From: an uncultured Roseburia sp.
GTDB taxonomy: Bacteria; Bacillota; Clostridia; Lachnospirales; Lachnospiraceae
Assembly (NCBI GenBank): GCA_947383215.1
Contig: CANDCP010000031.1
Coordinates: forward strand, 1-38,676
DNA length: 38,676 nucleotides
Reading direction: 5' to 3'
Notes under the pieces: model-generated
Seen by the model: only the letters and a program-made list of their open reading frames with translations
The model's database searches: none
What the model was told of the DNA's origin: nothing
Part shown: piece after piece, positions 1 through 38,676 of the stretch
Layout of the letters: the number at the start of each line of letters is the position of its first letter
Numbering within the stretch: position 1 is the stretch's first letter
Made by a program: the position numbers and the translations under genes

Positions 1-130
1 CGTCCGTCGAGCCCGCGTCCACGCATAAAATCTCGATATCCTCCAGCGTCTGGCAGAGCACGCTCTCGATACACTCCCGGATATAGGGCGCAACATTTAA
101 GGACGGCATAATCACCGATACTTTTATCAT
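1..130 (-). CDS. Glycosyltransferase family 2, N-terminal fragment cut by the window edge
   Basis: The first 43 residues of a GT2 (GT-A fold) glycosyltransferase are visible; the rest lies beyond the left edge. The sequence opens with MIKVSVIMPSLNVAPYIREC and continues to CVDAGSTD, the nucleotide-sugar-binding start of the GT2 fold. It is nearly the same as the N-terminus of the next gene upstream, so the two are paralogues. Its ATG overlaps the upstream TGA in an ATGA arrangement at 127-130, which suggests translational coupling. The glycan operon therefore continues past the window. Donor and acceptor cannot be told. Confidence 0.85.
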   Translation of the reverse strand, partial: MIKVSVIMPSLNVAPYIRECIESVLCQTLEDIEILCVDAGSTD

Positions 131-2817
131 AAATTCCCCTCTTTTCTGATTTCCCGGATTGTCTCAAGAACAGAATCATAATGGAGCGCCCTGAAAAAAG
201 CATAAGCGTTCTCATAATTCCGAAAATAAATATAATCCTGCTCGCTTGCAATCATATTTCCATATACGTCAATGTAAATTTCCGGCAGTATATTCTTTTG
301 CACATCCTTCACATGACGGCAAAAATGAATAATTTTGTCAAACTTATTTCCATCTATCTTCTCCTGGTCATTAACACCCTCACTAATTGCCACCTCTATT
401 ACCGGACCCATTTTCTGCAGCCTGTCGCAAAGCCTTACCACCTGTTCTTTCGCCAATCCCTGCTGCGGATACACAAGCACGCGCCCGCACCCTGCCAGCT
501 CCTCTTCTACCAAATGATACCCGTCCTTTTGCAACTCATTTATCCTGCGCGCCCCCGCCTTTCCGCGCCTATCGCGGATAAAATCTTCCAGAATATATTT
601 CTCCGTATCAAATATATCCATACGCCCTTTATAATAAGAACCGTACATATAAGAGAATGCATGTGATAATATGTATTCCGTAAATCTTTCAATCTCTTCT
701 TTTGGCATATATTTTGCAAAAAAACGATATCGATTGCGAGTCAGGTAATACCTTGCAAACGTATTTGCCGTTTTCTTTGTCATCCCACTCTTATGCCATG
801 CCTTTGCGCTCCCAAGCGACACGACCTTATAACCGGATATCTTGATCCGATATCCCAGCTCAATATCATCATAATAGATAAAATGCGCCTCATCCATTCC
901 GCCGCATTTTAACAAAACCTCCCGCCGCACCATCGCAGCCGTCGCAGCCGCAAAATCACATTCCCGCGGCACACATGCCTCTTCACTATCTAACTGTCCG
1001 CACCACTTTGATGTGTCAGTAAACCTCTTAAAATCAATTATCTTGGCATAATCCATAATCCTCTGCGGATCATCTGACATCATAATCTTAGCCCCGACAA
1101 TTCCGACGCCTGGATTCTCCTTAAGATATCTATACAGCTTTTTTATAGTATCCGTATCCACATATGCGTCATTGTCAAGCATCATAATATAAGGATACCC
1201 CTGTTCCACCGCCATGCGCAGCCCTCTTCCAAATCCCCCGGAGCCGCCGAGATTTTCCGCATTTTGTACGACAATTACAGTTTCTTTAAACTGCCTGCCA
1301 ATCCGCTCTGCCGATCCGTCTGTCGAGGCATTATCAACCACATAGATATCGCACTGGATATCCTCTGACTTTATTACGGCGTCAATACATTTCACCGTAT
1401 CCTCGCCACCATTGTAATTACATATAATCACCGCTATCTCGTTTCTGATTAATTCCAGCATCTCTTCTAATGACACCCTATCGCTTACCTTATATATTTT
1501 GTCGCCGCTTACGCCCATTTTTTCTAACTGATCCTGAATTTTATCCGAATCGCTCTTATTCGCAATGATAAATGTGTCGCTTTTGTGCTTTTGCACAGCC
1601 TCCGAGACACTGATTACGGAATATCCATTCCAGGTTTTTCCCTGAAGCTTAATATTGTTATCGGCTACGGCTTTGATATATTTTATTCCTGACAGTTCCT
1701 GTAATAATAACATTTGCTCACCATAGCGCCCTGCGCTGACGATGACAAACGTTTCGCCCCTCTTTGCCCCGGCTAATAATCTGCCCAAATTTCTGCTCTG
1801 CTCCTGCCTTTTATCCAGATATTCGTTTAACGCACTTCTGTTTCTTAATAATTCTACCGAATCCTTTTGACTATCCGTCAAATCCGAATACAAAACTCCT
1901 CCCTCAGAAAATTCTCTCAATTCCGGCTGAATTTCTGAAAGAAAGTCAGCCCGTCCCTTCTCTGAAAGCCTTAAAACGTTCCACCGATAAGATACAAGCT
2001 TTTGCAGGCATACCAGCTTTTGTATTTCCGGAGTATACATTTCCCTTTTTATCAATTCTTGCGCTATGTATTCATATTCATCCATGACGCATCGCCACTT
2101 AGCGCTTGATTTTACAGAAGAGTTCTCATTATCCACCCTGTAAAAATAATAATTTCCATTTACATACATTCCTGTATCCGCTAATAAGCCAACCAATATC
2201 GAAAAACCGATATCCTGATAAGAAGCCCCCGCTGTCTCATTAAGCCTTATGTTTTTCTCTGAAAAAAAATCTCTTCTGTAAATCCCCGACCATATATGAT
2301 TGAGATCCAGTATCCCCGCTTCCCTTGCCTCATCAAAAAAAATCAGCCGTTCAGACACATGAGCCAGATGACTGCGGTTGACTTCTGCATATACTTTCTT
2401 GTTCCTCACACTTGCAAATTCTGTAAAACCGCCTTTAATAAAATCGGGGAAATAATTGCCCGTATAGGAATAAAGACTTTGATACATTGATTTTTCAATA
2501 TAATCGTCCGGCTCCACAATTCCGATATACCGCCCTCTCGCTTCCTGAATCCCCATATTCACCTGATAACCATAGCTTTTTTTTTCTGATTTTATAAGCC
2601 GGATACGGGAATCTCTTGATAAATACTTTTCTATTATTTGCAGTGTGCCATCCGTTGAACCTGCGTCAATACATAGTATTTCTATTTCCTTTAATGTCTG
2701 GCATATCACGCTTTCCAGACATTCCTCCATGTACTTTGCAACATTTAAAGAAGGAATTATCACAGACACATATATGGTTGATTCACTCATAAGCTTATTG
2801 CACATCATTTTCTTCAA
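127..2817 (-). CDS. Large two-domain GT2 glycosyltransferase with an internal Rossmann-like module
   Basis: About 896 residues with two GT2 catalytic domains, so it may add two sugars. The first domain (roughly residues 15-250) shows VSVIIPSLNVAKYMEEC, DAGSTDGT and an EPDDY metal-binding motif. A middle segment (about 360-450) resembles a small Rossmann module (SAGRYGEQ...VADNN). The second GT2 domain (about 465-700) shows CNYNGGEDTV, DNASTDGS, MLDNDAYVD and a rhamnosyl/galactofuranosyltransferase-like FIYYDDIELGYR. The frame is open to an ATG at 2841, right after the upstream stop. However, an AAAGGAG lies inside that extension, 8 nt before a TTG at 2817, so TTG is preferred here. Cytoplasmic, no membrane segment seen. 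Donor and acceptor unknown. Confidence 0.87.
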   Translation of the reverse strand: MKKMMCNKLMSESTIYVSVIIPSLNVAKYMEECLESVICQTLKEIEILCIDAGSTDGTLQIIEKYLSRDSRIRLIKSEKKSYGYQVNMGIQEARGRYIGIVEPDDYIEKSMYQSLYSYTGNYFPDFIKGGFTEFASVRNKKVYAEVNRSHLAHVSERLIFFDEAREAGILDLNHIWSGIYRRDFFSEKNIRLNETAGASYQDIGFSILVGLLADTGMYVNGNYYFYRVDNENSSVKSSAKWRCVMDEYEYIAQELIKREMYTPEIQKLVCLQKLVSYRWNVLRLSEKGRADFLSEIQPELREFSEGGVLYSDLTDSQKDSVELLRNRSALNEYLDKRQEQSRNLGRLLAGAKRGETFVIVSAGRYGEQMLLLQELSGIKYIKAVADNNIKLQGKTWNGYSVISVSEAVQKHKSDTFIIANKSDSDKIQDQLEKMGVSGDKIYKVSDRVSLEEMLELIRNEIAVIICNYNGGEDTVKCIDAVIKSEDIQCDIYVVDNASTDGSAERIGRQFKETVIVVQNAENLGGSGGFGRGLRMAVEQGYPYIMMLDNDAYVDTDTIKKLYRYLKENPGVGIVGAKIMMSDDPQRIMDYAKIIDFKRFTDTSKWCGQLDSEEACVPRECDFAAATAAMVRREVLLKCGGMDEAHFIYYDDIELGYRIKISGYKVVSLGSAKAWHKSGMTKKTANTFARYYLTRNRYRFFAKYMPKEEIERFTEYILSHAFSYMYGSYYKGRMDIFDTEKYILEDFIRDRRGKAGARRINELQKDGYHLVEEELAGCGRVLVYPQQGLAKEQVVRLCDRLQKMGPVIEVAISEGVNDQEKIDGNKFDKIIHFCRHVKDVQKNILPEIYIDVYGNMIASEQDYIYFRNYENAYAFFRALHYDSVLETIREIRKEGNL

Positions 2818-2841
2818 CAAAATATCTCCTTTATGTTTCAT

Positions 2842-4026
2842 CTATTTCATATCTATTTCCCACTCCCACCAATTTGTCTCCGGATACGCGCATACAACCC
2901 GGTTTTCCCCAAATTCTTTTCCTAAATTCTCCTTGATCTGCGCCGCAATATCCTGATCTTTTACGGCAATGATGATTTTGTCAAAATCGATCTCTTTTAA
3001 AGCTTCCGGAAATTCAATCTCGTACTCATATATTTGTTGTCCGCCTAATTTCCTGTCTACCCACGCAGCAAGCCTGATATTGTTTATGCCTGTCAACTGC
3101 CTGTAATAAGATTTTCCGACAATCCCTGCGCCATACAACACGATTTTTCTGTCTATACAATCTGTCAGCGTACAAAACGGTATCCGATACAGACTTCGCA
3201 CTTCCAATGAAAACAGATCTCCTATCCCCTTTTGTATAAAAGGCACGATATACCTCTGCAACTGCCCGTTCAACCCATATTTTTCGTTATATTCGGAAAA
3301 AACGCTCTGCATATATTGCTGAAAATAATACACTTTTTGAACCGTATCGTCTTCCTTTTTACGACACATGGAATTCTCATGTACTCTGTAAAAGTAAAAT
3401 ACTTCATGGGTGATTGCAATTTTCTTCGCCAGCAGCATCGCCTTATATACCGCTGCCGCGTCCTCTCCCATTGTGATTCTGGAATCCTCGCCCTCAATAC
3501 TTGACCATAAAAGCTCTCTTCTCATCAACTTGGTACACAGAGACTGAATGATACCCGGACATCCGCTTTTAAAATCAAACATCATCTTTTTGTAGACGTC
3601 CTGCAGCTGTAAGTGTTCATATATGCCTTCCGGCACCGTATAGGTCCAATCCGAACACCTGGTTCCCACACTTCTCATATTATAATTTACAATATCAACG
3701 CTTCCGCTATCCGTCAATGAGAGGGCCGTTTCCAACAAATGGTCCGCAATCCAATCGTCGCTGTCCACAAATATACAATATTCTCCTTTTGACGCTTTTA
3801 CTCCCGACTTTCTGGCCTCAACCAATCCTCCATGCTCCTGCCGCACAACGATCACTCTCGCATCCGTATTGGCATAGTCCGTACAAATTTCCAGACTCCC
3901 GTCTGTCGAGCCGTCGTCCACAAGAATGACTTCGAGCTCTTTATATGTCTGATTCAATATGCTATCCAGACAAACAGATAAATATTGTTTTGTATTATAT
4001 ACCGGAACGATTACTGATATTAACAT
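2842..4026 (-). CDS. GT2 glycosyltransferase with C-terminal Rossmann-like module
   Basis: 394 residues. The GT2 domain occupies about 1-280: ISVIVPVYNTKQYLSVC, VDDGSTDGS and the DxD-type VDSDDWI are all present. It closely follows the processive/capsule GT2 pattern seen in Firmicutes polysaccharide loci. The last ~100 residues begin IVLYGAGIVGKSYYRQL and run through AAWVDRK and DKIIIAVKD, a small nucleotide-binding-like fold also found on neighbouring transferases. The start overlaps the upstream gene by 7 bp; no gap before the next gene. It probably adds one sugar to the repeat unit; specificity cannot be read from sequence. Confidence 0.88.
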   Translation of the reverse strand: MLISVIVPVYNTKQYLSVCLDSILNQTYKELEVILVDDGSTDGSLEICTDYANTDARVIVVRQEHGGLVEARKSGVKASKGEYCIFVDSDDWIADHLLETALSLTDSGSVDIVNYNMRSVGTRCSDWTYTVPEGIYEHLQLQDVYKKMMFDFKSGCPGIIQSLCTKLMRRELLWSSIEGEDSRITMGEDAAAVYKAMLLAKKIAITHEVFYFYRVHENSMCRKKEDDTVQKVYYFQQYMQSVFSEYNEKYGLNGQLQRYIVPFIQKGIGDLFSLEVRSLYRIPFCTLTDCIDRKIVLYGAGIVGKSYYRQLTGINNIRLAAWVDRKLGGQQIYEYEIEFPEALKEIDFDKIIIAVKDQDIAAQIKENLGKEFGENRVVCAYPETNWWEWEIDMK

Positions 4027-5237
4027 CCTTTATCCAATTCTCCCGTTTCATCCGTTCGCTCAGCTGCCGCAATAAAATCTAATTCCATCATCTCTAAAAA
4101 CACATCCTCAATAGACATCACGGGTTTATCGCAAACTTTTTGCAAATCGCTCAAAATATCCTGATTAGAAGCGACTACCGTAACAACAACAGCATCCACA
4201 CACTTTAATTTCTCTGATAATCCGGGACTATCCATTTTATAGATCGGTATATCATATTCAATACCGTCCGCCCCCTTGTCTATGCCAAATACCGCCTCAA
4301 CAGAGCTGTTATATAAATCGTCATAAAGACGATTTCCAAGATAGTTCATGCCATATATCGCAATTCTCTTATATTTACAATCCTTAAAATAATGATCGAC
4401 TCTTTTATTCCTTATATTTAGATACATCCAGTAGTCATACACTTTTGCCATCTTCAAATAACGGCTTGCTTCATCGCCGTTTTCAATCCTTTTTCGAAAA
4501 TCCTCTAACTCTTCGATTTCCAGAATATCGTTTTTATCTAAAATTGAGAGCATTTCCAGTAATGATTTTTTCATGCCCTCATCCTGACTTGACGTATTGC
4601 TCCCATACTCCACATGTGTATAAAGCCGCTGATCATTGATCTCAAAGACGCATCCTTCTTTTCTCATTAATATCCATAATAAATAGTCATCGGCTCCATT
4701 CTCACTCATAATTTTCGTCAGCCATAAATCAGGAATCGAATTCTTTTTTATCAATACCTGTCCAGGGGAGCGTATTTCATTTCTTTCTATGAAAAAATTA
4801 TTTTCATCTTTTATTCTCTGCAGCTGTTTTTCCTGTGTATATATCGCTCTTCTTCCCCGCATCCATAGCCGTTCTCTATATCCGTTACATACAACCGCAT
4901 CTGACAATCCGACACGATTCCTCTGACTTACTAAGTAATCCTCTGTAATTCTATCATCCTGATCCAAAAAAACCACATAAGTCCCCCTGGCCTTCTGATA
5001 TCCAAAAACGCGCGCTCCATGTATCCCTCTATTTTCTTTCAGATTATAGACCGTTATATCTGGTTCACAATCCTGCAACTCCACCTTTTCTCCGGGATCG
5101 TCATTTACAAAAATTGCCTCGCAACGGGACTTATATTCTCTTTGATACTTTTTAAAATTTGCTGATAAAATCTCCACCCAGTAGGTAAGATACTTTTTCC
5201 CTTTGTACAGAGGAATAATTATAGAAATATCAACCAT
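4020..5237 (-). CDS. GT2-like glycosyltransferase with C-terminal Rossmann-like module
   Basis: 405 residues. The N-terminal ~230 residues are GT2-like: ISIIIPLYKGKKYLTYWVE, FVNDDPGE in place of the usual DDGSTD, and FLDQDDRI as the metal-binding motif. The C-terminal part (about 290-385) begins RIAIYGMNYLGNRLYDDL and contains FGIDKG and AVVVTVVAS, matching the module in the adjacent transferase. An AAGGAG sits 11 nt before the ATG. The 80-bp gap upstream of it is one of the larger gaps in the operon but shows no convincing promoter. Function beyond sugar transfer is unknown. Confidence 0.83.
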   Translation of the reverse strand: MVDISIIIPLYKGKKYLTYWVEILSANFKKYQREYKSRCEAIFVNDDPGEKVELQDCEPDITVYNLKENRGIHGARVFGYQKARGTYVVFLDQDDRITEDYLVSQRNRVGLSDAVVCNGYRERLWMRGRRAIYTQEKQLQRIKDENNFFIERNEIRSPGQVLIKKNSIPDLWLTKIMSENGADDYLLWILMRKEGCVFEINDQRLYTHVEYGSNTSSQDEGMKKSLLEMLSILDKNDILEIEELEDFRKRIENGDEASRYLKMAKVYDYWMYLNIRNKRVDHYFKDCKYKRIAIYGMNYLGNRLYDDLYNSSVEAVFGIDKGADGIEYDIPIYKMDSPGLSEKLKCVDAVVVTVVASNQDILSDLQKVCDKPVMSIEDVFLEMMELDFIAAAERTDETGELDKGC

Positions 5238-5317
5238 AATCGCATGTACTCCTTTTCAAGCTCCGCACGTCGAAACGTGTGCGACGCCTCTAGTAACTTA
5301 TAAAACCATCCGCGGGA

Positions 5318-6388
5318 TTACCATCCTTCTTTCGTAAAATCGCAAATTTGCTGCCGCACGCACGTCCATATGTCCTCACGATTGTAAATTGCCGCGTAAA
5401 GCGCCGCGGTCCTTTTTACCGTTTCCGCAATTTTCCATCTTGGCTCCCAGCCGAATGTGCTTTTATATTTTGAATTGTCCAATTTCAGAAAATTTGCCTC
5501 GTGAAAGGCGTCCTTGCCCGCCCCCTCTACTTGTCTCACATGGCCGCCAAAGATTGCGTTCCACGATTCGCAAAACATATTCGCTAAGGCCCCGGTCGTA
5601 AGGCACCCCTCAAGATCAGGCCCGATATTATACGCAGAAGCCAGAGTACCGTCCTCATATTGCTTCGCCGCTATATTTAAATATGCCGTAACCGGCTCGA
5701 GTACATGCTGATACGGTCTTGTCGAATACGGATTTCTGACAACAATATTTTGCCCGCCGCTTGCCGCCCGATAACAGTCCGGAATAATCCTGTCCGCCGC
5801 AAAGTCGCCTCCCCCGATTACATTCCCCGCTCTGACGGTCGAAACTGCCACCTTCTGCTCCTTAAAATAAGAATTCCTGTAAGAATCCGTTACTAATTCG
5901 GCACAGGATTTTGAATTTGAATACGGGTCAAGACCGTTTAACTCCTCGCCCTCCCGGTATCCCCATATCCACTCCTTATTTTTATATACCTTATCTGTTG
6001 TCACGATAACCGCCGACTTTACAGACTCCGTACATCTTATCGCCTCCAGTACGTTCACGGTCCCCATCACATTTACTTCGTACGTATAGGCCGGGTTTAC
6101 GTAGGACTCCCTGACGATCGGCTGGGCGGCCATATGTATCACTATCTCCGGCCCAAATTCTTTGAACGTATCTATCATGCACTGTAAATTTCGAACGTCT
6201 CCGGTTCGCGAATCCATCCGCTCTGATATGCGAAGCATTTCAAATAAATTCGGTTCTGTCGGCGGCTTTAGGGCATATCCCAAAACATGCGCCCCGCATT
6301 CAGCCAATACCGCGCACATCCATGAACCTTTAAAGCCCGTATGTCCTGTTACAAGCACTCTTTTCCCTCTGTAAAAATCCAGATTCAT
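5318..6388 (-). CDS. rfbG: CDP-glucose 4,6-dehydratase
   Basis: 356 residues, the usual RfbG length. It is an extended SDR that converts CDP-glucose to CDP-4-keto-6-deoxyglucose, the second step toward CDP-3,6-dideoxyhexoses. Visible features are the NAD-binding VLVTGHTGFKGSWM, HMAAQPIV, VIVTTDKVYKN, and the YSNSKSCAE catalytic Tyr/Lys, followed by RAGNVIGGGDFA. The start at 6388 is chosen because GAGGTG lies just upstream and the upstream stop is at 6406; a longer frame to 6415 would overlap rfbH without a better site. It directly follows rfbH and rfbF, so the three form a CDP-sugar module. Confidence 0.95.
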   Translation of the reverse strand: MNLDFYRGKRVLVTGHTGFKGSWMCAVLAECGAHVLGYALKPPTEPNLFEMLRISERMDSRTGDVRNLQCMIDTFKEFGPEIVIHMAAQPIVRESYVNPAYTYEVNVMGTVNVLEAIRCTESVKSAVIVTTDKVYKNKEWIWGYREGEELNGLDPYSNSKSCAELVTDSYRNSYFKEQKVAVSTVRAGNVIGGGDFAADRIIPDCYRAASGGQNIVVRNPYSTRPYQHVLEPVTAYLNIAAKQYEDGTLASAYNIGPDLEGCLTTGALANMFCESWNAIFGGHVRQVEGAGKDAFHEANFLKLDNSKYKSTFGWEPRWKIAETVKRTAALYAAIYNREDIWTCVRQQICDFTKEGW

Positions 6389-6405
6389 TTCTACACCTCG
6401 TCCAA

Positions 6406-7740
6406 TTACACACACTGATGCAACACATCTGTCATATACTTAATTTTTTCGTCCGTCATCCCCGGATATACGCCGATCCAAAAAGAATTGTTCATGATAT
6501 AATCCGTATTTTTCAGTTCTCCCGCGACGCGAAATCCCTCCGAACGGTTTCTCATCTCTTGAAAGCAGGGATGCTTTATCAAATTCCCCGCAAACAACAT
6601 TCTCGTCTGGATTCCCCGTTCTTCTAAAGTATTGATAATTGCAGCCCTCTTCCCCTCTTGTTTACACGTCAAAATAAAGCCGAACCAACTCGGCTCCGAA
6701 TTCTCGCACGCCTCCGGCAAAAAGAACTTATCGGAAAGATCCTCCAGCCCTGCCCGCAGATTTCTAAAATTCTCTTTTCTGCAATTTACAAAATCAGGCA
6801 GCTTGTCTAACTGGGCGCAGCCTATCGCCGCCTGAAGATCTGTCGGCTTGAGATTATATCCGAAATGAGAATATACATATTTGTGGTCGTAGCCCGCCGG
6901 AAGCTCCCCGAACTGACCGTCAAACCTGTGTCCGCATGAGTTGTCAACCCCGGAAGAACAGGTACATTCTCTTCCCCAGTCCCGAAGCGATCTTACGATC
7001 TTATGTAACAACGGGTGATCCGTATAGACGGCGCCGCCCTCGCCCATCGTCATATGGTGCGGCGGATAAAAACTGGAAGTTCCAATATCTCCCACGGTTC
7101 CCGTCAAACGCCGCGCTCCGTTTAATGTATAAACGGAACCCAGCGCATCGCAATTGTCCTCCACCAGCCATAACCCGTGTCTGTCGCAAAATTCCCTGAC
7201 TGCCTTCAGATTAAATGGATTTCCGAGCGTATGGGCGATCATCACGGCCTTGGTTTTTCCCGACAACGCGGCCTCAAGTTTCTTGACGTCGATGTTATAC
7301 TGCGGTATGGTAACGTCCGCAAAAACCGGAACCGCGCCGTATTGTACGACCGGCGACACCGTAGTCGGAAAGCCCGCCGCCACCGTAATCACCTCGTCTC
7401 CCCTTTTGATTTGCCTGTCGCCTAAAAGAGGGGAGGTTAACGCCATAAACGCCAAAAGATTCGCCGACGATCCTGAATTTACGGCGGAACAGTATCGTAT
7501 GCCAAGATACTCGCCCAAACGCTTTTCAAATTCAACGGTGTATCTGCCGGACGTAAGCCAGAATTCTAATGCGCTGTCCACCAGATTCACCATTTCATTT
7601 TCGTCAAACACCCTTCCCGCGTAAGGAATTTTATCTCCCGGTTCAAACGTCTTTTTTTCATCTACAAAATTTTGATAGTACAGCCTGACCTGTTCCAAAA
7701 TCTTCTCTTTTGCCAGATTCTTCTCGTCGGCGCTTTTCAT
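6406..7740 (-). CDS. rfbH: CDP-4-keto-6-deoxyglucose 3-dehydratase (E1, RfbH/AscC type)
   Basis: 444 residues. A DegT/aminotransferase-fold enzyme that uses PMP and a [2Fe-2S] cluster to remove the C3 hydroxyl of CDP-4-keto-6-deoxyglucose. Two diagnostic features are visible. The PLP lysine position reads SFYPPHHMTMGEGGA, with His instead of Lys, as in known E1 enzymes. A C-X-C-X7-C cysteine cluster (ECTCSSGVDNSC) follows an upstream Cys about 60 residues earlier. The start at 7740 has an AGGAGG 9 nt upstream, and the rfbF stop is 5 bp away; the long upstream extension of the open frame is not real. E1 needs a ferredoxin-type reductase partner (E3/RfbI), which is not in this window. Confidence 0.95.
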   Translation of the reverse strand: MKSADEKNLAKEKILEQVRLYYQNFVDEKKTFEPGDKIPYAGRVFDENEMVNLVDSALEFWLTSGRYTVEFEKRLGEYLGIRYCSAVNSGSSANLLAFMALTSPLLGDRQIKRGDEVITVAAGFPTTVSPVVQYGAVPVFADVTIPQYNIDVKKLEAALSGKTKAVMIAHTLGNPFNLKAVREFCDRHGLWLVEDNCDALGSVYTLNGARRLTGTVGDIGTSSFYPPHHMTMGEGGAVYTDHPLLHKIVRSLRDWGRECTCSSGVDNSCGHRFDGQFGELPAGYDHKYVYSHFGYNLKPTDLQAAIGCAQLDKLPDFVNCRKENFRNLRAGLEDLSDKFFLPEACENSEPSWFGFILTCKQEGKRAAIINTLEERGIQTRMLFAGNLIKHPCFQEMRNRSEGFRVAGELKNTDYIMNNSFWIGVYPGMTDEKIKYMTDVLHQCV

Positions 7741-7744
7741 TATC

Positions 7745-8545
7745 TTATTCCTCCTGCCATATTTTCCAAGGAGCGCCCGTAGCCCATAAACGCTCAAGAT
7801 GCGCCCTGTCGCTAATATTATCCATAGGAGACCAAAACCCCGTATGCCTGTACGACGCCATCTTACGCTCCCGGACCATTTTCTCAAACGGCCCGTCCTC
7901 AAGCATATCCGAGCCGTCTCCGAGATAAGCAAATACATCTCGTTTCATAACCATAAACCCGATATTAACAAACGACTGATTTTTCCTCGCCTTTTCTCTA
8001 AAGCTTTCGACGGTACCGTCGTCCGAGATCTTTACGGCCCCGAATCTTCCCTCGGGCTGCGCCGTCGAGATTGTCACGATCTTATCCCTTTTGTGATGAA
8101 ACTCCAGTAAATCGTTCAAATCAATATCTGCAACGCCGTCCCCGTAAGTCAGAAAAAACTCCTCGTCGTCTTTCAAATATTCCCTGACCTTTAATATTCT
8201 GCCGGCAGTCCTCGTATCAAGCCCCGTATTGGCAAGGATCACGTCCCAATCTTCCACGGGCGCATCCGCCCGGACAGAAGAAACCGTATTGGCCGCCAGA
8301 TGAAACGCAATATCATGGTTCGCAATGTTCATATTCATAAAATACTTTTTTATGGACTCCCCCTTATACCCGCAGCAGACAATAAACCGGCGGACGCCAA
8401 ATGAAGCGTATATTTTCATGATATGCCAAAGAATCGGCCTTCCTCCTACCGTTACCATCGGCTTTGGACGAACGGCGGATTCCTCGCTTATCCGCGTACC
8501 TTTTCCCCCTGCAAGAATCACTGCGGTCATATTTTTTATATCCAT
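7745..8545 (-). CDS. rfbF: Glucose-1-phosphate cytidylyltransferase
   Basis: 266 residues, typical RfbF length (about 257-260). It makes CDP-glucose from CTP and glucose-1-phosphate. The signature AVILAGGKGTRISEES...RPKPMV is intact, and VEDWDVILANTGLDTRTAGR, TYGDGVADIDL and GFWSPMDN match the family. It is the first of the rfbF-rfbH-rfbG trio in transcription order and overlaps the upstream divergent nucleotidyltransferase by 10 bp. The N-terminal MDIKN extension is short and the start is reasonable. Confidence 0.95.
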   Translation of the reverse strand: MDIKNMTAVILAGGKGTRISEESAVRPKPMVTVGGRPILWHIMKIYASFGVRRFIVCCGYKGESIKKYFMNMNIANHDIAFHLAANTVSSVRADAPVEDWDVILANTGLDTRTAGRILKVREYLKDDEEFFLTYGDGVADIDLNDLLEFHHKRDKIVTISTAQPEGRFGAVKISDDGTVESFREKARKNQSFVNIGFMVMKRDVFAYLGDGSDMLEDGPFEKMVRERKMASYRHTGFWSPMDNISDRAHLERLWATGAPWKIWQEE

Positions 8546-9276
8546 GGCGCCTCGCCCTTTTCCCAGATCTGCTCTGATGCAACTTTATCCCTTAAGGTTT
8601 CAATCGTATTCCAATAGCTTTCATGCCTGTACAAGTGAACGTCGTTTTTTCTCTTATCCCTTAAGATGTCTTCTATCACCCCGTCGCAATTTACCTGCGC
8701 AAAAAATTTTTTGTTCGTGGCAAATATCCCCGCGCTCGTCCAGACGTCGTTTTCATGCTTTTGGGAGCCGCCCAATAAGCTATAAGAAATCGGCGTCTTT
8801 CTTCCCAGAGGATGTGCGAGAGCAACTGCAAAATCTGTCTTTGACCGGACGAAATCATCCATAAATTTGTCCAGCGGCAGATCGGTAAGGCAGTCTCCGT
8901 ATGTGATTAAAAACGGCTCGTCTCCAAGATACTTTAAAACCCTTTTCACCCGCTCTATGGGATACGAGGCTGCTCCGGTATCGGCCACAATAACGTTCCA
9001 GTCTTCCGAACAGCCCTTCAATAATTCAACGCCGTTTGTTTTTGTATTTACGGCTATGTCGGACTGATATATGTAAAAGTCTCTGAAATACTCCTTAATC
9101 TGTTCAATTTTATACCCGCCGCAGATAATAAAATCCCTGACCCCGCATAGAGACGCGTGCTTCATGATATGCCACAGCAATGGTCTTCCGCCGATGTCTA
9201 TCATAGGCTTTGGTATATTTTCCTCATTTCCGGTTATGGTGCTTTTCTGACCTCCGGCCAAAATAACTAATTTCAT
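8536..9276 (-). CDS. Divergent RfbF-like sugar-phosphate nucleotidyltransferase
   Basis: 246 residues, clearly homologous to the neighbouring RfbF: shared IGGRPLLWHIMKHAS, FIICGGYK, EDWNVIVADTG, TYGDCLTDLPL and YRHESYWNTIET. The nucleotide-binding signature is altered: the usual GGxGTR reads GGQKSTITG, while PKPM is kept. It may make a different NDP-sugar, have changed specificity, or be a weak or regulatory paralogue. The tandem arrangement suggests duplication and divergence. It lies between an SDR and rfbF in the same operon, so a role in the CDP-sugar pathway is likely but unproven. Confidence 0.8.
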   Translation of the reverse strand: MKLVILAGGQKSTITGNEENIPKPMIDIGGRPLLWHIMKHASLCGVRDFIICGGYKIEQIKEYFRDFYIYQSDIAVNTKTNGVELLKGCSEDWNVIVADTGAASYPIERVKRVLKYLGDEPFLITYGDCLTDLPLDKFMDDFVRSKTDFAVALAHPLGRKTPISYSLLGGSQKHENDVWTSAGIFATNKKFFAQVNCDGVIEDILRDKRKNDVHLYRHESYWNTIETLRDKVASEQIWEKGEAPWI

Positions 9277-9298
9277 ATCTGTCCCGCTTTCCTTTTTT

Positions 9299-10207
9299 CT
9301 ACTGACGCTTTCCCACGGTCTTATAAAAATCGATCATTTTTCTTATTCCATCCTCAAATGACACTTCCGGACAAAATCCCGTATCCCTTTTTAAATCGTA
9401 CGTTTCTACGCACGAGCTGAACACGCTCCTGTGATCCGACAGCTCGCCGATTCCAAGCTCAAGCTTCGGATCAATCATGTCACGCACCTTTGTTACATAT
9501 TCTCTCAGAGGCGCGTAACGGCCGCTGCCAATACCATAAGTCCTGCCCCCGACAGCCTTTTCCCCCAGCATTCTTAACGCTCTTACTACATCTGTAATAT
9601 ATAAAAAATCCCACATCTGCGTAAGCGGACCAAACCGGGGCTTCCTTCCCGCCAACAACTCTTTCACGGTATATACAATGATATTGTTATCCCCGCTGCC
9701 CTCCCCATAAACGCTCGAAAGGACCGCCCATATAAACGGCATCTCCATCTGCCTTGCCAATACATCAAGCATATGACGGCTTGCCGCCTTTGCCGCTCCG
9801 TAGAAATCGAGCGGGGTCTGCTCCTCGGAACAATTGATCGGATGATCATATAGGCGGTATTCCGCAATGCTTCCCACGCCGACAAACTTTTTACACCCGC
9901 ACCTTTTGGCCATTTGCATAGCGCTGACTGCAAGAGAAATATTATGCATCTGAAGGCTTAAATCTTTTTTTTGCCGCGCGTCTACCCCGCCCCACGCAAG
10001 ATGATAACATACGTCGTAGCCGCCGCGCCTTAAATCTGCCCGCTCATAATCCGCAGTCTCCACGATAACAACGCGCCCGTCCGCACAGTCGTCTAGCCCT
10101 TTTTTATTCCTGACAACTGCAGTCACTTCCGTTCCCTGCCGCGCCATTTCCCTCACAAGATGTCTTCCAATAAAGCCGTTTGCACCTGTGATCACTACCC
10201 GTTCCAT
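9299..10207 (-). CDS. NAD(P)-dependent SDR epimerase/reductase, candidate CDP-3,6-dideoxyhexose synthase
   Basis: 302-residue extended SDR. The cofactor motif is VVITGANGFIGRHL and the catalytic motif is YGAAKAASR (Tyr-x3-Lys), with Ser in VGVGSIAEY. CYHLAWGGVDA and SSVYGEGSGDNNIIVY resemble the tyvelose/paratose/abequose synthase group, which reduces the 4-keto group made by RfbH. Next to rfbFHG it is the natural candidate for the final reductase giving a CDP-3,6-dideoxyhexose. The exact sugar (abequose, paratose or other) cannot be decided. An alternative is a 4-epimerase for another pathway in the operon. Confidence 0.75.
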   Translation of the reverse strand: MERVVITGANGFIGRHLVREMARQGTEVTAVVRNKKGLDDCADGRVVIVETADYERADLRRGGYDVCYHLAWGGVDARQKKDLSLQMHNISLAVSAMQMAKRCGCKKFVGVGSIAEYRLYDHPINCSEEQTPLDFYGAAKAASRHMLDVLARQMEMPFIWAVLSSVYGEGSGDNNIIVYTVKELLAGRKPRFGPLTQMWDFLYITDVVRALRMLGEKAVGGRTYGIGSGRYAPLREYVTKVRDMIDPKLELGIGELSDHRSVFSSCVETYDLKRDTGFCPEVSFEDGIRKMIDFYKTVGKRQ

Positions 10208-10264
10208 TTCTTTTCACCCTCAGTCTCACGCCCTCTGCCTGATACAGGGCTTTTCTTTTTGTTT

Positions 10265-11380
10265 TTATTTCTGTGAAACGCACCAGTCCGACTTGTCCGC
10301 GTTTAACCGATGTCCCTCCCATGGAATCGGCTCTTTCTCTACCGCGCAATATCTGCAGGCATCCACCGGTCTATTGAGCAAATCCCGCAGCATCCCTTTT
10401 TTCAACCGGGGACTGTAAAGATCAATCCCGCAACATACCTCCACATTCTCGTCAAAATATTCATTAAAATACTTTACTAACAGCGGAAATGCGCACGCCG
10501 ACACCTTTCCTTCATATAAGAAATGGCATGATTTAAAATCACAGTCCGCATACGCCCTGCCGATATCGGAATCTCCTTTAAGGTTCATATATTTTAAAAA
10601 CTCATCCGTCGAAACGGTTGAAATTCTGTACCTCAAATTTTCTGCTTCCAAAATCTCAACTACCTTGTCCCGGTCTACCTCCGGGTAATAGGAAATGTCA
10701 ACCGTCACGTCATTTTCTCTTATCGCCCGGAAAACGCCGCGATCCGCTTTCTGTAAAAGCATTCCGTTCGACACGACATGAATCATCGACTGCGGAAATA
10801 TCTCCCTTGTCTTCGCCGCAAAATTTCCCAATTCCGGGTTCAAAAAAGGCTCCCCGCCCATAATTCGTATCGTATAGATATTTTCCACAAGCTCTTTCAG
10901 CCGCAGCATATCCTTCTCCCAGGACAGAAAATCCGTATGTTTCCTGCCCGAAACAAGATTGGAAAAATGCGCGCAGCCTTTGCAGTTCAAATTGCAATTG
11001 TCCGTGACATGAAATTCCAGATAATCGATCGAATTCGCATAATCCTCTCTGCGAAGAAACAGCTTTTCGCAATCAAACAGATGAAAGTGATGAATATACT
11101 TCAGATACGGATGCAAAAATCTGATTTCTACCTCTCTTTTTTTGGCCTCCGCCTCCTTCTTAATCAGGCTTTCATATAAAAAATAGTCTCCCTGATCCGA
11201 CGCGATTACCAGAAATTCTATATCCGGCGCCGTTATCATTTCATAAATCCGCTCCGTATCTTTGCATCCCTCATCGATCAAAACGCTATGCTCTATCTTA
11301 TAATCGCTTTCAAAATACGCCAGCGCACGAGCGAGCAGAGCTAACGTTTCTTGTGTCCCGACTACTCCGATTTTTTTCAT
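10265..11380 (-). CDS. Radical SAM protein with SPASM-like C-terminal cysteines
   Basis: About 371 residues. The radical SAM cluster motif CNLNCKGCAHF (Cx3Cx2C) sits near residues 128-138, followed by IRIMGGEPFLNP. C-terminal cysteines (CDFKSCHF, SACAF, EVCCG, CRYC) suggest a SPASM/twitch domain holding an auxiliary Fe-S cluster. The first ~110 residues form a separate domain starting KKIGVVGTQETL. The start at 11380 has GGAG 6 nt upstream; the frame extends only to a TTG at 11401. It sits between a GT2 and the CDP-sugar genes. A role in modifying a sugar or its acceptor is inference; the substrate is unknown. Confidence 0.8.
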   Translation of the reverse strand: MKKIGVVGTQETLALLARALAYFESDYKIEHSVLIDEGCKDTERIYEMITAPDIEFLVIASDQGDYFLYESLIKKEAEAKKREVEIRFLHPYLKYIHHFHLFDCEKLFLRREDYANSIDYLEFHVTDNCNLNCKGCAHFSNLVSGRKHTDFLSWEKDMLRLKELVENIYTIRIMGGEPFLNPELGNFAAKTREIFPQSMIHVVSNGMLLQKADRGVFRAIRENDVTVDISYYPEVDRDKVVEILEAENLRYRISTVSTDEFLKYMNLKGDSDIGRAYADCDFKSCHFLYEGKVSACAFPLLVKYFNEYFDENVEVCCGIDLYSPRLKKGMLRDLLNRPVDACRYCAVEKEPIPWEGHRLNADKSDWCVSQK

Positions 11381-11419
11381 TTTCCTCTCCATTCCATTCA
11401 AACACGCAGGCTCTCCGGG

Positions 11420-12655
11420 CTAATAAATGCCTAAGCCCCAAATATAATCCTCTAACACTTTAAATCCCTCTTCGTCCAGCCTCCCGGCGCAATCGTTACA
11501 CCTGTCTTTTGAAGCGATGACGTAATAGGAGTCCCGGGATAGCGCCGCCCTGTCCGACAGTATATCCTCATCCAAAAGAAACCCTCTGAACTCAAATTCA
11601 GGCAAAAGCGCCGTGAAAATTTCTCTTGTCTTTTCCCCCAGATCCTCCGCATCGCATTTCGCAGTCACGATATCATATTTTTTCCTGCAACCGCTGAATA
11701 ACGCTCTTAAATACTGAATTCGCAGCAGGATCTCTATCCGGTTATAGTCGTTCGCGCAAAATCCTCTGCAAAATAGCTTGTCCCTGTATTCCGCCTCAAT
11801 GTCGTCAAGCTTTCCGTCTGTCTTCTTTAACATAACGCTCTTCAAAGCTGTGCTTTTATGCGCGGCGCCCCGCATGTTGTTCATTTTAAGCTCAAAAGCG
11901 TCGCACTCCTCTTTCGGGCAATATTTCCTCAGAAGCGGAACAGACGTCAAAACCGCGTCAAATATGGCGGCGTGATTTGCCGTCGCCTGCACTGTCATTT
12001 CTCCCTTTGCGTATACGCGGTGATGATACAATGCCTCCTTTAGTACGGCCAATTTTCCCATCTCATTCAGCTTCATATGCCAGTAGGTATCGCCCTGCAA
12101 AGACTCAAACAGATCAAAGAAACTGCAATCTAATTGCTTTAAATAACGATTTCTTATCAGCATCGCCCCCGTTGTAAATTTCACATGGATGCTTCTGGAC
12201 ATATAATTTCTGATAAAGGCGTACCGTTCAAACATAACGTCTTCTTCCCGCGGCGGGAAAAGATAATCGAGCTCTCTCCCGTATCGATCTACAATCTTCG
12301 CATTGCAGGAGACCGCCGCTATGTCCGCGTCACGCTCTATCGCTTCCACTTCCTTTTCAAGAAGCCGTTCCTCCCAGAAATCATCATCGAACGTCCACAA
12401 AAAATATTCCGTCTCACACGCGTCAAAAATACGCGAGATAAATTCTGTCTTATAAGCGTGATTCTGCTCTTCTTTTATATAGCGAACCCTTTTGTCGTCA
12501 TATTTGGCAATGATATCCGAAAGATCGATCGTAGACCCGTTGTCCCAGATAATAAGCCGAAAATCCGAAAAAGTCTGACGTAAAATACTGCTCAAAGCTT
12601 CTTCCAAAAACTCTCTGCGATTATACGTAGTTAAAATAACCGTCACTTTACACAT
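11420..12655 (-). CDS. GT2 glycosyltransferase with extended C-terminal domain
   Basis: 411 residues. GT2 domain about 1-240: KVTVILTTYNRREFLEEAL, IIWDNGST and FLWTFDDDFWEE as the metal-binding site. The C-terminal ~170 residues do not match a domain I recognise; they hold several cysteines and end EDYIWGLGIY. The ATG at 12655 overlaps the GNAT gene end by 8 bp and has GGAG 9 nt upstream, so the 23-residue open extension is discarded. It directly follows the nonulosonic-like sugar genes and might transfer that sugar; this is inference from position only. Confidence 0.82.
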   Translation of the reverse strand: MCKVTVILTTYNRREFLEEALSSILRQTFSDFRLIIWDNGSTIDLSDIIAKYDDKRVRYIKEEQNHAYKTEFISRIFDACETEYFLWTFDDDFWEERLLEKEVEAIERDADIAAVSCNAKIVDRYGRELDYLFPPREEDVMFERYAFIRNYMSRSIHVKFTTGAMLIRNRYLKQLDCSFFDLFESLQGDTYWHMKLNEMGKLAVLKEALYHHRVYAKGEMTVQATANHAAIFDAVLTSVPLLRKYCPKEECDAFELKMNNMRGAAHKSTALKSVMLKKTDGKLDDIEAEYRDKLFCRGFCANDYNRIEILLRIQYLRALFSGCRKKYDIVTAKCDAEDLGEKTREIFTALLPEFEFRGFLLDEDILSDRAALSRDSYYVIASKDRCNDCAGRLDEEGFKVLEDYIWGLGIY

Positions 12656-13199
12656 GAATCTGTTCTCCATTCTCAAATTCGTCCCGCAGCAGAGAAAGCA
12701 AATAGGAATCCCACCACTTTCCATTATAAAAATATTGCTTCCTCAACCTTCCGTCTTCGTGAAAACCCAGCTGCTTATACAGGCCGTATTTTTTTTCGTC
12801 AAACTCATAAATTTCTGTCCAGATTTTGTTTAAATTCAGTTCGCCGAATCCATACTGAAACAGCAGCCTGCAGCTTTCTTGCGCAATTCCTTCCTCATCA
12901 ATGTACGCCTCGTCTTTTCCAATATATAAAGATAAATCAGAATGGCGGTGCACCCAATTGATATAACACAGTCCGCAGCATCCCAGCAGCTCGTCGCGCC
13001 CCCTTGCGCGAATGGCAAACATTATGGTATTTTTATCGCCGTTTACAGTCTTTTCATACCATTCCTTTTGCATCAGAGAACTGATCTCACGGTATTCTCT
13101 AAAATATTTCCGATACTCCGGCAGGTTCCTCCAATACCGGAGGCTCTCCAAATCCTTTTCTTCAATTGGCGACAAATAAATCTTATTTCCTTTTATCAC
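12648..13199 (-). CDS. GNAT acetyltransferase, PseH-like role possible
   Basis: 183 residues, a RimJ/RimL-type GNAT N-acetyltransferase using acetyl-CoA. Typical features are the N-terminal RNLPEYRKYFREYREI, GCCGLCYINW with the following SDLSLYIG, and NKIWTEIYEFDEKKYGLYKQLGF at the C-terminal half. It overlaps the NeuB-like gene by 17 bp. In pseudaminic and legionaminic acid loci, a GNAT (PseH or LegH) acetylates the 4-amino group of a UDP-sugar. The same job is proposed here, acting on the amino group put in by the class III aminotransferase. Substrate unproven. Confidence 0.82.
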   Translation of the reverse strand: MIKGNKIYLSPIEEKDLESLRYWRNLPEYRKYFREYREISSLMQKEWYEKTVNGDKNTIMFAIRARGRDELLGCCGLCYINWVHRHSDLSLYIGKDEAYIDEEGIAQESCRLLFQYGFGELNLNKIWTEIYEFDEKKYGLYKQLGFHEDGRLRKQYFYNGKWWDSYLLSLLRDEFENGEQIHV

Positions 13200-14259
13200 G
13201 TTCTATCATCTCCCACGTCAGGCATTGGTCTTCCTCTACATCCCGGTTCAATTTACATCCTATAATTTCCTCTATTTCATAAGGGTATACGCACCCCTCT
13301 TTTAGCGGTCTCAACGGATATATGTCCTCTCTTTTCAGCACATAGCCTTTTGGCAGATTGCGCGTTGCGTATACGGCTCTTTGCTGCACAAGAACGGATT
13401 CTTTTTCATTCTCTTCGATTTTTTTTATCCCGTCGCCCAGCGCAGCGTACAATTGGGCGGCCGCGTCTGCCATCTCTCTCCATGTTTTCGGATTCATCGC
13501 AAACTTATGATCCGGTCCCGGCCGGCTGTTATCATCCGTAAAATGTTTTTCAAACACTCTTGCGCCCAGCGCGAGAGCGCCTAATACGGTCGTATGCCCA
13601 AATGTATGATCAGATAAACCCAAAATGCTATCCGGAAATTTCTTTGCATACGTTTTCAGCACATTTAAATTGATATAAGAAAAGTTTGAGGGCTGCGCGG
13701 TATAATTTGTATTACACTGCATAAGCACAATCTCTTTCGTATATTGGCCCAGCACTCCCATCGCCCGCTCTACATCCTGTAAGGAAGACGCTCCTGTCGC
13801 CAGTAAAATCGGCTTTTTCTTCTTTCCGAAATAATGCAGTATCTCTGTCCATGTTATATCCCCGGAGCCGATTTTATATGCGTTCACATATGCGTCCGCC
13901 AGGTCGACGGACGCAAAATCATACGGGCTCGTCATATACTCGATCCCCACTTCGTCGCACTTTTCTTTCAGCTTACAGGTCCAGTCCTCGTCAATACTCG
14001 CTTCCTCATATACCTCATAGACCGATTTTTTCCACGCGGCCTGGTGCGACACCTGCGGCATCTCATCAAATCCCCTTTTGCTCACAATCGTTCCCGCCTT
14101 AAAATTCTGAAATTTTGCCGCATCCGCCCCAGCTTCCTTTGCCAGTTCGATCAATTTATAGGCGCGCTGCAAATCGCCGTCATGATTGGCCGCGATATCT
14201 GCGATAAAATAAGGCTTCTCGCCGGCTGAAATGATACGATTTCCAATTTTAACCTCCAA
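13183..14259 (-). CDS. NeuB-family nonulosonic acid synthase (PEP-condensing) with SAF domain
   Basis: 358 residues, the full length of NeuB/LegI/PseI enzymes. They condense PEP with a 6-carbon aldose to give a 9-carbon sialic-like acid. The TIM-barrel part (1-280) includes YFIADIAANHDGDLQRA, AAKFQNFKAGTIVS, YKIGSGDITW, LLATGASSL, GLSDHTFGHTTVLGA and EKHFTDDNSRPGPDH, with conserved substrate and metal residues. The C-terminal ~70 residues form the antifreeze-like SAF domain (RAVYATRNLPKGYVLKREDI). It starts 3 bp after the upstream SDR stop. Whether the product is pseudaminic, legionaminic or another nonulosonate is not decided by sequence alone. Confidence 0.92.
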   Translation of the reverse strand: MEVKIGNRIISAGEKPYFIADIAANHDGDLQRAYKLIELAKEAGADAAKFQNFKAGTIVSKRGFDEMPQVSHQAAWKKSVYEVYEEASIDEDWTCKLKEKCDEVGIEYMTSPYDFASVDLADAYVNAYKIGSGDITWTEILHYFGKKKKPILLATGASSLQDVERAMGVLGQYTKEIVLMQCNTNYTAQPSNFSYINLNVLKTYAKKFPDSILGLSDHTFGHTTVLGALALGARVFEKHFTDDNSRPGPDHKFAMNPKTWREMADAAAQLYAALGDGIKKIEENEKESVLVQQRAVYATRNLPKGYVLKREDIYPLRPLKEGCVYPYEIEEIIGCKLNRDVEEDQCLTWEMIERDKRK

Positions 14260-14261
14260 TT

Positions 14262-15158
14262 TTATACCTCCGATTTTTCCAAATATCGTCTGTGAAATTC
14301 AACAACGCTCTCCTTCGGCGTGCGGATATCGATTCCAAGAGCCTTCCTTATTTTTTCATTTGACATTCCCATATTCTTCGGACGTTTCGCCTTAAAATTC
14401 ATGCTCTGACTTAAAGCCTGACGTATAACGCCGTTCACATAGCCAAACTCTTTTTTTACCTCCATCCCGAATTCGTATTTTGAGACGGAACCCGTTCCGC
14501 AGGCATGATATAAACCGGATAACTCCCGCTTAATGCACAGCGAGATAATCTCTGCCAAATCGGAAACTAAAATCGGCGAGAAAAATATATCGTTGAACAT
14601 AAAAAGTTCTTTTTCTTCCCTTAACGAATCTACGATCCACTCTCCGAAGCTTTTTTTATCCTGCAAATTTATACCGTAAATATTTGTCCTTAAAATCAGA
14701 CTGTGCGGACAACGCGACACCGCCAATTCCCCATCGTATTTGCTCTTTGCGTAGACATTCAGAGGGTTTACGGCGTCTTCCTCTGTATACATCCCCTTTT
14801 TTTCACCGTCAAAGACAGAATCCGTCGAAATATAAATCATTTTTATGTTCTTTTCGGCACAAATCTGCGCAAGCGTCTCTGTCAGCTCCGTATTGACGCG
14901 ATACGTCTTTTCCGGTTCCGCTTCGCATTGTTCCACGTTTACCATTGCGGCCGTATGTACCAACACCTGCGGTTTCGTCCGCTCTATCCGATCCAAAAGC
15001 GCCTGTCTGTCGCACAAATCAAACACATCGTACGCTACGCCTCGCATATCAATTTTTACCAGATCCGCGCCCGTAACCATAAAATCTTTCTGCAAGCTTT
15101 CTGCAATGCCGCCGCCCAATAAACCCGCTATTCCGGTTATATAAACTTTTTTCTTCAT
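14262..15158 (-). CDS. RmlD-like NAD(P)H-dependent sugar reductase
   Basis: 298 residues of the dTDP-4-dehydrorhamnose reductase-like SDR group. The cofactor motif is VYITGIAGLLGGGIAESL, followed by VHTAAMVNVEQCE, IYISTDSVFDGEKKGMY and the catalytic YAKSKYDGE. GAGG lies 5 nt before the ATG at 15158. Since the rest of a dTDP-rhamnose pathway is absent, it more likely reduces a keto group in the nonulosonic-like sugar pathway around it. Such a step is not part of the canonical pseudaminic route, so its place is inference. Confidence 0.85.
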   Translation of the reverse strand: MKKKVYITGIAGLLGGGIAESLQKDFMVTGADLVKIDMRGVAYDVFDLCDRQALLDRIERTKPQVLVHTAAMVNVEQCEAEPEKTYRVNTELTETLAQICAEKNIKMIYISTDSVFDGEKKGMYTEEDAVNPLNVYAKSKYDGELAVSRCPHSLILRTNIYGINLQDKKSFGEWIVDSLREEKELFMFNDIFFSPILVSDLAEIISLCIKRELSGLYHACGTGSVSKYEFGMEVKKEFGYVNGVIRQALSQSMNFKAKRPKNMGMSNEKIRKALGIDIRTPKESVVEFHRRYLEKSEV

Positions 15159-15212
15159 TCTTCCTCTTCCCATCATCCGGCTGCAAACAGGATCCTCTTT
15201 TCCGTCGGCGTC

Positions 15213-16526
15213 TCAGTTTAATCTTTCAAATCCCGCATGACAGACGGCGCCCTTCAAATAATCCGCAATGTTTCCGCCTTTCCGATTGATTTCCTCAATT
15301 TTTCCAAAAACGTTTCCGACCGCCGTTAAATATTTCCCGACGATCTCCTCCGTATGCGCGAAAGACGCATAGAATCCGTTAATTGCAAGAAAGCCCTCCG
15401 CGAGCATCTCCTGGATAAAGTACGTCTTATATGCCAAAGGATTCTCATATTCAAACTCAAAATGGCTTAACGGTAAAATTCCTGTAATTTGAATCTTTAC
15501 GCCGGTCTCCTCTGCAAGCTGCTCCCATCCCTTTTTCACCTTTTCGCCGATCTTCTTTAAATGCCCGTCCACCCGGTACTTTTGAAAACAGCCGACCGAC
15601 GCCACTGCCGCCGCGAATGCAATTCGCTCCGTCCAGAATGTGCTGCTGATAAAGGTATCCTGCGCCGCCTCCATCACATCTTTTCTGCCGATAACGGCGG
15701 ATAACGGATATCCGTTTGTCATGGCCTTTCCAAAGACCGCCATGTCGGGCTCTATTCCAAAGACAAGATGGCTTCCCCCCGCGCAAAGCCGGAATCCCGC
15801 CGTGATTTCATCAAACGCCAGCACGATTTGTTTCTCTCTCGTTATCGCTCTGATTTTCTCCAGATATCCGGGCTTCGGAGCATGATTGCGAATCGGTTCC
15901 ATGATTACGGCGGCGATCTCCCCCTCATGCTCCGACACCAGTCTTTCAAACTCTTCTATATCATTGTAGTGGAAGATCAAATTGCTCCCCGCAAGCCCTC
16001 TTGGCACCCCCGACGGTTTCAGGCCCTTCAGATGAACATCCGCCAGCGGGTCGCCCTTGACAAGATTCGCCGAAAGATACCAGTCGTGCCATCCATGGTA
16101 GCCGCAGACCAGCACAATGTCCTTCCCCGTGTAAGCTCTCGCGATGCGCGCAGCCATAGACATTGCCTCCCCGCCGGCTTTCGCATACCGAACCATATCC
16201 GCCCACGGATGAAGCTTTAAAAGCGTTTCGGCAAGCTCTACCTCCTCCGGGGCGTTTAACGTGCACATGCAGGAGCTGTCAACCGCTTTTTTTGCCGCCT
16301 GATCTACCTCGTCAAACGCATAGCCTAACACATTCGCGCCTACCCCCATAATGCTCATATCGTAATAATGGTTTTCATCCAAATCCCATACCTCACAGCC
16401 TTTTGCCCGGCTGTAATAAGCCGGCCACAAGTCAGGCAGCCACATTTCCGGCCGCTTGCTGAGCAGCTGCGTACCCCCCGGTATCATCTCCTTTGCCCTG
16501 TTATAAAGCTCCTGTCCACGTCCCAT
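15213..16526 (-). CDS. Class III PLP aminotransferase (glutamate-1-semialdehyde aminomutase-like)
   Basis: 437 residues with the fold of GSAM-type class III aminotransferases: RAKEMIPGGTQLLSKRPE at the N-terminus, VCGYHGWHDWYL, AVIMEPIRN, LAFDEITAGFRL and FGKAMTNGYPLSAVIGR with the PLP lysine. A housekeeping heme gene is unlikely because it sits inside a sugar operon. The start at 16526 has GAGGAG 7 nt upstream, the stop of the SpsF-like gene ending 2 bp earlier. In this locus it is the only plausible sugar aminotransferase, replacing the usual DegT-type PseC. The amino group position it installs is unknown. Confidence 0.88.
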   Translation of the reverse strand: MGRGQELYNRAKEMIPGGTQLLSKRPEMWLPDLWPAYYSRAKGCEVWDLDENHYYDMSIMGVGANVLGYAFDEVDQAAKKAVDSSCMCTLNAPEEVELAETLLKLHPWADMVRYAKAGGEAMSMAARIARAYTGKDIVLVCGYHGWHDWYLSANLVKGDPLADVHLKGLKPSGVPRGLAGSNLIFHYNDIEEFERLVSEHEGEIAAVIMEPIRNHAPKPGYLEKIRAITREKQIVLAFDEITAGFRLCAGGSHLVFGIEPDMAVFGKAMTNGYPLSAVIGRKDVMEAAQDTFISSTFWTERIAFAAAVASVGCFQKYRVDGHLKKIGEKVKKGWEQLAEETGVKIQITGILPLSHFEFEYENPLAYKTYFIQEMLAEGFLAINGFYASFAHTEEIVGKYLTAVGNVFGKIEEINRKGGNIADYLKGAVCHAGFERLN

Positions 16527-16527
16527 T

Positions 16528-17301
16528 TCATTTCTCCTCAAACTGTATAACCCTGTCGTTTGCAAGCGACTTTAATAACCCTTCATTTCTCATATATTTC
16601 GCATTCAACTGTTCCAGCTGCGGATGCTCCTTTAGAAACGCAAGAATGTCTTCCGTCACAAAATCCTCCCTGCCCCGGGAAATAAAATGGCGGTAGATCT
16701 CGCTGATCAATTCATAATCCTCATCCTCGTCGAGCGTCCACCTTTTGTCCCCGATCCCTTTAATCGGACATTCCAGATTCTGTATCCGAAACTGTTCGGG
16801 GTGATTCTTTATGTACATGGTGACGTGCTCTCTCTCGGAAGCAAGCTTTGCTTCCCTCCAGCTTTTTTGCAATACGGAATACTTTACGATCTCGATATCT
16901 TCCCCGTCGGGAAAACTCTCCGTCATCTCGGCCATATAGTCTGTATCCTCCCGCATCTGTTCGATCGCCATGTCCAGATACCGCCAGTCAAACAGCGGGC
17001 AGTCCGCCGTAATCCTTACTATATATTCGGGCCTTAACAATTTTGCCGCCTGGTAATATCGGTCAAGCACATCTTCTTCCGAACCGACAAAAACCCGCAC
17101 CCCAAGTTCTGCGCAAAGTTTAATGAGCGGCAGATTGCTCTTTTCGATGGACGTAACCACAATCACCTCCTCAATCAGCCGGCTCCTCCCCACCCGCTCG
17201 ATCACCCATTCCAAATCCGTCTTCCCCGACAAATCCTTTAACACCTTATTCGGCAGCCTCGAAGAGCCGCACCTTGCCTGAATCATAGCCGCATATTTCA
17301 T
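16528..17301 (-). CDS. SpsF-like / CMP-sugar cytidylyltransferase family protein
   Basis: 257 residues of the CMP-NeuAc synthetase-like (SpsF) family. The N-terminal MIQARCGSSRLPNKVL holds the CTP-binding motif; VGSEEDVLDRYYQAAK and RITADCPLFD also match. It is shorter than PseF-type fusions. It most likely activates the nonulosonic acid made by the NeuB-like enzyme with CMP. The start at 17301 follows GAGGGTG 8 nt upstream, and the upstream stop is 17 bp away. In related loci SpsF proteins have also been linked to glycan formation without proven CMP-transfer, so the reaction is inferred. Confidence 0.87.
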   Translation of the reverse strand: MKYAAMIQARCGSSRLPNKVLKDLSGKTDLEWVIERVGRSRLIEEVIVVTSIEKSNLPLIKLCAELGVRVFVGSEEDVLDRYYQAAKLLRPEYIVRITADCPLFDWRYLDMAIEQMREDTDYMAEMTESFPDGEDIEIVKYSVLQKSWREAKLASEREHVTMYIKNHPEQFRIQNLECPIKGIGDKRWTLDEDEDYELISEIYRHFISRGREDFVTEDILAFLKEHPQLEQLNAKYMRNEGLLKSLANDRVIQFEEK

Positions 17302-17318
17302 ACCGACACCCTCTCCCT

Positions 17319-18230
17319 CTACTCCGCCTTTCTTCCGTCTGACCACAGACTTGGAAACAGAATGCTCTTTTCCATATCCACAAAAGTCTCTTTTAACTCG
17401 CCGATCAATTCCTCCGGAACCGTATTGCGGCGATGCGCGCTTATGTCCTGCAGCAGCTGCTCCCTTGTATCTACGCCGAACACAAGATAGTCAATCCCGC
17501 TCTCCCGGCCTGCAAATTGTATCAAGGCGTCCACCCTGCTTACAGCGTACTTGCAGAGAAGCTTTTCAAACTGAACCAGATATGGAATGGCGTGGCTTAA
17601 ATGTTTCGGAATCCGCGCCCTGTCCATCATAAATAAGCCCTGTAAAAACGCGCTCCGCGTAAATACGGTTACCCCCGCTTTCTTTGCCTTTTGTATAAAG
17701 CCCTCCCGCACCCCTCTCTGGTCAAAAACGCTGTACGGCAATTGAATATAGTCGATCCCCTCCGTCTCAAGCGCCGCATACCCTTCCGAAAGCTCATAGA
17801 CGGACACCCCGATATGCTCTGCAAGCTTTTCTTCCTTCAGCGTCCGCAACGCTTCCGTGATCTTCGGCTGATAAATATATTCCGGCGTATGAAGCAGATA
17901 ACCGTTTAATTGTTCCACATGAAGCCGGGCTAACGTCTCTTCACACTCTCTCCTGACCGCCCCGCAAATATCTGTCTCATTCTCCTCAATTACATTCGGC
18001 CGAAGCTTGGAAATCACCTTCACAGAATCCGAATTTTTCCTGGATGAAAAGTAACGTCCCAGAATCAACTCCGCCGTTCCGTAAGCGCGCGCCGTGTCGA
18101 TTACGCGGATTCCGTTTTCAATCGCCGTATCCAGCATTTTAAACACATCTTCCTCCGACGGCTGTCCCAGCGTGTTATTTATTCCATACTTCATACCGAA
18201 CTGGACGGTTCCAAGACAAAGCTCCGCCAT
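17319..18230 (-). CDS. Aldo/keto reductase
   Basis: 303 residues, TIM-barrel aldo/keto reductase. The catalytic tetrad can be placed: Asp and Tyr in VIDTARAYGTAE, Lys in VISKL, His in YLLHTPEY. The start MAELCLGTVQFGMKYGINN is the family N-terminus. Aldo/keto reductases of this type recur in Firmicutes nonulosonate-like loci beside a class III aminotransferase. It probably reduces or oxidises a carbonyl on the sugar precursor using NADPH. Its role in the canonical pseudaminic pathway would be none, so the pathway here is a variant. Confidence 0.88.
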   Translation of the reverse strand: MAELCLGTVQFGMKYGINNTLGQPSEEDVFKMLDTAIENGIRVIDTARAYGTAELILGRYFSSRKNSDSVKVISKLRPNVIEENETDICGAVRRECEETLARLHVEQLNGYLLHTPEYIYQPKITEALRTLKEEKLAEHIGVSVYELSEGYAALETEGIDYIQLPYSVFDQRGVREGFIQKAKKAGVTVFTRSAFLQGLFMMDRARIPKHLSHAIPYLVQFEKLLCKYAVSRVDALIQFAGRESGIDYLVFGVDTREQLLQDISAHRRNTVPEELIGELKETFVDMEKSILFPSLWSDGRKAE

Positions 18231-18251
18231 ACGTCATCCTCTCCTTTTTTC

Positions 18252-19238
18252 TCACATCCCGCCGAGCAGCGCCCGGATCTCATCCACGCCAAGCCATTCC
18301 GAATTATTACCGGAATTATATTCAAACCCTTCTTCCACTTTCTTTCCGCCCGGAATCAGTTTCTCTTCGCCCCACCAGTTATAATGCGGATAGATAATGT
18401 AATGTTTTTTATATTCGTACGTTGTCGCGGAATCCTCTCTTGTCACCATCACTTCGTGAAGCTTTTCTCCCTCGCGAATCCCGACCTCCGGCATCTCGCA
18501 TCCCGGCAGCATTGCCTGCGCCAGGTCCGTAATCTGAAAAGACGGAATTTTGGAAATAAATGTCTCTCCGCCTCTCGCCTCTTCCAGCGCTTTAATGACC
18601 AGCTCTACCCCCTGCTCCAGGCTGATCCAGAACCTCGTCATGCGGTAATCCGTAATCGGCAGCTCTTTTCCGCCGTTTTCGATGATCTGTCTGAAAAACG
18701 GAATCACGGAACCTCTGCTTCCCGCCACATTTCCATAGCGAACAACCGCAAAGCGGACATCCTTCGCCCCCGAATACGCGTTCGCCGCAATAAAAAGCTT
18801 GTCCGATACCAGCTTTGTCCCACCGTACAGATTGATCGGGTTGACCGACTTATCGGTAGACAACGCGACGACTCTCTTTACGCCCGGCGTATCCAAGACG
18901 GCGTTTACTACGTTGATCGCGCCGTCTATATTCGTCCTTACCGCCTCGATCGGATTATATTCGCAAGCCGGAACCTGTTTTAACGCCGCCGCATGAATCA
19001 CATAATCCACGCCGTCTAAAGCGCGGAGCAGCCGCTCTTTATCGCGGACGTCTCCAATAAAAAAACGCATAATGTCTTCCTGCCGTTTAAATTTATTTGC
19101 CATGTGAAACTGCTTAAACTCATCCCTGGAATAAATAATGATTTTCTTTGGCCGATAATGCCTTAAGACATATTCCGTAAAGTGGTTCCCAAAGGAACCC
19201 GTTCCTCCCGTAATCAGTACTGTTTTTCCGTTCAGCAT
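18252..19238 (-). CDS. pseB: UDP-N-acetylglucosamine 4,6-dehydratase (inverting), PseB
   Basis: 328 residues, close to PseB of Helicobacter and Campylobacter along its length. It converts UDP-GlcNAc to UDP-4-keto-6-deoxy-AltNAc, the first step to pseudaminic acid. Shared motifs are LITGGTGSFGNHF, IIYSRDEFKQFHMA, FFIGDVRDKERL, HAAALKQVPACEYNP, STDKSVNPINLYGGTKL, RYGNVAGSRGSVIPFF, PITDYRMTRFWISLEQG and the C-terminal GEKLHEVMV. It is the first gene of the nonulosonic-like module in transcription order. Confidence 0.95.
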   Translation of the reverse strand: MLNGKTVLITGGTGSFGNHFTEYVLRHYRPKKIIIYSRDEFKQFHMANKFKRQEDIMRFFIGDVRDKERLLRALDGVDYVIHAAALKQVPACEYNPIEAVRTNIDGAINVVNAVLDTPGVKRVVALSTDKSVNPINLYGGTKLVSDKLFIAANAYSGAKDVRFAVVRYGNVAGSRGSVIPFFRQIIENGGKELPITDYRMTRFWISLEQGVELVIKALEEARGGETFISKIPSFQITDLAQAMLPGCEMPEVGIREGEKLHEVMVTREDSATTYEYKKHYIIYPHYNWWGEEKLIPGGKKVEEGFEYNSGNNSEWLGVDEIRALLGGM

Positions 19239-19266
19239 AATACTTCCTCTCTGCCATAGAAATTGG

Positions 19267-20430
19267 CTATCCTTCCGATATTGTTTTTTTATAAAATTCC
19301 AGATAATTTTCTGCCATTTTCTCCATTGTGAAACGTTTTGCGTAATTTTTTATATATTCGCTGTCCCATTGCTTTTTATACCACTCATGGATTGCCTCCG
19401 CCATAGATGCATCGCTATGGGAACCTGCAAGACAAACTACCTTCGGATCATTTAAATCATCCGCACACTCAGAGTCGGCATACATAATGACCGGCAGACC
19501 GTAGGCAATCGCCTCTAATGCGGAAATACTCAACCCTTCCGCATAGCTGGGCATAATTAACGCATCTGCGATCGAATAATACCGCTTCATTTCCTCATTC
19601 TGCAATACGCCTGCGTACAACATACAATCCGTTAAATTCAGTTTTTCAATTTCATCTGTTATATTGTACGTAGATCGCACCGCCATTTTTCCGCAAAAAA
19701 TAACATAAACCTTTTCCCTCAGGCACGCGTCCTGCTGAAAAACCCGCAACAACTGAATTTGATTCTTTCTGGCGCCTATGGTTCCCGCACACAATAAAAT
19801 TTTTTTATTACAAATACCAAGCTCCTTTTTTAAATTGCTATTACGGTACTCGGCCGTAAAATCCGTACCGTTTCGTATAGGCACCAGTCGTTTTTCATCA
19901 TAATCCTTATAGTCTTCCAGGATTTTTCTTTTCATGCCGTTACTTACCGTAATAATTTTTATATCAGACAGCTCTAACAGCTTTTTTGAAACTCTGTGCA
20001 CACTTTCATTTTCGCCGTATTCTGCTCTTTTTCCCTCATATAAATGACACGTGATAACATAAGGGATCTTCATTTTAGCGCACACATTCTTGATAATTGA
20101 TTCTGCCAAATCCCCATAATCATGAAAATTAATGATATCAGGCTGAATTTTTTTTACAGCCTTTTCAAAGATTTCTGTCATATAAGCAATGTATCCTTGA
20201 TTATCGCCCTTCACATTTTTTTGAGTTATATCGTAATCTGTTTTTACGATTTTTATGTTTCCAATCAGAAGCTCCGGCTCAATCACCTGTCCCAAAAACA
20301 AATAGGATTCATGTTGTTTTCCTATGTAATTACACAAATTTCTTACGACCAATCCTCCTCCCGAATAATTTTCATTAAAAGGCTTTAGGTTTGAATCATA
20401 GATATACCATGCATACGATAAAACTCTCAT
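19267..20430 (-). CDS. GT4-family glycosyltransferase
   Basis: 387 residues, GT-B fold. The N-terminal half begins MRVLSYAWYIYD and holds SGGGLVVRNLCNYI and INFHDYGDLAES; the C-terminal donor domain has KKILLCAGTIGARKNQ and the ExxE-like DALIMPSYAEGLSISALEAIAYGLPVI split over the sugar-nucleotide site. GGAGG lies 6 nt upstream of the ATG. It is visibly more A/T-rich than the sugar-biosynthesis genes that follow, like its two upstream neighbours. Probably a retaining transferase acting on the lipid- or protein-linked glycan; the donor is unknown. Confidence 0.87.
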   Translation of the reverse strand: MRVLSYAWYIYDSNLKPFNENYSGGGLVVRNLCNYIGKQHESYLFLGQVIEPELLIGNIKIVKTDYDITQKNVKGDNQGYIAYMTEIFEKAVKKIQPDIINFHDYGDLAESIIKNVCAKMKIPYVITCHLYEGKRAEYGENESVHRVSKKLLELSDIKIITVSNGMKRKILEDYKDYDEKRLVPIRNGTDFTAEYRNSNLKKELGICNKKILLCAGTIGARKNQIQLLRVFQQDACLREKVYVIFCGKMAVRSTYNITDEIEKLNLTDCMLYAGVLQNEEMKRYYSIADALIMPSYAEGLSISALEAIAYGLPVIMYADSECADDLNDPKVVCLAGSHSDASMAEAIHEWYKKQWDSEYIKNYAKRFTMEKMAENYLEFYKKTISEG

Positions 20431-20463
20431 CCTCTTCCTCCAAAATACGATAAAAACAATCGC

Positions 20464-22377
20464 TTATCCCTTACAGAGCTCCTTAAACTCCCTGCTCTTA
20501 TATAAAATGTCGGGCCTCCAGGCATCCAATTCCTCAAACAAATTTTCCAGAACCGCATAAACAGATCGATGTTTTTCCTCACTCCAGCCCTCCATATACT
20601 CTTTATACATCCATATCCCGGCTCGTTTTCCGATTGCCAGTAATTCACATCTTGTAAAATTCAAATAATCCTTTTCAAAAAAAATATCGCTGGTATAAAA
20701 TTTTTTTGAATCATAGATCAAATAATGCATCGCATAAAATTGTTCCAGCCCCATCTCGTCATTTTTATCTTTTAAATCTTTTAAATGAAATATCAAATCA
20801 TCATACTCTTCTTTTGTTTTTGGATTCCAGTTAAAATCAAAATTTTCATGCGGATTTTTCCCTGCATTTATAACCTGAATCCCGATCACCGGATATTCAT
20901 GCCCTATTGTTCCACATACCGTTAACGCAAACTTTGCTCCCTCGTTCTTTAGCTGCACGGGTGAAACGTGATTCTCTATGAGTTTAATACGCGTATATTT
21001 TTTTAACAATTTATCTATGATAATAAAATCTCTTTTCGACGCGCACGGATGCATTTTCAAATACCACTCATACTCAGATGTTTTGTCCGACAGTTCCCCC
21101 AAATGGCATAGCCATGAGAAATAATTGTCATCAAAAATCTGCTCTCCGGAATGATAACAATCCTCCTCAAATATATGCGGACAAATGATGATCTTTATTT
21201 TGTCATTATCATTAAGAACCCTTTCCGCCTTAATCTCCTCACTAAATGAGAATTTATCTCTATCCATTAACGAAACTTCGTCAGAACATCCATTCACTCT
21301 CATTTCTATATGCCGTTTTGCCCATTCCAAAGCCACTTCTTTCTCATGTTCGGTAAGCTGATTCCACATTTTTTTATAATAATTGCAGTTTTCAGAATGG
21401 CAATAGTTAAATTTCATTTTCGATATCTTCCAGCCATCGACCGAATACGTCGGAATTTTATAACTGACCGCAATATCCCTAATATAACCGTCCCATGAAA
21501 CTCCGTCCCCCAGCAGCACCGCTTTTACACTGTTCGTCTCAAAATACGCTCTCCAGAAAACAATCGTAGCTACTGATTTTTTTAGAAACTCATACATTTT
21601 TATACTTCTAATATCAAAATCGGGAACCTGCGTTCTTAAAAAATCTCTTATTATAGTGGTGCCGAAATGTATTCCATATATTGTGATTTCTCTCCATTCA
21701 CTCCATGAATTTAAATTTTTCCAGAGATTATTTGTTATTTCCTCCACTTCTATCTGATTCACAAAAGATGGATCCACTAAATCTACCATATTTACTGCCT
21801 GATAAATCCTTTTAACTATCGGAGATGCGTTCGAAACATCTGCTCCAAATCTAAAATATCCATAAATTGACGCATTATATTTTTCTGCAAAATAATTCGC
21901 ACAATAACCGTATTTAATTGCGGCAAGATCGCATCGATTATCAAACGCTATAAGGACCTTATTTTCTCTGTCCAACAATTTATGAGACTTCCATATCTTT
22001 TGTAAAAATTCTATGTATTGTTCCACCACGTCATCGCTGTGAAAAAGTCTCCATTCATCCCAAACATAGAATTCCTCGCCGGCTGTATAGCCCAGACTCT
22101 CCAGCTGTTTTTCTATCTCTTTATAAAAACGTCCCGCTGCAATCAAAATTATATGGTTATCACTTTTTTGATATTGGTCAATACTGATAATTTCTTTATT
22201 TCTAAATTTATTCCCCGCACCAAAACGCTTATTGTCAATAAACGCATTAATGAAGCTGTCTATATTTACAGATTCACAGACCTGCTCCGCGTCTACACCG
22301 GTTCCAAATATGTACAGACGTTTTCCATTATGCAATAAGTTCATCAATTCATGATTCGCTATATATTGTTTGCTCAA
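20464..22377 (-). CDS. Capsule-type polysaccharide biosynthesis protein with N-terminal Rossmann-like module
   Basis: 637 residues, function not firmly recognised. The N-terminal ~110 residues start KRLYIFGTGVDAEQVCE and contain AFIDNKRFG and IILIAAGRFYKEI, the same small Rossmann-like module carried by three other proteins in the operon. The rest has a GT-B-like look, with IIICPHIFEEDCYHS, YLKMHPC, and LTVCGTIGHEYPVIGIQVINAG near the C-terminus, similar to capsule surface-carbohydrate proteins. A TTG start with GGTGG 6 nt upstream is used. Strongly A/T-rich. A transferase acting on a glycan or glycan-phosphate is the likely role. Confidence 0.6.
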   Translation of the reverse strand: MSKQYIANHELMNLLHNGKRLYIFGTGVDAEQVCESVNIDSFINAFIDNKRFGAGNKFRNKEIISIDQYQKSDNHIILIAAGRFYKEIEKQLESLGYTAGEEFYVWDEWRLFHSDDVVEQYIEFLQKIWKSHKLLDRENKVLIAFDNRCDLAAIKYGYCANYFAEKYNASIYGYFRFGADVSNASPIVKRIYQAVNMVDLVDPSFVNQIEVEEITNNLWKNLNSWSEWREITIYGIHFGTTIIRDFLRTQVPDFDIRSIKMYEFLKKSVATIVFWRAYFETNSVKAVLLGDGVSWDGYIRDIAVSYKIPTYSVDGWKISKMKFNYCHSENCNYYKKMWNQLTEHEKEVALEWAKRHIEMRVNGCSDEVSLMDRDKFSFSEEIKAERVLNDNDKIKIIICPHIFEEDCYHSGEQIFDDNYFSWLCHLGELSDKTSEYEWYLKMHPCASKRDFIIIDKLLKKYTRIKLIENHVSPVQLKNEGAKFALTVCGTIGHEYPVIGIQVINAGKNPHENFDFNWNPKTKEEYDDLIFHLKDLKDKNDEMGLEQFYAMHYLIYDSKKFYTSDIFFEKDYLNFTRCELLAIGKRAGIWMYKEYMEGWSEEKHRSVYAVLENLFEELDAWRPDILYKSREFKELCKG

Positions 22378-22394
22378 AAATATCCACCCGCCTA

Positions 22395-23609
22395 TTAAAG
22401 ATTACTTAACATCAAATCTACCACATTCTCACTTGCATGTCCGTCCTCGAAAATTCCGACTCTCTCAATAAACTCTGACGCCTTTTTTCGATAAAGCTCC
22501 TCATCAAAATCCGCAATATTTTTTATCAAATCAGCGCTATTTTGCGCAACTGAAAAGGGAATCTCATCCGGATCAAACATAAGCGTCCCTCTATCTGCTA
22601 TATAATCATCCAGATCATCCGCATAAATAAACCCCGGCTGTCCAGTGAGGAATCCTTCAAAAATCACCGTAGAATAATCTGTAATGACAGCATCGGTAGC
22701 CGCCATAATCTCTGCCATATCCGGTCTGAGGCTTACGTCGATCAGCCGGCCGCTTTTTTCTGATACCGGAAATTCCTTCATAAAATCAGACAGCTGCGGA
22801 TGCAGACGCAAAAAAACATACCATGTTCCATCAAATTTTTTTTCGAATGCGGCTATCAAACGATTAAAATCTAAATTCACCGTTTCTATACTTACGCTTC
22901 TATGTGTACTCTGGCTGCCGCCACGAAATGTAGGCGCATACAGACAAATTTTTGCGTCTGCGGGAATCCCATACTCTTTTCTCAATTGAATATGTTTTTT
23001 TTCAACACCGGAAAACAAGATGTCACACCGGGGCGATCCCGTCTCCCTGATTTCCCCATCATAAATCAAACCATCGCGCCACATATTCGTACACCATCGG
23101 CTTCCGGACAATGCATAATCTATCATATCCGAGTCCGATTTACTCACAAGATACGCAATTTTCGAAAACTTATCCCCTCTGTATTTTCCAATTGGTTTTA
23201 AGGAAATGCTTCCATGCCACGTCTGAAAGTATTTCGTGCCTCTCCTCTTTTTCGTTCCATAAAATGTTCTGGTATTTGCCACCCAACATTTAGCGGTAGA
23301 GAGATGATAAGCGCGCGACCACAACGTGTTTTTTACTTTCTTTATCTCAGCCGGAAATTCCTTCTTCAAATCTTCAACCAGCCAGACAATTTCAAAGTTC
23401 GTCTCTCCCAATCGATTTCTTCTTAAAATCTCCTCCGCCACATATCTGGGGCTGCACGCGTATCCGCCGCTCCCCTCGAATGTCCACATAACAATCTTTG
23501 TCTTTTTTATAGGAAAGACGCGACAGATATAATATGCCAGACTACGTCGAAACGCCTGAAATCTCCGCATACGTATATATTTTTCCTCTGAACTTCTATT
23601 TCTGCCCAT
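22395..23609 (-). CDS. CDP-glycerol glycerophosphotransferase family protein (TagB/TagF-like)
   Basis: 404 residues of the Glyphos_transf family, which transfer polyol-phosphate from CDP-polyols to wall or surface polymers. The hallmarks are FQTWHGSISLKPIG (catalytic His), RETGSPRCDIL, LYAPTFRGG, FLRLHPQL and AVITDYSTVIFEGFLTG. An N-terminal basic, amphipathic stretch (RRFQAFRRSLAYYICRVF) fits peripheral membrane binding as in TagF. A later ATG at 23570 is possible. With a TagD-like enzyme two genes upstream, it likely adds glycerol-phosphate or a similar group to the glycan. Confidence 0.88.
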   Translation of the reverse strand: MGRNRSSEEKYIRMRRFQAFRRSLAYYICRVFPIKKTKIVMWTFEGSGGYACSPRYVAEEILRRNRLGETNFEIVWLVEDLKKEFPAEIKKVKNTLWSRAYHLSTAKCWVANTRTFYGTKKRRGTKYFQTWHGSISLKPIGKYRGDKFSKIAYLVSKSDSDMIDYALSGSRWCTNMWRDGLIYDGEIRETGSPRCDILFSGVEKKHIQLRKEYGIPADAKICLYAPTFRGGSQSTHRSVSIETVNLDFNRLIAAFEKKFDGTWYVFLRLHPQLSDFMKEFPVSEKSGRLIDVSLRPDMAEIMAATDAVITDYSTVIFEGFLTGQPGFIYADDLDDYIADRGTLMFDPDEIPFSVAQNSADLIKNIADFDEELYRKKASEFIERVGIFEDGHASENVVDLMLSNL

Positions 23610-23615
23610 AACCTT

Positions 23616-24653
23616 TTATCCAATCAAATTTAAAAAACGCTCCAGACAATATACCAAAAGCTTTTGCTCTCCCGTTAATCCATTCGTACATCCCGCAAGC
23701 AGCTCGTCTCTTTTTGGTCCCTCCCATTCCTTCATCCAGTCTTCCGCCGGTCTGGACATGGGAAGTTTCTCCGGGATACGCAAAGACGGATATCTCATTT
23801 TAAATAATTCCCGAATCAAATATTTTGGTTCTCCGTTGCGTACCCGCTGCAGATCTAATGGCTCCGCCATTTTCAATTTTTCATATGGATCCACGAAATC
23901 GATCCCCGCACATCGAAACGCATTTGTAAGAGCTCCTGCAGCAGACGCAGCATACGGACCGGCAATAAACCGGATAAAATCAATTCCGTCCTCGCCTGTA
24001 CGGTATAAATCATATACAGACGACATGTCTACGGGATCCCTGACAACTTTTTTGGGATCTACAAAACTATATCGTTCTACCCATTCATCATATGTCCAGT
24101 CTCTCGATAAGAGTCGATCCATCCCGCCAAACTCCGTGTCTGCACAATCGCCATATACAATACAGGAGGCCCCATTCTGCTTTGCAAGTTTTGCCAGCTT
24201 GTATGCCTGCGGCTCATTCGGAATAATAGGCGACCCATCATGCAACATCAACTCATCCATAGTTGATGTATAATCATCCCAGGAAACGTCAACTACAATA
24301 TGCTCTAAATTATAGATTTCACAGTACTTCTTAGCCTGCTCTGTCTCATCTACCGCGCCGTTCCCAATGCAGCGCGCCGTATATGCCTTTGTTCCGGCAG
24401 GCATATAGGATGCCAGTATCGCCGAATCCATTCCGCCGCTGAGCAAAACTGCCGCATGCTTCAGATCAACGCCGGAAAGAATCCTTTTAATATTTTCATC
24501 GATTTCGCCGGCTGTTTTACACGGAATTTTATCCTCGTCATCGACAGACTCATGGTCACGGTGCATCATGCCCTCTTTAAAACATCTGTTTTTATCATAC
24601 ACGTATCGAAATGTAAGATATGAACTCATACAATAGTTTTTATCTACTATCAT
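23616..24653 (-). CDS. Stand-alone asparagine synthase-like ATP-pyrophosphatase
   Basis: About 345 residues. The PP-loop AVLLSGGMDSAILASYM and GDCADTEFGGMDRLL match the C-terminal synthetase domain of AsnB-type enzymes, but the N-terminal glutaminase domain is missing. The protein would adenylate a carboxylate and join it to an amine or ammonia from another source. In a glycan operon this may be amide formation on a uronic or nonulosonic acid, or acylation of an amino sugar. The start at 24653 has AAAGG about 10 nt upstream; a GTG at 24674 is an alternative. Substrate unknown. Confidence 0.75.
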   Translation of the reverse strand: MIVDKNYCMSSYLTFRYVYDKNRCFKEGMMHRDHESVDDEDKIPCKTAGEIDENIKRILSGVDLKHAAVLLSGGMDSAILASYMPAGTKAYTARCIGNGAVDETEQAKKYCEIYNLEHIVVDVSWDDYTSTMDELMLHDGSPIIPNEPQAYKLAKLAKQNGASCIVYGDCADTEFGGMDRLLSRDWTYDEWVERYSFVDPKKVVRDPVDMSSVYDLYRTGEDGIDFIRFIAGPYAASAAGALTNAFRCAGIDFVDPYEKLKMAEPLDLQRVRNGEPKYLIRELFKMRYPSLRIPEKLPMSRPAEDWMKEWEGPKRDELLAGCTNGLTGEQKLLVYCLERFLNLIG

Positions 24654-24678
24654 TTTCCTATTTCCTTTCTTCACTTTC

Positions 24679-25110
24679 TCACAGCCGCATTACACAATTA
24701 TCTTTCTCACCGCGAAGAATCGTCGACGATATATTTGGCGTATGCGGAAGATAAATTACTTTCACACCTTTCCCTAATCCTTCCAGATCTTTTTCCGTCT
24801 GAATCCATCTTTTATCGCCCTTCCAGTCGTCGCCAATAAATACAGCGTCAAAATGATACTTATGGCAAAGCTCAACTTTATCTAAAGTTGAAACAATTAT
24901 ACACATATCCACACTTTTTAAATTACGGACAATTTCCGCCCGCTCCAGCTCTCCTATAACAGGAGTCTTATTTTTATATTTCATTACAAGATCATCTGAA
25001 TTCACGCCGACAATCAACGTTTCACACTGCTCCTTTGCACGGTTTATTAATTTCAGATGTCCTATATGAAACATATCAAAAACTCCCTGTGTATACCCTA
25101 CCTTGTACAT
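24679..25110 (-). CDS. TagD-like cytidylyltransferase (glycerol-3-phosphate type)
   Basis: 143 residues, a small HxGH nucleotidyltransferase like TagD (about 129 residues), which makes CDP-glycerol. The motif GVFDMFHIGHLKLINRA and the C-terminal NISSTILRGE (ISSTxL signature) are both present; FIGDDWKGD fits. AGGAG lies 10 nt before ATG 25110; a TTG eight residues earlier abuts the upstream stop and is less likely. It should supply the CDP-polyol used by the TagF-like proteins in the operon. The polyol (glycerol or a relative) is inferred. Confidence 0.87.
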   Translation of the reverse strand: MYKVGYTQGVFDMFHIGHLKLINRAKEQCETLIVGVNSDDLVMKYKNKTPVIGELERAEIVRNLKSVDMCIIVSTLDKVELCHKYHFDAVFIGDDWKGDKRWIQTEKDLEGLGKGVKVIYLPHTPNISSTILRGEKDNCVMRL

Positions 25111-25134
25111 ACAAGTGCTTCTCCTATCTCTCAA

Positions 25135-25860
25135 TCACAAATATGCCTCCGGCTCATTCAGTATCACATCCGTAATTCCAAGCTTTTCTAATGCGTCCAG
25201 ATCCAGCCTGGTCCCCGTCGGCTTCTCGGGATATAAATGCCCCGAAAAATATGCGCGCACCGTAAGCCCTTCAAGCTCTTTCCTGGACAGATCCATTCCC
25301 CGCCAATACGGATGAAGCGCATCGGCGCCGCAGCCTCCGTTTCTTTTATACAGACAATCCGATACTTTTCCGTCTAAAATCCCAAGCTCAGAAGCAGGCG
25401 CCAGCTTTCTGAGCCTTTCCAGTGAAAACGCATAAAACGACGAATACATAACGGACTCCTGCAGGCCTTTCCTGCGCACGAGATCCACGATCGCTTCCTC
25501 CATCCCCTCATATGGGACGACGCTGTTTTTCAGCTCTATATTCAGCCTGAGATTTTCTTTTAGTCTTTCCTGCAGCAAATCAAATACCTCTTCCATTGTC
25601 GGTATCTGCTCCCACTTCCCATTTCCTGCATCTATTTTTAACCGTTTGAGCTCGGCTAGCGTGAATCCCCTCACTTCACCGATTCCATCCGTCGTCCGAT
25701 CTACCCGCTCGTCATGACATACAACCACATAACCGTCTTTTGTAAGCTGGATATCCAGCTCAATCCCGGCAAGTCCCTTTAACGCCGCCGCTTTTTCAAA
25801 TGCCGTGAGGGTATTCTCCGGATATCTCTGACTGCATCCCCTGTGTGCCCATATCTTCAT
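25135..25860 (-). CDS. Glycerophosphodiester phosphodiesterase (UgpQ/GDPD family)
   Basis: 241 residues, full GDPD TIM barrel. The catalytic region IWAHRGCSQRYPENTLTAFE, then IELDIQLTKDGYVVVCHDE, holds the metal and catalytic His/Glu/Asp residues. It hydrolyses glycerophosphodiesters to glycerol-phosphate and an alcohol. No signal peptide, so cytosolic. It overlaps the upstream fusion gene by ATGA. Placed between two cytidylyltransferases, it may release the glycerol-phosphate that is then activated with CTP, or edit polyol-phosphate groups. This linkage is inference. Confidence 0.9.
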   Translation of the reverse strand: MKIWAHRGCSQRYPENTLTAFEKAAALKGLAGIELDIQLTKDGYVVVCHDERVDRTTDGIGEVRGFTLAELKRLKIDAGNGKWEQIPTMEEVFDLLQERLKENLRLNIELKNSVVPYEGMEEAIVDLVRRKGLQESVMYSSFYAFSLERLRKLAPASELGILDGKVSDCLYKRNGGCGADALHPYWRGMDLSRKELEGLTVRAYFSGHLYPEKPTGTRLDLDALEKLGITDVILNEPEAYL

Positions 25861-27197
25861 ACGTTCCGGTTCTCCATCTCTAAAAATTGTTCCATCAGCT
25901 GCGCCATAACGACCGACTCGCTGCGTGTCAATTTAAATTCGCTGCTGCTGTTTCCGTTTATCATCGACAAGAAATCACTGATCTCATAGCGCAGCCCGTC
26001 ACCCAAAAAACGTTCCGTATATTTTTCTACCTCCAACGGATTTTCATAGTGAACTTCAAAATACGTTGTCTTCCACCACGGCGCTTCCGCGATAATATAT
26101 CCTTTCGTCCCGGCGATCAAAAGCCTTCCCTCTGATTTCACGCCTAACCCGCAGGTACCGGTTGAGATCCCGTTCGGATAATTCAGAGAAATCCTGGTAA
26201 AAAGGTCAATTCCGTTCTCCGCGCGTATCGCGTCAAACCGGACGTCCTTAAAGTTCTCTCCGAACAGTTTTAAAATCGGAAGCATGATATAACTGCCCAT
26301 CTCGGTGAAGCTGCCGCCATATACCGTATCCGTCAGCTCTCTGCGCTCTGGGTCTTCAATTTTCGTAAAGCAGGCCTCAACGTTTCGTATGCTTCCGATT
26401 ATACCGCTGCACGCGATCCCGATTAATTTATTGAATCCCGGACAATAGGCGGTCTTAATGCCCTCAAATAAAATCAGTCCTCTTTTTTTCGCTTCGCGAA
26501 ACACCTCCTCCGCCTGCGCCCGCACAAGCACCATCGGTTTTTCGCACAGAACATGCTTATTGTGCTGAAGGGCCGATTTGATATATGCATAATGCGTTTC
26601 ATGCGGGGACGCAATATAGACAATGTCGACTGCCGCGTAGAAATCTTCCAAATCCTCATACGCATCGATCTTCCATTTTTCCGCAAACTTTTTTGCGCTC
26701 TGTCTATGCGGATTATAAACGCCCTGCGTGCTTACGCCGCTGACAAGCTTTACCTCCGGAACAAACCGTTCCGCAATCCGCCCCGTCCCGATAATGCCGA
26801 TTCTCTGTATCCGGCTGTTTTTCTCTCTGAGCATCGTGCTTGAAATATTTTTCGTGCGCTCCAGATAGACAACCTCGCAGTAATCTTTCAAATAATCAAA
26901 CTCCCCCGTCCAATCCGAACCGACGGTAAAAATATCAATCCCATACTTTTTTACGTCGCTAAACTTCTGCCCCCGCGATTCCTCTATAATCACCTCGTCC
27001 GCAAATCCTGTCTTTCTGACATTTTCAATGCGCGTCATCAGCGGATCGACTACATTCAATTTTCCCCTTGTCTTGTCGTACGCCTCGGTTGTGACGCCGA
27101 CAATCAGATAATCTCCGAGCGCCTTTGCCCTTTGAAGCAGCCGGTAATGTCCTTCGTGAAAGAGGTCAAACGTCCCGTATGTAATTACCTTTTTCAT
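25857..27197 (-). CDS. Fusion of TagD-like cytidylyltransferase and Gfo/Idh/MocA oxidoreductase
   Basis: 446 residues with two complete enzymes. Residues 1-130: cytidylyltransferase with TYGTFDLFHEGHYRLLQRA, FTVGSDWTGEFDYL and NISSTMLRE. Residues 131-446: Gfo/Idh/MocA dehydrogenase with IGIIGTGRIAERFVP (NAD(P) site), YIASPHETHYAYIKSAL and HVLCEKPM (catalytic Lys). It overlaps genes on both sides by 4 bp (ATGA). A likely meaning is that a polyol-phosphate or keto-sugar is oxidised or reduced and then coupled to CMP. The pairing with GDPD and TagF-like genes points to an unusual CDP-polyol. Product unknown. Confidence 0.88.
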   Translation of the reverse strand: MKKVITYGTFDLFHEGHYRLLQRAKALGDYLIVGVTTEAYDKTRGKLNVVDPLMTRIENVRKTGFADEVIIEESRGQKFSDVKKYGIDIFTVGSDWTGEFDYLKDYCEVVYLERTKNISSTMLREKNSRIQRIGIIGTGRIAERFVPEVKLVSGVSTQGVYNPHRQSAKKFAEKWKIDAYEDLEDFYAAVDIVYIASPHETHYAYIKSALQHNKHVLCEKPMVLVRAQAEEVFREAKKRGLILFEGIKTAYCPGFNKLIGIACSGIIGSIRNVEACFTKIEDPERRELTDTVYGGSFTEMGSYIMLPILKLFGENFKDVRFDAIRAENGIDLFTRISLNYPNGISTGTCGLGVKSEGRLLIAGTKGYIIAEAPWWKTTYFEVHYENPLEVEKYTERFLGDGLRYEISDFLSMINGNSSSEFKLTRSESVVMAQLMEQFLEMENRNV

Positions 27198-29752
27198 AGA
27201 ACCTTCCCCCTCGCAAATTCATAGACCGCCCTCCCGCATGTTCCGTCCGTATTCGCGTTGATTTTTGCAAACGCGGCAATCTGCTTTTCCCGGTCGAAAC
27301 GCTTTCCGGTGATCTGCCCGTCCAAAAAATCTTTCAGCGAGTTAAACGCATTTTCATTCAGACAGTACTGCAGCCACTCGGACTCCATATCAAATCCCGG
27401 TTCACGCGCTTTTAACTCCTCATAGTCAAATCCCGTTTCGATTTCTCTGTATTCTTTTGTTTCGATGTCGATCTCATAAAGCTTCCGCTCCGGCGCATAC
27501 CAAATCCGCTTTTTCGCATCTCTACAATTGGGAAACAGCGTGATAAATCCGCCCATGCCGCTCGCTGTGAAATATCCGTTTTTCCCGCGGTTTGCAAACG
27601 GAATCGGCGGTTTCCACTCTTTCATTTCCCCTGTCTTTCGGTCAAGAGAGAGATACATATTTCCCCACGTCGGCGAGATCACAATCTTTTCGCTCCCGCC
27701 CTCCCCGGAAAATGCTATCGCGCCAAACGGCCGTTCCCGGCACTCTAAGTCATAAGGACCTCTTATCGACTGAAAACCGTCCGGCAGCGCGCCGTCGTAC
27801 TCTCTGACGCTTTCCGTGGCCGGATTCCAGCGCGTAACTGTCATCCCGTTTAACGGCAGAAGCCACAAATCTTCGCCGTCCCCAACAATTTCCTGCGTCC
27901 CAAGATTACATTTTGAATGGCTGCTTTGCTTCCTCGCCTCTAAAGTATCCATGTTAAGAAACAGAAATTCGTTGTCCGACGGAGAGGCGAAAACGAGCTC
28001 CTCTCCATACTGCCAGACTCCGCCCGAACGCCACTCTCCCCCGTCATATCTTACGTTAAACGGACAAACGCCGTCTACATAACGGATTTCCTCTGTTTCA
28101 ACGGTAACCCTGACAAGAAACGGATAGCGGAACGGAAGCAGGAAAAGATATTTCTCGTTATACCAATAGCCGCCGAACGCGCCGCTTTGGGTAGTCTTCT
28201 CGATAAACGGTATTTTTTTTATTTTTTTATCGCGGATGACCAAAAGATGCTGTGCGTTTCCGGGAAGCACAAAGATCTTATCCTGAAACTCCAACGCTTT
28301 TAAATAATATCTGCCCCCGGAATATTCACATCCCAAATCCATATAGAAACTGTAATGGTAATCATTTTTTTCCGAAAACCACAGCTGATTATTTCTTGCG
28401 ATAAAATAGCGGTCATTTCCACGCGTATCAAACGTCAGATTCAACTTTTCGCCGCGCCAGTCGTCCTTATCCGGAAGCGTATGAATTCTGTCATTTAAAA
28501 TAAACAGCGGTTTTCCCGCAACGCCAAACAGCGACGTCACGCTTGAGCCGGCATCGCCGATATAAGCGTCCGCATTTGCAATCGTACTCTCTATTTCCGG
28601 CGTGTCGTCATAAATACCCAGATCTTCGTCTATAAACTCATTTTTCAGAGCGTCGTACTCCGACTTATATGAGGCGCGCATAGAATCGAAGGTAGATTCG
28701 AGCAGCGGATGCGGACGCCACAAAAGACAAGCGTCCTCCCTTTCACGAAACAGATCGAACACGTACCTCATTTTTTTGAGAAACGCTCCCGTATCCCAGA
28801 GCGCTTCGCCGATGGTCGTATTGTAGAAATATACGCGCCTGTCTCTCATTTTCACCGCCCACTCTTTTGGCGGCGCGGGCGGATTTTGACATTTGCGGAT
28901 TACACTGTCAAATTTCGGCGAACCCATAGCGAGAAACTTCTCGCCCGGTATGCGCGCGTCAAAGTATTTGCGGTATTTTTCCGACTGTATCACTATGTAA
29001 TCCGCATAGAGATATGCGGGACAAATCGCCTGTCCGTCGCTCATCCCGCCCGAAGTGGCGTAATAGGGAATATATATCAGACATGCCGTATATTTTTTTA
29101 AGTTATCCGAGTAAAAAAAGGGATGCACGCTTGTAACATAGTTTGCGGCATCATAAGGATTATGAATAAATATTACGTCCGGCCGATGTTTTCCGAAGTC
29201 AAACTCATCATATCTGGTAATCGGTACATAAGACGGGTACAATTCCGCCTCATAATGCATTTTGCGAAAACTCCCGTCAGGATTTTTATCATAATACGGA
29301 ATCGGAATTACATAGGCGTCGCAATTCGAATCCTCATCCGCCGCCCGCCATACGCTTTCAAGACTATCCCACATAGACGATTTATAAGGCAGAAACACAG
29401 CCTCTATTTTCACTTTAATATCATGGCGCACCCTGTTTTCTATTCGTATCAACAGGCTCCGCAGACTCTTATACGCAGCGTTTGCGTTTATGTTTTCGTT
29501 ATCTGTCAGACGTCGATGTATCTGATAGAGCAGCTCACAGTATTCTTCAATCATAGGAATGGCCGCAAAGTCCGCGCCCTCCGATTCCTCAATCATATTT
29601 CCAATCTCAATCGCGCCCTGCTGGCAGTCCTCCAAAATTGCAAGCGCCGCTCTTTTATTCTCCTTTTTCGCAAGAAGCCGTCTCAGCCCTTCATGCGCCT
29701 GACCGAGCGTCTTTAAAAAACTCTCTGCCTGCTGTTTCTGCTCTTTTCTCAT
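27194..29752 (-). CDS. TagF-like glycerophosphotransferase domain fused to a predicted beta-propeller
   Basis: 852 residues. An N-terminal helical region (1-105) is followed by a Glyphos_transf-like domain (about 110-450): VIPIPYYDKN, VIFIHNPYDAANYVTSVHPF, FLAMGSPKFDSVI, LLWRPHPLLEST and YIGDAGSSVTSLFGVAGKPL, the counterparts of TagF's HxS, GSP, RxHP and DxSS motifs. The rest (about 460-780) has repeated blade-like segments with Tyr/Trp-rich strands (KYLFLLPFRYPF, EDLWLLPLNGMTV, EMKEWKPPIPF), suggesting a beta-propeller, perhaps for glycan binding. It is the first enzyme gene of the operon. GGGAG lies 7 nt upstream of the ATG. Confidence 0.75.
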   Translation of the reverse strand: MRKEQKQQAESFLKTLGQAHEGLRRLLAKKENKRAALAILEDCQQGAIEIGNMIEESEGADFAAIPMIEEYCELLYQIHRRLTDNENINANAAYKSLRSLLIRIENRVRHDIKVKIEAVFLPYKSSMWDSLESVWRAADEDSNCDAYVIPIPYYDKNPDGSFRKMHYEAELYPSYVPITRYDEFDFGKHRPDVIFIHNPYDAANYVTSVHPFFYSDNLKKYTACLIYIPYYATSGGMSDGQAICPAYLYADYIVIQSEKYRKYFDARIPGEKFLAMGSPKFDSVIRKCQNPPAPPKEWAVKMRDRRVYFYNTTIGEALWDTGAFLKKMRYVFDLFREREDACLLWRPHPLLESTFDSMRASYKSEYDALKNEFIDEDLGIYDDTPEIESTIANADAYIGDAGSSVTSLFGVAGKPLFILNDRIHTLPDKDDWRGEKLNLTFDTRGNDRYFIARNNQLWFSEKNDYHYSFYMDLGCEYSGGRYYLKALEFQDKIFVLPGNAQHLLVIRDKKIKKIPFIEKTTQSGAFGGYWYNEKYLFLLPFRYPFLVRVTVETEEIRYVDGVCPFNVRYDGGEWRSGGVWQYGEELVFASPSDNEFLFLNMDTLEARKQSSHSKCNLGTQEIVGDGEDLWLLPLNGMTVTRWNPATESVREYDGALPDGFQSIRGPYDLECRERPFGAIAFSGEGGSEKIVISPTWGNMYLSLDRKTGEMKEWKPPIPFANRGKNGYFTASGMGGFITLFPNCRDAKKRIWYAPERKLYEIDIETKEYREIETGFDYEELKAREPGFDMESEWLQYCLNENAFNSLKDFLDGQITGKRFDREKQIAAFAKINANTDGTCGRAVYEFARGKVL

Positions 29753-29807
29753 GATGTTCTCCCATGAACTGTTTTCTTTTTTGTTCTACTCCTTTTTATT
29801 ATCATAA

Positions 29808-30011
29808 GGATTATCGAGGCGTTTTCGCCTGTATACTTTTTTAAGAAGCATACTTCGCTCCGCGAAAGCCGCGGTCCTGGCATACCCGAAAGCGATTCCG
29901 CTTAGCTAATGCCGACTTTTTGCTTTTATATGTCAATATATCTTCCTGCGATCCGGTTCCCGGTAAAATCATCTGTCGATGATTCATTCTCAGGTCAATA
30001 TATTCTAACCG
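29808..30011 (-). ncRNA. Candidate guide/omega-like structured RNA 3' of the tnpB-like gene
   Basis: The 259-bp gap between the tnpB-like stop and the next gene has no ORF but holds a run of hairpins on the minus strand: 7-bp stem at 29967-29984, CCGG/CCGG at 29953-29963, an outer GGCAT/ATGCC stem (29879-29913) enclosing AAGCG/CGCTT (29890-29903), CCGCG/CGCGG (29860-29874), GAAG/CTTC (29845-29856) and AGGCG/CGCCT (29817-29830). This is where TnpB and TldR proteins encode their omega or guide RNA. The last hairpin is followed by A/T-rich DNA that would be the guide. The exact ends and the guide boundary are guesses. Confidence 0.45.
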
Positions 30012-31343
30012 TTAACAATTATATTTTTTCTGTATATTTCTCGCCGAGTTAAGCGCCGCCGTGCTTTCCATCCCGCAGCTCTCACAGACAAATAAAAATC
30101 CCTTCCGCTTCCCCGTCTCCCCGCAGGAGGAACAGATACTGCCTGTCCCGTTTGCATCGATCTCCAGCAGTTCAATGGAATGGACCCGACATTTATATGC
30201 CAGTCGTTCTCTGATATAGTTCTGGAAGCTTCGCGACAGCTTACGGTTAACGGATTTGGAGTATTTTGCCTTATTTTTTGTAATCGGCTTCGTAACAATG
30301 ATTTTTCCCGGCTTTTCTTCCGCCAACATCCGGTTGATTTCGGAATTGATAAAAACGACGGTCTTTCGTCTCTCTCTTTCTTTCTGCCTGTCATACTTAA
30401 GCCTGCCAAGATTATTTGTCTCAATCTTATCCGCCTTTTGGATGTTCCCGTCTTTTACACTCTGATCATATGCGTTATACATTTTGCGGCGTTCGCGATT
30501 TTTTGCGGCAAGCCTTTCCGTCTCGGGGCTCACAATATCCTCCAGCGCTTTCCCGTAAACCTTCCCGTCTGACAACGTGAACATATCTTTGTAGCCTATG
30601 TGGAGGTAAACCGTATTGGTATAATCGTCGTGCTTCTTTATCTTTGCCTCCACAGGCGCCGCAAGTAAAACAAAATTCTCTTTTATCTGTATCCGTATCT
30701 GCCTGTCAAATGTCCGTCCGTCTTTTAACGGAATCGCGATCCTCTTTCTCGGCGTCCTGCATACGATGCGGATGGCACCGTCTTCATACGAATAACCGTT
30801 CGGCGAAATCCGAAACGAATCCGCGTTGTCTGTCTTCGGCTGCACCAGATACTTCCTCGTCAACCTGCACAAAAGATTATTCAGATGTTTTACGTCGAGC
30901 GTGAAATCTTTTACATTTTGCGGAAGCTCATACTCCTGATGCGTCAGAACAGACGCATAGACATGATTTAACTTTAATACGGTGCGAAGGTACATTTTAT
31001 CGCCCGCGCCAAGGCGCTCGTTCGCGGTAACGCGTTCCCCGATCTTTTTTTTCACAATTCCCCATTCGGCCTTGATATCCGCGACCGCATCTGCGATTGC
31101 AAGCTCATAATATACCGCCGGTAAATTTAACTGCTCCCTCAATCCACAGTAACGCATTTCATTCAAAATACTGTATACGGGCGTCAGCTTGTCCAGACTT
31201 CGTATTCCGGAATATCGCTGATAAACGTAATTCTTTACCTTGCAGTAATCCAATGCGATCCCCTTTAAAATTTCCATGGTATCTTCCGCCAATGGCTTGC
31301 TGTACTGCCAGACCGTTTTGGTTATGACGCCGTCTTTTGACAT
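30012..31343 (-). CDS. Nuclease-dead TnpB-family protein (TldR-like), predicted RNA-guided DNA binder
   Basis: 443 residues, IS605/IS607 OrfB (TnpB) family. The C-terminal zinc finger is intact (C404, C407, C420, C423: CSSCGE and CESCG), and the RuvC fold landmarks are recognisable. All three catalytic acids are gone: RuvC-I reads YLHIGYKDMFTLSDG with His248 for Asp; RuvC-II reads KIIVTKPITK with Thr351 for Glu; RuvC-III reads TAALNSARNI with Ala430 for Asp. The frame is otherwise uninterrupted with a good start (GGGG 7 nt upstream), so this looks like a selected loss of nuclease activity, as in TldR repressors exapted from TnpB. No TnpA is present. It is the first gene reading into the glycan operon and lies just inside an invertible promoter. 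Confidence 0.88.
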   Translation of the reverse strand: MSKDGVITKTVWQYSKPLAEDTMEILKGIALDYCKVKNYVYQRYSGIRSLDKLTPVYSILNEMRYCGLREQLNLPAVYYELAIADAVADIKAEWGIVKKKIGERVTANERLGAGDKMYLRTVLKLNHVYASVLTHQEYELPQNVKDFTLDVKHLNNLLCRLTRKYLVQPKTDNADSFRISPNGYSYEDGAIRIVCRTPRKRIAIPLKDGRTFDRQIRIQIKENFVLLAAPVEAKIKKHDDYTNTVYLHIGYKDMFTLSDGKVYGKALEDIVSPETERLAAKNRERRKMYNAYDQSVKDGNIQKADKIETNNLGRLKYDRQKERERRKTVVFINSEINRMLAEEKPGKIIVTKPITKNKAKYSKSVNRKLSRSFQNYIRERLAYKCRVHSIELLEIDANGTGSICSSCGETGKRKGFLFVCESCGMESTAALNSARNIQKKYNC

Positions 31344-31383
31344 CCTTTTCCCCTTCCAAAATACGCGTATGCAGATATGGAAA

Positions 31384-31408
31384 TTCGTAGATTATTGAAA
31401 TCTGCGAA
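31384..31408 (-). repeat. Left recombination-like inverted-repeat site (IR-L)
   Basis: 10-bp arms TTCGTAGATT and AATCTGCGAA (one mismatch) around a 5-bp centre ATTGA; arms extend to 13 bp with AAA/TTT. The reverse complement matches the right site over 28 bp with one difference, including the centre read backwards (TCAAT). The asymmetric centre sets orientation, so the two sites are inverted with respect to each other. It lies 38 bp after the integrase stop and 41 bp before the tnpB-like start. Confidence 0.75.
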
Positions 31409-31445
31409 TTTTGCCGTCAGTCTCTGGACGTACAGATTTTTGAAG

Positions 31446-32567
31446 TTAATATTGACCCATAATTCGACCATAAACAGTGGACAGGGCGTTCATATGGCTG
31501 CGCTTTGTCTCGAATGTCGGATGTACATAGCGGTTCAGCGTAATCTTCACATCCGAATGCCCAAGGATCTCGCTAAGGCTCTTGATATCTGCGCCGCTGC
31601 TGATACAATTTGTCGCGAATGTATGGCGGAGCGCGTGAAAGTTCTTCTTTTCCACGCCCGCATCCCGCAGATAGCTTTGAAATTTGTACTGATATGTGCG
31701 CGGCTCCATCGGTCGGTTTTTCCCTACCACATATTTTCGGTTTTCGACGCGGTAAATTACCAATAACTTTACAAGCTCATCCGACAACGGGATTTTTCTT
31801 TTGGAGGATACGCTTTTGGGCTCGCCCTCTAAAAGCGTCGTCCTGGTGCGCTTTCCCTCTACGGCGATTCGCTGCACGGTTGTATTGACATGAAGCAATT
31901 TTTCTTCAAAATTAATATCCGCCCATTTTAAAGAACAAATTTCCCCCAAACGCAATCCGGTAGAAATACAGACGACAATCCCCAATTTGCAAAGATCCAT
32001 TTCATCATAGAGACAGTGCAGAAGGCGCGCCTGCTCCGACATACTCATAACTTCCACCGGTTTAGGCGCCGTTTTATATCTGCAGTGTGAATAAGTAAAC
32101 GGGTGACAGTGATACTGTGAAACTGCGTAAGACAAAATTTGATTTAATACACAGGAAATACTTTTTTGCAGGCTGTCAGATAACATTTCCCGGCTCCCGC
32201 CTGTGAATACGCGGCTTAAATTTTTGCTGTCTAACTCCGAGACAAACATCTCTCCCACTTTATGCTGAATATGTTTTTCATAAACGCTGCGGTATTTTAT
32301 GTAAGTAGCATGCTTTTTTTCGCTGCAGACATGACAAAGCCATTCTTCCGCCACCGTTTTAAAGCGAACGTTTGTATTCCTTCCGGCCCTCGCTGCATTT
32401 GTTTCCGAAGCAAGCTTTGCCACAAACAATTTTTGTTTTACTTCGCCGTATGTCTTTGCATATACGGAGTGCAAAATACTTTTTCCTGTCTCGATTTCTT
32501 TTGTGTAATATCGCCCCTCCCAGCGTCCGTCCTTTCTTTTCCTTATGTTTTCTCCGCGTCTTGGCAT
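31446..32567 (-). CDS. Tyrosine recombinase / integrase
   Basis: 373 residues, phage-integrase family with all catalytic residues: Arg206 (STGLRLGE), Lys251 (EPKSVSSKRKIP), His311 and Arg314 (HALRHTFAT), His337 (LGHSD) and Tyr347 (NRYVH). The N-terminus has an AP2/Arm-type DNA-binding stretch (GRWEGRYYTKEIETGK) and a SAM-like core-binding domain (about 70-165). GAGAGG lies 8 nt before the ATG. It is intact and sits between two inverted recombination-like sites, so its likely job is to invert the segment containing itself. No excisionase or phage genes are nearby. Confidence 0.93.
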   Translation of the reverse strand: MPRRGENIRKRKDGRWEGRYYTKEIETGKSILHSVYAKTYGEVKQKLFVAKLASETNAARAGRNTNVRFKTVAEEWLCHVCSEKKHATYIKYRSVYEKHIQHKVGEMFVSELDSKNLSRVFTGGSREMLSDSLQKSISCVLNQILSYAVSQYHCHPFTYSHCRYKTAPKPVEVMSMSEQARLLHCLYDEMDLCKLGIVVCISTGLRLGEICSLKWADINFEEKLLHVNTTVQRIAVEGKRTRTTLLEGEPKSVSSKRKIPLSDELVKLLVIYRVENRKYVVGKNRPMEPRTYQYKFQSYLRDAGVEKKNFHALRHTFATNCISSGADIKSLSEILGHSDVKITLNRYVHPTFETKRSHMNALSTVYGRIMGQY

Positions 32568-32689
32568 TCTTCATTCCTCTCTTTCTGACCACTTTTTTGA
32601 CCCCTGATAGCGGAAAGTCAACTTTTCGTGTATGATATTTGCTTTCAATCGCCTTAAAACGCAACGTCAAAGCTGCATTTTTTTGGTAG

Positions 32690-32718
32690 TTGACAAATAC
32701 TGTTGTCGAAAGTATAAT
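32690..32718 (+). promoter_or_regulatory. Perfect sigma-A consensus promoter, facing away from the operon
   Basis: TTGACA at 32690-32695 and TATAAT at 32713-32718 with a 17-bp spacer, an exact match to the consensus in both hexamers and spacing. It reads rightward; the predicted start is near 32725. No plus-strand gene follows for 4.9 kb, and a terminator-like hairpin lies about 60 bp downstream. This only makes sense if the segment can flip, placing it in front of the tnpB-like gene and the glycan operon. Confidence 0.8.
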
Positions 32719-32782
32719 AATCCATATGGAGAAAATAGCCATAAAATAAAAGAATTCGTTGGTTTTTGTGTACCATATTTTT

Positions 32783-32807
32783 TTCGCAGATTTCAATAAT
32801 CTGCGAA
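32783..32807 (+). repeat. Right recombination-like inverted-repeat site (IR-R)
   Basis: Perfect 10-bp arms TTCGCAGATT and AATCTGCGAA around a 5-bp centre TCAAT. It matches the left site (reverse complemented) across 28 bp with one difference. Arm length and short asymmetric centre fit a tyrosine recombinase core site. It lies about 60 bp downstream of the consensus promoter start. Confidence 0.75.
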
Positions 32808-32812
32808 TTTTT
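32783..32812 (+). terminator. Possible intrinsic terminator formed by the right site
   Basis: Read rightward, the perfect 10-bp stem of IR-R is followed at once by TTTTT, giving a terminator-like hairpin plus U-tract that would stop transcripts from the 32690 promoter in the present orientation. The left site read leftward has a mismatched stem and TTTCC, so it would not terminate as well. The stem has only 4 G/C pairs, so strength is uncertain. Confidence 0.4.
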
Positions 32813-32859
32813 GTATTGAATACGTAAAATCAAAAAAGAACAACTTTCTTTTGCATTCT

Positions 32860-32913
32860 ATATAAAAAATAGAGCCGACGAACTGTGATTTCATCTCACA
32901 AGTTCATCGGCTC
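32860..32913 (-). terminator. Intrinsic terminator after the AraC-family gene
   Basis: Long hairpin at 32872-32913 (GAGCCGATGAACTTGTGA pairing with TCACAGTTCGTCGGCTC, few mismatches) followed on the minus strand by TATTTTTTATA. It lies 21 bp after the AraC-family stop and insulates that gene from the invertible region. The 366-bp gap 32568-32933 holds this terminator, the right site and the consensus promoter, and nothing else I can support. Confidence 0.75.
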
Positions 32914-32933
32914 AGCGTCTATGCGTCCGTCTC

Positions 32934-33803
32934 TTAATCGAAGGCAGCTTCGGACGTCTTCTTTTTTGTTACGGGTATCCATACCTCATATTTTGCGTTC
33001 TGTGGATCCGGATTTAAGTAGACCTCAATATCGGGAGCGTTGGCATATTCATATCCCGAGGTCGGAAGCCACTCCGCTATAATCCGCTGCTCCAATTCCT
33101 GTATGGACTGGTTTGTACCTGTTCCGGAAAAGATCGCCCACGTAGATGCAGGCACGGTATATTCTTCAAACTCATCACTCGCCTTTTGGCTGGAAACGGC
33201 AATGAAATATTTCCATTGTTCCTCATTATTGCAGGCACTCACGCCCAAAAGCCCCATTGGCGGCGTATCCATCATTCCTGCCAATTTTTGTATGGTTCCG
33301 TTTACAGACGCCTCCTCCCACATCTTTGGCACAACCGTAAAATTATTTTCGATTTCCTTATCAAGCGGCGCAGATACGCCAATGATGCGAAACGCTTCTT
33401 TTGTCTCGATTCTATAATTCATTTCTGTCGCTCCTTTCACAGCAATTTTAAATACAATAGGGGAAAAAGATTTCACCGATACGCTCTCGCCTTTCACGGA
33501 CGACGGGGCTATCCCGTGAAAAGACTGGAACGCCCTGTTAAATGCAGTCGGGGAACGGTAGCCGTATTTCTCCGCAATATCAATAATCCGTTCCTCCCCG
33601 CCCTGTAAGTCTACCGCCGCCAAAGACATTTTTCTTCTTCGGATATACTCTGCCAAAGTGATGCCCGCCATATAAGTAAACATCCTCTGATAATGATAGG
33701 TGGAGCAGCAGGCAATCCGCGCAAGCTGGTCATAGTCAATTTCATCTGTCAGATGTTCCTCAATATAATCCATGCTTTGGTTTAATCTGTGAACCCATTC
33801 CAT
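32934..33803 (-). CDS. AraC-family regulator with GyrI-like effector domain
   Basis: 289 residues. An N-terminal AraC DNA-binding domain with two helix-turn-helix motifs (about 1-105: YDQLARIACCSTYHYQRMF and ERIIDIAEKYGYRSPTAFNRAFQSFHG) is joined to a GyrI-like small-molecule-binding domain (about 130-285, ending KYEVWIPVTKK). Such Rob/SoxS-type fusions sense small or toxic molecules. AAGGAGG lies 6 nt before ATG 33803. A strong terminator separates it from the invertible segment, so a direct role in the glycan switch is not indicated. Confidence 0.92.
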   Translation of the reverse strand: MEWVHRLNQSMDYIEEHLTDEIDYDQLARIACCSTYHYQRMFTYMAGITLAEYIRRRKMSLAAVDLQGGEERIIDIAEKYGYRSPTAFNRAFQSFHGIAPSSVKGESVSVKSFSPIVFKIAVKGATEMNYRIETKEAFRIIGVSAPLDKEIENNFTVVPKMWEEASVNGTIQKLAGMMDTPPMGLLGVSACNNEEQWKYFIAVSSQKASDEFEEYTVPASTWAIFSGTGTNQSIQELEQRIIAEWLPTSGYEYANAPDIEVYLNPDPQNAKYEVWIPVTKKKTSEAAFD

Positions 33804-33859
33804 GAAATACCTCCTTATCCGCACATACTGTGCTCTGTAAACATAAATGTTCCTTTATT

Positions 33860-33865
33860 ATTATA
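33860..33865 (-). promoter_or_regulatory. Possible -10 element for the AraC-family gene
   Basis: TATAAT on the minus strand about 60 bp before the start, within the near-palindrome CCTTATAATAATAAAGG that could be an autoregulatory operator. No good -35 hexamer is seen at 16-18 bp. Weak call. Confidence 0.3.
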
Positions 33866-33930
33866 AGGTTTACTCTTAAATTCTTCCTCTCTATCCCTGC
33901 ACAAAAAAGAGAGACGGCTACTCAAGACAA

Positions 33931-33964
33931 AAGGGAAACAACTTCCTTACGAAGTGTCTCCCTT
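33931..33964 (-). terminator. Terminator-like hairpin after the small coiled-coil gene
   Basis: Hairpin AAGGGA...ACTTC/GAAGT...TCCCTT lies 46 bp after the stop of the minus-strand 79-residue gene. A T-run follows only at a distance on the minus strand; on the plus strand TTTTTT comes 8 nt later. It could act in either direction; function uncertain. Confidence 0.4.
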
Positions 33965-34009
33965 GGGCGTCCTTTTTTGCTTCTAATCTCAGATTTGCAA
34001 TATAAAATT

Positions 34010-34249
34010 CTATGAAGCCTCCTCCTGTCTCTGTTCCAGATACAGATTCAATGCCTCTTCTACCTCCTCGCTGCTAAGCCCGGCTGTCTTAACCAGCGAA
34101 TCGAGCCCTTCCAGATCCTTGAGCTTTTTTTCGTTATAAAACGCCTCAAGCTCCTCCTGCTCGGCTTTGATCCTCCGCTGCAAAGCAGCGATCAGCTCCT
34201 CCTTATCCGCTATCTTCTCCTCGATGCTTCTTCGCTTTCCTCTAGCCAT
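34010..34249 (-). CDS. Small coiled-coil hypothetical protein
   Basis: 79 residues, highly charged. The first ~45 residues (EEKIADKEELIAALQRRI...QEELEAFYNEKK) form a heptad-like coiled coil, and the end (GLSSEEVEEALNLYLEQ) looks like a short helical domain. AAGGGAGAG precedes the ATG. No catalytic motif or membrane segment. It is probably a conserved Clostridia protein, but I cannot assign a function. It follows the alpha-xylosidase gene with its own small gap. Confidence 0.7.
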   Translation of the reverse strand: MARGKRRSIEEKIADKEELIAALQRRIKAEQEELEAFYNEKKLKDLEGLDSLVKTAGLSSEEVEEALNLYLEQRQEEAS

Positions 34250-34326
34250 ACGACACTCTCCCTTATCTGCAATCTTTTATTACAGTATATGGACAAGTAG
34301 GAAAATTTATGCAGATAATCTTAAAT

Positions 34327-36672
34327 TTATATTGTTACAATAACCGTTTCCTTACAATCCGTCAGCACCGTCTTATCTTCCGACGACGCGGCGCTCGCCC
34401 CCTGCACACCCTTTGCGCATAAATTTATCAGCTCCACTGTAAACGGTTTTTTCGCTTTTGTTGAAATCTCTATGGCAGTTCCGGCTCTCCTGGCCAAAAT
34501 CGTCAAATCCTCTGACCCGGCCCTATCAAAAACAACAGCCAAGGCTTCGTCCGCCAACTCATATATTCGAAGCGTCACATGGTCGGCATAGTCATACTCC
34601 GGCCCGTCGTCCGTAGCTCCCAGCGCCAGAATGGAATTTGGTCTTACAAACAGCGGGATCTCACAATATCCGTATTCGCGGGAATACCATCTGCCTCCCT
34701 CCATCCTCTCGCCCGTAAAGAAATCGGTCCAAAGTCCCGGACATACCGAAGAATCCGGAAGATAATACTCTCCGATTCCCTCCTCGTTAAAAATCGGCGC
34801 CACAAGCAGCGCATCCCCCAGCATATACTGTCTGTCCAGATAATTGCACATCTTATCCTTCGCAAATTCCAGCACCATCGCGCGCATAGACGGAATCCCC
34901 ATACGATGCGCCGTCAGCGCCGTATTCCACAAATACGGCATCAATTTCGCCTTTAAACGGGTGAATACGCGCACTACGTCTACCGCCTCCTCATCATACG
35001 CCCACGGTACCCGGTACGAAGTGCTCCCGTGCAGCCTGCTGTGCGAAGACAAAAGCCCGAATGCGCACCAGCGCTTATAGACATCCGGCGTCGACGTGCT
35101 CTCAAAGCCCCCAATATCATGGCTCCAGAAGCCAAAACCGCACATCTGCAGCGACAGGCCGCCGCGCAGGCTCTGTTCCATAGATTCATAATCTGACCAA
35201 CAGTCGCCTCCCCAGTGTACCGGAAACTTTTGTCCGCCAACCGTAGCCGAACGCGCAAACAAAACGGCTTCGTTTTTCCCTCTTTTGCGCTCCAGCAATT
35301 CAAATACAGTCTTATTATACAGATAGGTATAATAATTATGCATTTTCACCGGATCCATGCCGTTGAAATAGACACAGTCAGTCGGAATCCTCTCACCGAA
35401 ATCTGTCTTAAAGCAGTCCACGCCCATATCGAGCAAAATTTCTAATTTATCCTGGAACCATTTACACGCCGAGGGATTTGTAAAGTCCACGATCGCCATT
35501 CCGGGCTGCCACATATCCCACTGCCAGACAGAGCCGTCCGGCCGCTTCAGAAAATATCCTCGCTCCATGCCCTCGTCAAAAAGGGACGATTCCTGGCCGA
35601 TGTAGGAATTAATCCAGACACAGACCTTTAATCCTTTCGCCTTGATTCTCTCAATCATACCGCGCGGATCTTCAAACACTCTTGCATCCCAGGAAAAATC
35701 CGACCAGTGGAAATCTTTCATCCAAAAACAGTCAAAGTGAAATACTTTTAGCGGAACGTCTCTTTCCAGCATACCGTCGATAAAGCTCATCACCGTTTTT
35801 TCGTCATAATCTGTCGTAAACGACGTAGACAGCCACAGACCGAACGTCCAGGGCGGAGGCAGCGACGGCTTTCCGGTTAAATCCGTGTATCTGCGGACAA
35901 CGTCTTTCATCTCTGACCCGCCGATAAAGAAATAGTCGAGCATTTCCCCCGGAACGGAAAACTGAACCTTATTCACGGTTTCGGAGGCTACTTCAAACGA
36001 TACTTTTTCGGAATGATTCACAAAAACTCCGTACGCCTTATTTGACAAATAAAACGGTATATTTTTATACGAGAGTTCTGTGGATGTCCCGCCGTCCTCA
36101 TTCCAGATGTCGATACTCTGTCCGTTTTTTATAAACGGGCCGAATCTCTCTCCCAGTCCGTAAATCAATTCTCCCACCCCAAGCGAGAGCCGCTGACGCA
36201 TATACGCGTCGTCGTCGCCGCTTGTCACATACGCGTCGCCCTTAAAATCCGTACGCATATAGGCAAGATCGCGCCAGCTGCTTGTACAACACTTTCTCCC
36301 GCCGCTGTAATACGTCATGCCCCAGTTTTTCTTTTTTATTCTAAGCTCAGACCTTCCGCTTCTGACGCATAGCTCCTCCCCGTCCTCGTACGCCTCTATC
36401 TCCGAAGCTTCGTCCATACATAAATCAAATGCAGGCGCATTTTTCAATGCGCCCTTATAATGATACGTTTTGACTCGAATTACATCGGGCATGGGCGTTG
36501 TGATTTCAATCGTCAGGTTCACACCGCCAAGCGTGTCTCCTCTGTGGACAATTTTATGTGTCGGCGCACATAAGACGACCCGATTGCTCTCTATCTTTGT
36601 AAAATATACTTCCGCCGGCGAAAAACAGGCTGTTCCCTCTTTTTGCAGCCAGCACCCATTGCCAAATTTCAT
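34327..36672 (-). CDS. yicI: GH31 alpha-xylosidase
   Basis: 781 residues, very close in size to E. coli YicI (772). It releases alpha-linked xylose from xyloglucan oligosaccharides such as isoprimeverose. The N-terminal beta-sandwich (1-250) precedes the barrel, with FHFDCFWMKDFHWSDF, the nucleophile region CFKTDFGERIP (Asp424) and the acid/base region VHWGGDCWSDYESM. KTDFGE and FHWSDFSWD are characteristic of the alpha-xylosidase branch. No signal peptide, so cytosolic. The SDR gene lies 31 bp upstream in the same direction. A metabolic gene unrelated to the glycan operon. Confidence 0.94.
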   Translation of the reverse strand: MKFGNGCWLQKEGTACFSPAEVYFTKIESNRVVLCAPTHKIVHRGDTLGGVNLTIEITTPMPDVIRVKTYHYKGALKNAPAFDLCMDEASEIEAYEDGEELCVRSGRSELRIKKKNWGMTYYSGGRKCCTSSWRDLAYMRTDFKGDAYVTSGDDDAYMRQRLSLGVGELIYGLGERFGPFIKNGQSIDIWNEDGGTSTELSYKNIPFYLSNKAYGVFVNHSEKVSFEVASETVNKVQFSVPGEMLDYFFIGGSEMKDVVRRYTDLTGKPSLPPPWTFGLWLSTSFTTDYDEKTVMSFIDGMLERDVPLKVFHFDCFWMKDFHWSDFSWDARVFEDPRGMIERIKAKGLKVCVWINSYIGQESSLFDEGMERGYFLKRPDGSVWQWDMWQPGMAIVDFTNPSACKWFQDKLEILLDMGVDCFKTDFGERIPTDCVYFNGMDPVKMHNYYTYLYNKTVFELLERKRGKNEAVLFARSATVGGQKFPVHWGGDCWSDYESMEQSLRGGLSLQMCGFGFWSHDIGGFESTSTPDVYKRWCAFGLLSSHSRLHGSTSYRVPWAYDEEAVDVVRVFTRLKAKLMPYLWNTALTAHRMGIPSMRAMVLEFAKDKMCNYLDRQYMLGDALLVAPIFNEEGIGEYYLPDSSVCPGLWTDFFTGERMEGGRWYSREYGYCEIPLFVRPNSILALGATDDGPEYDYADHVTLRIYELADEALAVVFDRAGSEDLTILARRAGTAIEISTKAKKPFTVELINLCAKGVQGASAASSEDKTVLTDCKETVIVTI

Positions 36673-36703
36673 CGCAAAACATCCCCCTGTCTATTTTCCG
36701 CGC

Positions 36704-37468
36704 TTACAAATCCGCGCCGTGATCTACTACCATTACCTGGCCTGTCATCGCTTTTGACTCGTCGGAAGCAAAAAATAACAGAATATTTGCAACCTCTTCC
36801 GCCGTACATGGAGGCAGGGAATTGTCCGCATGTTTTGACATCGCTCCGAACATATCTTTATCCAGCTTTTCTCTGTCCAATCCCATCGTCATCGGAGTAA
36901 CTACGGTTCCCGGACAGATCGCATTACAGCGCACATTCTCCGACGCGCCGCGCATCGCAATATTCTTTGTCAGGCCGATGATCGCAGCCTTACTCGTCAC
37001 GTATGCCGCTCCCCCGTTTCCGCAATACCCTGCAACGCTGGAGACGTTCACAATTGAACCGGACTTTTTCTCCATCATATGTTTTGCGCATTCCCGCGTC
37101 ACATATAAGGTCCCCTTCGTATTGATGTCGATCAGATAATCGATGGTATCATCCGTAATCTTCTCAATCGCATCCAACCCACTGTCAAGTACGCCGGCAT
37201 TATTTACAAGAACATCCACCGCGCCATACGTTTCCAGCGCTTTCTGAACAAGCGCCGCGCACTGATCTGACTTTGAAATATCGCATGGAACGGCTAATAC
37301 TTCGCCTCCATTCTCACGGATTGCCGATGCAACTTCCTCTAACTGCTGCACTCTCCTTGCGGAAATCACGACCTTTGCGCCTTCCTTTGCAAACAGTTCG
37401 GCGGCTTTCGCGCCGATCCCCGAATTTCCGCCTGTAATTACCGCAACCTTTCCCTCTAATCTGCCCAT
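36704..37468 (-). CDS. Classical SDR oxidoreductase (FabG-like)
   Basis: 254 residues. Cofactor motif VAVITGGNSGIGAKAAELF, NNAGVL, the catalytic Ser in VNVSSVAGYCG, and YVTSKAAIIG (Tyr-x3-Lys). The C-terminal GQVMVVDHGADL is standard. Arg in VVISARR suggests NADP(H) preference. Its substrate (sugar, steroid or other alcohol) is not known; the neighbour alpha-xylosidase hints at sugar alcohol or keto-sugar metabolism. AGGAGG lies 7 nt before the ATG. Confidence 0.9.
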   Translation of the reverse strand: MGRLEGKVAVITGGNSGIGAKAAELFAKEGAKVVISARRVQQLEEVASAIRENGGEVLAVPCDISKSDQCAALVQKALETYGAVDVLVNNAGVLDSGLDAIEKITDDTIDYLIDINTKGTLYVTRECAKHMMEKKSGSIVNVSSVAGYCGNGGAAYVTSKAAIIGLTKNIAMRGASENVRCNAICPGTVVTPMTMGLDREKLDKDMFGAMSKHADNSLPPCTAEEVANILLFFASDESKAMTGQVMVVDHGADL

Positions 37469-37518
37469 AAAAAATCCTCCTGTCTCCTTTTTTCATATAT
37501 CGCTATATAGATTTTGGC

Positions 37519-37537
37519 GTCAAAAGCTCCTTTTGAC
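37519..37537. promoter_or_regulatory. Perfect inverted repeat between divergent genes, candidate operator
   Basis: GTCAAAAG-CTC-CTTTTGAC, an 8-bp perfect inverted repeat with a 3-bp spacer, between the minus-strand SDR start (37468) and the plus-strand BFD-like gene (37663). On the minus strand its right arm forms TTGACG 17 bp from ATATAT, a weak promoter match, so a repressor could act here. No factor is identifiable. Confidence 0.35.
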
Positions 37538-37662
37538 ACCTTAATCCTATATTACAACATCACAATAAATTATTCCACTAAAAACATTACATATTTTTGG
37601 AATTCTTCCACATACTTTTAAAGAACGAATAAAACACAACCCAACGATTGGAGGATTTTAAA

Positions 37663-37842
37663 ATGGACATGGATAAGGTTGTATGCAGCTGCATGAATGT
37701 TACTAACGGAATGATTAGAGACGCCGTAAAGTCCGGCGCTAAAACTTTAGAAGAGGTTCAGGACGCCACCGGAGCCGGAACCGTCTGCGGCGCTTGTCTC
37801 GACGACGTAAAAAGACTTGTCGAAGAATTTTGCTCAGAATAA
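37663..37842 (+). CDS. Small BFD-like [2Fe-2S]-binding protein
   Basis: 59 residues. The four cysteines follow the bacterioferritin-associated ferredoxin pattern: CSC near residues 8-10 and CGAC near 42-45 (C-x-C-x31-34-C-x2-C). It binds a [2Fe-2S] cluster and likely transfers electrons. GGAGG ends 8 nt before the ATG at 37663; the earlier TTG in frame at 37648 is inside the RBS and rejected. It is the only plus-strand protein gene in the window. Partner unknown; BFD-type proteins in Clostridia are often stand-alone. Confidence 0.88.
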   Translation: MDMDKVVCSCMNVTNGMIRDAVKSGAKTLEEVQDATGAGTVCGACLDDVKRLVEEFCSE

Positions 37843-38031
37843 GCGCCCGCTTCCGGCGCGCGGTATTTCCGCTGATAGAATTATAATTATTCACACGCTG
37901 TTTTTCAGATCTTGACCGATACCAAATAAGGATAAAATTTTTAAATAAAAGCATATTGAATAACTTTTCTGCATATGCCATAATGCCATTAGGCAAAAGA
38001 GATGCAAAAGTTCCATGTGAACAAAGAATGA

Positions 38032-38070
38032 ATCCCCGGATTGTGTTGCACCATAGTCCGGGGATTTTTC
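38032..38070 (+). terminator. Intrinsic terminator, plus strand
   Basis: Hairpin ATCCCCGGA/TCCGGGGAT with a 16-nt loop followed by TTTTTCTCTTTTT. It stops transcription from the BFD-like gene side. The 336 bp from 37843 to 38178 hold no gene I can support; apart from this terminator and the one at 38148 the sequence is A/T-rich spacer. Confidence 0.8.
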
Positions 38071-38147
38071 TCTTTTTGCGTATCCGAGATGATCATCCAT
38101 TTCTGTCTCCATCATTTCTTTAAGTTACGACATTTACATCTAAATAC

Positions 38148-38176
38148 AAAAAAGCTTTGATTTCTCAAAGCTTTTT
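38148..38176 (-). terminator. Terminator of the rRNA/tRNA transcript
   Basis: Hairpin AAAGCTTTGA-GAAA-TCAAAGCTTT followed by TTTTG on the minus strand, just after the tRNA-Trp 3' end. It ends the minus-strand 23S-tRNA transcript. Confidence 0.85.
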
Positions 38177-38178
38177 AA

Positions 38179-38249
38179 CAGGGGTGGAAGGAATCGAACC
38201 CTCCTCTGGAGTTTTGGAGACTCTTATTCTACCGATGAACTACACCCCT
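38179..38249 (-). tRNA. tRNA-Trp (anticodon CCA)
   Basis: 71 nt. Acceptor AGGGGTG/CACCCCT, D-stem GTTC/GAAT, anticodon loop CTCCAAA with CCA, T-arm GAGGG-TTCGATT-CCTTC, discriminator G73 as usual for tRNA-Trp. One A-C mismatch at the top of the anticodon stem. The 3' CCA is not encoded (G is followed by TTA). It is probably cotranscribed with the 23S gene upstream. Confidence 0.9.
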
Positions 38250-38262
38250 ACATATAACGATA

Positions 38263-38290
38263 TCTCAATGAATGCCATTGCTCATTGAGA
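38263..38290. repeat. Hairpin between 23S rRNA and tRNA-Trp
   Basis: TCTCAATGA and TCATTGAGA form a 9-bp stem with a 10-nt loop in the 105-bp spacer. It may be an RNA-processing signal. Confidence 0.5.
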
Positions 38291-38354
38291 AAAGGATTTT
38301 ATATACCCTCAAAACTTCATACAGATTTCCGATATTTCTGACTTTCCCTTCTCT

Positions 38355-38676
<322 letters not shown>

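What the first reader, a model, noticed from the sequence alone, without database searches (positions are those of the whole stretch)
30012..31343. TnpB homologue with all three RuvC catalytic acids replaced, heading a glycan operon
The protein keeps the TnpB fold landmarks and a complete four-cysteine zinc finger, but RuvC-I Asp is His248, RuvC-II Glu is Thr351 and RuvC-III Asp is Ala430. The frame is intact. Nuclease-dead TnpB relatives (TldRs) are known RNA-guided transcription repressors, some controlling flagellin genes. I know of none described at the head of a polysaccharide/nonulosonate operon under an invertible promoter. Recognising the substitutions is direct; the regulatory role is inference.
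Basis: partly seen in the sequence, partly recalled or inferred. Interest (0 to 1): 0.92.

Follow-up and report, generated by a model that had tools for sequence, protein, structure and literature searches.

The report
Dead TnpB repressor for glycan switching
A bacterium's flip-switch sugar-coat operon begins with a disarmed relative of a gene-cutting enzyme and a small RNA, whose tail exactly matches a gene of the same bacterium's other, similar sugar-coat gene cluster, so it probably silences one coat when the other is made.

Summary
ORF 30012-31343 (minus strand, 443 aa) has a TnpB fold and a complete zinc finger, with RuvC D/E/D replaced by H248/T351/A430. It is not decay: 84 of 91 aligned family rows are dead, the other 7 form an intact sister clade, and dead pairs show dN/dS of 0.07-0.27. 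In 48 of 80 unique dead loci an inverted-repeat pair ends just before the gene. The window's inverton holds a tyrosine recombinase and a perfect sigma-70 promoter pointing away from the gene (OFF as assembled).

A covarying RNA, without an Rfam match, lies just downstream of nearly all dead members and of no intact one tested. In the window its unpaired 3' tail (29796-29812, 17 nt) matches exactly, with two flanking bases, the only other transferase paralogue found in the genome. The last 14 nt occur exactly nowhere else. RNAs of the window's branch match another locus's gene better than their own (11 of 11, window included). In the larger branch, guide matching is weak apart from a few genomes.

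Best reading: a TldR-like RNA-guided repressor making alternative surface glycans switch. No expression or binding was tested. New variant of a known kind.

The parts
30012..31343 (-). Nuclease-dead TnpB homologue (TldR-like), 443 aa; RuvC acids replaced by H248, T351, A430; zinc finger C404/C407/C420/C423
29796..29994 (-). Conserved structured RNA downstream of the gene (guide-RNA scaffold plus guide); the covariance-model core hit is 29800-29893
   Evidence: fold shown on relatives
29796..29812 (-). Proposed guide: unpaired 17-nt 3' tail; matches the paralogous transferase gene at G000:C18:22090-22106 17 of 17 (19 nt with two flanking bases)
31446..32567 (-). Tyrosine recombinase (Phage_integrase family), 373 aa, inside the invertible cassette
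31381..31408 (+). Inverted-repeat arm next to the tnpB-like start, 28 nt
   Evidence: pair I1, 96% complementary, 1374 nt between arms
32783..32810 (-). Distal inverted-repeat arm, 28 nt
32690..32718 (+). Perfect sigma-70 promoter match (12 of 12) inside the cassette, pointing away from the tnpB-like gene; after inversion it would end about 130 bp before that gene
27194..29752 (-). First biosynthetic gene of the operon, 852-aa putative transferase (no Pfam or NCBIfam hit); paralogue of the proposed target
29150..29163 (-). 14-nt partial match of the RNA tail inside the operon's own transferase gene (HNPYD codons)
2842..27197 (-). Rest of the glycan operon as far as scanned: cytidylyltransferase/oxidoreductase, GDPD, Glyphos_transf, NeuB, cytidylyltransferase, aminotransferases, glycosyltransferases

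Best explanation
It is an RNA-guided transcription repressor of the TldR type. Shown by sequence: a nuclease-dead TnpB, a conserved RNA right behind it whose unpaired tail starts after a closing helix, an exact match of that tail to the transferase gene of a parallel glycan gene cluster elsewhere in the genome, and a recombinase-carrying invertible cassette with a promoter in front. Inferred: when the cassette flips so that its promoter faces the operon, the protein, the RNA and an alternative glycan are made together. The RNA-protein complex then binds the other cluster's transferase gene about 590 nt into its coding sequence. The guide has the sense of the mRNA, so it must pair with the template DNA strand, and the bound complex blocks RNA polymerase. 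The cell thus exchanges one surface glycan for another instead of adding one.
For: Dead family under purifying selection. Inverted repeat just upstream in 50 of 85 loci against 13 of 1620 random positions and 3 of 131 other gene starts; 48 of 80 unique dead loci. The GGAGCGAA core of the RNA lies within 900 nt of the stop in 74 of 78 dead loci, 0 of 7 intact, 15 of 1251 control stretches. RNA covariation on 31 relatives: 17 of 25 pairs with compensatory changes, score 0.444 against 0.169 shuffled, reached in 0 of 500 shuffles. A model built without the window finds the window's RNA, E 2.2e-6. In the own genome the 19-nt tail pattern hits itself, the C18 paralogue (1 mismatch) and one 3-mismatch site; its reversed control hits nothing. 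The 14-nt guide core is exact only at the RNA and C18. Best-matching site of 35 tails: HNPYD codons for 9 of 13 window-type and Y-I-P-Y codons for 11 of 22 others; shuffled tails hit either motif 5 of 210 times. Another locus's gene beats the own gene in 11 of 11 window-type RNAs (own best 0, expected 4.4, P 0.002). Strong cases in other genomes: L072 (17 nt) and L064 (16 nt).
Against: No expression, binding or repression data. The own operon's gene matches the first 12 of the 17 guide bases with the same kind of flank, and PMC13418256 reports a 6-nt seed, so self-targeting is not excluded. In the larger 'main' branch the match is weak: genome-label permutation P 0.96 (window-type P 0.027), own-versus-other P 0.20, a tail pattern no more frequent than its reversed control in 14 genomes, and of 11 further RNAs tested only L064 scored above 12. 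Shuffled tails reached up to 15. Tails share descent, so counts of RNAs are not independent events. The helix that sets the guide boundary hardly varies (4 of 5 pairs never vary). D253 near RuvC-I is conserved in most of the window's branch and E426 lies four residues before the RuvC-III position; a shifted active site cannot be fully ruled out, though no acid lies on the RuvC-II strand.
Confidence: 0.72

Rival explanations
1. The RNA and protein act in cis on their own operon, as an antitermination or leader device like UpxY or LoaP/EAR (the latter recalled), and the tail match to the paralogue is incidental.
For: The RNA sits between the tnpB-like gene and the next genes in most members; the position parallels Bacteroides upxY (passages of PMC12632263); main-branch tails show no genome-specific match.
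Against: The window's exact 17-19 nt match to the single paralogue found, matches in L072 and L064, and better match to other loci than to own in 11 of 11 window-type RNAs. The protein has a TnpB fold.
Confidence: 0.12
2. The complex is RNA-guided but mainly autoregulates its own operon through the partial site in its own transferase gene (feedback).
For: 14-nt match in the own gene; the HNPYD motif is present in most of the transferase genes listed.
Against: Own gene matches worse than another locus in 28 of 34 RNAs with both, 5 the other way, 1 tie, noting that 'other' takes the best of several genes.
Confidence: 0.1
3. The dead TnpB assists or controls DNA inversion (a partner of the recombinase), and the RNA serves that.
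For: Frequent link to inverted repeats and a recombinase within 2.6 kb upstream in 28 of 91 rows.
Against: It heads operons with two different inverted-repeat classes, and the class with arms 96-140 bp apart had no recombinase of this type within 2.6 kb upstream; the window's guide matches a coding sequence.
Confidence: 0.05
4. A decaying or selfish insertion-sequence TnpB.
For: Fold and ancestry; an intact sister clade exists; some copies are broken (G196 and G283:C75, L143).
Against: 84 of 91 rows dead yet only one of the 91 rows was flagged as broken; dN/dS 0.07-0.27 in dead pairs; single copy in the own genome; recurring operon position.
Confidence: 0.02

Closest known systems
TldR, TnpB-like nuclease-dead repressors (fliC-associated, prophage); passages of PMC13418256 seen, the original 2024 Nature paper not held
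   Same: Dead RuvC, guide RNA next to the gene, linked gene is an isoform of the targeted gene, replacement logic
   Different: Proposed target here is a glycan transferase gene in its coding sequence, not the fliC promoter region; operon under a tyrosine-recombinase cassette, not reported as prophage-borne here
csrA-associated TldRs of Oscillibacter/Flavonifractor (PMC13418256, section 11 read)
   Same: Target sites inside coding sequences of paralogues, several cross-targeting loci, invertible DNA upstream
   Different: Flagellin targets, csrA partner and hin invertase there; glycan target, no csrA seen and a self-contained tyrosine recombinase here
Bacteroides UpxY/UpxZ (passages of PMC12632263)
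   Same: First genes after an invertible promoter of a surface polysaccharide operon; cross-locus inhibition
   Different: Protein antiterminator and its inhibitor (NusG kinship recalled); no RNA guide
IS200/IS605 and IS607 TnpB nucleases; intact sister clade here
   Same: Fold, zinc finger, RNA behind the gene
   Different: Catalytic acids gone; the sister RNA differs and is not found by the model
dCas12f-type RNA-guided regulators (PDB 9n9c; function recalled)
   Same: Dead Cas12f/TnpB-like fold with guide RNA
   Different: CRISPR-derived as recalled; kinship was not tested here

Membership tests
TldR (TnpB-like nuclease-dead repressor) | TnpB fold | tested here: met
TldR (TnpB-like nuclease-dead repressor) | RuvC catalytic acids lost in a conserved family | tested here: met
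   84 of 91 rows; purifying selection
TldR (TnpB-like nuclease-dead repressor) | Structured guide RNA encoded next to the gene | tested here: met
   sequence level only, no transcript seen
TldR (TnpB-like nuclease-dead repressor) | Guide matches a host gene next to a target-adjacent motif | tested here: inconclusive
   Guide match met for the window and inconclusive for the main branch; the flank ends in YAT in 12 of 14 pairs listed, but codon usage confounds this and no motif was measured
TldR (TnpB-like nuclease-dead repressor) | Linked to a gene that replaces the target's function | tested here: met
   three shared genes at 51, 82 and 82% identity, no match among the following genes; function inferred
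TldR (TnpB-like nuclease-dead repressor) | Guide-dependent DNA binding and repression | not testable with these tools
   needs RIP-seq, ChIP-seq, reporter
csrA-associated TldR | csrA within 3 kb | tested here: inconclusive
   No CsrA among the window ORFs scanned with Pfam; ORFs under 80 aa were not scanned
Active IS605/IS607 TnpB | D/E/D active site | tested here: not met
UpxY/UpxZ | NusG-type fold of UpxY (recalled) | tested here: not met
   TnpB/Cas12 fold instead
Type V CRISPR effector | Adjacent CRISPR array | tested here: not met
   no regularly spaced direct-repeat array in window 29500-33000; the rest was not scanned

The most novel reading that the evidence does not exclude
A natural CRISPRi-like switch for surface glycans in Lachnospiraceae: phase-variable accessory glycan operons each carry their own dead TnpB and guide RNA, the guide being a short run of codons of a conserved motif (HNPYD or Y-I/V-P-Y) in the transferase gene of rival operons, so that inversion-driven expression of one glycan silences the others. 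Because the larger branch and the window's branch differ in which residues replaced the active site and in guide, and the intact clade groups with the window's branch, this may have arisen twice.
Probability: 0.5. Interest if true: 0.93.

Novelty: new variant of a known kind. Interest (0 to 1): 0.88.

Why it matters
It would extend RNA-guided transcription control from flagellin to surface polysaccharides, join it to DNA inversion in one heritable switch, and give a guide-level rule for how these bacteria choose which coat to show. The window's guide and target are exact enough to test in E. coli. The family also offers dozens of compact natural candidates for RNA-guided repressors.

Tried and rejected
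Guide after the conserved tail: I first took the variable sequence behind the conserved RNA end as guide; a few 12-nt matches in the own loci, nothing convincing. The fold then showed that the conserved end lies outside the last helix, so the conserved end itself is the better guide candidate. In L049 the variable sequence is the start of an inserted transposase-like gene region; L045 and L053 share that start.

Main-branch targets: pattern searches in 12 and 14 genomes gave no clear excess beyond RNA copies. L090 looked by eye like YIPYY codons, but its genome's genes did not bear it out. Main-branch tails on Y-I-P-Y codons score mostly near the shuffled mean of 9.1, so the shared location may be one event.

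Rfam: nothing in the window's RNA region up to E 1; one hit far below its gathering score lies inside the tnpB-like gene. Plasmids and phages: 29 and 6 records, all under 60% identity. Viral contigs: 2 relatives, one with the contig length of L062. Intact-sister RNA as recognisable parent: not found by the model; similarity is by eye only. Tree: dead branches may have arisen twice, but the intact stem is long and the tool warns of long branches. Promoters: in the 33 shorter invertons the best match averages 9.7 of 12 against 8.8 in shuffles, so promoter evidence there is modest. Literature: PMC11702177 and PMC10691335 are not held, so an earlier census could already list this clade.

Rows dropped before counts: G026, G024, L104 as duplicates and truncated G030; five rows (G030, G026, G024, L104, L121). 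One search kept 80 of 223 relatives, so family counts rest on those 80 plus 2 viral contigs, the window and 8 loci from sampled genomes. Only genomes whose handles I chose were tested for targets.

Full report
What was checked. The ORF at 30012-31343 is intact on the minus strand and gives 443 aa. Pfam finds only the Cas12f1-like TNB domain at its C-terminus. AlphaFold2 with 51 family rows gives mean pLDDT 90, and Foldseek ranks TnpB, Cas12f and Fanzor complexes first, 65 chains at E up to 0.001. The three RuvC columns hold D, E and D in 7 of 91 rows each, one Clostridiaceae clade (L121 has the contig length of L062, so probably six distinct contigs); the other 84 rows never have D at column 248 or E at 351, and none has D at 430.

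It is a family, not a wreck. Of 299 sampled genomes of the same family, own included, 12 had a match at E up to 1e-5; three of these matched only other TnpB types, which leaves 9. In a class-wide sample 4 of 391 matched at E up to 1e-20. A scan of genome contigs found 223 relatives, of which the best 80 were kept, by title mostly Lachnospiraceae. Dead pairs with dS under 1.5 show dN/dS of 0.07 to 0.27. The own genome has one copy.

The switch in front. A 28-nt inverted repeat, 96% complementary, flanks the tyrosine recombinase gene, its near arm 37 bp from the start codon. A perfect TTGACA-17-TATAAT lies inside, pointing away from the gene. Of 53 invertons examined, 14 carry such a perfect promoter; 12 point away and 2 point toward the gene, ending 121 and 128 bp before it (G025, L091). 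Flipping the window's cassette would place its promoter about 130 bp before the gene, so the assembly shows the OFF state; this is inference. A recombinase lies within 2.6 kb upstream in 28 of 91 rows, in 5 of them on the opposite strand. Inverted repeats end within 350 bp of the start in 50 of 85 loci, none of the 7 intact; random positions of the same loci score 13 of 1620 and other gene starts after a gap of 150 bp or more 3 of 131. After removing duplicates 48 of 80 dead loci carry one, 74 of the 80 having at least 1 kb upstream to look at. A second inverton class has arms 96-140 bp apart with a different core.

The RNA behind. Downstream of the dead genes lies a gap, mostly of 200-700 nt, before the next ORF; in 40 of the 83 rows with such an ORF it belongs to the transferase cluster. 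In the gap lies a conserved RNA. Its GGAGCGAA core is found within 900 nt of the stop in 74 of 78 dead loci, 0 of 7 intact, 15 of 1251 control stretches; the covariance model also finds it in three of the four that lack the exact core (L116, L122, L031), not in L099. On 31 sequences the consensus fold has 25 pairs, 17 with compensatory changes, 97.1% of cells paired, and no shuffle of 500 reaches its scores. Its closing helix pairs an upstream stretch with the CCAAT that ends the scaffold, leaving an unpaired conserved tail; four of the five pairs of that helix never vary, so it rests more on complementarity than on covariation. The model built from those 31, none of the window's branch, finds the RNA in the window (E 3.8e-5 over 1.6 Mb; 2.2e-6 over 94.5 kb), with 69 hits in all among 91 sources, 31 of them by construction. 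Ten window-type loci (L044-L053) were not reached by that model at E up to 1, but carry the RNA by alignment.

The guide and its target. In the own genome the transferase family has two members at E up to 1e-10: the operon's own gene and one at C18. The RNA tail matches the C18 gene over 19 nt exactly, the own gene over 14. Its 17 unpaired bases match 17 of 17 there, and the last 14 occur exactly at no third place in 2.86 Mb. The C18 cluster follows cobalamin genes. In the 2.5 kb before its transferase gene only a 15-nt inverted repeat was found, ending about 830 bp before it, and the 18-kb stretch holds no copy of the RNA. It shares three genes with the window operon at 51, 82 and 82% identity, then goes on with LicD, an aminotransferase/nucleotidyltransferase and an MptE-like protein. 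That the two make related but different products is inference from gene content.

Other genomes. For 35 RNAs and 66 transferase genes of 25 genomes the best site was HNPYD codons in 9 of 13 window-type tails and Y-I-P-Y codons in 11 of 22 others; shuffled tails 5 of 210 on either. Shuffled scores had mean 9.1, 99th percentile 12 and maximum 15. Above 12 were WIN 19, L072 17, L043 and L048 15, L041 and L096 14, L050 and L051 13. Of 11 further RNAs only L064 exceeded 12, with 16. Of the 46 in all, 34 had both an own and another gene: other better 28, own better 5, tie 1. Correcting for the larger number of other genes, own best is 0 of 11 against 4.4 expected in the window's branch (P 0.002) and 6 of 23 against 8.4 in the main branch (P 0.20); relatedness is not corrected for. 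Permuting genome labels gives P 0.027 for the window's branch and 0.96 for the main one. The claim is therefore strong for the window, good for its branch, and open for the main branch. In 12 of the 14 pairs listed the target flank ends in YAT; the other two (WIN on its own gene, L066) the script placed at another site. Codon usage confounds this.

Mechanism. The guide has the sequence of the coding strand, so it cannot pair with the target's mRNA and must pair with the template strand of DNA. A bound dead complex about 590 nt into the gene would act as a roadblock (inference). PMC13418256 reports csrA-TldRs that bind inside fliC coding sequences, hin genes and inversions upstream of them, and guides as short as 6 nt (section 11 read; passages). 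The nearest functional parallel for the position is UpxY/UpxZ (passages of PMC12632263).

Novelty. Searches: TnpB with invertible promoter, 2 papers (passages of both seen); TldR with TnpB and nuclease-dead, 2 (one seen in listing only); TnpB with phase variation and capsular polysaccharide, 1, listing only; TnpB with exaptation and polysaccharide, 0; tyrosine recombinase with invertible, Lachnospiraceae and polysaccharide, 0; TldR with glycosyltransferase, 0; TnpB with RNA-guided repression terms, 28, of which 25 listed and only PMC13418256 opened; TldR with guide RNA, 1. None of what I saw describes a glycan-directed TldR. The library lacks the two main papers, so this is not proof. I call it a new variant of a known kind.

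Noticed in passing
L011, L018 (L033, L034), L012 (L035:2908-4095): A second, distant TnpB-like type also lacking the RuvC acids by alignment; L035 has a recombinase beside it and a 24-nt inverted repeat, arms 323 nt apart, just upstream of the gene.
   Followed up: partly
L029:9088-12758: A dead TnpB of the family directly follows a 719-aa flagellin gene, with a perfect 24-nt inverted repeat upstream of the flagellin, so the family may reach flagellin too.
   Followed up: no
L049:2940-3650, also L045, L053: In L049 an inserted transposase-like stretch sits directly behind the guide and the RNA end is repeated on its far side; L045 and L053 share the start of the stretch.
   Followed up: partly
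L143, around position 1500: The RNA tail joined to a truncated tnpB N-terminal part, an apparent internal deletion.
   Followed up: no
L058, L059, L061, L062, L065, L067: Intact sister TnpBs with a conserved downstream RNA that ends abruptly at one base in all six, a clear guide boundary.
   Followed up: partly
window 33855-33868: A one-mismatch copy of the 14-nt guide core about 30 bp before the AraC-type regulator start, without the shared flank.
   Followed up: partly
L077, L105, L106, L111, L118 behind the RNA: A recurring short element follows the RNA end after a few variable bases in several loci.
   Followed up: no
L122 (IMG/VR contig): A dead member with its inverted repeat and RNA lies on a contig classed as viral.
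   Followed up: no
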